DNA of 51,337 nt from a virus: IMG/VR virus record IMGVR_UViG_3300008114_000176, positions 1-51,337 of that record. One strand, 5' to 3'. Below the pieces are notes generated by a model that ran no database searches, was not told the DNA's origin, and saw only the letters and a list, made by a program, of their open reading frames with translations. Shown here piece after piece: positions 1-51,337 of the stretch (within the stretch, counting starts at the first letter, position 1; every line of letters begins with the position of its first letter). Position numbers and translations under genes: made by a program.

Positions 1-150
1 GTTAAGGATACTACTGTACAACCCCTCTACCAAGTAGGGAATTCCATTGACTGCGATCCGAGATCCAGCTTTAAGGGCACACTAACAACGCCGGTGCGGG
101 CTTATTTGGCAGTTATTTGCCTAGATTTATTAGCCTTTGAGTATATGTGA
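1..150 (+). CDS. Possible 3' end of a rightward gene cut by the window edge
   Basis: The first forward frame is open from base 1 to a TGA at 148-150, giving about 49 residues that begin VKDTTVQPLYQVG. The stretch is clearly richer in G+C than the rest of the window. It would overlap the convergent GIY-YIG-like gene by about 20 bases. The opposite strand is also open for about 26 codons, so coding in this direction is not certain. I recognise no family. It could instead be non-coding DNA. Confidence 0.3.
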   Translation, partial: VKDTTVQPLYQVGNSIDCDPRSSFKGTLTTPVRAYLAVICLDLLAFEYM

Positions 151-555
151 GCCATGTACACGGACAGAAATCTGTCCGTTATAATAGTCTTTTGATTCTA
201 AAACTTTGTGATTAAATTGTTCTCTAGCTTCTATGTAAGAGCATTGCGCCTTGGATGTACAGTAAAATAATATGTCTCTACGGAAATTTTCTTTGCCTAA
301 TTGTTCCACATCCTTGCTTAATTCAACGTTTGACCCGTAATAATCACGCCAATCGCTGTCTATTTTAGAACGTATCTTCTTTTTCTTCTTGTTGCCGTTT
401 TTGAGTTTTACTGTTTTGTAGCTAGTTTTTGAGAATTTGGCTAGTTTTTTGCCTATGTATTTCCTGCCAGTAATATTATTAGTAATAAGATAAACGAATC
501 CTACGCAAGTTTCGGGTAGCTCTTCTATTAACTGATTTTCATAATACCATGACAT
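130..555 (-). CDS. GIY-YIG-like endonuclease domain protein
   Basis: A 141-residue protein. Near the N terminus it has the pattern VYLI (about residues 21-24) followed by a Lys-rich KYIGKK (32-37), which matches the paired beta strands of the GIY-YIG nuclease fold, with YYG at about 72-74 and a late Glu (EAREQFN) and Asn (YYNG) where the family keeps catalytic residues. The centre carries a very basic KKKKK run likely to contact DNA. Such proteins are common in T4-like phages as homing-type or free-standing nucleases. Here it sits last in the gp46/gp47 leftward operon and directly follows the 76-residue gene (TGAATG junction), so it may act in recombination or DNA processing rather than homing. 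The family match rests on motifs only. Confidence 0.6.
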   Translation of the reverse strand: MSWYYENQLIEELPETCVGFVYLITNNITGRKYIGKKLAKFSKTSYKTVKLKNGNKKKKKIRSKIDSDWRDYYGSNVELSKDVEQLGKENFRRDILFYCTSKAQCSYIEAREQFNHKVLESKDYYNGQISVRVHGSHILKG

Positions 556-786
556 TCACTTAGTTATTGTCTTGGGCCTTCCTATCATGCCTTTTCTGGA
601 TCTTTTGCGTTCTTCACGCTTTGCCTGTATTTCTACCCTGCGGGTGCTTGCTTCGTTGCGTATTTCACTTAGCCAATATCGTGCCTTAATGCCTGCTTCG
701 TCTGAGCCTTTATATTCAAATCGTTCCTGCCACTTAAAATATTCCTGAAAAGCAGCAATCATTTTGTCGTGGCTTTCTGTAGTCAA
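556..786 (-). CDS. Small conserved phage protein, basic C terminus
   Basis: A 76-residue protein with no assigned function. The start is a TTG at 786: it overlaps the gp46 stop as TTGA and has a good ribosome binding site (GGAGA) seven bases upstream inside the gp46 end, whereas the first ATG (762) has none. The protein is predicted mostly helical, with acidic/aromatic first half (YFKWQERFEYKG) and a strongly basic second half (KREERKRSRKG). Similar small proteins accompany gp46 in aquatic T4-like phages as I remember them. It could bind nucleic acid or the nuclease complex, but that is a guess from charge and position. Confidence 0.7.
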   Translation of the reverse strand: MTTESHDKMIAAFQEYFKWQERFEYKGSDEAGIKARYWLSEIRNEASTRRVEIQAKREERKRSRKGMIGRPKTITK

Positions 787-2561
787 TCAACAATCTCCAC
801 ATCTGTTGAATAACTAGTAAATCCGTTTTCTTTGATCACCTTAAGAACATGATTAACACGGCTGGTTAAATCGTCTCTATGTGAAATCAAGAACACATTT
901 TTGTTGCGTTCACGAGTCATCTTCTTAAGAACAGCAATACTACTTTCAACACCACTTGCATCCATACCGCTGTCTACTAGTTCGTCAATGAATAGTAGGT
1001 TAATAGCTTGATATAGGTTTTCCCATACATCGCGGAATGCCCATGACATCGATAATATCAATCGATTGCGTTCACCGCGTGACAGATTGTCAAAGTCTAA
1101 GTCTTGACCTAACTGGGTAATAATAACAGTAAGGTCGTTCTGAAATTCAACTGTATGTGGAAGTCCAATGCGATCGAGATAATAGGTCAATCTTTGATTC
1201 AAATAGGCTAAGTTTTGATCAATGATACGCTTGCGAATAAACGAATCTTTATTAGTCAACAGTTTATGTAAAAATTCTTGGTGTTCTTTAATCCTAACCA
1301 ATGTGTTTACATTATCAAAATTAATTTCTTGTACCGCTGTGTTGCGTAATTCGTCAATCTGTTCAATGTAGGGATTATTTTCAGCGACCTTTACTTCTAG
1401 ATCACGTTCTAATCCGCTAAGAGTATTTTTATGATTTAGTGCTTGCTCTAAATTGTCGTAAATTACACTTGGACACGCACCTAGTTCACCAATTAAACTA
1501 ATCGCCTCGTTGAGTTCGCTTAGTTCTTCGCTGTGAGTTTTTAAATGTCCTTGACTTTCTTCAACCTGTTTAACTTTGGCAGTCATCATCTCGTCGTGTT
1601 TGACATCGTGAATGTCTTGACCACAACTATGACATTTATGATCTGCTAGAGTTGTTAACTCTCGCTCTAACTTGTCTAGATTTTTTTGCTCTCGTTCTAG
1701 AGTACTAGTTTGTTTAGCAATCAAAGCAGTTAGACTATCTCGTTCTTTTTTGCTTTTTGTCCATTCAATTAACGATCGTTGATTGGCAATTTCTTCGTCG
1801 ATGTTAATATCTAATAGTTTTTCTATTGCTTTGGTTAAATTGGCAAGAGCTGTTTCGTGTTGTTCTTCCCATAACCGTTGTTTGCGTTCTAACGATTCAA
1901 TACTCTGTTGAATTCGATCATTAGACACTTTAATTGTTTCAATTTTTGTATTTTCTGTAGCAATAGAGTCTTTGCTATTTTTAATTTGTTCTTTTAATGC
2001 TTCGGCTTTTTCACTTAATTGTGTAATACCTAACAACTGTTCGATAATAGCACGTTGGTCAGCTGCCTTCATTGACAAGAAAGGTTCAGTGTAGGTATTC
2101 AAAGCCACAAGATGTTTAAACATATCGTGAGTCATACCAAAAACTTCTTCAATAGCCTTTTGTGTTTCTCTACTATCGCCTTGAGCTTCATCAGTTTCTA
2201 ATGAAGATTGTTCGTGTCCGTTAACACTAAACTTTAGGACATTAGGTTTACGACCTCTCTCAATGTGATAATCAACACCGTCTTTTTCAAAACTAACTGT
2301 ACATAACATACCCTTGTTGTTAATTTTGTTAACAAGGTTATCTTTTTTAATATTAGTTAGAGCATTGCCGTAGATAGCATAGCTGAGACCATTGATGATT
2401 GTAGTTTTACCAGTACCATTACGAGCACCGCTGTCGTCGCCACCTAGATCTAGATTTTCACCTAGTACAAGGGTTAACTGGCCTTTGTCAAATGTAATAG
2501 CCTGCGTTTGAGCTCCAACGCTCATAAAATTTCTAACGGTTAAATCTTTAATCTTTATCAT
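783..2561 (-). CDS. gp46: gp46 recombination nuclease ATPase subunit (Rad50/SbcC-like)
   Basis: A 592-residue SMC-type ATPase that pairs with gp47 to resect DNA ends for T4-style recombination-dependent replication and for host DNA breakdown. Visible features: Walker A GARNGTGKTT at 45-54, long coiled coil from about 180 to 440 interrupted by the zinc-hook CHSC (Cys310 and Cys313), ABC signature LSRGE at about 493-497, Walker B LLFIDE at about 522-527 and the H-loop His at about 561. Length is close to T4 gp46 (560). Its ATG at 2561 overlaps the gp47 stop by four bases (ATGA), so the two are translationally coupled, as in T4. All catalytic motifs are intact. Confidence 0.95.
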   Translation of the reverse strand: MIKIKDLTVRNFMSVGAQTQAITFDKGQLTLVLGENLDLGGDDSGARNGTGKTTIINGLSYAIYGNALTNIKKDNLVNKINNKGMLCTVSFEKDGVDYHIERGRKPNVLKFSVNGHEQSSLETDEAQGDSRETQKAIEEVFGMTHDMFKHLVALNTYTEPFLSMKAADQRAIIEQLLGITQLSEKAEALKEQIKNSKDSIATENTKIETIKVSNDRIQQSIESLERKQRLWEEQHETALANLTKAIEKLLDINIDEEIANQRSLIEWTKSKKERDSLTALIAKQTSTLEREQKNLDKLERELTTLADHKCHSCGQDIHDVKHDEMMTAKVKQVEESQGHLKTHSEELSELNEAISLIGELGACPSVIYDNLEQALNHKNTLSGLERDLEVKVAENNPYIEQIDELRNTAVQEINFDNVNTLVRIKEHQEFLHKLLTNKDSFIRKRIIDQNLAYLNQRLTYYLDRIGLPHTVEFQNDLTVIITQLGQDLDFDNLSRGERNRLILSMSWAFRDVWENLYQAINLLFIDELVDSGMDASGVESSIAVLKKMTRERNKNVFLISHRDDLTSRVNHVLKVIKENGFTSYSTDVEIVD

Positions 2562-3568
2562 AGGTTATTATAAATGTCTAATAGAAGAGCTTTGTCAAAT
2601 GCATCGCTGTCGATGGCATTGATTTGATTCATAACAATAGTGTCAACACTTTCAAAATTGATATCAATTGGAGTAGATTGTGCATCTACTTCTACCTTTT
2701 CTGGTATTAACATAAGTTCTCGAAGATTGTATTGAGGAACAAATGTTTCTTTAATAAAATTAGCTTCTTCAAAACTAATTGGCAAATCGATTGTGACGCG
2801 GCAATGCATTTTTTCTTTCAGCAGGTCGTCGGGTTTGTCAATGATCTGACTCAATTTAAATGTTCTGTATACAGGTTGCCCTGGCCATGTTTTAAACTCC
2901 GGCGTACCTCCCCACTCTAACATCATCATACCTCGATCATCATCGCCTGCATCTGCATAATTGTGCGGAAACGCATTGCCAATATAATGTATGTTTCTAT
3001 TGTGTTGACGCTTGTGAAAGTGACCAGTAAACACATATTCTTGGTTAACAAAATGGCTACTTTGTACTTGTCCGTGATCCGGCATTTGCACCATAGCATT
3101 CATGTAAAAGCTGGGCAATTCTAAATGTCCAAACAAATACTTGCTTTTGATATTGGGAATGTTTTTCCACTCGTCAGCTACCAACCAAGGCATAATAGTG
3201 ACATCGCCTTCTGTCAACGTTTCCTTAATAGGAACTACATTTGGAAACAGTCGCATAAATTCAACAGAGTTAATCTCACGCTTGTCCTTGTAGAACAAGT
3301 CGTGATTGCCTAGAATAAAATAGACTTTTTCAAACGACTGACTTAGTTTTTCTAAGTTGGACACAGTATAGTTCATAGTACTAACATCGGTAGTACTACG
3401 ATTATGATGCCAATCGCCTAGAAAGATTGCAGTTTCACAACCTTCTTTTTTAGCAGTCTCACAGAACCAAGAAACAAAATCTTCACAATCTTGATTATGT
3501 GTACGACTACCAGACTTTAGACCAAAATGAATATCGGTAAAACAGGCTACTTTTTTAAATAGTGACAT
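2558..3568 (-). CDS. gp47: gp47 recombination nuclease subunit (Mre11/SbcD-like)
   Basis: A 336-residue metallophosphoesterase, the nuclease partner of gp46. The metal-binding motifs are in order: D12-x-H14 (TDIHFG), GDWHHN at 51-56, GNHD at 87-90, GHLE at about 147-150 and GHFH at 182-185. Length equals T4 gp47 (339). The start has an ideal ribosome binding site, AAGGAG five bases ahead of the ATG. It lies between gp55 (40-base gap) and gp46 (four-base overlap). Function is inferred from the family; the active site is complete. Confidence 0.95.
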   Translation of the reverse strand: MSLFKKVACFTDIHFGLKSGSRTHNQDCEDFVSWFCETAKKEGCETAIFLGDWHHNRSTTDVSTMNYTVSNLEKLSQSFEKVYFILGNHDLFYKDKREINSVEFMRLFPNVVPIKETLTEGDVTIMPWLVADEWKNIPNIKSKYLFGHLELPSFYMNAMVQMPDHGQVQSSHFVNQEYVFTGHFHKRQHNRNIHYIGNAFPHNYADAGDDDRGMMMLEWGGTPEFKTWPGQPVYRTFKLSQIIDKPDDLLKEKMHCRVTIDLPISFEEANFIKETFVPQYNLRELMLIPEKVEVDAQSTPIDINFESVDTIVMNQINAIDSDAFDKALLLDIYNNL

Positions 3569-3608
3569 AGGATCTCCTTAGTTATTATAACAGGTAAACA
3601 AGGTGAGA

Positions 3609-4475
3609 TCAATCCCAATCACCGCCGTCCACCGGAGTAGTACTAACCGGACCATAACTAGCCCCACCTTTGCCCGCAGCGTTCTGTCTAGTCCAACTTG
3701 GATTCATTCCGTTTATTTCTAAAATGTCATCTCGAATATTTTGATTGCGTTTTTCAATATTGATAATTCTAACAAAACTGTTAGTCACTGCGGCAGTATA
3801 ATAGGCAAACGGATTATCTGATTTCGATTCGTCAAACTGTAGACCAATTTGTGTCAACTGGAGAATAGCCTGCCCACGCATTTCATCATTGTAAGTATAC
3901 CCGCGAACGTTTCCTCTTGTGGCATATCGCTCGCAGAGTTTTAAAAACATACGAGCTAGATTGTTAGTCATCTGACCATGTTCTTTGTTAAATGAGCCAG
4001 TGTCTAAATCTCCCTTCCAATGACTTTTACCTACACATATAAGATTGTTATTGTCATCAAACTTCCAATGTTGGAACGGAGGAAAGTTCACCTTGTCGTG
4101 ACTGTCTGCGGTATTTTTCAAAGTCTTTTTGCGACCAGGAGCCAACGGTATGTGATCAAAGGTCATAACCCTAAAAACAACGTCAGTTTTTTTAATAGTT
4201 TTGTAGTCAACTTCAAATTCTTTAGCTGGAATTTTCTTTCCGCCTGACTGTGCAATTTCGTGATTTTTTTTACCTATTTTTATTGCTCTGCTACGTTTAG
4301 CATCGGCAATTGACCTAATATTAATTTTAGATAAATTTGAAATTATTAGATCATAATCTCCATATGCAGGATCAGTATAGGAACAATAGGTGTTTTTACT
4401 TAGATGAATTTCTTTTAGTAAATCCTTATTAGTAAGATACTTGATCTTGGGAGGTTGAGTGGGCATTATTGTCAT
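3609..4475 (-). CDS. gp55: gp55 late-transcription sigma factor
   Basis: A 288-residue protein whose C-terminal half carries the gp55 core: DEMRGQAILQLTQIGLQFDE, then the NPFAYYT and NSFVRIINIEKRNQ segments, the sigma-70 region-2-like part that recognises the TATAAATA box. T4 gp55 is 185 residues; the extra here is mainly an N-terminal extension of about 100 residues. The glycine-rich acidic tail (GGDWD) ends the protein. It should load host RNA polymerase on the late boxes listed below, with the phage clamp. It heads the leftward operon with gp47 and gp46, with a GGAG about 12 bases ahead of the ATG. Confidence 0.9.
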   Translation of the reverse strand: MTIMPTQPPKIKYLTNKDLLKEIHLSKNTYCSYTDPAYGDYDLIISNLSKINIRSIADAKRSRAIKIGKKNHEIAQSGGKKIPAKEFEVDYKTIKKTDVVFRVMTFDHIPLAPGRKKTLKNTADSHDKVNFPPFQHWKFDDNNNLICVGKSHWKGDLDTGSFNKEHGQMTNNLARMFLKLCERYATRGNVRGYTYNDEMRGQAILQLTQIGLQFDESKSDNPFAYYTAAVTNSFVRIINIEKRNQNIRDDILEINGMNPSWTRQNAAGKGGASYGPVSTTPVDGGDWD

Positions 4476-4501
4476 TGTTATAGAATTCTCCAGTAGTTAA
4501 T

Positions 4502-4521
4502 ATAATAGCATATTTTGTCAA
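4502..4521 (-). promoter_or_regulatory. Candidate host-type promoter for the gp55-gp47-gp46 operon
   Basis: On the minus strand the divergent intergenic region reads TTGACA (4516-4521), a perfect -35 hexamer, followed by TGCTATTAT (4502-4510), which fits an extended -10 (TGn then 5 of 6 of TATAAT). The spacing between them is too short for both to belong to one promoter, so the extended -10 alone may be used. A phage early or middle promoter is expected here because gp55 must be made before late transcription. Confidence 0.35.
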
Positions 4522-4522
4522 G

Positions 4523-4530
4523 AATAAATA
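4523..4530 (+). promoter_or_regulatory. Late promoter box AATAAATA ahead of gp48
   Basis: AATAAATA matches the T4 late box TATAAATA at 7 of 8 positions. It sits 27 bases before the gp48 ATG, with a ribosome binding site (AAGGAA, 4539-4544) between. The predicted start site is about 4536, giving a short leader like those of the other boxes in this window. Confidence 0.75.
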
Positions 4531-4556
4531 GAGTATACAAGGAATAATCATTCAAA

Positions 4557-5711
4557 ATGTCACTATCTATTAACCCTTTGGCAAAATTAGTTTCCAGCGT
4601 GTCGTCTCAAGTTAGTGCAGCAGCAGATGCTGCCAGCGGCGCACTAAAAAGTGATAATTTTGCTGCTTTAAAATCTAACCTAGACTCAACTGTTGGTCGT
4701 TTAAGCGGCGAAATTGGCAGCGGTTTAAACGGCATGACAGCGTCGGCTAATACTTTTTTGAATGACGCTAAAGGAGCATTAGGACAAGCTACCGGCGCAC
4801 TTGGCGGTATTACAGGTGCCTTAGGTGGAGTTAGCAGCACTATACAAAGTCTAGCGTCAAACGCTACCGGAGCATTAGGTGGTATTGCAGGCCAGTTAGG
4901 TGGCGCAGCAGGATCAATAAGTAATGCTGGCGCAGCAATTGGTGCAAGTTTGAACAAGTTAGGATTATCCAGTGGTGGCCTTGGCGGCATTGCTTCACTA
5001 GCTACTTCAGTTTCGTCAGCAGCTGGCATGGTTAATAATTTATTAAGTATGGCAAGAGGAAAAAATCTGCCTAGCGGTGCAGAATTATTTAGTCAGGAAG
5101 GGGCCTTTGTAAAATTAGAAACTGGTTCAGCAGAAGACTGGCGTGTAAAATTAAATGCAAATTTTGGTCTGTTTGGTAGTGCATTCAGTCGACTTTCTGC
5201 TACAGGCGGTTTTGTTTGGCCCTATCTTCCGTCAATTACTGTATCCTCAAAAGCCAACTATACTCAAATAGATCCAACGCATAACCTACAACCGTTCTAT
5301 GCTTACAAAAACAGTCAAATAGATGATATCACTATCTCCGGAGAGTTTTCTGTTGAAAGTGAATTAGATGCTGGTTATTGGATTGAAGGCACTACTTTTT
5401 TAAAAACAGCCACTAGGATGTTTTATGGTACAGGGCCTAATCAAGGAAACCCTCCAATAATTTGTAATCTATCAGGGTATGGTGCTAGGGTGTTTTCTGG
5501 TGTACCGGTTATAGTAAAAAGTTTTACAGTAGATTTTAAAGATGATGTATCTTATATAAAATACACTAAAGGTGGCGCACCTACATGGGTGCCTGCAATG
5601 AGCACAATATCTGTGACAGTTTCTCCAATCTATAATCGAACACGATTGAGACAATTTAATCTTACACAATATGCCAACGGAAATATTGTAGCAGGTCAAG
5701 GATTCATCTAA
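4557..5711 (+). CDS. gp48: gp48-like baseplate tail-tube cap protein
   Basis: A 384-residue structural protein. The first 165 residues are low-complexity and rich in Ala, Gly and Ser (repeated GALGG/GAAG patterns), probably extended or helical packing against the tail tube. The C-terminal half is a beta-rich domain of the gp48/gp54 tube-cap type, with FVWPYLPSITVSSKANY and YQNSQ-like (YAYKNSQIDDI) strands and a terminal NLTQYANG. T4 gp48 is 364 residues. It is first in the baseplate operon, right after a late promoter and directly before gp53, as expected for a baseplate centre gene. gp54 would be the alternative; no second cap gene is seen in this window. Confidence 0.75.
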   Translation: MSLSINPLAKLVSSVSSQVSAAADAASGALKSDNFAALKSNLDSTVGRLSGEIGSGLNGMTASANTFLNDAKGALGQATGALGGITGALGGVSSTIQSLASNATGALGGIAGQLGGAAGSISNAGAAIGASLNKLGLSSGGLGGIASLATSVSSAAGMVNNLLSMARGKNLPSGAELFSQEGAFVKLETGSAEDWRVKLNANFGLFGSAFSRLSATGGFVWPYLPSITVSSKANYTQIDPTHNLQPFYAYKNSQIDDITISGEFSVESELDAGYWIEGTTFLKTATRMFYGTGPNQGNPPIICNLSGYGARVFSGVPVIVKSFTVDFKDDVSYIKYTKGGAPTWVPAMSTISVTVSPIYNRTRLRQFNLTQYANGNIVAGQGFI

Positions 5712-5712
5712 T

Positions 5713-6012
5713 ATGGCCAAATATCAAAAAGTATCTCCCTATTATAATACTCCACAGAACAATTTGTATCTAGACCTGTTGGCTATTCGACCCGTGCCTG
5801 CTGAAGCAGACGACTATCAATATACCATTGAAAATCAATACAAACATAGACCTGATTTATTAGCGTTTGATCTATACGGCAATGCTCAACTTTGGTGGGT
5901 ATTTGTACAACGTAATATGGAAACAATCAAAGATCCAATATATGATTTTGCTCCCGGAACAGTAATTTACTGTCCAAAGAAATCAAATATAGAAAGATTT
6001 ATTGGAATTTAA
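5713..6012 (+). CDS. gp53: gp53-like baseplate wedge protein (short form)
   Basis: A 99-residue protein matching the N-terminal and LysM-like part of gp53: YTIENQYKHRPDLLAFDLYG, then LWWVF-x-QRN, DPIYDF and PGTVIYCP. T4 gp53 is 196 residues, so this is about half length and lacks the C-terminal part. gp53 joins neighbouring wedges in the baseplate. The ATG follows the gp48 stop by one base. Confidence 0.85.
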   Translation: MAKYQKVSPYYNTPQNNLYLDLLAIRPVPAEADDYQYTIENQYKHRPDLLAFDLYGNAQLWWVFVQRNMETIKDPIYDFAPGTVIYCPKKSNIERFIGI

Positions 6013-6013
6013 T

Positions 6014-8563
6014 ATGCCTGATTTTAGGAATATAGGACAGGCAATCGGTCAAGCTACTAGTGCAATATCTCAAATTGCATCAACATCTAATCTAGCCATT
6101 GGCACTGTTAAGAATATCACTAAGTCTATCAGCGACTCGGCAGCTACATTTAATGTGTCTAAAATTGCTGACGTAGTTTCTAATCCTGGATTAACTCCTT
6201 TATTAAAAGCATTTGGAGCAATTAAACCTCCAGCAGGCGGCCCGCCATATGATAATGTGCTAGAACAATTTGCATCGTATACTCCTCTATGGACTTTGTG
6301 CTGCTTAACACCAAATCAATTTAATGATCCTAGAACCTACAGGGGTTCTCCTGCCGCACTACAGAATATTGTAATTTCGTCTGGTGGACGACAGGATAAA
6401 CAACGAGTAAACACAGCCTACGGAGCTCCGGAGTATTATATTGACAATGTCACAATGGCTACGTCTCTTGGCGGTACTGCTAATGCTGGAAATACCAACG
6501 TCACTGGATTTAAGTTTGAAGTATTCGAACCTTATTCACTAGGTTTATTCCTACAAAGTCTACAAGCGGCAGCTATAAATGCAGGATACCCTACCTATCT
6601 AAATGATTGTCCATACCTTCTTAAACTTGAAATAAAGGGATCTAAAGATGACGGGTCTATGTATGCAGGAAAAGATGAATTAACAAAATATTTTACAATT
6701 AAGATTACTAAGATTGAATTTAAAGTTGACGAAGCAGGCAGCAGATACAACGTAGAAGCTTCTCCCATGCACCATACTGGATTTAGTGATCTTGTTAATG
6801 TGTTTCCTAATGACATGAATGCTACAGGCATGACAGTTAGCGAGGTGTTGATTTCTGGACCTCAGAGTATATGCAGTGAACTTAATAAAATACAATTACA
6901 AAGAGTAGCAGATGGGCAGGCAATTTATCCAGACCTTTACGAGGTAGTATTTCCTTTTAACGAAAGTGATAAGGTTGGCTTAGATGGCGGAACTTCTACC
7001 GAAGTGTTAAAAGCCATGGCCGACCCTAAGGCTCAAAAAACTCAAAAGATTGACACTGCTAGACGAGAATCACAAGCCGAATCGTTTGGATTTGGAGCCA
7101 TCGGAAAAGCCAGTATGGGATTTTCAGAAACATCTGGCGGTAATTATAATTTTAAATTGGCAGGGGATGTAGTTGACGAGCAGGGAAATATAGTAAGAGA
7201 CAACATGACTATTGATCCTAAACAGAGAGCTGTAAATTTTCCTCAAGGTACAAAAATTACAGAAGCCATTGTTCGAGTGCTACTTTCTTCGGAGTATTGT
7301 GTTAAAGCGGTTAAAGGAGAAAATATCAAAGACGGCGAAGTTGATTGGTTCAGAATTGATGTGCAAATTCAACTTTTAGATTTTGATTCTAAGCGTAATG
7401 TAAGAGCAAAAAAATACATCTATAGAGTTGTACCCTTCAAAGTCAGTGCAGCAGTGTTTTCAAATTCAACTAGTGCTACTGCTGGTGAAGCAAAATTACA
7501 ACAAATCATAGCTAAACGCTATGACTATTTGTATACAGGCCAGAACAACAATATTTTAAAATTTGATTTACAATTTAATGGACAGTTTTTCACAGCTATT
7601 TCTCCAACACCTTTACAAAATAATGATAAAATTGCCAACAAGGATCAACAGAATACCAATGATGAAAAAACTTCTAAGGCAGAAATAAAAGAAGGCGATG
7701 CTCCTACTAGTGCGACTTCTGTAAATGGCTCAGCACCAGTGAAGCCGCATCCGTTGTTATCGTTTGCTTCAGCTACTGGAGAGAAGACAGTTGAGCAAAT
7801 GGTAGCCGATAACTTTAACCAATCGTTTACTAGATCTATGGATATGATAGATGTAAAAATGGATATATTGGGTGATCTTTACTTTTTATCGGACAGCGGA
7901 ATTAACTCGAATTATCTTGCAGAATATGGACCTAACAGTCAAATAAAAGCAGACGGTGCAATGAATTGGGAAGGCAGTGAAATTTTTATCTATATTACAT
8001 GGCGTAATCCAGTTGAGCCCAACTTAGGAACTACCGGAAAAGGCGGCCTATACAATTTTCCCAACAGCGGCAAACCTACACCGTTTAGTGGTATCTATAA
8101 AGTGAAATCCGTAGAGAATAAATTCTCAGGAGGGGTATTTACACAAACATTAGACTTAGCCCGTCAACCTTTTCAGTCTATTGATTATGAAGGTCAAGTT
8201 AAGATTGCTGGAGAAAACAGTGTTATGTACGATACAACAAAAGAAGAGAAACCTAAAACTAGTGTGTTTGATAATGCAGCTGATCAAGAAGATGCAGACC
8301 TAGGAGCAGCTATGAGAGCAAATGCCGCCGGCGGTAATTCAACAAGTGCAGCAACAGGTGTAGGCATTCCCGGAGAAGAAGCTGCCGCTGCCGGAACAGG
8401 AAGAACTATTAACATTGACCTTAGAGCCGAGCAACAAGAAGCTAGAGTATCAGCTTATCTACAGGCACGTGCCTCTGGTCAAAGCGAAGAACAAGCACAA
8501 AACATATCAGCAACTGTTGGTAATAATGTAGGTGCGGCAGCATTAGCCCGCATTAAAATATAA
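6014..8563 (+). CDS. Large virion structural protein, putative baseplate hub component
   Basis: An 849-residue protein in the slot between gp53 and gp5. The ATG at 6014 is chosen because an earlier in-frame TTG (6002) overlaps gp53. Residues 1-80 are Ala/Ser-rich and helical. The 100-600 region is beta-rich with strands such as FKFEVFEPYSLGLFL and a segment beginning FPQGTKI (about 413), reminiscent of hub proteins of the gp27/gpD type, and a further domain ends near IYKVKSVENKFSGGVF (about 700). The last 120 residues are Ala/Gln/Glu-rich and low complexity. Position beside gp5 supports a hub role, but I cannot show gp27 homology. A tail structural role is safe, the exact role is not. Confidence 0.6.
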   Translation: MPDFRNIGQAIGQATSAISQIASTSNLAIGTVKNITKSISDSAATFNVSKIADVVSNPGLTPLLKAFGAIKPPAGGPPYDNVLEQFASYTPLWTLCCLTPNQFNDPRTYRGSPAALQNIVISSGGRQDKQRVNTAYGAPEYYIDNVTMATSLGGTANAGNTNVTGFKFEVFEPYSLGLFLQSLQAAAINAGYPTYLNDCPYLLKLEIKGSKDDGSMYAGKDELTKYFTIKITKIEFKVDEAGSRYNVEASPMHHTGFSDLVNVFPNDMNATGMTVSEVLISGPQSICSELNKIQLQRVADGQAIYPDLYEVVFPFNESDKVGLDGGTSTEVLKAMADPKAQKTQKIDTARRESQAESFGFGAIGKASMGFSETSGGNYNFKLAGDVVDEQGNIVRDNMTIDPKQRAVNFPQGTKITEAIVRVLLSSEYCVKAVKGENIKDGEVDWFRIDVQIQLLDFDSKRNVRAKKYIYRVVPFKVSAAVFSNSTSATAGEAKLQQIIAKRYDYLYTGQNNNILKFDLQFNGQFFTAISPTPLQNNDKIANKDQQNTNDEKTSKAEIKEGDAPTSATSVNGSAPVKPHPLLSFASATGEKTVEQMVADNFNQSFTRSMDMIDVKMDILGDLYFLSDSGINSNYLAEYGPNSQIKADGAMNWEGSEIFIYITWRNPVEPNLGTTGKGGLYNFPNSGKPTPFSGIYKVKSVENKFSGGVFTQTLDLARQPFQSIDYEGQVKIAGENSVMYDTTKEEKPKTSVFDNAADQEDADLGAAMRANAAGGNSTSAATGVGIPGEEAAAAGTGRTINIDLRAEQQEARVSAYLQARASGQSEEQAQNISATVGNNVGAAALARIKI

Positions 8564-8601
8564 TGACAAACATAAAAACAAGTAGTTAACAAGGACATAA
8601 C

Positions 8602-10101
8602 ATGGCACAAGAAAAACGTTCACCAGAAAGGCCAGGAGGCAAAAAATTACCTGTTGGCATTTTGTTGGCTAAAGTTGTAAGCTACTTAGATCCATCGTTC
8701 ATGTGCGGATTAGAAGTTACCTTGCTTAGAGAAAACGGAAATGACATTGGAGACACTGGACAATCATATCCGGTAAAGTACGCTAGCCCTTTTTATGGTA
8801 TTACTGCCTATGAAAACATGGGTCTTAATTTAACTGATTTTCACGATACTCAACAGGCCTATGGCATGTGGTTTCCTACAGTGGAAATAGGAACTACAGT
8901 TTTAGTGGCTTTTATCAATGGTGAAGTATCAGAAGGATACTTTATAGGATGTATTCCTAGTAGATTTATGAATCAAATGATGCCGGCAATTAGCGGAGCA
9001 TCTGAGTTTGCAGCAACGCCTGAACAAAAAAAGAAATACGATACAACACAACCGTTACCTGTAGCGGAAATGAACAGGAAAGCAAACACGCTTGAAAAAG
9101 GCACCAATACTGAAAAAATTAAAAAAGCCATACATCCTATTGCTGATAGATTTCTTAAACAGGGCCTCTTAGAAGATGATGTCCGCGGAGTTACTACTTC
9201 TAGTAGTAGACGTATGATTCCTAATTCAGTGTTTGGTATCAGCACCCCCGGACCGTTTGACCGCAGCACAAATGCTAAGAAACAATTTATTGGTAGCTCT
9301 CAAAGCAAAAGTCCTGTGCAATTACCTGCAAGTAGACTAGGTGGGACTACCCTAGTAATGGATGACGGCGACGATCGATATATTAGAAAAACGCCTGCAG
9401 GCGAAGGCCCTGTGTCATATGCTGATGTTAGCAAGAAAGAAAAAGGCAACGTCGATATTCCTTACAACGAATATGTTAGAATACGAACACGTACTGGACA
9501 TCAACTGTTGATGCACAATAGTGAAGATTTGATCTACATTGGAAATTCTAAAGGTACTACATGGATAGAATTAACCAGCAACGGTAAAATTGACATCTAT
9601 GCCGAAGACAGCATCTCCATCCATACTGAAAACGATTTAAATTTTAGAGCCGACAGAGACATTAATTTTGAAGCAGGTAGAAATGTTAACATAAAAGCTG
9701 CCGGTGGAAAAATGCAATTAGAATCAGTTGGAAGCGTGAATATAATTGCTGCCGCTGACGGTAAAATTACTGTAGGAGCTGGATTTGATCTAGTGTCCGG
9801 ATCGGGTACCAAGTTATCTTCAGGCGGAGCAACTAACATTAAATCATCAGGTACCAATATTGACGGCGGTAATATTAATTTAAATTCCGGACTAGCAGTA
9901 GCAGCAGCACCTGCCTCGCCACTGAAAACACACGTTAATCCTAAAACTAGTTCTAGCGGACAGTGGGGCAATAAAAAACGATATCAAACAGGAACTGCAA
10001 CAAGTATAATGAAACGGATACCAATGCACGAACCGTGGACATTGCATGAAAACCAAGCTCCAAAACAATTAACGCCAACCAACACTGATAGGGAAACATA
10101 A
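8602..10101 (+). CDS. gp5: gp5-like baseplate hub/spike protein without lysozyme domain
   Basis: A 499-residue protein. Residues about 15-125 form the gp5/VgrG-type OB domain (YPVKYASPFYG, WFPTVEIGTTVLVAFINGE). Residues about 295-440 are a run of alternating-strand repeats (IDIYAEDSISIHTENDLNFR and onward: INFEAGRNVNIKAAGG...) typical of the triple-stranded beta-helix spike. The C terminus has the IPMHEPWTLHEN motif seen in gp5 of aquatic T4-like phages. In T4 gp5 a lysozyme domain of about 165 residues lies between OB and helix; here the connecting part (about 130-290) shows no lysozyme catalytic Glu-x8-Asp-x5-Thr pattern. The spike would puncture the outer membrane. AAGGA precedes the ATG by eight bases. 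Confidence 0.85.
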   Translation: MAQEKRSPERPGGKKLPVGILLAKVVSYLDPSFMCGLEVTLLRENGNDIGDTGQSYPVKYASPFYGITAYENMGLNLTDFHDTQQAYGMWFPTVEIGTTVLVAFINGEVSEGYFIGCIPSRFMNQMMPAISGASEFAATPEQKKKYDTTQPLPVAEMNRKANTLEKGTNTEKIKKAIHPIADRFLKQGLLEDDVRGVTTSSSRRMIPNSVFGISTPGPFDRSTNAKKQFIGSSQSKSPVQLPASRLGGTTLVMDDGDDRYIRKTPAGEGPVSYADVSKKEKGNVDIPYNEYVRIRTRTGHQLLMHNSEDLIYIGNSKGTTWIELTSNGKIDIYAEDSISIHTENDLNFRADRDINFEAGRNVNIKAAGGKMQLESVGSVNIIAAADGKITVGAGFDLVSGSGTKLSSGGATNIKSSGTNIDGGNINLNSGLAVAAAPASPLKTHVNPKTSSSGQWGNKKRYQTGTATSIMKRIPMHEPWTLHENQAPKQLTPTNTDRET

Positions 10102-10103
10102 AA

Positions 10104-10541
10104 ATGGCAAAAATATATAATAAAAAATCAGTAGCGTCGATGACTGCTAGTGCTGGAAACGCCAATACTTCTGCATTTACCTATAAAGGATTTAGTTCTC
10201 AAGAATCAAAATCATCTTTTAAACTCAACGATATTGCTTTAGTAAAACAGGACATTATCAATCATTTTTATATTCGTAAAGGTGAGAAATTAATGAATCC
10301 AGACTTTGGAACAGTTATTTGGGATTTGTTATTTGAACAATTCACAGAAGAAGTAAAAAAATTAATTACAGAAGATGTTGAACAAATTATTAACTACGAT
10401 CCTAGGATTGCTATCAACGGAGTGTTAATTGACAGCACTGATATGGGAATTAGAATAGAAGCAGATATAACATATATTCCTTTTAACATCAACGAACGCA
10501 TGTCCTTTAACTTCGATAGAGAAAATAAACTTATAAACTGA
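10104..10541 (+). CDS. gp25: gp25-like baseplate wedge protein
   Basis: A 145-residue protein of the gp25/GpW/TssE family. The core runs from about residue 40: DIALVKQDIINHF, RKGEKLMNPDFGTVIWDLLFE (the conserved G-E-x-x-x-x-P-x-F-G segment) and INYDPRI. T4 gp25 is 132 residues; the extra is an N-terminal Ser/Thr-rich tail. gp25 starts sheath assembly on the baseplate and binds the gp6 heterotrimer core. The gene follows gp5 by two bases and precedes gp6, the usual order. Confidence 0.95.
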   Translation: MAKIYNKKSVASMTASAGNANTSAFTYKGFSSQESKSSFKLNDIALVKQDIINHFYIRKGEKLMNPDFGTVIWDLLFEQFTEEVKKLITEDVEQIINYDPRIAINGVLIDSTDMGIRIEADITYIPFNINERMSFNFDRENKLIN

Positions 10542-10556
10542 CCACTTTATTTTTTA

Positions 10557-10564
10557 GTTAAATA
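10557..10564 (+). promoter_or_regulatory. Candidate late promoter box GTTAAATA ahead of gp6
   Basis: GTTAAATA lies in the 42-base gap between gp25 and gp6, 20 bases before the gp6 ATG. The same octamer stands before the third fibre gene (32086-32093), which raises confidence that both are real late boxes despite the T in position two. Confidence 0.5.
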
Positions 10565-10583
10565 CACGATAGGATAGAAAAAT

Positions 10584-13500
10584 ATGACCACAACCTCTAG
10601 ACAAAATAACTTAATCTTAAATGAAGATTGGACTAGAATCTATCAGACTTTCAAAAGTGCTGACTTCAAAAGCTACGACTTTGAAAATCTTCGTAGAGTT
10701 ATTATTGCCTATTTCCGTGAAAACTATCCTGAAGATTTTAACGACTACATTGAAAGTTCTGAATATCTAGCACTAATTGATGCAATTGCATTTTTAGGAC
10801 AAAGTCTTGCTTTTCGTATAGACCTAGCCAGTAGAGAAAACTTTATTGAATTAGCCGAACGCAAAGAAAGTGTTCTACGTCTTGCAAAAATGCTTAGTTA
10901 TAATGCCAAAAGAAATATCGCATCTAAAGGGTTATTGAAGTTTGATACTGTAAGCACTACCGAATCGGTTCTAGACAACAACGGAAAAAATCTTGCTCAA
11001 CAGACTATTGTGTGGAATGACCCTACTAATTCTAACTGGGCTGAACAATTTATCACTGTATTAAATGCATCAATGGCTGATAATACAGTGTTTGGTCGTA
11101 GTCAAGGCACATCTGTAATTGACGACATTGCTACAGACCAATATAGATTTAGAACAGCATCAACCGATGTGCCAATCTTTACATTTACAAAGATCGTTGC
11201 TGGAAGAAGTATGACGTTTGAATTAGTTAGTACAGGGTTCAAAGGCAAAGAAGAATTGTATGAAGAACCACCAGTACCTGGTAATCAACTAGGATTTGTA
11301 TATAGGAATGATGGAAAAGGCGGCACTAGTTCAAACACTGGATTTTTCTTAATGTTTAAACAAGGCAGTTTAGAACTTGCAGATTTTTCAATAGATGTAC
11401 CTACAACTAACGAATTAATAGCCATCGATAGTAACAATATCAATAATGACGATATTTGGCTGTACTCATTAAACTCATTAGGCGCACAGTTAAATGAATG
11501 GACTAAGGTATCGTCTTTGATAGGAAACAATATTTCTTATAACAGTATTGAATCCAACATTAGAAATATATATTCGGTAATCACTAAAGAAAATGACAGA
11601 GTTGACCTAGCATTCTCCGATGGTGTTTACGGAAATTTGCCCTCTGGTGCATTTAGAGTCTATTACAGGATTAGCAATGGCCTAGTTTATCAAATTGCGC
11701 CTAGCGAAATGCGAGGAATTAGTATAGCTGTTCCTTATATTAATAAGTCTGGAGTAAGACATACACTAACAATAACTTTGAGTTTAAAATATACAGTGAG
11801 TTCGTCGTCGGCCTCAGAGTCAGTAGCATCAATTAGACAAAACGCACCAGCACAATATTACACACAAAATAGAATGATTACCGGTGAAGATTATAATCTT
11901 GCACCACTTTCTTCCTCACAAAATATATTAAAAGTAAAAGCTATCAATCGAGTTTCAAGCGGAATAAGCAGAAACTTTGATCTAATTGATGCCAGCGGAA
12001 AATATTCAAATGTTAATGTTTTTGCTTCAGACGGCCTTATCTACAAAGATGAAATAGAAAGATCACTGGCCTTTAAGTATTCTAATAGAATCGATATTAT
12101 TAATTTTATTAAAAATAGCATTGAACCAATTTTTACCGCAACAGATATCTATAATTTTTATCTAACTAAGTTTGATAAAATTTTGTTTACAGATATTAAT
12201 TACAGATGGACTCAACTAACTACCGACGTTAATAGTTCTACAGGTTATTTTTACAATAGTATAGATTCTACAATTTTAAAAGTGGGAACATATACCACAA
12301 GTACATTAAAATATGCAAATTCTGAAGCATTGATTAAATTCACAGCCCCAGAAGGTAAATCTTTTAAAAGAGGCAAACTAGTAGATACCAACGCCTCTGA
12401 TCCAGAACAAACTAATTTATTATGGACTAAGATTATTAAAGTAGTTGGAGATGGTACTAATGCCGGTAGAGGTGTATTGAGTACAGGATTAGGTCCAGTT
12501 CAGTTCAGTGATGTGATTCCTACAGGTGCAATTGCAACTAGAATTATTCCAAAATTTGTTTCAAATTTAACTGCGGGATTAGAATTAGAAATGACAAATT
12601 TGTTATTTTCAAATTTAAATTTTGGATTAAGGTATTCTATAATTGAATCGTCATGGAAGTTAATTACCTCTGCCAATTTAAATTTATTAGATAATTTTAA
12701 TCTTGGTAAATCGGGAGACACGTCTAACAGCAGTTTAGATTCGTCTTGGATTATTGCATTCATTAAAGAAGCAGACGAATATTTTGTAAGAATTCGTGGA
12801 CTTGATTATATATTTGGAAGCCTTGAAGAAAACAGATTTTATTTTGATTCAGCGCAAAAAACTTATGACAGTAAAACAGGCAACGTAATAAAAGATCAAG
12901 TTAATGTGTTAAGTATAAATCCTGATAGTAATTTATTAGGTCCGTTAAAACAAGACATTATCTTTGAAATTAGTGATACGATAAAATACGATGACGGATA
13001 CCAAAGTACCAACGAACTAAAAATAGCGTTTTCTGATACCGATGACGACGGAGTAATTGATAATCCTGAAGCATTTGAACAGATTGTGGGAACTGATCTA
13101 GCTCTCAATTATTTGTTTTTTAAACAATCTACAGATATTGCAGGAAATACAATAAAAGAATATGTAGATAACAGTGATAATCATATTACTATTGTTCAGA
13201 AAGAAAGTCTAGTAAACGTTAACAATTATAATAACGGAGATTTAATATATTTTTATAACAGCGATGAAAATGTTATAAAGCGAGTAGATAGAACAACAAA
13301 TACATTGATATTAGAAAGTACCTATCAAGCAAATATTGGTCGTGCTGGATTGAAATTTCAGTACGTACACAATGCCAACGTTGATCGAAGAATTGATCCA
13401 AGTTCTAGTAATATTATAGATGTATACCTATTAACAAGAAGTTATAATACCGCTTTTAGAAATTATCTAGCAGGAGTTGGAACTGAACCCGAAGCACCAA

Positions 13501-13985
13501 ATAGTGATAGTCTGAGAATAAGTTTTGGTTCTAATTTAGATTTGATAAAATCTATTAGTGACGAAATTATATATCATCCTGTAACTTATAAAGTTCTTTT
13601 TGGGCCTACGGCAGACGTAAAGTTGCAGGCAAAATTTAAAGTGGTAAAAAATACCAACAGATTAATCAATGATAACGATTTAAAAGTTAGGATTATTAAT
13701 TCAATAAATGAATTTTTTGATATTAATAATTGGGATTTTGGAGATAAATTTTATGTTAGCGAACTGATAACTTATATTGTTAATACTGTTTCTCCTAATA
13801 TTAGTAATATTGCTATTCTTCCAAGACAGCTAACACAATCGTTTGGTAGTTTATTTGAGATACAAAGCAGAGTAGATGAAATTTTTGTCAGCGGAGCAAC
13901 AGTGGACGATATAGAAATCGTTTCCTCTCTTTCAGCATCCGAACTTAGAATTTCTTCTGATGAAATCATATCGAGTACAAATTAA
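10584..13985 (+). CDS. gp6: gp6-like baseplate wedge protein, enlarged
   Basis: A 1133-residue protein, against 660 in T4. The N terminus is typical gp6: RVIIAYFRENYPEDFNDYIESSEYLALIDAIAFLGQSLAFRIDLASRENFIELAERKESVLRLAKMLSY is spread over residues about 28-105, with the later baseplate J-like core (FSDGVYGNLPSGAFRVYYR near 345). The C terminus has the beta/alpha gp6 dimerisation-type part (VRIINSINEFFDINNWDFGD near 1030). The middle, about 480-980, is an insertion of beta-rich sequence lacking in T4. gp6 forms the ring of wedges that controls contraction. Confidence 0.9.
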   Translation: MTTTSRQNNLILNEDWTRIYQTFKSADFKSYDFENLRRVIIAYFRENYPEDFNDYIESSEYLALIDAIAFLGQSLAFRIDLASRENFIELAERKESVLRLAKMLSYNAKRNIASKGLLKFDTVSTTESVLDNNGKNLAQQTIVWNDPTNSNWAEQFITVLNASMADNTVFGRSQGTSVIDDIATDQYRFRTASTDVPIFTFTKIVAGRSMTFELVSTGFKGKEELYEEPPVPGNQLGFVYRNDGKGGTSSNTGFFLMFKQGSLELADFSIDVPTTNELIAIDSNNINNDDIWLYSLNSLGAQLNEWTKVSSLIGNNISYNSIESNIRNIYSVITKENDRVDLAFSDGVYGNLPSGAFRVYYRISNGLVYQIAPSEMRGISIAVPYINKSGVRHTLTITLSLKYTVSSSSASESVASIRQNAPAQYYTQNRMITGEDYNLAPLSSSQNILKVKAINRVSSGISRNFDLIDASGKYSNVNVFASDGLIYKDEIERSLAFKYSNRIDIINFIKNSIEPIFTATDIYNFYLTKFDKILFTDINYRWTQLTTDVNSSTGYFYNSIDSTILKVGTYTTSTLKYANSEALIKFTAPEGKSFKRGKLVDTNASDPEQTNLLWTKIIKVVGDGTNAGRGVLSTGLGPVQFSDVIPTGAIATRIIPKFVSNLTAGLELEMTNLLFSNLNFGLRYSIIESSWKLITSANLNLLDNFNLGKSGDTSNSSLDSSWIIAFIKEADEYFVRIRGLDYIFGSLEENRFYFDSAQKTYDSKTGNVIKDQVNVLSINPDSNLLGPLKQDIIFEISDTIKYDDGYQSTNELKIAFSDTDDDGVIDNPEAFEQIVGTDLALNYLFFKQSTDIAGNTIKEYVDNSDNHITIVQKESLVNVNNYNNGDLIYFYNSDENVIKRVDRTTNTLILESTYQANIGRAGLKFQYVHNANVDRRIDPSSSNIIDVYLLTRSYNTAFRNYLAGVGTEPEAPNSDSLRISFGSNLDLIKSISDEIIYHPVTYKVLFGPTADVKLQAKFKVVKNTNRLINDNDLKVRIINSINEFFDINNWDFGDKFYVSELITYIVNTVSPNISNIAILPRQLTQSFGSLFEIQSRVDEIFVSGATVDDIEIVSSLSASELRISSDEIISSTN

Positions 13986-13987
13986 AA

Positions 13988-16900
13988 ATGGCAGATAAAT
14001 TTTTTCCAGATAGTCAACTTCCTATAAGAAAGACATTAGATCTCTTGCCTCAGATTTTTCAAACTGAAGCAAACTCAAAGTTTCTTGCAGGAGCTCTAGA
14101 CCCGTTGGTTCAACCGGGTGTCTTAGAAAAGAAAGTAGGATACATTGGCAAAAGATACGGGAAAACGTACAAACCTAATGAGATCTATCTAGACACAGAT
14201 CAAACTTTGCGCAGTCGGTATCAATTAGAGCCCGGCGTTGTTGTAGAAACAGATGGCAAAATTAAAAATTTCTATGATTATCTAGACTTTAAAAATCAAT
14301 TAAAGTTTTTTAATAATAGTGAAGAGCGAGATGATCTAATTACAGCTCAGGAACATTATACTTGGTCACCGCCTATAGATTGGGATAAGTTTGTAAACTA
14401 TAGAGAATACTATTGGGCACCAGACGGACCGCCCCCTATCAAGATTCTAGGCCAAGCTCAAAATATTACTAGCACCTATCGAGTAGGTCTCGGTGTGGGC
14501 AGCGTTTATATCTTCACTCCTGACGGACTAACAAATAATCCAACCTTAACATTATATCGAGGACAAACATATAAGTTTCAGGTTAATGTTCCGGGAAATC
14601 CTTTATTATTTAGAACTACAATTGATACAGGCACATTACTTTACAATCCTGATTTTCAATATTCTAAAGGACAATTAGTTGTCTTTGATAGCAAATTATG
14701 GAAAGCAAAAAATAATATAACCGGCAACGACGGTAGTACCATTGATGAAAATACCGACGACTGGGAATTTGTTGATTTTACCGCTGTATCATCATCCGCA
14801 TTAAATTATACAAAGGGTATAACAAATTCAGGAATTGAAAACGGAACCATCACTTTTGAAGTTCCGTTAAATGCTCCAGATGTATTATACTATCAAAGTT
14901 TTACAGATCCTAATAGATTTGGTAGAATTATTATTACTAATATAGAAGAAAATACTAAAATTGATGTAGAAAATGAAATTTTAGGTAAAGCAACCTATAC
15001 CAGTAGCAACAACGTAGCTTTTAGTAATGGCATGATTGTTTATTTTATTGGAAAAGTTTTTCCAGAAAAATATAGTAGTAATACGTCTAACAACAAATGG
15101 GTAGTTGAGGGTGTAGGAGAAAAAATATCTTTAACTAATGTTGCCGACCTAATTGTGTCTACTACCTTCTCAGACACTGCCCCTGAGATATTATTTGATA
15201 ATGGCGGTTTTGATACACAGCCATTTGACGATGCTAGCGCATATCCTGGAAAGAAAGATTACATTACTATTAATCGTTCTAGCCTAGATTCAAACCCTTG
15301 GAGCCGATACAATCGTTGGTATCATCGAGCAGTTTTAGATTATGCCCATACTCTAAATAATTCTAATTTTGATGCTCCGGAAACAACTCGAGCAAAACGT
15401 CCAATTATTGAATTCAAACCTAATTTGCAGTTGTTTAATCATGGCTCAATTGCCAAAGCTGCTGTTGACTATGTTGATGATTTTACAACTGATGTATTTT
15501 CAGTTATTGAAGGCAGTACAGGTTATATTGTTGACGGTGAATATCTATTCAATGGTGCAAGACTGTTAATAACCAACGATACCGACACGCTAGCTAACAA
15601 TCAAATTTACATTGTAAATTTTATTACTCACAATAATGTTAAACAAATTAGCCTAACTCGCGAATCTAATGTTGATACTCAGGCCGGAGACGGAGTATTA
15701 ATACGTCGAGGTATAAAGAATAAAGGAGTAATGTATCATTTTAACGGAATTGATTGGGTTCAGAGTCAATTAAAAACTGCAACAAATCAAGAACCGCTAT
15801 TTGATATGTTTGATGATAACGAAGTTAGTTTTGGAGATGCTGAAACGTATCCGGTTAGCTCGTTCGTAGGAACTCCTATTCTAAGTTATAAAATTGGTTC
15901 AGGACCAACGGATATTGAATTAGGATTTAGCATTAGCTATCTCAATATAGATAATGTGGGTGATATACAATTTAATTTTAATATTGATGCAGATTCATTT
16001 AACTATAAACTTGACAACATTAATTACTCTAAAGAAATTGCAACAGGATATTTGAAATTTAATAATGATGGAAGTTTTATTAATGCATGGAACACACTAG
16101 ATTCTAATTATATCCAACCAATAATTGACAGCGTAGATATTACAGAATCTACAAACGAAATTACCACAACTATGGTTGATTGGAATTTGTTGGACGATAA
16201 GGACATCCGTAAAATACTAGTTTATCTTAACGGAGTACATGTTCGATCGGGTTTTACTAGAACCGCAGGTACATTTGTATTTGACAAACAATTTACAGTA
16301 GGTGATACGGTAGCAATTAAACTGTTTGCTGACATTGATCCCAACACAGGCTATTACGAAATTCCTTTGGGATTAGAAAAAAATCCCCTAAACGAAAAAA
16401 TAAAAACATTTACTTTAGGACAGGCATCTGATCATTTAGCCACAGGATTAGAACTATTAGAAGACTTTACCGGAATATTTCCAGGATTGAATAATCTAAG
16501 AGATATTAGCGGTTATCAAACGTTAACAAGAAGATTTTTAAAACACTCAAGTCCATCTCCATTATCTATTGCACTATTATGTAATAAAGAAAATAATATT
16601 ATAAAATCTATTCAGTATGCAAAAAAATCATACACTGATTTTAAAAATAATTTTATTACTCTAGCATATGAAATATATTACGATCAAACTGCAAATGATT
16701 TTGTAGACTCTATTCTAGAAGAGATTAGTAGAACTCAAGATATCAACAGACCCTTTGCTGGATCTGACATGATAGGTAGTGGTGCCCATACTACTATAAA
16801 TTATACTGTTGAAGATACAGGAATTAAAACATTTGCTCTTTCAGAAAAATTTGATCTAAAAAGCCTAAGCTCACGGGCAGTTTACGTTTACTTTAATAAT

Positions 16901-19900
16901 CAGCAATTATTAGTAAATCGAGATTATGAATTTAATTCTACATTTGGATTTGTTAATTTAATGATTAATTTAACAGAAGGAGACGTAATTCAAATTAGAG
17001 AATATACTTCAACGGCTATTAATTTTATACCACCGACTCCAACTAAGTTGGGATTATATAAAAAATATACTCCCAGAAAATTTGTTGACGATACGTATGT
17101 GGACCCAAAAGAAGTAATTCAAGGACACGACGGAAGCATAACAATTGCCTACGGCGATTTTAGAGATGACGTTTTATTAGAATTAGAAACTCGAATTTAC
17201 AACAATATCAAACAAGAATATAACGAGTCTATAATCAACATCGATAATATTCTAGGCGGATATTATGGAAATGCACTCTATGGAAAACCAGCATTAGATA
17301 AAATTATTTCTTCAGAATTTTTAAATTGGATTTCTGGAACAAATATTGATTATGTAAACAATTTATATTTCGACAGTGAAAATAGTTTTACATATACCTA
17401 TAGTAATATGGTAGATCCAACAGGCACTCAAAACTTGCCAGGATACTGGAAAGGTGTTTATAGTTGGTTTTACGATACATACAGGCCACACACAAATCCT
17501 TGGGAAATGTTAGGCTTTAGTGAAAAACCATTATGGTGGGAAACTGAATACGGTCCTGCCCCGTATACAAGCAATAACCTAATTCTTTGGGAAGATCTTA
17601 GAGACGGTATTATTCGTCAAGGAGAAAGAGCAGGTACTAGAGATAGATACAAGCGTCCATCGATCATGAGTCACATTCCTGTAGATGGCGATGGCAAATT
17701 GTTAAGTCCGTTAGATTCGGGATTGGCCGGTAATTTTTCTTTGATCAATAATCAAGGAGCATTCAAAATAGGGGACGATGCGCCAGTTGAAGCAGCCTGG
17801 AGAACAAGTTCAGAGTGGCCGTTTGCAATAATTTCTGCTCTTGCCCTATTAAAACCTTTTGAATTTATTACTGATAATTTTAATAAATCATTTATATCAA
17901 CTAACAAGCTAGGTCAGACAATAAATTTAAAAACTAATTTATTTTCTACTTTTAATGATTTTGTCTATGAGAATACAACAGACACTCCGGTTTCAGGATT
18001 AGTAGTTTATATTACAAACTATTTAAAAAGTACCGCTGCGTCAACAGCTACCTTAGAAGATATTGTTGGAAACATAAATGTAAAATTATCTAACAGAATT
18101 TCTGGTTTTGTTGATCAGCAACAACAAAAATATATTTTAGATAGTAAAAATCCTAGATCTACATCTAATAGTGTTTTTATTCCGCCAGAAAATTATGACA
18201 TTATTTTTAACGTTAGTTCGCCAATTTTCAATTTATCCTATAGCGGAGTTATTTTAGAAAAAGTTAATACCGGATGGAAAATTTCAGGATACGACAATTC
18301 GACTCCGTTGTTTTACTATTACCAGCCAACTGATTCTCAATCTGATCCTTTAATTTCGGTTGGCGGTCTAAGTGAAAATTTCTTAGATTGGACTGAAAAC
18401 ACATTCTACGGCAACGGTGTAATTTGCAGATTTAAAGATAAATTCTATAGATGTCTTAGTAGCCATACGAGCTCAACTGAATTTTTAGAAAGCACAAACG
18501 GTTTAAATATTTGGAAACAACTACCGTCGTTGCCGTTAAATGGTGCAGTAGAAGCATTTAGAAGAAGAAATTTTAATAAATTAAAACTTAAAACTCTGTC
18601 ATATGGTACTATATTAACCAGTATACAACAGGTAGTTGATTTCTTGTTAGGCTATCAAGAATATCTTAAATCTGTTGGATTTATATTTGACGGATATGAT
18701 AGAAATTCTTCAACATCATTTGATTGGTATACTTCTGCTAAAGAATTTATGTTCTGGTCTAAGCACAATTGGGCTGAAAATTCTTTACTTACACTTAGCC
18801 CTTCAGCAACTTACATAAAAATTAAATTTAATATCGGTGTAGTTGATAACATTTTAGACAGTTTCTATGATTACCAAGTTTTGAAAAATGACGGAAATCC
18901 TCTACAGCCTAGATTTATTAATGTTAATAGAGACTTTCAAGAAATCGTAGTATCTACTACAAATACTACAGACGGAATATATTTTTTAAGAATGCACTTC
19001 GTACTTAAAGAGCATGTAGTAGTATTTGATGATCGAACAGTGTTTAACGACATACTCTATGACAAGCCAACTGGTTATCGTCAGGAACGAATTAAGAGTC
19101 GTGGATTCCGCACAGTTGACTGGGACGGTGATTACACCAGTCCTGGATTCTTGTTTGACAATGTTAATATTGATGTTTGGCAACCATTTACAGATTATAA
19201 ATTAGGCGATATTGTTGCATATAAATCTTATAATTGGACCAGCAAAAAAACTCAGTTGGGTTCTGCAGAATTTCAAGATGCGTTTTGGTCAAAATTAGAT
19301 TCTACTCCTAGTAAATCGTTGGTGCCTAACTTTGATTATAAAATAAATCAGTTTAGCGACTATTACGAAGTGAACACCGACGGCGTTGGGTCTAGTCAAC
19401 GAGATCTTGCAAGGCACGCAATTGGTTATCAGCAACGAGAATATTTGCAAAATATTGCAGAAGATGAAATTAGTCAGTTTAGAATATATCAAGGATTTAT
19501 TAGAGAAAAAGGAACTGCAAATGCTATCGTTAAGGTATTTGACAAACTTAGCAGAACACAAGACGACAGCGTTGTATTAAAAGAAGAATGGGCATTTAAA
19601 ATTGGAGAATTTGGAGGAACAAATCAGATAGATGATTTTGAATTTGAAATTAAAAAAGATAATCTTGTAATAAATCCTCAACCGATACTATTAACTTACA
19701 GCACAAATTCATCTGTTGTTCTAGATCAATATTTAAGAATTAATTCTTCAAATTTTACAATCGCACCTACCCCGTTTACTACAGATTTAAATCGCACATC
19801 GTACTATGACGGAGTCACTAGATCTGCAGGATACGTGAATACAAATCATGTTGATTTTGTTGTAAGAACAATAGACGATATTGTAAATTTAAACATTGCA

Positions 19901-21031
19901 GATGTTTATGAAAATGCTCATATATGGATAACGTTTTATAATAATTCTTGGACAGTATTTCGATATAATCAAGAAGTTGCACTACGAGTAGAGTCTTTAA
20001 TAAAGATAGATTCTAATGTAGAATTAACACTAAGTCGACTACACAATTTTAAAGTCGGCGATATTGTTGGTTTAAAATACATTGCTAATCTTACAGGCTT
20101 TTTTAAAATTACTGCAATTACAAATAAAACAATTACAGTAATTACTACTAGCACCAACGAACCTGAGATTGAAGATAGTACATCGGCAACTATTGGAATT
20201 TTTACAGTTGCAAGAAAAACAAATTATCAAGAGTTAGATCCGCAACAGGCCTCATTGTTATCTCTTTCAGCAAGGATTTGGGTAGATGCAAATGAATCCG
20301 ATAAATGGGAAGTTATTGAAAAAACCAAACAGTATACTACCTACGAATTAAGTGAATACGGAATCACAACCCCTGTGGGCACTGGCACATCGGTAGTCTA
20401 TATTGATAACCTAAAACAAATTGCCACAGGCATTCCGGGATCGGGTTATGTAATGATTTATACAACCAAGGCTTCTGGTGAAGTTATTGGCCTAAAACAA
20501 ATTGTGCCACCGCCCGATGGATTTGAAACTGCGGTTGGAACATCGTTTGGAAAAGTATTAGCAGTTAGTCCGGATTACAAGTGGTTAGCTGTAGGATCTC
20601 CAAATGCCAGCGGAGTAAAGAGTGCATATCAAGGCGAATTGTATCAATATAGAAGTTATCTTGCAGGCGAGATTGTGCTATATCAAGGAAAACTTTGGGA
20701 AGCCATTGATAACATTGATCTAGGTGACGGTAGTTCTATTAACTTTAACAGCGACGATTGGAAGCCAGCAACTATAGTTAACGCTAATCCTGCTGCCCGA
20801 GGCGACGGATTCACCGACCAGGGAATGATATCCTTGTACAAATACAGTCAAGGACAGTGGGAAATTGCCTACAGTTTTGTTAGTCCAAGACAAGCGGCCT
20901 ACGAAGAATTTGGTTCAGCAATTACTATTGGTGTTTCTGGAACAACATATTATATGGCAGTATCTGCTCTAGGGTCATTATGTAATCCTGCAGTAGGACC
21001 AAATACTGGTAAAGGAAGAAGTTATCCTTAG
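13988..21031 (+). CDS. Giant virion structural protein, N-terminal part (frame-broken)
   Basis: A 2347-residue open frame that starts two bases after gp6. It contains several short modules of the CBM5/12-like type (Y-x-x-G-x-x-V-x-x-x-x-x-x-W ... W) at about 224-263, 1468-1514, 1731-1772 and 2221-2262, a long central segment with NPWEMLGFSEKPLWW (about 1173) that I associate with very large virion proteins of aquatic T4-like phages, and at the C terminus two FG-GAP-type blades (FGKVLAVSPD..., FGSAITIG...). The frame stops at TAG 21029-21031 in mid-propeller; the remaining blades follow in the next frame, so this is the front of a gene of about 4,500 residues. Likely a baseplate- or fibre-associated host-contact protein; role inferred from position and modules. 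Confidence 0.8.
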   Translation: MADKFFPDSQLPIRKTLDLLPQIFQTEANSKFLAGALDPLVQPGVLEKKVGYIGKRYGKTYKPNEIYLDTDQTLRSRYQLEPGVVVETDGKIKNFYDYLDFKNQLKFFNNSEERDDLITAQEHYTWSPPIDWDKFVNYREYYWAPDGPPPIKILGQAQNITSTYRVGLGVGSVYIFTPDGLTNNPTLTLYRGQTYKFQVNVPGNPLLFRTTIDTGTLLYNPDFQYSKGQLVVFDSKLWKAKNNITGNDGSTIDENTDDWEFVDFTAVSSSALNYTKGITNSGIENGTITFEVPLNAPDVLYYQSFTDPNRFGRIIITNIEENTKIDVENEILGKATYTSSNNVAFSNGMIVYFIGKVFPEKYSSNTSNNKWVVEGVGEKISLTNVADLIVSTTFSDTAPEILFDNGGFDTQPFDDASAYPGKKDYITINRSSLDSNPWSRYNRWYHRAVLDYAHTLNNSNFDAPETTRAKRPIIEFKPNLQLFNHGSIAKAAVDYVDDFTTDVFSVIEGSTGYIVDGEYLFNGARLLITNDTDTLANNQIYIVNFITHNNVKQISLTRESNVDTQAGDGVLIRRGIKNKGVMYHFNGIDWVQSQLKTATNQEPLFDMFDDNEVSFGDAETYPVSSFVGTPILSYKIGSGPTDIELGFSISYLNIDNVGDIQFNFNIDADSFNYKLDNINYSKEIATGYLKFNNDGSFINAWNTLDSNYIQPIIDSVDITESTNEITTTMVDWNLLDDKDIRKILVYLNGVHVRSGFTRTAGTFVFDKQFTVGDTVAIKLFADIDPNTGYYEIPLGLEKNPLNEKIKTFTLGQASDHLATGLELLEDFTGIFPGLNNLRDISGYQTLTRRFLKHSSPSPLSIALLCNKENNIIKSIQYAKKSYTDFKNNFITLAYEIYYDQTANDFVDSILEEISRTQDINRPFAGSDMIGSGAHTTINYTVEDTGIKTFALSEKFDLKSLSSRAVYVYFNNQQLLVNRDYEFNSTFGFVNLMINLTEGDVIQIREYTSTAINFIPPTPTKLGLYKKYTPRKFVDDTYVDPKEVIQGHDGSITIAYGDFRDDVLLELETRIYNNIKQEYNESIINIDNILGGYYGNALYGKPALDKIISSEFLNWISGTNIDYVNNLYFDSENSFTYTYSNMVDPTGTQNLPGYWKGVYSWFYDTYRPHTNPWEMLGFSEKPLWWETEYGPAPYTSNNLILWEDLRDGIIRQGERAGTRDRYKRPSIMSHIPVDGDGKLLSPLDSGLAGNFSLINNQGAFKIGDDAPVEAAWRTSSEWPFAIISALALLKPFEFITDNFNKSFISTNKLGQTINLKTNLFSTFNDFVYENTTDTPVSGLVVYITNYLKSTAASTATLEDIVGNINVKLSNRISGFVDQQQQKYILDSKNPRSTSNSVFIPPENYDIIFNVSSPIFNLSYSGVILEKVNTGWKISGYDNSTPLFYYYQPTDSQSDPLISVGGLSENFLDWTENTFYGNGVICRFKDKFYRCLSSHTSSTEFLESTNGLNIWKQLPSLPLNGAVEAFRRRNFNKLKLKTLSYGTILTSIQQVVDFLLGYQEYLKSVGFIFDGYDRNSSTSFDWYTSAKEFMFWSKHNWAENSLLTLSPSATYIKIKFNIGVVDNILDSFYDYQVLKNDGNPLQPRFINVNRDFQEIVVSTTNTTDGIYFLRMHFVLKEHVVVFDDRTVFNDILYDKPTGYRQERIKSRGFRTVDWDGDYTSPGFLFDNVNIDVWQPFTDYKLGDIVAYKSYNWTSKKTQLGSAEFQDAFWSKLDSTPSKSLVPNFDYKINQFSDYYEVNTDGVGSSQRDLARHAIGYQQREYLQNIAEDEISQFRIYQGFIREKGTANAIVKVFDKLSRTQDDSVVLKEEWAFKIGEFGGTNQIDDFEFEIKKDNLVINPQPILLTYSTNSSVVLDQYLRINSSNFTIAPTPFTTDLNRTSYYDGVTRSAGYVNTNHVDFVVRTIDDIVNLNIADVYENAHIWITFYNNSWTVFRYNQEVALRVESLIKIDSNVELTLSRLHNFKVGDIVGLKYIANLTGFFKITAITNKTITVITTSTNEPEIEDSTSATIGIFTVARKTNYQELDPQQASLLSLSARIWVDANESDKWEVIEKTKQYTTYELSEYGITTPVGTGTSVVYIDNLKQIATGIPGSGYVMIYTTKASGEVIGLKQIVPPPDGFETAVGTSFGKVLAVSPDYKWLAVGSPNASGVKSAYQGELYQYRSYLAGEIVLYQGKLWEAIDNIDLGDGSSINFNSDDWKPATIVNANPAARGDGFTDQGMISLYKYSQGQWEIAYSFVSPRQAAYEEFGSAITIGVSGTTYYMAVSALGSLCNPAVGPNTGKGRSYP
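21010..21031 (+). other. Frame break in the giant virion gene
   Basis: The reading frame changes by -1 between a TAA of the downstream frame (21010-21012) and the TAG of the upstream frame (21029-21031). The downstream frame resumes with SLESSDWKKLD, which matches the end of a CBM-like module (compare NSDDWKPAT earlier), while the upstream frame stops right after NTGKGR, where a propeller strand begins. So about one module (roughly 50 residues) appears to be missing. No X-XXY-YYZ slippery heptamer is present. Confidence 0.6.
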
Positions 21032-21078
21032 AGTCAAGTGATTGGAAAAAATTAGATCCTATTTCTACGCAATGTTCG

Positions 21079-24000
21079 TTGCCAACAAATATTGCAATGG
21101 ATGATGACGGTTCTACCCTAGCAGAAGGATTACTAAGTTCAACGCAGTTAGCCGAATTAGTTAAAGAAGGCGATCAGTTTGGTTTTTCTCTTACTATGAG
21201 TAGAGACGGACGTTTATTAGTTGTTGGCGCACCAAATAGTGACGGTCAATATTTTGCCAATTACCGAGGCGACTGGAATGTTTATCAAGAATATAAAGAA
21301 GGTGATGTTGTAAAATATCAAAACGGCTATCATAGATTAACCGACGCAACAACATCATCTATTACAAGTCTTGGACAATTTCCAGATGATGGATTACCTT
21401 GGTTAAATGTAGGAGATAGTGCATCTCCTTCTACGGGTAAAATTTACATCTACGAAAGAAATTCAAATGATTTGTACAGTCTAACACAGACAATTACCGC
21501 TGATTCTTTAAGCGATATAAACGATACTACGAATTCTGGGATTATTGGATCGGGGGACCAATTTGGATTTGCCATCGATATTGATGCATCGGGCACAACT
21601 ATTGTAACAAGTAGTCCCTTAGCAGACATTAACAAACAGAATCAAGGAGCAGCATATGTTTTCAAACGGGATGCTACTCAATTTAGGCTAAAACAAAAAT
21701 TACAAAGCTACGAATATTTTACAAACGAGTATTTTGGTTCTAGTGTTTCTATCAGTGCTGCAACTGAACGAATTGTAATTGGAGCAAAAAATGCCGGATA
21801 TGCTGTTGATGCATATTTTACCGATGGTACAACATTTGATAGAAGAAGAACCTCGTTCTCTTCTTCTAGAGGATTTCCTGGACAAGTCTATGTGTATGAG
21901 AGAAAAGATCAGGGATATTTCTTAGTTGAAAAATTAGAGGCTGAGTTAGTTTCTGGAGAGTCGTTTGGCTATTCTATCGATTGTACCAGTTCTGTAATTG
22001 TTGTAGGATCTCCTACCTATCAAGTAGAAGGTGTAGCAGTTGGTATGGTTAGACTGTTTAAAAAATCACCCGAAACAAATAGTTTCAATGTAATTTCTCA
22101 AGAAACACCTTTAGTAGATGTTGACTTGTTGCAAAATATTGAATTATATGATAATGTCAATAATAAAAAAATCACAGACCTTGATGTTGTTGACGGTTTT
22201 AAACTTAAAATATTAGGAGTTGCTGAACAAGAAATTTCCTATAAAACAATTTACGATCCTGCAATATACATGTTGGGTACTGACGACCAAGTAGTTGATG
22301 AATCACAACCGTGGTTTGAAAAAAATGTTGGAAAAATTTGGTGGGATTTAAGTACAGTTAAATTTATAAATTATGAGCAGGATGATTTTTCCTATAGAAT
22401 AGGAAACTGGAATTCTCAAGTAGAAGGCTCTTCAATTGATATCTACGAATGGGTAGAATCTGTACTATTGCCATCGGAGTGGAGTTTGCTTGCCGATACT
22501 GTAGAAGGATTAGTTGAAGGTATTTCCGGCCAACCAAAATTTGCTGACGATACAGTTTACAATACTAAGATTTTGTACAATCCAAACACAGGATTAACTA
22601 CTGGAACATTGTATTACTATTGGGTTTCTTCAAAGACACTGCTCCCTGCTAATAATCCAAATAGACGAATTTCAGCATCAGCAATTGAAGATTTTATTAA
22701 TAACCCAATTGGGTCTGGAATTCCGTTTGTAGGGATATTAGGAACAGACAAATTTTTAGCCTATAATTTCCCAGCAGTTATTGGAACAGATACAGCACTG
22801 ATAAATGTTGAATATACTAAAAATAAAAAACAATTAACACCAATTCATAGAGAGTATCAATTATTAACTAGCGGAGTTGCCGACAGTCTGCCTTCTGAAT
22901 ACTTAGAAAAGAAATGGATTGACAGTTTAGTAGGATCAGACGAAGCTGGAAATGCAGTTCCTGATCCTAAATTGCCAGTTAAGAAACAACAAGGACTAAG
23001 TTTTAGGCCTCGACAAAGCATGTTTGTTAATAGAGATAAGGCATTAAAGATTGCAATTGACAATATTAATTCTGTACTAATAACTAGACCTTTTGCTGAC
23101 ACGATTGATTTTAGTAATCTTAACAAATTTGATCCTATTCCTAGTGAAGTATTAAATCAATATGATTTAGCAGTGGATACCTATATTGATTTGGAACAAG
23201 TAGGAACAGTAAAAATTCGTCAGGCAGAATTTACCGCAAATATTATTAATGGTGAAATTGATACCATTGATATTTCAGATGCAGGGTTTGGATACCGAAC
23301 AGCTCCTTATATTGAAATTCAAGGCGACGGAATTGGAGCAAAAGCATTCATTACTTTAAACGCACAAGGTAAAGTAAATTCTATTACATTAACGTCTAAA
23401 GGAAAAAAATATACAACAGCTATCGTAAAAATTAGACCGTTCTCTGTGTTGGTGCGAAACGATTCTACATTAAACGGATTTTGGAGTATATATGCTTGGG
23501 ATCAACAACGTAAGATTTTTTATCGTAGTAAATCTCAAGGATACGATACTACCATTTATTGGGAATTTATCGATTGGTGGAAATTAGGATATTCTATAAA
23601 TTCTAGAATTATTAAAGAAATTACTAATATATACCAAGAACCAACTCTAGATCTTTCTGTGGGTGATCTAATCAGAGTTAAAGAATATGGCAATGGCGGA
23701 TGGGTAATATTAGAAAAGACAATAGAAGGTGACGGAAATCTGCTTGGAAATTATAATTTAGTTGGTCGTCAAAATGGCACAATACGGATTACCGATACTC
23801 TTTATAATCGGTTGATTAACAGCCTTGGTTATGACAATGTCGGTTCTTATGATGCAGCATTGTATGATTTACAACCAACTAAAGAATTACGAATTATTTT
23901 ACAAGCAGCAAAAGAAAATATATTTGTTGATGACCTAAGAGTTGAATGGAACAATTTATTCTTCTCTTCGGTAAAATATGCGTTCTCTGAACAGACTTAT

Positions 24001-27000
24001 ATTGATTGGGCATTCAAGACAAGTTTCTTAAATGCAATTCATAATGTGGGCGATCTCGAACAGAAGACCAACTATAAAAACGATAATTTAGAAAGTTTTC
24101 AACAATACATAGAAGAAGTAAAACCCTATAGAACCAGCATTAGAGAATACACTAGTCGATATACTAAAACTGAGTCTTCTAATTCAGCGGTATCTGATTT
24201 TGATCTACCACCTGCATATTCTGTTAGAGACGGTAAAATATTACCAGTAAATCAATATTATAATAGATTCAGTGAATATCCATGGAAGTCGTGGTTTGAC
24301 AACAATGGATATTCTATAGTAGCAATTGAAGTTGCTAACGCAGGCGCTGACTATCGCACTCCGCCAACAGTATTAATTACAGGTAATGGTACTGGTGCTA
24401 CGGCCCAAGCATTTATATCTAATGGTCGAGTGTCTGGAATTAGAGTTATTACTAATGGTAGTGGTTATACACAAACTCCAACAGTATCATTAGTAGGCGG
24501 CAACGGAACATCAATTAATATTGCTAGAGCTGTAGCAGTTCTTGGCGACACACCTGTTAGATCCTTTGATCTAACAATGAAGTTTGATAGAACAAATAAA
24601 ATTGGTACTTATAATGATTTTGAATATTCACAAACTTTTATTGCTACGGGATATAGTTCAATATTTGATCTAAATTATGCTCCAACTAGAGATAAAGGAA
24701 AAATTACAGTAGTTAAAAACAATCAGTTAGTAATTACCAATGAATATGAAATTAGTCTATATACTTCAACAATAGATACGTATGAATTATTAAAGGGTAA
24801 ATTGAAATTTTTTACAAATCCAAATGCAGGGGACGTAATTGTAATTAACTATGAAAAAAATACTGAATTGTTTAATAGCATAGATAGAATACGTAAATTT
24901 TATCAACCAACAGCCGGCATGAAAGGTAATGATCTTGGTCAATTAATGACCGGAGTTGACTTTGGCGGTGTACAGGTGCAAGGTACAACTTTTGATGTTA
25001 CTGGCGGGTGGGATGCTCTGCCATGGTTCACAGACAGTTGGGATAGTGTAGAATCTAGTAATGATTTTTATTATGTAGCAGATGGTAGCACAACATTTGT
25101 TGTCTTACCTTATACACCAGAAAACAACCAACCTATTTCGATCTATATTAAACGAGTTGGAGATCAACGTCCGATTAGAATTGATGATCCTAATTATACT
25201 CCTAGCTGGGATTCTAGTGTAGCAACTAATCCCAACGCCGAAATGCCAACATTCGTTGGAGATGGATCTACAAATATAATTGAAGTCCATCGATATTTAA
25301 GTACCAATTCTGGAGATACACTAATCTTTAGAAAATTAGAAAGTGACGGTTCTGTTGTTATTAGTGATGTAAATTTATTAGATACAAGAATTAGCGGCGG
25401 ATCGTTATCGAACATTAATGGCGCATATGTAACTGCCGCTGGATTAACTCCAGAAGAAATAGTTATAGACGGAGAAAAATTTATCAGTCCAGATCAAGTG
25501 CCGGCACCCGAAGAGAATATTCCAGGCCAAGTACTTGATAGTTTAAGTATCAAGGTATTTAATAAAACCAATCCGGGTGCAGCCCCAATACAAAATAATG
25601 TTATTATTGGAGATGGTGTCAGAACTAGATTTACAATAGGATTATCCATCTTTGAAGCAACGTCGGTAATGGTATATGTTAATAAAGTTAAACAAGAATA
25701 TATTGGTGATAGTACTATAAATTACACCATAGATTTTGTTGAAAATGAAATTGAATTTAATCTAGCACCAGCGTTGGGAGATGTTATTGAAATTATTGCT
25801 GTGGGTATAGGCGGTATAGGATTACTAGATTATCAAGAATTTGTAGCAGACGGTGAAACTAACTTATTTTTAACCAAAGCTGCATACGATCAAACATCAA
25901 TAGTTTTAGTGACTGTAGACGGAGTAGCTATAGACGTTGGTTTTGTCAACAGTTCAGATTTTATTGATACTAAAAATAAAACAATGATACAGTTCGGATT
26001 AACTCCTGCATTTAGACAAGTTGTAAAAATTATCTGTTTTGGTGCAGTCGAAGGTGCAGATTCGTTTAACTCTTCCTTTATTCGAATTAATCAACAAACA
26101 GTTCCGTATGATGGAAGTACTAGGACCATAGCATTAGATAATTTTGTTAATTTAGAACAATCGTCGGCAGCTGCCTCAATTATAGTCAACGTTAATGGTA
26201 CATATCTTCAAGGAGTTGATACTACCTATATTGAATATGACGGTACTAATAACAATATATCAGTGGGTGTTGATCCTGCAGAAACAATTGGAACTATTAC
26301 TTCTGGAAATGTCAAAGTATACATTAATAATGTTCAACAACAATTTGTTATTGACTTTACCTATAACGGAAACAACAATTTAATTAATATCCCTTCTTCA
26401 AATTTAGAATTAGGCGATATAATCAGAGTTGAAACTAACGTTAGATCAAAATATTCAATTGTTGATGGAAATATTATATTAGATAATAGTGTTGATCTAG
26501 AGGTTAACGATGATATTCAAATAACATGGTTTAGCCAATATTCTACAATGAATATTATTTCAGACGAATACCAAGGCGGTAAATTGCAATACAAACTGCC
26601 AAGGGATCCTCTAGATGTTAATTATGTTTGGGTATATAAGAATGGAATTCGTTTAACTAAAGATGCAGATTATAGACTATCGCGGTCTTCTATTGTTTAT
26701 CTAACTGAAGAGTCGTTATCTACAGACACTATTAAAATTGTACAATTTAGTAACGTAATTTATTCAAGTAATAGGGCATTTGAAATATTTAAGGATATGT
26801 TAAACAACTATCATTATAAGAGATATTCTAGAGATGTTGAAGTTAAATTAGTTAAAGATCTAAATTATTTTGATACATCTATAGAAGTTTCAAACGCTGA
26901 TAAATTATCAACTCCAATCTTTAGTAGACGAATTCCTGGAGTTGTTATTATTAATAATGAAAGAATTGAATATTTTGAAAAGAATGGAAATATTCTATCT

Positions 27001-27546
27001 CAATTAAGACGTGGAAGTTTAGGTACAGGAATTGCCGAATTACATCTAACAGGTAGTTTTGTAGTCGATGTTGGTGCAACCGAAACTCTTCCTTATACCG
27101 AAAATCAAGAGAAAGCCAACTTTATCAGCGACGGTAGCACAATATTGATTGGACCACTAGATTATACTCCTCGCCAATCTACAAGAAATAATTGGTACAG
27201 AGAATCGATACCATCTAATTTTGGTCCTTGCGACGAAATAGAAGTATTTGCGGGCGGTAAGCGCCTACGTAAAAATCCTATAGATGCCTATCAAGAAGAT
27301 AACGGCGCTAGCAGCCCTGGTGCTGATATTATGCAAGAAGCTGAATTTTCAGTTAACGGAACAACTGCATATATTCGATTAACTGACTCAGTACCTGCAG
27401 GAACTCGAATAACAATCATTAGAAAATTAGGAAAAATTTGGTATGAGAAAAGTGAATTTGCAGCCAGTAAAGGCATTACGTTGTTGTCTAACAACACACC
27501 TATTGCTAGTTTCATTGCTGTAAAGACCACTGAGCTGCCCGAATAA
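21079..27546 (+). CDS. Giant virion structural protein, C-terminal part (frame-broken)
   Basis: About 2155 residues; the frame is actually open from 21013. The listed start is a TTG (21079), the first ATG is 21097, and neither has a convincing ribosome binding site, which argues for a continuation of the upstream frame. The first 320 residues hold four FG-GAP-type blades (FGFSLTMSRDGRLLVVGAPN, FGFAIDIDASG, FGSSVSISAAT, FGYSIDCTSS), completing a six- to seven-bladed beta-propeller with the two blades left in the upstream part. Two glycine-rich GYRTAP/ADYRTPP repeat units with PTVLITGNG-type strands follow near 736 and 1089. The rest is repeated beta-sandwich-like segments (NG..V..G.DY pattern) common in fibre and baseplate proteins. 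Confidence 0.75.
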   Translation: MPTNIAMDDDGSTLAEGLLSSTQLAELVKEGDQFGFSLTMSRDGRLLVVGAPNSDGQYFANYRGDWNVYQEYKEGDVVKYQNGYHRLTDATTSSITSLGQFPDDGLPWLNVGDSASPSTGKIYIYERNSNDLYSLTQTITADSLSDINDTTNSGIIGSGDQFGFAIDIDASGTTIVTSSPLADINKQNQGAAYVFKRDATQFRLKQKLQSYEYFTNEYFGSSVSISAATERIVIGAKNAGYAVDAYFTDGTTFDRRRTSFSSSRGFPGQVYVYERKDQGYFLVEKLEAELVSGESFGYSIDCTSSVIVVGSPTYQVEGVAVGMVRLFKKSPETNSFNVISQETPLVDVDLLQNIELYDNVNNKKITDLDVVDGFKLKILGVAEQEISYKTIYDPAIYMLGTDDQVVDESQPWFEKNVGKIWWDLSTVKFINYEQDDFSYRIGNWNSQVEGSSIDIYEWVESVLLPSEWSLLADTVEGLVEGISGQPKFADDTVYNTKILYNPNTGLTTGTLYYYWVSSKTLLPANNPNRRISASAIEDFINNPIGSGIPFVGILGTDKFLAYNFPAVIGTDTALINVEYTKNKKQLTPIHREYQLLTSGVADSLPSEYLEKKWIDSLVGSDEAGNAVPDPKLPVKKQQGLSFRPRQSMFVNRDKALKIAIDNINSVLITRPFADTIDFSNLNKFDPIPSEVLNQYDLAVDTYIDLEQVGTVKIRQAEFTANIINGEIDTIDISDAGFGYRTAPYIEIQGDGIGAKAFITLNAQGKVNSITLTSKGKKYTTAIVKIRPFSVLVRNDSTLNGFWSIYAWDQQRKIFYRSKSQGYDTTIYWEFIDWWKLGYSINSRIIKEITNIYQEPTLDLSVGDLIRVKEYGNGGWVILEKTIEGDGNLLGNYNLVGRQNGTIRITDTLYNRLINSLGYDNVGSYDAALYDLQPTKELRIILQAAKENIFVDDLRVEWNNLFFSSVKYAFSEQTYIDWAFKTSFLNAIHNVGDLEQKTNYKNDNLESFQQYIEEVKPYRTSIREYTSRYTKTESSNSAVSDFDLPPAYSVRDGKILPVNQYYNRFSEYPWKSWFDNNGYSIVAIEVANAGADYRTPPTVLITGNGTGATAQAFISNGRVSGIRVITNGSGYTQTPTVSLVGGNGTSINIARAVAVLGDTPVRSFDLTMKFDRTNKIGTYNDFEYSQTFIATGYSSIFDLNYAPTRDKGKITVVKNNQLVITNEYEISLYTSTIDTYELLKGKLKFFTNPNAGDVIVINYEKNTELFNSIDRIRKFYQPTAGMKGNDLGQLMTGVDFGGVQVQGTTFDVTGGWDALPWFTDSWDSVESSNDFYYVADGSTTFVVLPYTPENNQPISIYIKRVGDQRPIRIDDPNYTPSWDSSVATNPNAEMPTFVGDGSTNIIEVHRYLSTNSGDTLIFRKLESDGSVVISDVNLLDTRISGGSLSNINGAYVTAAGLTPEEIVIDGEKFISPDQVPAPEENIPGQVLDSLSIKVFNKTNPGAAPIQNNVIIGDGVRTRFTIGLSIFEATSVMVYVNKVKQEYIGDSTINYTIDFVENEIEFNLAPALGDVIEIIAVGIGGIGLLDYQEFVADGETNLFLTKAAYDQTSIVLVTVDGVAIDVGFVNSSDFIDTKNKTMIQFGLTPAFRQVVKIICFGAVEGADSFNSSFIRINQQTVPYDGSTRTIALDNFVNLEQSSAAASIIVNVNGTYLQGVDTTYIEYDGTNNNISVGVDPAETIGTITSGNVKVYINNVQQQFVIDFTYNGNNNLINIPSSNLELGDIIRVETNVRSKYSIVDGNIILDNSVDLEVNDDIQITWFSQYSTMNIISDEYQGGKLQYKLPRDPLDVNYVWVYKNGIRLTKDADYRLSRSSIVYLTEESLSTDTIKIVQFSNVIYSSNRAFEIFKDMLNNYHYKRYSRDVEVKLVKDLNYFDTSIEVSNADKLSTPIFSRRIPGVVIINNERIEYFEKNGNILSQLRRGSLGTGIAELHLTGSFVVDVGATETLPYTENQEKANFISDGSTILIGPLDYTPRQSTRNNWYRESIPSNFGPCDEIEVFAGGKRLRKNPIDAYQEDNGASSPGADIMQEAEFSVNGTTAYIRLTDSVPAGTRITIIRKLGKIWYEKSEFAASKGITLLSNNTPIASFIAVKTTELPE

Positions 27547-27549
27547 ATA
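27542..27549 (+). promoter_or_regulatory. Late promoter box AATAAATA ahead of the fibre operon
   Basis: AATAAATA, identical to the box ahead of gp48, overlaps the stop codon of the giant gene. The predicted start site is about 27555, so the ATG at 27557 would be leaderless while the ATG at 27581 has a leader. Confidence 0.7.
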
Positions 27550-27580
27550 CACTATTATGAATAACCAAGAAGAAACTAAT

Positions 27581-28225
27581 ATGTCAAATACACCAGAAAA
27601 ATCAACAGTTCCTGATAAAATGCCAGACGAAGTTGGTGGTTTTCACTTCGAAGGGCATATAAAAATCTTTGATCCGCAAAGCGGAGAAGTTTTTATTGAC
27701 AAGCGGAATGCAATTCATTACGAAAACATGAGCGTGGCCATGGTTAATAGCCTCTCAAATCAAGGCCAGGGCACAATTTATCAAATGGTATTTGGCAATG
27801 GAGGCACAAACGTTGATCCAACAGGACTTATTACCTACTTAACACCTAACACTGTGGGTATTAATACCAGTCTTTACAATCAAACATTTAGCAAAGTAGT
27901 AGATCAAAATGCTGCCGAAAACGTAGATCCTGTTAGAAATAAAATGGAAATTAGGCATATTAGTGGCGCAACTTATAGCGATGTAATAATCAGTTGCATC
28001 TTAGACTATGGCGAGCCTGACGGACAGGAAGCATTTGATAACAGTCAAGATATGAGTGGTAATTTTGTATTTGACGAGCTAGGATTGAAATCTTATAGTC
28101 CTAATGGAAATGGAAAACTATTAACACATGTTATCTTTCACCCTGTGCAAAAGTCATTGAACAGACTACTACAGATTGATTATACAATTCGAATTCAGAG
28201 CTTGACCAGCTTCACAGAGGTATAA
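27581..28225 (+). CDS. Conserved virion structural protein
   Basis: A 214-residue protein. I chose the ATG at 27581 over the in-frame ATG at 27557 because the late box at 27542-27549 predicts a transcript starting at about 27555, and an AAGAAG sits ahead of 27581. Sequence features: GGFHFEGHIKIFDPQSGEVF near the N terminus, then KRNAIHYENMS, and a beta-rich C terminus. I associate this pattern with structural genes next to the fibre cluster in aquatic T4-like phages, possibly an adaptor between baseplate and fibres, but no T4 equivalent is evident. Confidence 0.65.
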   Translation: MSNTPEKSTVPDKMPDEVGGFHFEGHIKIFDPQSGEVFIDKRNAIHYENMSVAMVNSLSNQGQGTIYQMVFGNGGTNVDPTGLITYLTPNTVGINTSLYNQTFSKVVDQNAAENVDPVRNKMEIRHISGATYSDVIISCILDYGEPDGQEAFDNSQDMSGNFVFDELGLKSYSPNGNGKLLTHVIFHPVQKSLNRLLQIDYTIRIQSLTSFTEV

Positions 28226-28228
28226 CAG

Positions 28229-30301
28229 ATGCCATATATTGTTAATTTTACCGATAAAGATAATAAACTGCCCATAACGGTTTATGATAATACTTCAAGT
28301 ACTGATACCAGTTTAACATTTCCAGGACGAAATGTTACAGGATACGGACAAACGATCGCTGAAAATTTTTTAGCATTGTTAGAAAATTTTGCCAAAGAAT
28401 CACAACCAGCAAATCCTGTAGAAGGACAGTTGTGGTATAATACTGCCGATGGGATACTTCAGATATGGGATAGCACTACATGGAAAGCTGCAAGTAATAT
28501 TCAGAAAAGCGGAGTTGAGCCAGCTACTGAACAAAGTAAAGTTGGCGAGCTGTGGGTAGATACTACTAACCAACAGTTGTATGTATATTCAGGAACACGT
28601 TGGATTTTAGTAGGACCTAATTTTTCTACAGGTCTTAGAAGCGGACCTATTGTTGAAGCAGTTATTGATTCTGACAACGTATCTAAAGTTATTTTAATAT
28701 TTTACATTGAAGACATTCCGCTTATCATCTTTAGTAAAGACAGCTTTACACCTAAAATATCTATTTCCGGATTTGTCACAATCAAATCGGGTCTTAATAT
28801 AACAGAAAATGATGTAGGGCTTGGCGGATTTCCTACAAAAATTTACGGAGCAGCAACGTCTGCAGAATCTTTAGTAGTTGCAGACGTTGAAATTCCTGCA
28901 AATAAATTTTTAAGATCTGATATTATCAATACTACTGAATACGGAATCAATGTTAGAAATAATCAAGGCATCACATTAGGAGTTGACGGTACATTTAGTT
29001 TGACTACTTCTGAAATAGCTTCTAAAATTTATAATTCTTCTTCTGGTAGTAGTATCGATCTACAGATTAACAAAGATGGTATACCGTCTACAGTGCTTCG
29101 TGTAATTGGAAACACAGTAGGTGTTAACATACTATCTCCAGAAGAAGCACTCCATGTTGACGGCAACATTAAAACAAACGGTGCAATAATTCTAACTGAT
29201 ACTACGCCGAGTAGTAATTTTAGTAATGGAACTTTTAGAACAGCAGGCGGCGCAGCAATTAGTAAAAATTTATTAGTAGGTGACGGAGTCAAGGTAACTG
29301 GCACTAGTGAAGTTGACAATTTACAGCCTTCTACAACTGATTTTTATGACAGCGGAACACCGCTAAAACGTTGGAACACAGTTAGAACAAAAACACTAAT
29401 AGCCGAAACAATTGAAGGTGTTCTTACAGGAAATATTGTAGGAAATGCATCTACTGCTACTAACTTGAAATTTGTTACAACTTTTAAAATGGAAGGAGAT
29501 GTTACAGCTCCAAATTTACAGTTTGACGGACAAGTAGGCGGAAACACAAAAACTTTTACAACAACTCTTACTTCGGGATTAATTAGCAGTAAGGATGAGC
29601 CATTTCCAAACATATCTATAAAAGCAGACACTGTATTGGTATACAGACCAGGATCGGGTCTTATCAAAGAGACTAGAGATACGTTTGTTGCCGATCTAGG
29701 AGTTCCCATTGGGGGAATTATGCCGTATGCTGGTGCAGAAGCACCTTACGGATATTTGTTATGCGATGGTAGTGAAGTTGAAAGAACTAAATTCAGTGAC
29801 TTATTTGATGTGTTAGGAACTACATATAACGGTGCTATTCCTTTAGTTGGAATTGGTACATTTAGAATACCTGACCTAAGAGGCAGATTTCCTCTAGGTA
29901 AAGACAACATGGATAATGCTGGAACTGTTCCTAATTCCTTAGGAGGATATGTTGACGCTGGAGGCGGAAACGTTGATAGGGTTTCTGGTACAGCACCTGA
30001 CAACCTAGGCGACGGTGGCGGACAAAGTTCAAATATTTTAACAGTTTCAAATCTACCTGATCATGAACATAATATGAAAGGGTCTACGGGACAACAATAT
30101 TACGCCACACGAATTGATACCGCAATTCCAAGCGATACAGGATCGTTATCAGATAAAGGTCCTACAACTGTTGGACAAAGTCAGTATATTCCAACATCAG
30201 GCGGCATTAAAACTGCTGGAACATTAGGTCAAGAATTTAGTGTTATGAATCCGTTTTTAACATTAAATTATATTATTCGATCTGGTCCACCAGCATTCTA
30301 A
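28229..30301 (+). CDS. Tail fibre-like protein 1 with tail-collar domain
   Basis: A 690-residue protein, first of four paralogues. The N-terminal 130 residues hold the shared attachment module: GYGQTIAENFLALLENFA, then P-V-E-G-Q-L-W-Y-N and a second copy G-E-L-W-V-D-T followed by QLYVYSGTRWILVGP. The middle is repetitive beta sequence typical of fibre shafts. The last about 200 residues are a Phage Tail Collar domain: MPYAGAEAPYGYLLCDGSEV, FRIPDLRGRFPLGKD, LPDHEHNMKG and the ending MNPFLTLNYIIRSG. Likely a host-recognition fibre, with the conserved N terminus joining it to the baseplate. Confidence 0.8.
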   Translation: MPYIVNFTDKDNKLPITVYDNTSSTDTSLTFPGRNVTGYGQTIAENFLALLENFAKESQPANPVEGQLWYNTADGILQIWDSTTWKAASNIQKSGVEPATEQSKVGELWVDTTNQQLYVYSGTRWILVGPNFSTGLRSGPIVEAVIDSDNVSKVILIFYIEDIPLIIFSKDSFTPKISISGFVTIKSGLNITENDVGLGGFPTKIYGAATSAESLVVADVEIPANKFLRSDIINTTEYGINVRNNQGITLGVDGTFSLTTSEIASKIYNSSSGSSIDLQINKDGIPSTVLRVIGNTVGVNILSPEEALHVDGNIKTNGAIILTDTTPSSNFSNGTFRTAGGAAISKNLLVGDGVKVTGTSEVDNLQPSTTDFYDSGTPLKRWNTVRTKTLIAETIEGVLTGNIVGNASTATNLKFVTTFKMEGDVTAPNLQFDGQVGGNTKTFTTTLTSGLISSKDEPFPNISIKADTVLVYRPGSGLIKETRDTFVADLGVPIGGIMPYAGAEAPYGYLLCDGSEVERTKFSDLFDVLGTTYNGAIPLVGIGTFRIPDLRGRFPLGKDNMDNAGTVPNSLGGYVDAGGGNVDRVSGTAPDNLGDGGGQSSNILTVSNLPDHEHNMKGSTGQQYYATRIDTAIPSDTGSLSDKGPTTVGQSQYIPTSGGIKTAGTLGQEFSVMNPFLTLNYIIRSGPPAF

Positions 30302-30312
30302 GGTAAACACAA

Positions 30313-30576
30313 ATGGCATATACACTTAATAAAACTGATGGAACAATATTAGCTACCGTTGCAGACGGCCAAGTTGATGAGCTATCAACAGATATTACAC
30401 TTATTGGAAAAAATTATAGCGGCTTTGGCGAATCTATAAACGAAAATTTTATTAAAATTTTAGAAAATTTTTCTAGTACATCGCAACCATCTAGTCCTAT
30501 TAGAGGACAAATTTGGTTTGATGCTAACGAATCAAAATTAAAAGTTTATAACGGAACAGGGTTTGTACCAGTATGA
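30313..30576 (+). CDS. Tail fibre-like protein 2, N-terminal fragment (frame-broken)
   Basis: An 87-residue frame carrying only the first half of the shared fibre attachment module: GFGESINENFIKILENFS, SPIRGQIWFDA and VYNGTGFVPV. It ends at TGA 30574-30576. Paralogues 1, 3 and 4 continue with a second W-Y/F-D unit; here that unit resumes in the +1 frame, so this is the front of the gene at 30563-32083. Confidence 0.7.
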   Translation: MAYTLNKTDGTILATVADGQVDELSTDITLIGKNYSGFGESINENFIKILENFSSTSQPSSPIRGQIWFDANESKLKVYNGTGFVPV

Positions 30577-32083
30577 TAAACAATTATATTTCTTTGATGG
30601 TACTAACACTATTTTGCTTGGCCCTGATTATTCTGTTAGTCAAGGGGTTAGCGGATTACGTGTGGCAAATATATTAGACTCGTTGAATCAAAGTCGAGTA
30701 ATTACCTACTTGTATACCAACGGAGTTCTAATAGGTATATTCTCAAAAGATGCATTTACTCCAAAACTTCCAATAGATGGATTTAGCGGTAGTATTATTC
30801 CTGGATTTAATGCAAGTACATTAGCTGGCCTAAAGTTTAATGTGACTGCAACTAACAGTGAAAAGTTAGGAGGACAACTTGCTAGCTTATATGTTCGAAA
30901 TGACACGTCAAACATTATTAACGGACAGATTATTGTTTCTTCAAATTTAGGTTTGATTATAGGTGATGCCAACCAAGGACAATTCCAAGTACAAGATGGT
31001 AATTTAATTATTGCTAATATTGCATCTAACAAGCAGATGGTTTTTAACGTTCGTCGAGATGTTATTGCTGAAGAAGCAATTGCAATTAGTGCCGATACCA
31101 GAACAGTTAATATATATGACGGATATCTTACAAGTGAAGTAGACATTGGTGGAAACTTAACGATTCAAGGCAATCTTACAGTGAACGGCGATGTTGTCAC
31201 AGTTAACACTAGTGTAATGACTGTTGAAGATAAAAATATTGTACTGGCAAAACAGACAGGAGTAACTCCCTTTGATGCTAATGCCGCCGGTGGTGGCCTA
31301 GTTTTACAAGGGGCATCTAGCCATGTGTTTTTATGGCACGATGTTGGACAGACAGCACAGGCTTCTAGTTCAGAAGCTATTTCGGGTGGTTATAATGATG
31401 CTATTCCAGCACTGGCTAGTCAAGCGTGGACAAGCTCTGATCACATTAATTTAGCTTCAGGAAAAGAATTTAAGATTGACGGAGTAACAGTTTTGTCAGG
31501 AACTTCGTTAGGAGCTGGCATTACCAGTATTCCAGGCGTTACTAGTTTCGGTACACAAACTCAGCTAACAGTTGATAGTTTATATTTTAATGATGCTGCA
31601 ATCGAAGTTACAGCATCTAATACTGATCTAACACTAACAATTAACGGCACAGGCGGCCTAAATTTAGGAAGTAAGCGGATTAAAAGTGTTGCTGATCCTA
31701 CTACAAGTACAGATGCAGCAACTAAAAATTACGTTGATAATACTGTTAGATCTAGAAATCTTGTGCTTAGTATGGATATATCAGACGGAATTTCTAATGC
31801 AGGTATTGCCGCATTATTGGAGCAAATAGCACCAGTAGTCGAATATAACAACGGTACAATAGCTAGAGTTTTATGTTCGTTCTTGGTTAACGGTACCACT
31901 AACTTAGATATTAATCCGTTGCTGTCAACATCATCGACGGAATTTGTTACACCAACAGGAACAGCGTTTGGATTGAATAACATTAGTTTCACACCAGCAA
32001 CCATTGCAGCACCTGGATTAGCAGTGTCTAGAACAGTTAAAACTTTTCAGATTATAACGGGCGCATGGATATTTGTATCTTAA
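30563..32083 (+). CDS. Tail fibre-like protein 2, main part (frame-broken)
   Basis: About 500 residues, in frame +1 relative to the preceding fragment, with a TTG as the only start-like codon and no ribosome binding site. It resumes inside the shared module (DKQLYFFDGTNTILLGPDYS), then matches paralogues 1 and 4 (SKDAFTPKLPIDGF). The middle has the TIQGNLTVNGDVVTVNT and VEDKNIVLAKQ patterns of fibre shafts and VADPTTSTDAATKNYVDN, a tail-fibre repeat motif. The C-terminal about 110 residues look like a separate globular tip. Compared with the paralogues about 20-24 residues are missing at the junction. Confidence 0.7.
   Translation: MYQYDKQLYFFDGTNTILLGPDYSVSQGVSGLRVANILDSLNQSRVITYLYTNGVLIGIFSKDAFTPKLPIDGFSGSIIPGFNASTLAGLKFNVTATNSEKLGGQLASLYVRNDTSNIINGQIIVSSNLGLIIGDANQGQFQVQDGNLIIANIASNKQMVFNVRRDVIAEEAIAISADTRTVNIYDGYLTSEVDIGGNLTIQGNLTVNGDVVTVNTSVMTVEDKNIVLAKQTGVTPFDANAAGGGLVLQGASSHVFLWHDVGQTAQASSSEAISGGYNDAIPALASQAWTSSDHINLASGKEFKIDGVTVLSGTSLGAGITSIPGVTSFGTQTQLTVDSLYFNDAAIEVTASNTDLTLTINGTGGLNLGSKRIKSVADPTTSTDAATKNYVDNTVRSRNLVLSMDISDGISNAGIAALLEQIAPVVEYNNGTIARVLCSFLVNGTTNLDINPLLSTSSTEFVTPTGTAFGLNNISFTPATIAAPGLAVSRTVKTFQIITGAWIFVS
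30570..30576 (+). other. Frame break in fibre gene 2
   Basis: The upstream frame reads ...GFVPV then TGA, and the +1 frame reads ...YDKQLYFF across the same bases. In fibres 1, 3 and 4 about 20-24 residues containing G-x-L/F-W-x-D-T lie between the equivalents of VPV and QLY. The break therefore coincides with a missing segment, suggesting an out-of-frame deletion. Confidence 0.6.
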
Positions 32084-32085
32084 TA

Positions 32086-32093
32086 GTTAAATA
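32086..32093 (+). promoter_or_regulatory. Candidate late promoter box GTTAAATA ahead of fibre gene 3
   Basis: The same octamer as ahead of gp6, in the 26-base gap between fibre genes 2 and 3. A strong GGGGAG ribosome binding site follows at 32098-32103; the predicted start site (about 32099) falls at its edge, so use as a promoter is uncertain. Confidence 0.4.
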
Positions 32094-32109
32094 TGTAGGG
32101 GAGCGATAA

Positions 32110-33930
32110 ATGGCATACATCATAAACAAGTTTAGTGGCGGGCAATTAGTAGTGCTAGAAGACGGCACACTAGATACTTCAACCAGTCTAGGATTGCTTG
32201 GCAGAAACTATACTGGGTATGGTGAAGTACAAAATGAAAATTTTGTATTCTTACTAGAGAATTTTGCCAATGAAGATCCGCCTTCGCGGCCAATAACAGG
32301 TCAAGCATGGTATAATACATCGCTAGGATCACTTAATGTTTATAATGGTACAGCATGGACCCCAGTGGGCTCGGCAACAACCAGCAATACAGAACCCGAA
32401 GGATTTGACGGTGCTCTTTGGTATAAAGATACTACTGATCAATTGTTCATATTTGATTCGGGATTTTGGAAATTAATAGGACCAGAAGCAGTAGAAGGTT
32501 TTGGCGCTACTCGAATTAGAGCTAGAACAATATTAGACAATGCCAACATAGAACATGCAGTAGTAGAAATTTTAGTAGACGGCACAACTTTTGTTATATG
32601 TGCCGACGAACCATTTACCATTGACGACAGCAACTTAGTTACAGGATTTACTAGTCTACAAGCAGGTACAAATTTTTCATCTAATAGACCAGCAATTGGA
32701 CCGTTAGTTGGTAATGCTTCTAGTGCATCTAGATTAGAACCAGGTAGACGAATTAACGGTGTCTTTTTTGATGGTCAAACAGATATTACAATTGGATCAA
32801 ATACAACTAACACGTTAACAAGAGGCACATACTTAACAGGTGCAAATTTTAATGGATCGGCAGCAACAACGTGGTCGGTAGATGCTAGTTCTGCTAACGT
32901 TATTGGTAAAATTGTTGCTAGAGACAGCGCAGGAGATTTTTCTGCAGGAACTATTACAGCTGATTTAGTGGGGAATGTCAGCGGTAATGTGACAGCAACT
33001 ACCGGAACTAGTAGATTTATTAGGGTAGAAGCCAACGAGTTTGTTGGTGCTACATTATCAGGCAACGCATTTTCGACCACAAAACTAGAAACAGCAAGAA
33101 CAATTAATGGCGTACTATTTGATGGTACTGCAAATATCACAGTTCCTGCAAATGCAGAGACTCTTACAGGGGATAGGTTAGCTGTAGATATAAAGTATTC
33201 TAATCTAATTAGTGTAGGAACACTTCTTACTTTGCGAGTAAGCAATTATGCAACTTTTGGGCCTAGTCTTACTGAAAATGTAACAATTGGTTATTCGGAT
33301 GCTACTAACCCTCTTCTAAGTAATGCAGGTTTTGTTAGCACAAATACTCCTTCACTCATATTATCTACAGGCGGTGCTGGTACCGGAGATGCGCTGACAC
33401 TAGCCCTATGGAATAGTAATAAATCTTTGACTGAAGGAGGCGCTGCACAACCAGCACTAGTGCCATTAAATGCAACGCCTCAAAACATAGGACACTCAAA
33501 TTTTAAATGGAATAGAGTCTATGCTAATTATTTTGAAGGTATTGCAACTACAGCACAATATGCTGACCTTGCAGAAAAGTATGTAGCAGATGCAAATTAC
33601 GAAGCAGGAACAGTGCTAGAATTTGGTGGTGAATTTGAAGTAACACTAGCAGAAGACGGTACAGCTAGATTAGCTGGAGTAGTTTCCACTGATCCTGCAT
33701 ATTTAATGAATAGCAAGTGTGTAGGCAAACACACAGTTGCACTTGCATTACAAGGTCGTGTACCCTGTAAAGTAAGAGGTAAAATACAAAAGGGCGATAT
33801 GTTGATGAGTGGCGGTGGCGGTTATGCCCGTAAAGCAACAAACCCGCAAATAGGTACGATTATAGGCAAGGCTCTAGCTGATTTTGATGGTGTAAGTGGA
33901 GTTATCGAAGTAGCAGTAGGCAGAGTTTAA
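32110..33930 (+). CDS. Tail fibre-like protein 3
   Basis: A 606-residue paralogue. The N-terminal module is complete (GYGEVQNENFVFLLENFA, PITGQAWYN, GALWYKD, QLFIFDSGFWKLIGP). The shaft has repeated ARTINGVLFDGT/RRINGVFFDGQ units near 175 and 325, each followed by a short strand. The C-terminal about 130 residues start with AQYADLAEKYVADANY and are shared with fibre 4; they include a GRVPCKVRGKIQKGD strand pair and a terminal GVIEVAVG. This end resembles the C-terminal domains that cap many phage fibres and are sometimes self-cleaving chaperones, though I see no proof of cleavage. Confidence 0.8.
   Translation: MAYIINKFSGGQLVVLEDGTLDTSTSLGLLGRNYTGYGEVQNENFVFLLENFANEDPPSRPITGQAWYNTSLGSLNVYNGTAWTPVGSATTSNTEPEGFDGALWYKDTTDQLFIFDSGFWKLIGPEAVEGFGATRIRARTILDNANIEHAVVEILVDGTTFVICADEPFTIDDSNLVTGFTSLQAGTNFSSNRPAIGPLVGNASSASRLEPGRRINGVFFDGQTDITIGSNTTNTLTRGTYLTGANFNGSAATTWSVDASSANVIGKIVARDSAGDFSAGTITADLVGNVSGNVTATTGTSRFIRVEANEFVGATLSGNAFSTTKLETARTINGVLFDGTANITVPANAETLTGDRLAVDIKYSNLISVGTLLTLRVSNYATFGPSLTENVTIGYSDATNPLLSNAGFVSTNTPSLILSTGGAGTGDALTLALWNSNKSLTEGGAAQPALVPLNATPQNIGHSNFKWNRVYANYFEGIATTAQYADLAEKYVADANYEAGTVLEFGGEFEVTLAEDGTARLAGVVSTDPAYLMNSKCVGKHTVALALQGRVPCKVRGKIQKGDMLMSGGGGYARKATNPQIGTIIGKALADFDGVSGVIEVAVGRV
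33551..33578 (+). repeat. 28-bp exact direct repeat, copy in fibre gene 3
   Basis: This stretch is identical base for base to 35364-35391 in fibre gene 4. It encodes the AQYADLAEK junction between shaft and C-terminal domain. The rest of the two C-terminal domains has diverged. Confidence 0.85.
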
Positions 33931-33943
33931 ATAGCTTTATAGC

Positions 33944-33951
33944 GATAAATA
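33944..33951 (+). promoter_or_regulatory. Late promoter box GATAAATA ahead of fibre gene 4
   Basis: GATAAATA in the 43-base gap between fibre genes 3 and 4, 23 bases ahead of the ATG, with GGAG (33963-33966) in between. A weaker TTTAAATA (33926-33933) overlaps the stop of fibre gene 3. Confidence 0.65.
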
Positions 33952-33973
33952 ATAGTTAGAACGGAGTATATCA

Positions 33974-35731
33974 ATGGCATATCAAGTAGACAAATTTAAT
34001 GGAACTTTTCTAGTCTCAGTTGACGATGGAACCATTGATACCACCACTGATCTGCGTTTTGTAGGAAAAAATTACGCAGGCTACGGCGAAGTACAGAACG
34101 AAAATTTCTTGCATTTAATGGAAAATTTTGCAAATACTTCAGCACCACCCAAGGCAGTTGTTGGTCAAATTTGGTATGATAGCGGCAATAAAAAAATACG
34201 TTTCTATGATGGCGCACGATTTAGAACAGCTAGTGGAGCTGAAGTAGGCCCAACTGCACCTTCCGGATTACAGTCAGGCGATTTTTGGTTTGATACCAGC
34301 GCAGGACAACTATATACTTGGAACGGAACTGAGTTTGTATTAATTGGTCCAGAAACTCCTCCAGATCTAGGAGCAAGTGCAGTAGTTTCTCAAGTGGTAA
34401 AAGATACAATTGGCAACAATCATACCATTGTAAAGTTTCAAGCAGGTGGTGATGTAATATCAATAGTTAGTAAAGATGCATTTACACTAAACAGTACAAT
34501 TAATCCTATTACAGGATTCACAACAATTAAGAAAGGTGTTAATCTAGTTAACACTAATGGTACAACAGGAGTTACATCCACAGATCATTATTTCTGGGGT
34601 ACCGCAAGTAATGCAGCAAGGCTAGGTGGGTACCCAGCTTCAGAATATATTAGACTAGGTGAAGTATCGTTTGACAACGAAATTTCTTTTAAAGACACTG
34701 GTCTTACTATTGGCGATCAAAATGATCTGCGTATTAGAGTTGAAAACGGTGATGAACCAGTTATTGAAAATCGATTAGGTAATACAATAACTCTAAGAAT
34801 ACGAGTAAGTGACAGCGATTTAAGAAACGTTGGAATTATCTCCTCAACAGGAATGATTCCCGGAACTACTAATTTCTTTAATCTAGGATCTTCTACTTCT
34901 AGATGGGCCAATGTTTATTCTACATTGTTTACTGGGAATGTATTAGGCAATCTTACAGGTAATACATTGGGTATTCATAGAGGTAATTTGCTAGCCAACA
35001 ATGAAGTTTTATCATTTAATGCAGATACTCAAACATTTATTGGTAGTTTTACCGGTACACTTACCGGAAACGTAATTGGAAATATTACCGGAACATCTAC
35101 CAATTCTTTAAGTTTAAACAGTCTAGTTGGCGAGCAAGGTGCCGTAGCAACTTCAGTTGCACTTAGAGATGGTGCAGGAAATTTAACAGCAACTAGATTT
35201 ATTGGAGTTACTGATAAATCCGATAGATTAAAGATTGATGACGTAGCAGTAGATACTGATCCAAATTATCGATCTGCAAGAACAACTAAAACTGCAAACT
35301 CTATTGCAGCTAGAGACAGTTCTGGTAATTTATTAGCAAATACATTTGATGGTACTGCTACCGCAGCACAATATGCTGACCTTGCAGAAAAATACCTTGC
35401 AGATAAACAATATGATGTTGGAACAGTGGTTGCAATTGGTGGAGAAAAAGAAGTTACAGCCGCTACATATGGTGATAGAGCAATTGGCATAGTATCTGCC
35501 AATCCTGGATTTATGATGAACAAAGATTTAGAAGGCGGGACATATATAGCATTGAAGGGTCGAGTACCTGTAAAAGTACAAGGTACAGTTAAGAAAGGTG
35601 ACAAACTTGTTCCGGCCCAAAATATGTACGGTGCTGCATCAGCTGCTAATAAATCTGACACAGATTATTTTGCTATTGCCCTCGAAGACCATCAGTCTGA
35701 TTCGGGTGTTATAGAAGCATTGGTATTATAA
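33974..35731 (+). CDS. Tail fibre-like protein 4
   Basis: A 585-residue paralogue with the full N-terminal attachment module (GYGEVQNENFLHLMENFA, VVGQIWYDS, GDFWFDT, QLYTWNGTEFVLIGP) and then the SKDAFTLNS block shared with fibres 1 and 2. The shaft includes FTGTLTGNVIGNITGTS strands. The C-terminal about 130 residues, from AQYADLAEKYLAD, match fibre 3 (GRVPVKVQGTVKKGDKLV). Likely an alternative or additional receptor-binding fibre under its own late box. Confidence 0.8.
   Translation: MAYQVDKFNGTFLVSVDDGTIDTTTDLRFVGKNYAGYGEVQNENFLHLMENFANTSAPPKAVVGQIWYDSGNKKIRFYDGARFRTASGAEVGPTAPSGLQSGDFWFDTSAGQLYTWNGTEFVLIGPETPPDLGASAVVSQVVKDTIGNNHTIVKFQAGGDVISIVSKDAFTLNSTINPITGFTTIKKGVNLVNTNGTTGVTSTDHYFWGTASNAARLGGYPASEYIRLGEVSFDNEISFKDTGLTIGDQNDLRIRVENGDEPVIENRLGNTITLRIRVSDSDLRNVGIISSTGMIPGTTNFFNLGSSTSRWANVYSTLFTGNVLGNLTGNTLGIHRGNLLANNEVLSFNADTQTFIGSFTGTLTGNVIGNITGTSTNSLSLNSLVGEQGAVATSVALRDGAGNLTATRFIGVTDKSDRLKIDDVAVDTDPNYRSARTTKTANSIAARDSSGNLLANTFDGTATAAQYADLAEKYLADKQYDVGTVVAIGGEKEVTAATYGDRAIGIVSANPGFMMNKDLEGGTYIALKGRVPVKVQGTVKKGDKLVPAQNMYGAASAANKSDTDYFAIALEDHQSDSGVIEALVL
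35364..35391 (+). repeat. 28-bp exact direct repeat, copy in fibre gene 4
   Basis: Identical to 33551-33578, 1,813 bases away in the same orientation and the same reading frame, so recombination between the copies would produce an in-frame shaft/tip chimera or drop one gene's worth of DNA. Confidence 0.85.
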
Positions 35732-35740
35732 GGATAAATT

Positions 35741-36652
35741 ATGGCAATCGGTGATTTCATTTCCGCAACAGATTACAACTCAATCAGAACTAAAATTATT
35801 AACGTCATGAGTACAGGATCCGGTAATTTTGGTTATGGTCAAACAACTTTTAGTTCTTTAGTATCTGCTGGAAATACTGTAACAAAAACACAATGGGATT
35901 CTCTTAGATACGATATCTACAATGCTATTCTACACCAAACTGGATCAGCAGCTTCGTTGGTGCAAGTGGCAGTGGGTGATGTTATTAGATTTGGTGCAAG
36001 CAATCCTAATTCTCAATATGACACTGTTGCTAATACCGCAGTTACCAATCGATTCAATTTAGGAACTGGCCAGTTTGTAACAGAAGCAATTAACAGCACA
36101 TCATTTACTTCATCGTGGTATCAATCAGTTAGTGCTACAGCATCGGTTACATTTTCCACAGCAGAACAAGCAAGATTTTTCTTTAATGCAGGCGGAAAGA
36201 TTCGATTTGCTAGCACCAGAACCGGCGGCAACGGTGAAGCACAAAATACTTCGTGGAGTAATTTATTAAGTTCTGCAGGAGCTCAATCATTTGTAGGCGG
36301 CCCCTCTGGAATTAATTTCTTTTCTTTAACTAGTGGTTTTCAGACTTTTGCTGAAATTTCAGGAAGCTCGGCATATTCTAATAACAAATGGCGTTTAGAA
36401 GCATCGTGTAATGTTGCAAGCAATACATTAGGAACCGCCAATGTTGTTAATTTTAGAATAACGTGGTTAGATGCATACACTGATCCAGTGCCAGGAGGCG
36501 GAACACCGGCAATTCCTCCTGGAGATTTAGTTGACGGTACGCTTACTCTAACAGTTGATCAGGTTCGTCCTTCTGGATTTTTACAACCAAGTGGTACATT
36601 TACCACTGTAGGCCCATCGTCGTCTTCTTTGAGTGCAATCTCTGGTTCATAA
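35741..36652 (+). CDS. Fibre-like virion structural protein
   Basis: A 303-residue protein. It opens with DFISATDYNSIRTKIINVM and VTKTQWDSLRYDI, a helical N-terminal pattern that I have seen in structural proteins of aquatic T4-like phages. The rest is Ser/Thr/Gly-rich and beta-predicted, and ends with a low-complexity Pro/Gly/Ser region (GGGTPAIPPGD, GPSSSS). It follows fibre 4 by nine bases with AAGGA ahead of the ATG, and closes the fibre block. It could be a short fibre or a whisker-like part; no domain is recognised with confidence. Confidence 0.65.
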   Translation: MAIGDFISATDYNSIRTKIINVMSTGSGNFGYGQTTFSSLVSAGNTVTKTQWDSLRYDIYNAILHQTGSAASLVQVAVGDVIRFGASNPNSQYDTVANTAVTNRFNLGTGQFVTEAINSTSFTSSWYQSVSATASVTFSTAEQARFFFNAGGKIRFASTRTGGNGEAQNTSWSNLLSSAGAQSFVGGPSGINFFSLTSGFQTFAEISGSSAYSNNKWRLEASCNVASNTLGTANVVNFRITWLDAYTDPVPGGGTPAIPPGDLVDGTLTLTVDQVRPSGFLQPSGTFTTVGPSSSSLSAISGS

Positions 36653-36676
36653 ATTTTAATCCCCTATAAGACGCCA

Positions 36677-36684
36677 TATAAATA
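36677..36684 (+). promoter_or_regulatory. Late promoter box TATAAATA ahead of the glycosyltransferase operon
   Basis: An exact T4 late consensus box in the 57-base gap after the fibre block, 33 bases ahead of the next ATG, with TAGGAG (36699-36704) in between. It places the glycosyltransferase-like genes under late control along with the tail genes. Confidence 0.8.
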
Positions 36685-36709
36685 ATGTGCGTGTTTTATA
36701 GGAGATACC

Positions 36710-37060
36710 ATGGACGACCGTCTAAAAGCTGCCTTAGATTTTTCAAATTATAGACAAACCCTAGCAATTCAAAGAAAAACCCTTAAAGAAAAAATTGAGG
36801 GCAAATTGACTTACGGCCACTCCGGCGGTATATTTAAGATTGATAGAACACTATTAGTTTTTGTTCAAATGCTAATTGATCAAGACAGAACAGAAAATGT
36901 TCCTCTAATTGATCAAAATGAAAATCCAATTTTAATTCCAGACCTACAAATATTTCGAGATGAAATTTTAGATAGGTATTTTACTGCCACCTACGAATAT
37001 CACGAAGAATACGAAAAAATTAAATCTAGCAGGACCGTAGAAAAATTATTGAATATATGA
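36710..37060 (+). CDS. Conserved phage protein of unknown function
   Basis: A 116-residue protein, mostly helical by eye, with RQTLAIQRKTLKEKIEGKL (helix), GGIFKIDRTLLVFVQMLI and a C-terminal acidic/aromatic helix (YFTATYEYHEEYEKIK). It is first after a perfect late box and overlaps the next gene by four bases (ATGA), so it is made with the glycosyltransferases and the tail proteins. I know no function; a small virion or scaffolding protein is possible. Confidence 0.6.
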   Translation: MDDRLKAALDFSNYRQTLAIQRKTLKEKIEGKLTYGHSGGIFKIDRTLLVFVQMLIDQDRTENVPLIDQNENPILIPDLQIFRDEILDRYFTATYEYHEEYEKIKSSRTVEKLLNI

Positions 37061-37917
37061 CTAAAGGCGTATTAATTTTTGCTCATAATGGCCCAGAAGT
37101 AGATTACGGTGTAATGGGTATAATTTCTGGCGGACTAGCAAAAAAACATTTGGGATTACCAGTCAGTTTAATAACAGACAAATGGACTATTGCTTGGTTA
37201 AAAGAATCAGGGATGTATGCTAGAGCCGAGTCTATTTTTGATAAGATTATTGAAATTGAAAAGCCTAGAACAAAAAATACAAGAAAACTGCATGATGGTT
37301 TCTACAGCCAGACAATTCCCTTTGTAAATTCAAATAGATTTTCAGTTTGGGATTTAAGTCCTTACGATCAAACTTTGCTAATTGATAGTGATTATCTAAT
37401 TTTTTCTAACAAACTAAATGAGTACTGGAACACAGATAGTAGCGTAATGTTAGGACATTCTATGAATGACATAACGGGTGACCGTAGTGGTATATTAGAT
37501 CAACGTGTAAGTGAAACTGGGATTCATATGTTTTGGGCTACCACAGTAATGTTTACTAAAAATGAAGAAAGCAGATTCTTTTTTAAATTAGTTGATTATA
37601 TTAAAGACAATTACAGATATTATGCCGACCTATTTAGATTTGATCCAAGACAATATCGAAATGATATTTCATTCAGCATTGCTAAACATATCATGAACGG
37701 GTTTGAAACAGAATTTATTTACACTCTTCCTCCTATTCTAACGGTGTTTGACAAAGATATTTTGCATGATGTAATCGAAAATCGATTGACATTTCTAATT
37801 GAAAAACCACTCAATTGCGGAGATTTCTGGGCTGCAACTACACAAGGATCTGATGTTCATATTATGAACAAACAAAGTATTATTAGAAATAAAGAAAAAT
37901 TACTGGAGTTAATATGA
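37057..37917 (+). CDS. GT-A-type glycosyltransferase-like protein
   Basis: A 286-residue protein. It has a Rossmann-like start (GVLIFAHNGPEVDYG) and an acidic metal-binding DSD at 110-112 in the setting QTLLIDSDYLIF, the typical D-x-D of GT-A enzymes that bind nucleotide-sugar and metal. The C-terminal part (YRNDISFSIAKHIM) fits the acceptor side, like GT8 relatives. The gene overlaps its neighbours by four bases on both sides. Donor and acceptor are unknown. Transfer to virion proteins or lipid/glycan targets are both possible. Confidence 0.65.
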   Translation: MTKGVLIFAHNGPEVDYGVMGIISGGLAKKHLGLPVSLITDKWTIAWLKESGMYARAESIFDKIIEIEKPRTKNTRKLHDGFYSQTIPFVNSNRFSVWDLSPYDQTLLIDSDYLIFSNKLNEYWNTDSSVMLGHSMNDITGDRSGILDQRVSETGIHMFWATTVMFTKNEESRFFFKLVDYIKDNYRYYADLFRFDPRQYRNDISFSIAKHIMNGFETEFIYTLPPILTVFDKDILHDVIENRLTFLIEKPLNCGDFWAATTQGSDVHIMNKQSIIRNKEKLLELI

Positions 37918-38756
37918 ACTTTGGTTATTTAATTGTAGTTGCTTCAAATAAAGATATAGACTATCTTAAATTAGCCTATGCTCTTGCATTAAGTATTAAA
38001 AATACTCAGAAGCCAGGATATGATAACGTTGCTTTAGTAATTGACAATCCTCAACTAGTTGACAATTTAAAAAGCCCTTGGGTCTTTGATCATGTTATTG
38101 CTTGGGATAAGGAAACGTATTGGGATGGTCGTAGTTGGATGGATCAATTATCTCCTTTTGAAAATACAGTATGTCTTGATGCAGATATGATTTTCCTTAG
38201 AGATCATAGTCACTGGATTGATTACTTTATTGAAAATTGTGAATTATATATTCCCTCAAAGGCATTGACCTATAGAGGCGAAACAATTACAAATGATTTT
38301 TATAGAAAAACATTTACAAAGAACGGTCTTCCTAATTTATATTCTATGTTTACTTTTTTTAAACAGGGATCTGAAATTGCAACAGAATTTTTTAATCTAG
38401 GTAGATATATTATAAAAAATCCTTTGGAGTTTAGTAATTTATATCTTACAAAACATAAACCAAAAGTTGTTGGAACAGATGAAGCGTTTGCCTTGAGTGC
38501 AAAGATTTTAGATATAAGTGATATTGTAAGTTATGATCTAGCGTTTCCTAACATTGTTCATATGAAACCTATGGTTCAAAATTGGTCATGGACTGCTGAT
38601 AAAGTCACTGAACATGCTGGTTTTTATTTTAATATCCAAGGAAAATTAAAAATAGGAAATTATCAGCAACATAATATTGTGCATTATGTTGAAAAAGATC
38701 TAGTTAATGACGAAATAGTTAGTATGTTAGAGGAGATTGCATGGAACAAGAACTAA
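37914..38756 (+). CDS. GT-A-type glycosyltransferase-like protein
   Basis: A 280-residue protein related in layout to the previous one: N-terminal YLIVVASNKDIDYLKLAYALALSI, then the metal-binding DAD at 89-91 in NTVCLDADMIFLRD, and later VVGTDEAFALSAKI, where GT8-like enzymes keep a conserved Asp/Glu. The His-rich C terminus (VHMKP, QHNIVHYVEK) may complete the metal site, as H-x-K-P-W does in GT8 enzymes. It starts inside the end of the preceding gene. Substrate unknown. Confidence 0.65.
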   Translation: MNFGYLIVVASNKDIDYLKLAYALALSIKNTQKPGYDNVALVIDNPQLVDNLKSPWVFDHVIAWDKETYWDGRSWMDQLSPFENTVCLDADMIFLRDHSHWIDYFIENCELYIPSKALTYRGETITNDFYRKTFTKNGLPNLYSMFTFFKQGSEIATEFFNLGRYIIKNPLEFSNLYLTKHKPKVVGTDEAFALSAKILDISDIVSYDLAFPNIVHMKPMVQNWSWTADKVTEHAGFYFNIQGKLKIGNYQQHNIVHYVEKDLVNDEIVSMLEEIAWNKN

Positions 38757-39334
38757 TGGATTTTGACGAGTGGATCAAATTACCAGTCAATCAAACCGTT
38801 GAATACTATGCAACATTTAAAGATGACGGATCTTTAATTGGAATATATCCTTCTCATGCGGTATTTGATAATACAAATAAGATAAAAATTGATGAAGAAA
38901 TTGCTACAGCAGTGTCCACAGGTGCGGAAAATTTATTTTCTTATAGGGTTGATCTACCAACTAAGAAATTAGTTAAATTAAACAAATTTTCCACTCATAG
39001 TCTAATAAAGATTGATGATATCTTGCATAGAATAATAGATAAAAAGTGGTCAAATATGCAAGATCCTGATATCACAATTTCACATGATACAAAAAATAGT
39101 ACATTAATATTTTCAATGAGCAACAAATACTCAAATAATATTATTTGGGACGGTGCAACTGAAATGATTTTTTTAGTAACTGATTACAACGACCCCAATG
39201 TCCTCCTTCATATGTTAAGCATTAGGGCAGGCGATATTACAGAAAATACAAAATTATTTACATTAGATTTGCCAAATAGATTTAGTGTTTACACAAGACG
39301 AATTTTTGACAAATATATATTTGAAACAATATGA
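38741..39334 (+). CDS. Unknown protein in the glycosyltransferase operon
   Basis: A 197-residue protein with a GAGGAG ribosome binding site five bases ahead of its ATG, inside the end of the previous gene (16-base overlap). Alternating strands (TVEYYATFKDDGSLIGIYPS, NKYSNNIIWDG, LFTLDLPNRFSVYTRR) suggest a beta-rich fold. It has no D-x-D, no Cys motif and no membrane segment. Its place between two glycosyltransferase-like genes suggests an accessory or acceptor role, which is only inference. Confidence 0.6.
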   Translation: MEQELMDFDEWIKLPVNQTVEYYATFKDDGSLIGIYPSHAVFDNTNKIKIDEEIATAVSTGAENLFSYRVDLPTKKLVKLNKFSTHSLIKIDDILHRIIDKKWSNMQDPDITISHDTKNSTLIFSMSNKYSNNIIWDGATEMIFLVTDYNDPNVLLHMLSIRAGDITENTKLFTLDLPNRFSVYTRRIFDKYIFETI

Positions 39335-40242
39335 AAACAATAGAACTTGACATTGTATTTTTAAGTTATGACGAGCCCAATGCAGATAAGCATTATGCTG
39401 ATTTATGCAATAAACTTCCTTGGGCTAAACGAGTTCACGGAGTGAAGGGTAGTGATGCTGCACATAAGGCAGCAGCTGAGTTAAGTGAAACTGAATGGGT
39501 TATCACGGTTGACGCTGATAATATAGTTAATCCTAAATTCTTTAATCTAGACATTGATACAAGTAATCCTAAGATACAGGTATATAGCTGGTTAGGAAAA
39601 AACAAACTTAATGGCTTACTTTACGGTAATGGCGGACTTAAAATATGGAAACGAGATTTTATTCTCAATATGAAAACTCATGAAGCTAGTGAAAGTGATC
39701 GTGCTCAAGTAGACTTTTGTTGGGAAGATGGTTATCGTCAATTTAAAGAATGTTATAGTGATACTGATATTACCGGAAGTCCTTTTCAAGCATGGAGAGC
39801 AGGATTTCGTGAAGGCGTTAAGATGACCTTGCTTGACGGAATTAAAGTGGCACCACAAGAGATTAGTGAACGTGTTTGGTGGCACAATTTGCATAGATTA
39901 CGTATGTGGTCAACAGTTGGTGCTCATGAAGAAAATGGACTTTATGCCATATATGGTGCTAGATTAGGCACTTGGTTAGCAAACTGTACCGACTGGAATT
40001 ATGTAGAGGTTCGAGACTTTGAAATCCTTAAAGGTATTTGGAATCAATATGGCCGCCCATTTGAAGAATTAGGCGGTAATGGTCTAGATGAAGAAATTAA
40101 ATCATTAGGTGAAAAAATTAAATTAGAACTAGGTTTTGATTATCCCTATCTAGATAGTCAACAGAGCAAATATACTTTAGATTTGTACGAAGAAACTATC
40201 AAATTAACAAATACATATATGAGGACCACTGATGGTCTATGA
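39331..40242 (+). CDS. GT-A-type glycosyltransferase-like protein (YDEPNAD family)
   Basis: A 303-residue protein starting with DIVFLSYDEPNADKHYADL, then AKRVHGVKGSDAAHKAAAEL and the metal-binding DAD at 61-63 (WVITVDADNIV), followed by a GNGGLKIW strand and a GSPFQAWRAGFREGVKM helix. This pattern recurs in large T4-like aquatic phages, where it is usually annotated as glycosyltransferase. The same domain is found at the C terminus of the next protein, so the two are paralogues. Four- and eleven-base overlaps tie it to its neighbours. Confidence 0.7.
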   Translation: MKTIELDIVFLSYDEPNADKHYADLCNKLPWAKRVHGVKGSDAAHKAAAELSETEWVITVDADNIVNPKFFNLDIDTSNPKIQVYSWLGKNKLNGLLYGNGGLKIWKRDFILNMKTHEASESDRAQVDFCWEDGYRQFKECYSDTDITGSPFQAWRAGFREGVKMTLLDGIKVAPQEISERVWWHNLHRLRMWSTVGAHEENGLYAIYGARLGTWLANCTDWNYVEVRDFEILKGIWNQYGRPFEELGGNGLDEEIKSLGEKIKLELGFDYPYLDSQQSKYTLDLYEETIKLTNTYMRTTDGL

Positions 40243-41917
40243 TATTTTTTATGTAAGTAAAAATATTATTGATGAACAAAATTGGAAACAATTTCGTTCT
40301 AAATTTCCATCTTCTCAAAAAATTGATAATGTAAAATCGTTTGATGACATTAAAAAGAAAGCATTTACAAAATTCTTTTGGGTTGTATGGGATGATTTAA
40401 ACATTGTTGATACTTTTAAATTTGATTACAAAGTTTCTACATGGGATCAAGATTATATTCATGTGTGGTTAAATGGTGAAAACTACGACGGTGTTGTATT
40501 GTTTTCAAAAAAGTCAGTTCCCTCGGAAAAAGAATTTCAACATAGATTTTATGTTAACAAAAAAGAAATCGATATAGTAGCTAGTAAACCTAAAAAATAC
40601 CCTATTTTTATTATTAGCAATTATGCAGAATATCAATCTGCATTAAAAAATTCACCTTTAACAATGTTTTGGGTAGTATGGCCAAACATTGAAATAATTA
40701 ATGATCAAATTTTTGAAACTTACTTTAGTCACCATAATTCCTATGATCGAAATGAAAATCATGTGTTTAAAAATATTTCTAACGATCAGGAATCGTTTGT
40801 TAACGGTGTTGTGTTATTTTCTACAAATAAGCCAGTATCTAAGAAAGAGATTGAACATAGATTTTTTATAGATAAAAAAGAACACAATCTAGTGGCCAGC
40901 AAATATAAACCGTACGACAAATTTGTAATCGATACGTTTAGCGATTACGAACATGCTCTTAACACAGCTGATACAGATATGTTTTGGGCAATTCCTCCGG
41001 AAGTTGAACCTGTACCAGATTTTAAATTTGATCTTCAATTTCCATACCAAAATAAGTATGAGCTCAGTATAAATCACGTCTTTAAAAATATTGATGTTGA
41101 AGAAATTAAGTACAACGGTATAATGTTATTATCGAAGAAAAGACCTATTTCTGCAAGAGAAGTTGAATATAGATATTTGATTGAAAAGAAAGAATATGAC
41201 CTTGTGGCAAGTAAATTAAAATTATACGATATTGTGTTTATATCTTATAACGAACCTAATGCAGATGAAAATTTTGCTAACTTAATTGATCGATTTCCAA
41301 GAGCTAAACGTGTACACGGCGTAAAAGGTATTCACCAAGCACATATTGCAGCCGCAAAATTAGCAACAACTCCAATGTTTTGGGTAGTAGACGGTGATGC
41401 AATAGTAGAAGATGATTTTCAATTTGACCTACTACTACCTAAACACGATACAGATATTGTTCATGTTTGGTTAAGCAAAAATCCTATCAACGGATTAACA
41501 TACGGCTATGGTGGTGTTAAATTATTGCCTAAAAACTTAACTATTAATATGGAAATGACTAGTGTTGACATGACTATGGCAATTAGCAAAAAATTTAAAG
41601 TTATAAAAGAAGTTAGTAATCTAACAGTTTTTAATACAGATCCGTTCAATACTTGGAAATCTGCGTTTAGAGAGTGTGTAAAATTAGCCAGCCGTCCTGT
41701 TGATTCTGGATATCAAGAAGAAACTGAAGATAGATTAATTACTTGGTGCAGTGTTGGATCTGATAAACTTTATGGAGAATATAGTATAGCAGGAGCTCGA
41801 GCTGGAAAACAGTACGGGCTATTGAATATTGCCGATGCTAACCAGTTAAGAAAAATTAATGATTTTGAATGGTTGCAAAATCAATTTAATTTATTGCAAC
41901 CCTTAGTAGAAAAATAA
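40232..41917 (+). CDS. Multi-repeat glycosyltransferase-like protein: three decayed units plus one complete domain
   Basis: A 561-residue protein. Residues 331-561 are a complete domain paralogous to the previous gene (DIVFISYNEPNAD, AKRVHGVKGIHQAH, DGD at 387-389, YGYGGVKLL, NTWKSAFRECVK). Ahead of it lie three shorter repeats at about 1-119, 120-225 and 226-330. Each has an FWVVW-like strand at the place of the metal-binding loop, then an HVW/HVF strand, a G-V-x-L-x-S-x-x-x-x-x-S strand-turn, and ends (K)KE-x-x-x-VASK. In the repeats the D-G-D is replaced by W-D-D, W-P-N and P-P-E, so they are probably non-catalytic, perhaps for acceptor binding. It ends 17 bases before the convergent SGNH gene. 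Confidence 0.65.
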   Translation: MVYDIFYVSKNIIDEQNWKQFRSKFPSSQKIDNVKSFDDIKKKAFTKFFWVVWDDLNIVDTFKFDYKVSTWDQDYIHVWLNGENYDGVVLFSKKSVPSEKEFQHRFYVNKKEIDIVASKPKKYPIFIISNYAEYQSALKNSPLTMFWVVWPNIEIINDQIFETYFSHHNSYDRNENHVFKNISNDQESFVNGVVLFSTNKPVSKKEIEHRFFIDKKEHNLVASKYKPYDKFVIDTFSDYEHALNTADTDMFWAIPPEVEPVPDFKFDLQFPYQNKYELSINHVFKNIDVEEIKYNGIMLLSKKRPISAREVEYRYLIEKKEYDLVASKLKLYDIVFISYNEPNADENFANLIDRFPRAKRVHGVKGIHQAHIAAAKLATTPMFWVVDGDAIVEDDFQFDLLLPKHDTDIVHVWLSKNPINGLTYGYGGVKLLPKNLTINMEMTSVDMTMAISKKFKVIKEVSNLTVFNTDPFNTWKSAFRECVKLASRPVDSGYQEETEDRLITWCSVGSDKLYGEYSIAGARAGKQYGLLNIADANQLRKINDFEWLQNQFNLLQPLVEK

Positions 41918-41928
41918 TAATCTATACT

Positions 41929-41947
41929 AGATGCTTAATTGGCATCT
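41929..41947. terminator. Possible hairpin between the convergent operons
   Basis: AGATGC (41929-41934), a seven-base loop and GCATCT (41942-41947) can form a six-base-pair stem at the meeting point of the two operons. Read leftward it is followed by a T-rich stretch (ATTATTATTTTTC), as expected of a weak terminator for the radical SAM operon. Rightward there is no T run. Confidence 0.3.
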
Positions 41948-42798
41948 CTATCATCCGGACTTTTACCCCATCCGAAATGTTCTCTTGCTAAATCTCTAGC
42001 ATATTCAGCATGACCGGGCGGAAGTACGTGCCCACACGCAGTCATTTGTTCGAACGCTCCTTTATTGAACCATCGATCATTGATCTTATCAAATTCTAAT
42101 AAATCAAACCAAAGCATTCGAAGCCATTGATTTTTAGAGTTATTAACTATTTCTTTGTATTGCCAAAATTCACCTACAGTGTTTAAGAAAATAGGATCTC
42201 TTCCAATTCTCCGCTTAACATAATTTTTAATTTGTAAACATTCTTTTAGATAATCAATAAGCAATTCTTCATCACTGAGTGTTGTCCAAATAGCTTCAAA
42301 CAATTTTTTATGTTTACTTTCATATCCTCGATAATGAAATCCCGGAATAGATGATTTAACCCAATTAAAAATTTTCCCAATATCTTGTGTATCTTCGTGA
42401 TACCAACCTAATCTTCCAATGCTTGTTAAGCCTATGAAAACATAATCTGGCAAGTCTGCTCGACTTCTTAATGATTCAAGATAGGCAATAGTTCTAGTTG
42501 ATATGCCCGTCATACATGATCCGCCAATGGCCCCATTAACTACATTAACAGTGTCATTAACTAGCATAGTATCAACTAGTTCACCTAATAATGTAGCCCA
42601 CACATATTTCTTATTACTAAGTTGCCAATGATTATGTAAATCAAGATTTCTATCTAGCATTGCATGCCTTTTGTTACACCATGCTACGTCAAATTCTACG
42701 TCGCAAGAATGATGCCCTGGATACAAATCTGGAAAAACTTCTGGATCAGACAATCCGTCGCCAGCAGTAAAACTATCCCCATTTACATAAATTTTCAT
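41935..42798 (-). CDS. SGNH/GDSL-type hydrolase-like protein
   Basis: A 287-residue protein. The N terminus MKIYVNGDSFTAGDGL has block I (GDSF, Ser9 as nucleophile). NGAIGGSC (near 88-95) is a plausible oxyanion block II, FIGLTSIGRLG is in the place of block III but lacks the usual G-x-N-D, and GHVLPPGHAEYA near the C terminus gives a candidate catalytic His263. Family enzymes remove acyl groups from sugars or lipids. Here the gene closes the radical SAM operon (four-base overlap with the preceding gene) and faces the glycosyltransferase operon, so glycan deacylation is attractive but unproven. No signal peptide is seen, so it should act in the cytoplasm. Confidence 0.65.
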   Translation of the reverse strand: MKIYVNGDSFTAGDGLSDPEVFPDLYPGHHSCDVEFDVAWCNKRHAMLDRNLDLHNHWQLSNKKYVWATLLGELVDTMLVNDTVNVVNGAIGGSCMTGISTRTIAYLESLRSRADLPDYVFIGLTSIGRLGWYHEDTQDIGKIFNWVKSSIPGFHYRGYESKHKKLFEAIWTTLSDEELLIDYLKECLQIKNYVKRRIGRDPIFLNTVGEFWQYKEIVNNSKNQWLRMLWFDLLEFDKINDRWFNKGAFEQMTACGHVLPPGHAEYARDLAREHFGWGKSPDDRDAN

Positions 42799-43595
42799 AA
42801 TTCAAATCCTACTTCTAATCCTCGAGATAAATTTTGATGCATGAGTTGTTTAATTTCCCATTTATTCTTTTTAAAGTTTCCTAAAATAATCCACGGTGGC
42901 ATAACTTGTAAATTATTTTGATTGCACCACTCTATATATGCTGGATTAGGAAGAATACCTTTATTTAATTGTGGATTAAATACATATTCAAACCTAGCCG
43001 AAATTGTTTTGTAATTGCTAGTTTCTTCATCAACTGAACTTCCAGTAATCCATTGGTCATACTGATGTTTTCCTAAATCGTCAAATCTTAAAATTAGATC
43101 GTGTTGTGAGTATTCGCAATCTTCCGGCTGTATTTTAATATCAATATTTTCTAAATATGCTCCGTTTGTATTAGTAAAATAAACAGAATAGTAATATTCT
43201 AAAGAATGAATGTATAAATTAATATTTTGCCAGGATTTCACAAAGCTGGGATAGTTTTGTTTCGTATTGTCTCCGTTGACTATATTTTTTAATCTGTCAG
43301 TGTACAATACCCATTTTTTATGTGACGCATTGAGCCATTGTTGATCAATACCAACAATTTTATTAAACATGATTTGAGGTAGATTTTTTTCTACAGCAAA
43401 CTTATTAACTATATCAATTGCAGCATTTAGATTATTAATAGTCTCATTAGAACGAGTTATAAACGAAGTATCTCTAGCAAAATAACTCATATTCATTTTT
43501 TTAGAAAAAATGCTTTCAAACCAAACAGACGCTATGGGTGTATTGTTAGGCTCTAATTCTAAATAGTCGCCTGATTTTAAAAAAATAAATTTCAT
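42795..43595 (-). CDS. Unknown protein in the radical SAM operon
   Basis: A 266-residue protein with no recognised domain, starting MKFIFLKSGDYLELE and ending SRGLEVGFEL. It is rich in Asn, Tyr and Trp, has two Cys only in its second half and no metal motif, signal peptide or membrane segment. It overlaps the radical SAM gene upstream and the SGNH gene downstream by four bases each (ATGA), so its product is made with theirs. It could be a substrate-binding partner or the modified protein; the sequence does not decide. Confidence 0.6.
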   Translation of the reverse strand: MKFIFLKSGDYLELEPNNTPIASVWFESIFSKKMNMSYFARDTSFITRSNETINNLNAAIDIVNKFAVEKNLPQIMFNKIVGIDQQWLNASHKKWVLYTDRLKNIVNGDNTKQNYPSFVKSWQNINLYIHSLEYYYSVYFTNTNGAYLENIDIKIQPEDCEYSQHDLILRFDDLGKHQYDQWITGSSVDEETSNYKTISARFEYVFNPQLNKGILPNPAYIEWCNQNNLQVMPPWIILGNFKKNKWEIKQLMHQNLSRGLEVGFEL

Positions 43596-44800
43596 TTGAG
43601 TTTTGGAAAAATACTATTTAAATCTTCGTTACGCACAGTATCAATTTTTTCTGTAAAATATTTAAAGTATTCCCACTGTCCGTTGGCTTCTGGAGTGTAG
43701 TAATGGCCATAGAGATCTTCCCAATTGCGTCGATCAATAATACCGTGTAATGAATTAATTTTATCCTGTCGCATTTGTTTAGGTAGTATATTAGCCGATA
43801 GATAGTCTGGGCTTTGAACATGATTTAATCCTACTCTAATGCGTATTTTATTGTTGGACAAATATCTTTCTAATTCGTCAACATACATAAAATTATAGAC
43901 GCTGACAGTTTGAGTTACACGATAAATGAATTTGTAATTATTTAAAAATAATTTTAAGTTATTAATGGTTAAATCCCAATCGCTTAAACTTCTAATGTAA
44001 GTGTTGCGTTCTCCAACATCATCGATGCTGAAACTAATATGTACTTCTTTAAATTTAGTCAATAGATCCAATGCTGGAGTAATCTTATCCCATTTGTAAT
44101 TTAAATTTGTGTGATAATGTATAGCAATATCAGTTTTGCCTTCACGTACTAATTTTTCTAGTAGTTTAAAGTGAGTAGGTACAAGAAATGGTTCGCCGCC
44201 ACTTATATGTATTTGTTCTAGATTAGGAGCAAATTCTGTTAACCTGTTGTAAAAAGATTCATCGTCTACCCAATCAAAACTAAAATCAGGATTACTTTTA
44301 ATCCAATGATAACCACTAGCTAATTTGACTGTATCTTTTAATTTATAGTAATCTTGAATCCAACTTGTGCTAGAGTCTGCATTACAGCTTCGACATTTTA
44401 AATTACAAAAATTTCCTAATCGTAATTCAATGTGACGAAGATCTGTCTTAATAGAGCCGTCGGCAGCGGTTAGTGCAGCGTGATCTAAATTACGATTGGT
44501 TTCCTGTTGGCGCTTACTCTTTCCGCCAGCCTGTTCAATTTGATGGCATCCCTCACATGCAGTCGGTACCTTGCCTGCTAACATGTCTAGTCTAATAGTT
44601 TTATAATTATCGCAGTTAATAATCTCTGGTATATTACTATTCATAACTGTGACAGTTTTAGTTTTATCTTCACTAACCCTGTTCCAGCTATGTCCGTTGC
44701 CCTTACCTGAATGTTTGGCAACACAACAAATTGTACAATTGCCTTGTGGAAACACACTCAGATGTATCCAAGGAAAATCACAAATAAATTTATCACTCAT
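43592..44800 (-). CDS. Twitch-type radical SAM protein A
   Basis: A 402-residue protein. The radical SAM cluster motif is C132-x3-C136-x2-C139 (FCNLKCRSC), followed by ISGGEPFL, the SAM-binding GGE motif, and IHYHTNLN and FSIDDVGE strands. The N-terminal 90 residues carry further Cys (C22, C25, C26, C82, C85) after a DFPWIHLSVFPQG start, fitting an auxiliary cluster of the twitch/SPASM kind placed at the N terminus. All motifs are intact. Such enzymes usually modify peptides or small metabolites by radical chemistry. The gene overlaps its neighbours by four bases on both sides. Confidence 0.8.
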   Translation of the reverse strand: MSDKFICDFPWIHLSVFPQGNCTICCVAKHSGKGNGHSWNRVSEDKTKTVTVMNSNIPEIINCDNYKTIRLDMLAGKVPTACEGCHQIEQAGGKSKRQQETNRNLDHAALTAADGSIKTDLRHIELRLGNFCNLKCRSCNADSSTSWIQDYYKLKDTVKLASGYHWIKSNPDFSFDWVDDESFYNRLTEFAPNLEQIHISGGEPFLVPTHFKLLEKLVREGKTDIAIHYHTNLNYKWDKITPALDLLTKFKEVHISFSIDDVGERNTYIRSLSDWDLTINNLKLFLNNYKFIYRVTQTVSVYNFMYVDELERYLSNNKIRIRVGLNHVQSPDYLSANILPKQMRQDKINSLHGIIDRRNWEDLYGHYYTPEANGQWEYFKYFTEKIDTVRNEDLNSIFPKLK

Positions 44801-46011
44801 AATGTATCAAACCATTCGGCTAATTCTGGTACAGCCGTTCTTATATCTTCTTTTCTAATACGGTCTAACTTTATAGTATCTCTTTTAAATTTTTGTTGTA
44901 GTTCTAATGTTTTTTCTAGAGAAATTGTTGAGTTTAAATAAAATTTAACTTCGTTATATAAGTTAGCTAGCCATCGACTTTCTTCTTCAGTTACAATTGA
45001 AGTTATTTTTTCTAAATGTTCATCTAGTTGTATTCTTACTTTATTTTTTAACTCTTCAGGTAGTATTGAAGACATATAATGTTGCGGCCAGTTAACATGA
45101 CTTACTAGTACTTTTCTAGTTGACATTTTTAATTCTATTAGTTTATCAATTAATTTAGTAAAATTAAAAACAGTGAGAATATTTATAGTAGTTGATACTA
45201 CATAACCAACATTCGATTGCGATAAACGGACTAAGTTTTCTTCCACTCTAGGCCAATCGGTTCCAGATCTACTGTACTCTGCATTTTCATCAATGCCGTC
45301 GATACTTGCAAAAATTCTAACATCTTTAAATCGTTTCCAAATATCAACTAGATCGTAATCTTTATACTTGATAGTACTCATGTTGGTGTTGTAACGCAAA
45401 AACACATCATATCGTTCTTTGGCAATTAACTTATCTAATATCTGATAGTGTTCAGCCATAAGTAATGGTTCACCGCCAGCAAAGTAAATCTCTTCAACAT
45501 CATCAATAAACTGATCAACGTATTTCATTAAATCAGTTCCGTAGTATGAACTATCAAGAAATTTTATCTTAGTTTTCTTTTCCTCAGGAGTGAAGTCGTC
45601 AAACCAAGAACTGCTACTACCATGTCCGCACATACGACATTTAAAGTTACAGATATTACTAAATCTAAAATCCCAAAAAATTATTTCAAATGTTTCGTAG
45701 GTACCGTCGGGTAATGTATTACTTTTAGCTTTTTCGATATGATGGCTGAATCTTTCAGTAACCGCCATTCTATAGCTTACACCCCCGCTGTCTTCTTTTT
45801 TAGTACAGGTTAGGCATCCTTCTGGAATTTTATTTTCTAAAAAGCTTCTACGCATAGATTTAGTATGTTCGTTATTCCATATTTCTTCTAGTGTAGTATC
45901 TTTTAAGTTTCCAAAGTCTTGCCCAAGATACGCACAACAAGGCTTAACACGACCGTTAGGTTCTGTATTAAGATGTATCCACGGCACTATACAAAATTTA
46001 TCTTCGCTCAT
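44797..46011 (-). CDS. Twitch-type radical SAM protein B
   Basis: A 404-residue protein with the same plan: N-terminal FCIVPWIHLNTEPNGRVKPCC (C25, C26) and GCLTC (C66, C69), then the radical SAM motif C121-x3-C125-x2-C128 (ICNFKCRMC), FAGGEPLL, RYNTNMS and FASIDGIDE. The LEEIWN stretch near 41-46 is typical of SPASM/twitch proteins. It is closer to protein A than to C or D. ATGA overlaps join it to protein A downstream and to the 3' part of protein C upstream. Confidence 0.8.
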   Translation of the reverse strand: MSEDKFCIVPWIHLNTEPNGRVKPCCAYLGQDFGNLKDTTLEEIWNNEHTKSMRRSFLENKIPEGCLTCTKKEDSGGVSYRMAVTERFSHHIEKAKSNTLPDGTYETFEIIFWDFRFSNICNFKCRMCGHGSSSSWFDDFTPEEKKTKIKFLDSSYYGTDLMKYVDQFIDDVEEIYFAGGEPLLMAEHYQILDKLIAKERYDVFLRYNTNMSTIKYKDYDLVDIWKRFKDVRIFASIDGIDENAEYSRSGTDWPRVEENLVRLSQSNVGYVVSTTINILTVFNFTKLIDKLIELKMSTRKVLVSHVNWPQHYMSSILPEELKNKVRIQLDEHLEKITSIVTEEESRWLANLYNEVKFYLNSTISLEKTLELQQKFKRDTIKLDRIRKEDIRTAVPELAEWFDTL

Positions 46012-46430
46012 ATTGTGTTAAACCATTCTATAAATTCTGTTGGGAATACACTAGCTAATGCGATATTTTTTCTATCGGCATATTGTTGTGTAAAACTTTT
46101 TAAATCGTGCACCTTATTGGTTTGGCTGTCGGTATCTTCTTGACTGCGATCAACGTTTCGAAGATATACAGCTATTCTCTCTATTTGATTACTTTCAGCA
46201 GGACTTAACCCAACAACATTACTTAGCCAAGTTTCAATTTTGTCTGCTTGTGCTTGTTTCAAATTATCTGGCAATACATTTAAATTTTGAAAACTAGGAA
46301 AACGCACTAGATTAAGACTCATATGGAACTGATGCCCGCCAAATTGTTTACGTAGTTCTAACATGTCTGTCATAAACTCTGTTATGGTCCAAATGCTTAG
46401 GGCACTAATAGTCATCATAACATGTATCAT
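46008..46430 (-). CDS. Radical SAM protein C, C-terminal part (frame-broken)
   Basis: A 140-residue frame matching the C-terminal part of protein D (MTTVNLTSITTYCDFIRYLLDLRKHYN aligns with its MTISALSIWTITEFMTDMLELRKQFG). The same frame is open upstream to about 46543 and there encodes TSGEGYGAHGEFVRHGLDY, matching TSGEAVGAPAEYIRYGLDY in protein D, so the ATG at 46430 is internal and this is the back of the gene that starts at 47311. It may still be made from the internal ATG, but lacks the cluster-binding domain. Confidence 0.7.
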   Translation of the reverse strand: MIHVMMTISALSIWTITEFMTDMLELRKQFGGHQFHMSLNLVRFPSFQNLNVLPDNLKQAQADKIETWLSNVVGLSPAESNQIERIAVYLRNVDRSQEDTDSQTNKVHDLKSFTQQYADRKNIALASVFPTEFIEWFNTI

Positions 46431-46486
46431 GTTATATTTCCCTTCTTTGGCAAACTGTATTAAATTATTACGCCATACTGTATAAT

Positions 46487-47311
46487 CTAATCCATGACGA
46501 ACAAACTCGCCGTGGGCACCGTATCCTTCGCCGCTAGTTTACTAGCATTGATTAGTTGATGTAGTTTTACCTGATCCATTACTAGATTACTGTTAACGGC
46601 AAAATCAAAATTTGTACCTTCACATTCATCTAACAGTTTCCAAAATGAAGGACTACGGGTAGGTTCGCCGCCTGTAATTCTTAGTTCTTGTAAATTGTTT
46701 TTAAGGCTAGCATGAAACCATTTAAAAAATGCTTCAATGTAGGGATTGTTTTCATTTTTAATTCCGTAAGGCAAAGCATGTTCTCCAGCATTTTGAAATG
46801 CTCCACCGCCAGCTGTCTTTAATTCAATATATGGTCCGTTAACTTTAATATCGCTAGCCCAGGTAGAACTAAACTCTGCGTTACAATAACTACAACTTAA
46901 ATTACATAAATTATCAAAACTAATTTCTAAAGTTTTTGGATCAATATCTGATCCAGGATCTAATTTAGCTAGTTGAAGTATTTCATCTTCTTCGTAAATC
47001 CTAGTCTTATAAACTCGATCACTGTATACATCCGGTGCCGCATTATCCTCAACAGTCCAGCAATAAGCGCACTCGTCACACCGCTTACCAATTAGCATTT
47101 CTAATCGACGATCTTTCTTAAAGGTTGTATTATGTAGTGCGGATGGATTACGACTGATCTCGGCTATAGGTATTGTATGCGCCGGCGGCAAATGACAACT
47201 AGCTGTTCTTCCGTTGCCTAACCATATAGTAGCGTTATACCATTTTGCGGCACAAAAACTAGGACTTATTTCATTAATAATTTCTATTGTGCGTTTTACG
47301 TTTGTTGGCAT
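46487..47311 (-). CDS. Radical SAM protein C, N-terminal part (frame-broken)
   Basis: A 274-residue frame with N-terminal C20, C39, C78, C81, C84, radical SAM motif C136-x3-C140-x2-C143 (LCNLSCSYC) and RITGGEPTR. It is about 45% alike to protein D by eye. After INASK the frame leaves the family sequence and ends at 46487 with a short nonsense tail, while the true continuation is in the -1 frame. The protein would lack the C-terminal third of the barrel, so is probably inactive unless the frame is restored. It starts 16 bases inside protein D. Confidence 0.75.
   Translation of the reverse strand: MPTNVKRTIEIINEISPSFCAAKWYNATIWLGNGRTASCHLPPAHTIPIAEISRNPSALHNTTFKKDRRLEMLIGKRCDECAYCWTVEDNAAPDVYSDRVYKTRIYEEDEILQLAKLDPGSDIDPKTLEISFDNLCNLSCSYCNAEFSSTWASDIKVNGPYIELKTAGGGAFQNAGEHALPYGIKNENNPYIEAFFKWFHASLKNNLQELRITGGEPTRSPSFWKLLDECEGTNFDFAVNSNLVMDQVKLHQLINASKLAAKDTVPTASLFVMD
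46533..46546. repeat. Perfect inverted repeat at the frame break of radical SAM gene C
   Basis: GCTAGT-TT-ACTAGC: two six-base arms with two bases between. The switch from the front frame (INASK) to the back frame (TSGEG) must lie inside it (46536-46540). Against protein D about 11-12 residues are missing here. Confidence 0.75.
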
Positions 47312-48630
47312 AATTGATAAAATTTTGTAAGTGCTGGAAAGATTTTATTAAAGTCAGTTCCTCGTCTAATATCATATTCAGTGATAAATGCTGCAAAGTC
47401 TTTTCTTAATTGTAATTCTTTGCTGTCAGTACCGTTCATATAGTCAAGCATACGACGCAACTGATCTATTTCACTTTCTGATAAATCAGGTCGTTCTATA
47501 ATCAATGCTGTTACGTCTTTTGTAAATTGTTGTTTACTAGAAGGGTCTAAAATAGTCAATGACAAGAATTCTGGATACCGTAAAAAGTTAGTCATAAACT
47601 GAACTTTGTTAAATGTAGCATTCTTGTTATAATGCTTACGTAGGTCTAGCAAGTATCGTATAAAATCACAATAGGTTGTAATACTAGTTAAGTTAACAGT
47701 GGTCATTACAGCAACAATGTTATTGGTATTATCTAAAACTTTTTCCAAGTTTTTAGTCCATGCTGAATAATCTAATCCGTATCTAATATATTCAGCAGGA
47801 GCACCTACTGCTTCGCCGCTAGTAAATATTTGTACTTCTTTAATATTTTTAGATATACTATTGAGCTTAGTGATCATTCGATCAACTAGTTCGTCTGGAA
47901 TGCCTAAATTGGTATTAATAGCAAATACTAAATCAGATTTAGGATTAGCTTCGATGTCGTCAAGCATACGCCATACGTCTTTGCTTAACAGCGGCTCGCC
48001 GCCTGTAAGTCTAAGCGTTTCAAGTTTTTGGTATAGTTCCGGCCACCATTTCCAAAAAGCATCTACATAAGGATTAGGGTCACTATGTTTGATAGGCATT
48101 TTACCTACCTCTTTAAACCATCCAAATCCGTTATACTTTTGACTAGTTGGATATTCCCCGTGCTTGGCAATTTCGTCATACCACTGGCTACTAAGGTCTG
48201 GGCTACAGTAAGCACATTTAAAATTACAAACATTACTAAAACTAATTTCAACGTATGTAGGTTCTACGTCGGCTGTTTTATTTTTAACAACCTCGCCAAT
48301 GTGAGGATACGCCCACGATGTAGCACTTTTATAACTTCTATCACTAATGTGGCCGCTGTCCTCAGCAGTCCAACAATAGTCACACTCGCTCGGCCGAACA
48401 CCGTCGAGCATTTTTTGCATTTGTTCTTTTTTATAATTAGTATTATGTAGAGCCTTGTAATTTTGCTCTAATTCGTCTAGCGGAATCTTATGTGGGGAAG
48501 GATGATGGCAGCTGTGATTAAACCCATTTTGAAGATACAATGTTAATTGATACCATTTGGCTAAACAAAAGCTAGGACTAACAGCATTTAAGATTGGAAT
48601 AACTTTTTGAAATTTTTCGTGTTCACTCAT
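47296..48630 (-). CDS. Twitch-type radical SAM protein D
   Basis: A 444-residue protein, the first gene of the leftward accessory operon. N-terminal Cys at 22, 41, 83 and 86 (SECDYCWT), radical SAM motif C135-x3-C139-x2-C142 (VCNFKCAYC), RLTGGEPLL, FAINTNLG and FTSGEAVGAPAEY. The last 130 residues are a helical extension shared with protein C. C and D start alike (AVSPSFCLAKWY / EISPSFCAAKWY) and form one subgroup, A and B another. All key residues are present. Substrate unknown. Confidence 0.8.
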   Translation of the reverse strand: MSEHEKFQKVIPILNAVSPSFCLAKWYQLTLYLQNGFNHSCHHPSPHKIPLDELEQNYKALHNTNYKKEQMQKMLDGVRPSECDYCWTAEDSGHISDRSYKSATSWAYPHIGEVVKNKTADVEPTYVEISFSNVCNFKCAYCSPDLSSQWYDEIAKHGEYPTSQKYNGFGWFKEVGKMPIKHSDPNPYVDAFWKWWPELYQKLETLRLTGGEPLLSKDVWRMLDDIEANPKSDLVFAINTNLGIPDELVDRMITKLNSISKNIKEVQIFTSGEAVGAPAEYIRYGLDYSAWTKNLEKVLDNTNNIVAVMTTVNLTSITTYCDFIRYLLDLRKHYNKNATFNKVQFMTNFLRYPEFLSLTILDPSSKQQFTKDVTALIIERPDLSESEIDQLRRMLDYMNGTDSKELQLRKDFAAFITEYDIRRGTDFNKIFPALTKFYQLCQQT

Positions 48631-48753
48631 ATGATAATTGTTTTCATTTTATTATAACTTAGTCACGTAAATTGAGTGAGACTAATATCATCAATTAATT
48701 TTTTTTAGATGATTCGAAACCCTTAAAAAAGTATTCTTTTTGTTTCAACAGTC
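48631..48753. other. 123-base intergenic region, possible promoter for the radical SAM operon
   Basis: The longest gap in the window. On the minus strand it has a TATAAT (forward 48651-48656) 20 bases ahead of the radical SAM D start, without a clear -35. A TTTAAATA late-like box lies at 48755-48762, overlapping the end of the upstream gene. ATCATC (48688-48693) and GATGAT (48709-48714) can pair across a T-rich loop. None of these is decisive. Confidence 0.3.
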
Positions 48754-49062
48754 TTATTTAAAAAAGTCATTGGATTGATTTTGAATATCTTTCTTCAGTC
48801 TATCGACATCAATTTTAAAATCAATCTTTTTTATATCTTCTTTATATTCGGCAAAAGTTTCTACCAACCGATTGGCAACAATATCGCTATGACTACTAGC
48901 TAATTGTTCTTTGATATTGATTTCCCAAATCCTACCATTGCCAAATTCTAACCTAATTGTTTCTAGGTAATGAACTGGCATGGTATTCATATAAAGGTCT
49001 TCAAAAACTTCCGGCCACTCTTGTATAAGATGTTTAGGCGGTTTGAATAACGGTTTAGGCAC
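48754..49062 (-). CDS. Conserved small phage protein
   Basis: A 102-residue acidic/basic helical protein: KPPKHLIQEWPEVFEDLYMNTMPVHYL at the front, one IRLEFGNGRIWEINI strand pair, then IDFKIDVDRLKKDIQ at the end. I associate this pattern with an unnamed protein conserved in aquatic T4-like phages. It overlaps the upstream gene by eight bases and ends the small-gene cluster. The size would allow a gp33-like co-activator, but I see no gp33 signature. Confidence 0.65.
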   Translation of the reverse strand: MPKPLFKPPKHLIQEWPEVFEDLYMNTMPVHYLETIRLEFGNGRIWEINIKEQLASSHSDIVANRLVETFAEYKEDIKKIDFKIDVDRLKKDIQNQSNDFFK

Positions 49063-49690
49063 TTTCAGCTTCTTTGGCCTTTGCCGCTTTCTTTTGTGGT
49101 GGATCTAAATCGTCTGCTTCTTTACGTAGACGTGCAGCTTCTTTATACATTGCATCTGCTTGACTACGATAGCTCTTGGCAATGTCTTTATCCGTTAGTA
49201 CTTCGTTAGATGATGCCTTAAGCGGTACTGCTTTCTCTGGTTGTTGTGGTGAAAGATCTTTAACTTTGACTAGTTCTTCAGGTTGATCTTTTGGAGCTCC
49301 TGCCACAAATGTGCATAGGTCATCAACAGCACAATTCTTTTGTTCAGCAATTAATCCATTAAGTTGATGCAACGGAATCTCACTACCTGGGGACGGACTC
49401 ATAATAACATCGTCAGTTGGCACTTTAGCCAGTCGTCCGTCTGCTCTTAGAGCTTGCAGCATTGGTCTACCGTCAGCAAACGATCTAGTAAATAATACTT
49501 CTCCTAGTTCAAATGCAGCTTGTGCTTCGTTGGTCTCGACAAGTTTCATGATATTGTCATGATATTCGTCTGGTAAACTGGCAACAGGAATAACTAATGC
49601 TTGATTAGATTCGCCTGGTAATGTTCTGAAAGCCACAAGAACTTTTGAACCTGCTTTTTTCATCTTTCCTACATGTTTTAATGATTTCAT
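49055..49690 (-). CDS. Conserved phage protein of unknown function
   Basis: A 211-residue protein. I chose the ATG at 49690 over a GTG one codon earlier because AAGGA stands six bases ahead of GTGATG and the ATG gives a TGATG coupling with the upstream stop. The first 145 residues look folded (SKVLVAFRTLPGESNQALVIPVASLPDEYHDNI, FTRSFADGRPMLQAL, IPLHQLNGLIAEQ); the rest is a charged linker and a coiled-coil-like Lys/Ala/Glu tail (AMYKEAARLRKEADDL). The pattern is familiar from aquatic T4-like phages but I know no function. Confidence 0.7.
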   Translation of the reverse strand: MKSLKHVGKMKKAGSKVLVAFRTLPGESNQALVIPVASLPDEYHDNIMKLVETNEAQAAFELGEVLFTRSFADGRPMLQALRADGRLAKVPTDDVIMSPSPGSEIPLHQLNGLIAEQKNCAVDDLCTFVAGAPKDQPEELVKVKDLSPQQPEKAVPLKASSNEVLTDKDIAKSYRSQADAMYKEAARLRKEADDLDPPQKKAAKAKEAESA

Positions 49691-49911
49691 CACTGATCCT
49701 TTTTAGAAACAGCCTCTAAGAAAGTGTTGAGTTTGTTATAAATCTTACCAACGGCTTCTAGTTCGGCTGCTTTGAACGCTCCACGCTGACTAGCTACATC
49801 TAAAATACTTCTTAATGCGGCTAGGTCATTAATATTTAAATCGGGTGCTGCTGCCTGTGTCTCTGGTTGAGCGGCTGGTGCCGCCTCTGGTGCTTTAATT
49901 TCTTCAGTCAT
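49690..49911 (-). CDS. Small acidic phage protein
   Basis: A 73-residue protein starting MTEEIKAPEAAP. The ATG at 49911 is chosen because AGGAGA lies five bases ahead and it overlaps the upstream stop as ATGA; an in-frame upstream start at 49935 lacks both. The first 28 residues are a disordered Ala/Pro/Gln/Glu tail, and the rest is a two-helix part (LNINDLAALRSILDVASQRG, LEAVGKIYNKLNTFL). Conserved in related phages as I remember; function unknown. Confidence 0.65.
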   Translation of the reverse strand: MTEEIKAPEAAPAAQPETQAAAPDLNINDLAALRSILDVASQRGAFKAAELEAVGKIYNKLNTFLEAVSKKDQ

Positions 49912-50183
49912 GTGTTTCTCCTTATATGTGGACATGCTAACATAAAATAAGTTAGCTCTTTATGATCTTCAAATCCTACAAAAGTAGCAGTCTTTAATTT
50001 CCCATCTTGAGAAATAGTTGGCTGACGCTTTACATAGTATCTTCCTGCTAGTTTGGATTTGATCCAAGTTTCAACTTCAGTACCAAACAGGTCTCCGTCT
50101 GCAAGTTTAATTTTTGCAAATTGAGGAGCCACAAAATTAACTTCTCTGTGGCCTAAGATGTCAAGAGCATTAAGTTTTAACAT
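49908..50183 (-). CDS. Small conserved phage protein
   Basis: A 91-residue, probably alpha/beta protein: NALDILGHREVNFVAPQFAKIKL, GTEVETWIKSKLAGRYYVK and GFEDHKELTYFMLACPHIRR. No metal or nucleotide motif. Followed by the 73-residue gene with an ATGA overlap, so co-translated. No function recognised. Confidence 0.6.
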   Translation of the reverse strand: MLKLNALDILGHREVNFVAPQFAKIKLADGDLFGTEVETWIKSKLAGRYYVKRQPTISQDGKLKTATFVGFEDHKELTYFMLACPHIRRNT

Positions 50184-50207
50184 AGTGATATTTAATAGAA
50201 TTATTTT

Positions 50208-50606
50208 TTAGTTAGAGGATTCTTGGCTTAATCTTTTGTTAAGTGCTTTTGCTGCACCCATTTTTCTAACATCGCCTGCAAACAGATACAGTTCAAATGC
50301 CGCTTTTTCAGATAATACTCTAATATATCTTTTTTGTAAATGAAAAGGAGAATCTAGATATTGATCGAGCCAAACTAACACTTGTGGCCCAATAGTTAGG
50401 TCTTTCGGAAGTTCAATTTTGTAGGTTTTAATTTCAGAATGTGTCTCTACAAATTCTAAACATTGATCGGTCATCCGTAAGCCGCCAACATCTTTGCCTC
50501 TTGTACTGAACCACCAAGCAGCACGGAATTTTTTTGCATATGCAGCATCGTGCGGTTGTCCTGCGGCTTTGAGGAATACCGAAGTATAGGTATCCTTACG
50601 GTCCAT
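50208..50606 (-). CDS. Conserved phage protein
   Basis: A 132-residue protein with AAWWFSTRGKDVGGLRMTDQCLEFVE, TIGPQVLVWLDQYLDSPFHL and a C-terminal AFELYLFAGDVRKMGAAKAL. The order of strands and helices suggests a single compact domain. I associate this pattern with an unnamed gene conserved in aquatic T4-like phages, in a cluster of small genes as here. It starts three bases after the upstream gene's stop. Confidence 0.65.
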   Translation of the reverse strand: MDRKDTYTSVFLKAAGQPHDAAYAKKFRAAWWFSTRGKDVGGLRMTDQCLEFVETHSEIKTYKIELPKDLTIGPQVLVWLDQYLDSPFHLQKRYIRVLSEKAAFELYLFAGDVRKMGAAKALNKRLSQESSN

Positions 50607-50609
50607 ATA

Positions 50610-50894
50610 TTACTCTATTTTTTCACCTTGGCTTAGTTTATAAACTGCAAAGTCTTTAGTCTTAAAAAGTCTATTAAGTTTTTTTGCAAGGTTGTGTGCA
50701 TGGCCGGGATTACTAAATGAGACCTTCTTGTATTTAGGACCTGGATAGCTAGCAACGAGACTACCACTCTTTAAATTGAATGGAGACTCTTTATAAAACA
50801 CAGCCCAAATGGCATCACTTTCAAGTATTTGTTCAATCTTAAAAGTGTCTTTGTTTGCATGTTCAAGTATAACTTTGGGTTTCGGTCTGCTCAT
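50610..50894 (-). CDS. Small conserved phage protein
   Basis: A 94-residue protein with ESDAIWAVFYKESPFNLKSG, YPGPKYKKVSFSNPGHAHNLAKKLN and FAVYKLSQGE. The basic central part with GPKYKKVSF and the NPGHA loop is its most striking feature. It is the first gene after a minus-strand GATAAATA box, with AGGAAA ahead of its ATG, so it and those that follow are probably late genes. Function unknown. Confidence 0.65.
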   Translation of the reverse strand: MSRPKPKVILEHANKDTFKIEQILESDAIWAVFYKESPFNLKSGSLVASYPGPKYKKVSFSNPGHAHNLAKKLNRLFKTKDFAVYKLSQGEKIE

Positions 50895-50924
50895 TAATAC
50901 GTGTTTCCTAATTAACCACGTATA

Positions 50925-50932
50925 TATTTATC
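50925..50932 (-). promoter_or_regulatory. Late promoter box GATAAATA, minus strand
   Basis: Forward TATTTATC, i.e. GATAAATA on the minus strand, lies in the 36-base gap before the gene starting at 50894 and overlaps the preceding stop codon. The octamer is identical to the one ahead of fibre gene 4. Confidence 0.6.
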
Positions 50933-51185
50933 AAGAACCGAAGCCGCCCCCGTCGAACTTAACGTCAATCCTAGTAGTAGATTCACGTATTTCTGCCAGC
51001 ATTTGATGTATCTCTTGAACTGTGCGCCCTAGTTTACTGGTTAAAATAGCCAATTCAGCAGTTAAATCACGTGCCTCTTGTATAGATAGTCTAATATCTT
51101 TCTGTTGACTGCGTTCTGCTGTTGCAACTCTAGTAAGCAGTTTTTCTACACTAGGTAAATTAGTAGGTAAATTATTTTGAGACAT
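50931..51185 (-). CDS. Small conserved helical phage protein
   Basis: An 84-residue protein. I chose the ATG at 51185 (MSQNNLPTNLPSVEKLL) over an upstream in-frame ATG at 51209, which lies deep in the preceding gene. The centre is a long heptad-like helix (IQEARDLTAELAILTSKLGRTVQEIHQMLAEI), so it probably forms a coiled coil or helical bundle, and the protein ends IDVKFDGGGFGS. It overlaps the previous gene by 14 bases. Function unknown. Confidence 0.65.
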   Translation of the reverse strand: MSQNNLPTNLPSVEKLLTRVATAERSQQKDIRLSIQEARDLTAELAILTSKLGRTVQEIHQMLAEIRESTTRIDVKFDGGGFGS

Positions 51186-51336
51186 TTGACAATACCTGCC
51201 GCATCTCAAACTCAGTTTTAAAAGGACCTTGATATGAGTATCTTTGCAAAGTGATCAATTTGGGACAAAAACTTTTAACCCAACCTTTGTCAAATTTAAT
51301 TACATAAAACCCTGCACAATACAAACTCTTACTATC
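51172..51336 (-). CDS. 3' end of a small phage gene entering from the right edge
   Basis: The minus strand is open from the window edge to TAA at 51172-51174, giving 54 residues that include GFYVIKFDKGWVKSFCPKL, TLQRYSYQGPFKTEFE and the end LSNVSK. The alternating strand pattern and the YQGPFKT turn make it a credible protein, and it feeds into the next gene with a 14-base overlap. The start is outside the window. Confidence 0.6.
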   Translation of the reverse strand, partial: DSKSLYCAGFYVIKFDKGWVKSFCPKLITLQRYSYQGPFKTEFEMRQVLSNVSK

Positions 51337-51337
51337 A

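Follow-up and report, generated by a model that had tools for sequence, protein, structure and literature searches.

Tandem radical SAM genes in phages have already been published. In the Campylobacter phages CP220 and CPt10, five radical SAM genes formed one cluster, with 11 and 12 such genes per genome (PMC2853527). Islands in the fibre region of pelagimyophages carried radical SAM cassettes and glycosyltransferases beside the tail fibres, GT8 being the most represented glycosyltransferase (PMC7029224), and a T4-like contig combined 12 radical SAM genes and an Fe-S carrier with glycosyltransferases beside its tail fibres (PMC5332604). The sections of these papers drawn on here listed phage radical SAM genes as auxiliary metabolism. 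Here we describe an array of four such genes, D, C, B and A, in 51,337 nucleotides of DNA from a large bacterial virus (IMG/VR record IMGVR_UViG_3300008114_000176), the whole of which is called the window. The recurrence of this ordered row across many distantly related viruses suggested that it encodes a dedicated chemical assembly line, probably one that decorates a sugar chain or a protein at the surface. The features of the window, called as longest ORFs of at least 60 residues, were as follows; bit scores refer to the NCBIfam model NF033640 (N_Twi_rSAM) on the full protein.

28229..36652, + strand: tail fibre/virion structural genes; 28229-30301, 30563-32083, 32110-33930 and 33974-35731 have PHROGs tail or virion matches
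35741..36652, + strand: fifth fibre-region gene, assigned by place and BLAST family only (no PHROGs match)
36710..37060, + strand: 116-residue protein with no assigned function, kept between the fibres and GTb
37057..38756, + strand: two GT8-like (GTb) genes, 37057-37917 and 37914-38756, assigned by a profile of 20 family members
38741..39334, + strand: 197-residue protein with no assigned function, kept between GTb and GTa
39331..40242, + strand: GTa, glycosyltransferase-like, upstream of D in many relatives; weak Pfam GT2 match (E 0.1)
40232..41917, + strand: GTa-family protein with repeated domains, from the BLAST family of 39331-40242; repeats picked out by eye in its translation
41935..42798, - strand: SGNH-like protein with a GDS motif near the N-terminus and conserved C-terminal histidines
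42795..43595, - strand: P, 266-residue partner, a divergent member of a family closing many radical SAM arrays (hhalign, profile search, array position)
43592..44800, - strand: A, N-terminal-twitch radical SAM protein, 332.0 bits
44797..46011, - strand: B, N-terminal-twitch radical SAM protein, 379.2 bits, with SPASM PF13186 and PF04055
46008..47311, - strand: C, N-terminal-twitch radical SAM protein, broken into ORFs 46487-47311 (upstream piece, 172.5 bits) and 46008-46430 (downstream piece, 49.3 bits)
47296..48630, - strand: D, N-terminal-twitch radical SAM protein, first array gene, 348.2 bits, invariant cysteines

The preliminary description of this DNA had given the array the same coordinates, which proved correct against the window, and had read it as an operon. 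Overlaps of 16 bases between D and C and of 4 bases at each of C/B, B/A, A/P and P/SGNH supported this layout, joining D-C-B-A to P and the SGNH-like gene. In the window clade the D-to-SGNH block ran opposite to the fibre/GT block, so the array was not co-transcribed with those genes here. An inverted-repeat search of the window returned 37 pairs, the 25 listed being of 14-28 bases and about 71-88% complementary. A pair at 41840-41860 and 48694-48714 (21 bases, 81%) flanked the D-to-SGNH block; because it was A+T-rich and imperfect, we did not claim an invertible segment. The C gene, already described as broken, measured 1304 bases in the window and 1329 in each of five compared relatives. Since four of these five were otherwise identical to the window copy (the fifth had at least one further difference), the lesion was a single clean 25-base deletion that split the ORF. 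It may stem from an assembly error. C was intact in close relatives, a 442-residue protein being encoded in all 14 loci L006-L019.

All four proteins exceeded the 170-bit cut-off of NF033640, C by its upstream piece, and their earlier assignment as twitch-type radical SAM enzymes was thus upheld by profile search. In B, Pfam recognised SPASM at residues 7-70 (4.4e-12) and PF04055 at residues 117-281 (1.8e-13). In alignments of 33 D/C and 10 B/A proteins the CX3CX2C and GGE motifs were invariant, and so were the N-terminal cysteines C22, C41, C83 and C86 of D and C7, C25, C26, C66 and C69 of B; an N-terminal four-cysteine twitch-like domain was found in all four. The AlphaFold model of D had a pLDDT of 94.6, and a PDB search with the D sequence alone gave no match. 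The four genes were paralogous, as proposed, though of the two subfamilies proposed with them only C/D was recovered: in a midpoint-rooted tree C and D clustered (support 97/99), B joined them (96/90), and A and B formed no clade. D, C, B and A were four old lineages rather than the result of a one-off duplication. Duplication within one phage was ruled out because the lineages were separate and stood in the same order in other contigs.

In the surveys of related loci, proteins were labelled by the best-matching A, B, C or D profile above 60 bits (300 in some counts); a further profile, rSAM8, was discarded, as it matched 784 radical SAM proteins of all kinds. The D scan used the best 80 of 197, the P scan the best 80 of 309 (giving 79 loci), and the B scan the best 80 of at least 574. 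Contigs may be redundant; counts given as distinct were made after dereplication by protein sequence. Dozens of divergent phage contigs carried the order D-C-B(-B/A)-P, often downstream of fibres, two GT8-like genes and one GT-like gene, and a carbamoyltransferase followed about half of the P genes. D preceded C 78 times and never the reverse; the corresponding counts were 76 against 5 for C before B, 46 against 5 for B before P, and 22 against 9 for B before A. A tandem series beside tail fibres, first thought unusual, was widespread, and the predicted conservation of order held in every one of the 26 loci from the A-type scan, where D, C, B and A stood in that order. The arrangement named beforehand as contrary evidence, genes scattered singly, was absent from these 26 loci and present in part of the D scan: in 33 of its 80 loci (the best of 197) the longest run was one such gene, D being the member most often alone. 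Most of these were not contig ends, since at least two genes were called beyond D in 28 of the 33.

GTa stood on the strand of D and no more than four genes upstream of it for 57 of 96 distinct D genes (downstream for 4), and GTb for 48 of 96 (downstream for none). P loci served as a control. Among dereplicated P-scan loci (79 loci, best of 309), those with such radical SAM genes had GTa in 24/33, GTb in 15/33 and carbamoyltransferase in 21/33, versus 0/35, 2/35 and 4/35 without (Fisher 3e-11, 2e-4 and 1e-5), the control being not fully even, since the GTa and carbamoyltransferase profiles were derived from array-bearing loci and the loci without radical SAM genes were shorter (11 of 35 above 14 kb coding). 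Above 14 kb coding only, GTa was present in 20/27 loci with and 0/11 without radical SAM genes. Further neighbour families, identified by Pfam on one representative each, were GT7, UDP-glucose dehydrogenase, RmlC, NTP-transferase and carbamoyltransferase; an APS-kinase-like gene scored 34 bits, below cut-off, and an amidinotransferase identity for a gene of one relative was dropped, Pfam giving no match.

Among the window genes, the GTb profile matched the GT8 enzyme glycogenin-1 (E 2e-6, profile positions 12-113 of 276), and the GTa profile found no glycosyltransferase in the PDB. A Peptidase_G2 domain (PF11962) was present in gene 33974-35731, and the 116-residue gene occurred in 37 D-scan loci (of the best 80 of 197) as well as in the window. 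The earlier call of an SGNH-like hydrolase stood at the level of the motif, GDS being kept when 11 GDS/GCS proteins of related loci were aligned; the protein had no Pfam match at E 1 and none in the PHROGs, NCBIfam or PDB profiles.

Our best explanation, to which we give somewhat less than an even chance, was that the array is a glycoconjugate-tailoring line linked to the fibre region, its enzymes acting one after another on a single glycan or glycoconjugate made by the adjoining transferases and destined for the cell surface or the receptor-binding apparatus. Each protein would bind two clusters, a [4Fe-4S] cluster that cleaves SAM and an auxiliary one in the N-terminal twitch domain, and would make a 5'-deoxyadenosyl radical able to abstract hydrogen from an unactivated carbon. 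The upstream GT8-like and GT-like enzymes would build or attach a sugar chain. D would act first and could function by itself; C, B (often repeated) and A might then modify its product at further positions by oxidation, epimerisation, deoxygenation or bond making. P, at the array end, would bind and present the growing substrate, and the SGNH-like protein or, in relatives, a carbamoyltransferase would carry out the final step. The decorated product on a tail fibre or surface polymer could alter recognition. Several observations ran against this explanation: GTa was missing upstream of 39 of 96 D genes, in 33 of 80 D-scan loci (best of 197) D stood without a second such gene in its run, GTa had no solved relative, the SGNH call was at motif level, and the array of the window clade was not co-transcribed with the fibre/GT genes.

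The partner P, singled out earlier for a conservation survey, proved to belong to a widespread family without a name that ends many radical SAM arrays. The family of the window P aligned with a second family by hhalign (1e-6, prob 91), and the window P shared its array position with its relatives. A P profile built without 266-residue members matched two sequence-distinct 266-residue homologues in round 1 (3e-11 and 5e-9, each on two overlapping loci) and one more in round 2; the window copy appeared in neither round, and its score in an iterated profile was left unused because that profile contained 266-residue members and was circular. No match was obtained for nine P proteins against PHROGs, where the window P had one weak match, or for one P (L179) by tblastn against phage records. 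The predicted P-family structure resembled cyclophilin-like barrels (28 of the first 33 rows were cyclophilins or peptidyl-prolyl isomerases, Z 7.3-8.2, rmsd 3.1-3.8, 132-147 aligned), at a level, best Z 7-8, that models without true relatives also reach. Foldseek returned nothing at E 0.001.

Many twitch/SPASM radical SAM enzymes use peptide substrates, and the array might instead carry out RiPP-like modification, namely a series of changes to the side chains or the backbone of a fibre protein or another protein of the virion, which would be its own precursor, with P as peptide-binding partner. We regard this as possible, though on balance unlikely. Sequence or fold neighbours of the array enzymes included the sugar enzymes BtrN, BlsE and DesII; SkfB was the top fold match (Z 13.5, rmsd 4.0, 231 aligned), BlsE (12.8) and DesII (12.7) were level with it, and the peptide enzymes anSME, a sactipeptide maturase and SuiB came next (Z 11.7-12.3). 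The modelled fold thus gave sugar no preference over peptide. In the isolated phage Atu_ph07, gp170, with a cysteine-rich C-terminus, directly follows the radical SAM gene gp171, and another radical SAM gene (gp168) lies two genes further along; a P-like structure match from this phage, A0A2L0UZJ4 (300 aa, prob 1.00), agrees with gp166 by length. However, P profiles matched neither gp166 nor any of the 12 Atu_ph07 proteins tried, and the phage fell below the NF033640 cut-off (best 24.4 bits). None of the five window fibre genes had a cysteine in its last 45 residues, and the most recurrent neighbours were glycan genes. No precursor peptide was recognised in the phage loci, with the first 60 of 256 genes listed in the cysteine-tail search.

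D and C types were also found on Bdellovibrionota contigs, some near capsule-export, PqqD-like or Peptidase_S74 genes. In the genome_contigs survey (the best 80 of 86, giving 75 distinct loci), a PqqD-family gene adjoined the radical SAM gene in 9 of the 13 Bacteriovoracaceae-type loci having one, an arrangement that speaks for a peptide; in 13 loci, one protein combined a conserved N-terminal stretch with a Peptidase_S74 domain. In phages, a profile of bacterial b8 proteins, run on the 13,195 frames of the window and 80 D-scan loci (best of 197), detected no PqqD-like frame, and the S74 N-terminal stretch gave only two weak frames (L060 and L084).

The same 75 loci contained ABC ATPase (27), ABC2 permease (18), GT1 (26), DegT (12) and carbamoyltransferase (14) genes, the first four identified by Pfam on one representative each. 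Such polysaccharide-type export genes near the homologues would suit remodelling of the host surface, in which the O-antigen or capsule of the infected cell is altered to stop competing phages or debris from binding; pelagimyophage fibre-region glycosyltransferases, with radical SAM cassettes there, have been linked to host O-chain change (PMC7029224). We consider this unlikely, as the export permease profile matched in none of 262 phage loci and the ATPase profile in one (L048), although a phage could use the export of its host. Moreover, in L021, L250, L251 and L253 the D-to-SGNH block ran in the same direction as the fibre/GT block, which fits virion assembly.

Auxiliary metabolism, in which a cofactor is made or host metabolism supported during infection, was the published guess for CP220/CPt10 (PMC2853527), and A-type Fe-S carriers on 12 of 15 hand-picked phage contigs agree with it. 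These carriers would equally fit cluster supply to the phage's own enzymes, the array adjoins fibres and transferases, and an informal look recognised no cofactor pathway alongside arrays; this explanation seems very improbable. A broader proposal, which we find doubtful, is a line of up to eight paralogous N-terminal-twitch enzymes in preferred order, with P as a new substrate-carrier family, acting in turn on one fibre-borne glycopeptide or glycan, and shared by exchange with predatory Bdellovibrionota, where it would decorate fibre- or capsule-type surface structures. The literature searched contained no radical SAM report with Bdellovibrio and fibre, and neither the conserved order, P nor the bacterial link was found in it. 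The Bdellovibrionota tie links two kinds of bacterial killers via the same enzymes, and the P family gains a genomic context.

Compared with characterised enzymes, the array shares the radical SAM core with BtrN, BlsE and DesII (sugar or cyclitol) and with SkfB, SuiB and anSME (peptide), the matches covering mainly that core. The BtrN twitch aligned with the N-terminal domain of B/A, but the part of BtrN that matches is C-terminal (chain 168-238 of 269), whereas that of the array proteins is N-terminal (7-74). NF033640 accommodates all four proteins, but the model names no substrate, and the ordered tandem and P lie outside it. For Vibrio phages K566 and KVP40, identity to B was about 25% and the stretches examined had no P. 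K566 carries three genes annotated as radical SAM in a 5 kb stretch, and two of its proteins pass NF033640; KVP40 falls below its cut-off. The CP220/CPt10 cluster, likened here by description and not by sequence, is presented in the sections used as a metabolic module, with no fibre or transferase neighbours given, and those of PMC7029224 and PMC5332604 give no gene order, partner P or mechanism. The pelagimyophage host recognition cluster lies between the VrlC and gp14 genes; the window array lies past the baseplate and fibre genes. Beside these systems, the preferred order, the recurrent partner and the recurrent neighbours tie the family to the fibre/glycosyltransferase region, and so turn a role for radical chemistry in the modification of phage surfaces or virions into something concrete that can be tested.

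The four-gene radical SAM array proposed in the preliminary description proved to be real. Namely, A, B and D each cleared the cut-off of the NCBIfam model NF033640 (N_Twi_rSAM), C did so with an upstream piece, and the genes were joined by overlaps. In transcription order the block consisted of:

47296-48630, minus strand: D, radical SAM gene
46008-47311, minus strand: C, radical SAM gene
44797-46011, minus strand: B, radical SAM gene
43592-44800, minus strand: A, radical SAM gene
42795-43595, minus strand: P, gene of a 266-residue protein
41935-42798, minus strand: SGNH-like gene

The successive overlaps were 16, 4, 4, 4 and 4 bases. An imperfect 21-base inverted repeat was seen bracketing the block (41935-48630).

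The window, a virus record of 51,337 bases, encoded T4-type functions (SbcCD-like, late sigma, baseplate proteins and fibres). The 1133-residue baseplate protein matched 61 phage records, many of them jumbo phages, and was nearest to Agrobacterium phage Atu_ph07 (37.6% identity). An identical D was present on contigs up to 76 kb, and a 90% identical one on a 353-kb contig. In B, a SPASM domain (residues 7-70) preceded the radical SAM domain (117-281) according to Pfam, and residues 168-238 of BtrN aligned with positions 7-74 of the B/A profile. Both the radical SAM cysteines and the N-terminal cysteines were invariant across the D/C and B/A alignments. The predicted model of D (pLDDT 94.6) had as structural neighbours radical SAM enzymes that act on peptides as well as ones that act on sugars, so the fold did not name the substrate. 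The window copy of C lacked 25 bases relative to five relatives, four of which were otherwise identical, and a 442-residue C was found in all 14 loci L006-L019. When 59 representatives were placed in a tree, each of the four types kept to a group of its own, and the window copies sat among orthologues from other contigs.

The survey of related viral contigs suggested in the preliminary description revealed that the gene order was kept. With types assigned by best profile, the distinct pairs from four viral-contig scans ran mostly in one direction: D was followed by C 78 times and C by D never, C by B 76 times (5 in reverse), B by A 22 times (9) and B by P 46 times (5). All 26 loci of the A scan carried D-C-B-A or D-C-B-B-A. 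Among the 80 loci of the B scan (the best 80 of at least 574), 70 had at least two such genes and 53 at least three; the longest run was eight. The array is widespread and conserved. D stood alone in 33 of the 80 D-scan loci (the best 80 of 197), at least two genes being called after it in 28 of these 33. Since D alone was common, it looks like the core, with C, B and A as additions.

The partner P carried no prior name. Its family aligned with a second one (hhalign 1e-6, probability 91) that ended arrays in other phages and occurred with radical SAM genes in five genome-contig loci (L101, L111, L126, L139 and L151). A profile built without the 266-residue members matched two 266-residue homologues (3e-11 and 5e-9) and did not match the window copy. 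A model of one P (locus L194; pLDDT 93.8) had no PDB match at E 0.001 in Foldseek. In a second structure comparison cyclophilins ranked first (Z about 8), which is at most suggestive of a cyclophilin likeness of the predicted fold. Ten viral models, all labelled uncharacterized and one from Atu_ph07, matched it at E < 0.001.

Two transferase families accompanied the array. GTa (glycosyltransferase-like) lay upstream on the same strand for 57 of 96 distinct D genes and downstream for 4, while GTb, GT8-like by profile match, lay upstream on the same strand for 48 and downstream for none. The transferases were in turn preceded, in many loci, by fibre genes and by a gene for a 116-residue protein. 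Of the 79 P-scan loci (from 309), 45 had P but no radical SAM gene of this kind. As a control after dereplication, GTa was found in 0 of 35 P loci without these genes versus 24 of 33 with them, a comparison tilted towards the loci that have them because the profiles had been built from array loci; among longer P loci the counts were 0 of 11 versus 20 of 27. Additionally, a carbamoyltransferase (Pfam match on one viral member, NodU-like on another) lay within three genes after 23 of the 47 P genes that followed a radical SAM gene. General metabolism explains the array less well than a tailoring line whose proposed substrate is a glycoconjugate of the surface or the virion. By eye, the protein encoded at window positions 40232-41917 held several GTa-like domain copies, only some of which kept the acidic motif.

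In the window clade the D-C-B-A-P-SGNH block was opposite in orientation to the fibre and transferase block; in L021, L250, L251 and L253 the two shared orientation. Since the flanks matched on both sides, except for one extra gene in L250 and L251, the former block seems to have shifted as one unit.

A scan of genome contigs for bacterial relatives gave 75 distinct loci (from the best 80 of 86), most titled Bdellovibrionota or kin, or merely Deltaproteobacteria or Proteobacteria, and the remainder including Flavobacteriales, Alphaproteobacteria and Beijerinckia. One such gene was present in 49 of these loci and at least two in 25, with eight in L109. L107 and L149 had the same gene neighbours as phage loci. 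In a quick tree of 120 sequences, D and C types from phages and genome contigs were intermixed, with 18 label changes, at least nine of them forced by starred branches. Such intermixing speaks for repeated exchange. Neighbours in the 75 loci included ABC ATPase (27), ABC2 permease (18), GT1 (26), DegT (12) and carbamoyltransferase (14). A PqqD-family gene was found in 13, adjoining the radical SAM gene in nine, and a Peptidase_S74 protein also in 13:

L137, 3439-3891: S74 protein
L138, 11746-12198: S74 protein
L157, 11776-12210: S74 protein
L160, 11746-12255: S74 protein
nine further loci: S74 proteins

These proteins had a strongly conserved N-terminal stretch before the S74 domain, often near PqqD-family and D-type genes, and could be precursors with a built-in chaperone. 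Two short phage frames weakly matched this stretch (L060, 14657-14821, E 0.00095; L084, 14119-14229, E 0.0045). By eye, a D-type gene lay near an obg-like gene in L105, L109, L110, L120, L121, L123, L131, L153 and L154, and, except in L109, also near rplU- or rpmA-like genes; it may therefore be an old chromosomal resident of these bacteria.

Among 15 phage contigs hand-picked from the loci, all had NF033640 matches above cut-off (16 on one), and 12 encoded an A-type Fe-S carrier. The 353-kb relative of the window had two such carriers. In the isolated phage Atu_ph07, gp170 (L346, 23119-24009) directly followed the radical SAM gene gp171 and had a cysteine- and histidine-rich tail. Its number marks the edge of CDS 170-215, one of three clusters that hold most virion proteins according to the phage paper, whose main text lacks the word "radical" (PMC6102473). 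We consider gp170 a candidate radical SAM substrate.

Within the open-licence literature, judged by titles and passages, no description of the D-C-B-A order or of P was found. The enzymes are of a known kind, and radical SAM genes in phages are a known trend. Eleven radical SAM proteins have been reported in CP220 and 12 in CPt10, five of them in one cluster (PMC2853527), and 12 such genes with a carrier on a T4-like marine contig (PMC5332604). Likewise, the pelagimyophage fibre region holds radical SAM cassettes and glycosyltransferases, GT8 being most represented (PMC7029224), and marine phage functions include both gene classes (PMC7150976). Compared with these systems, the gene order, the partner family P and the bacterial link are apparently new.
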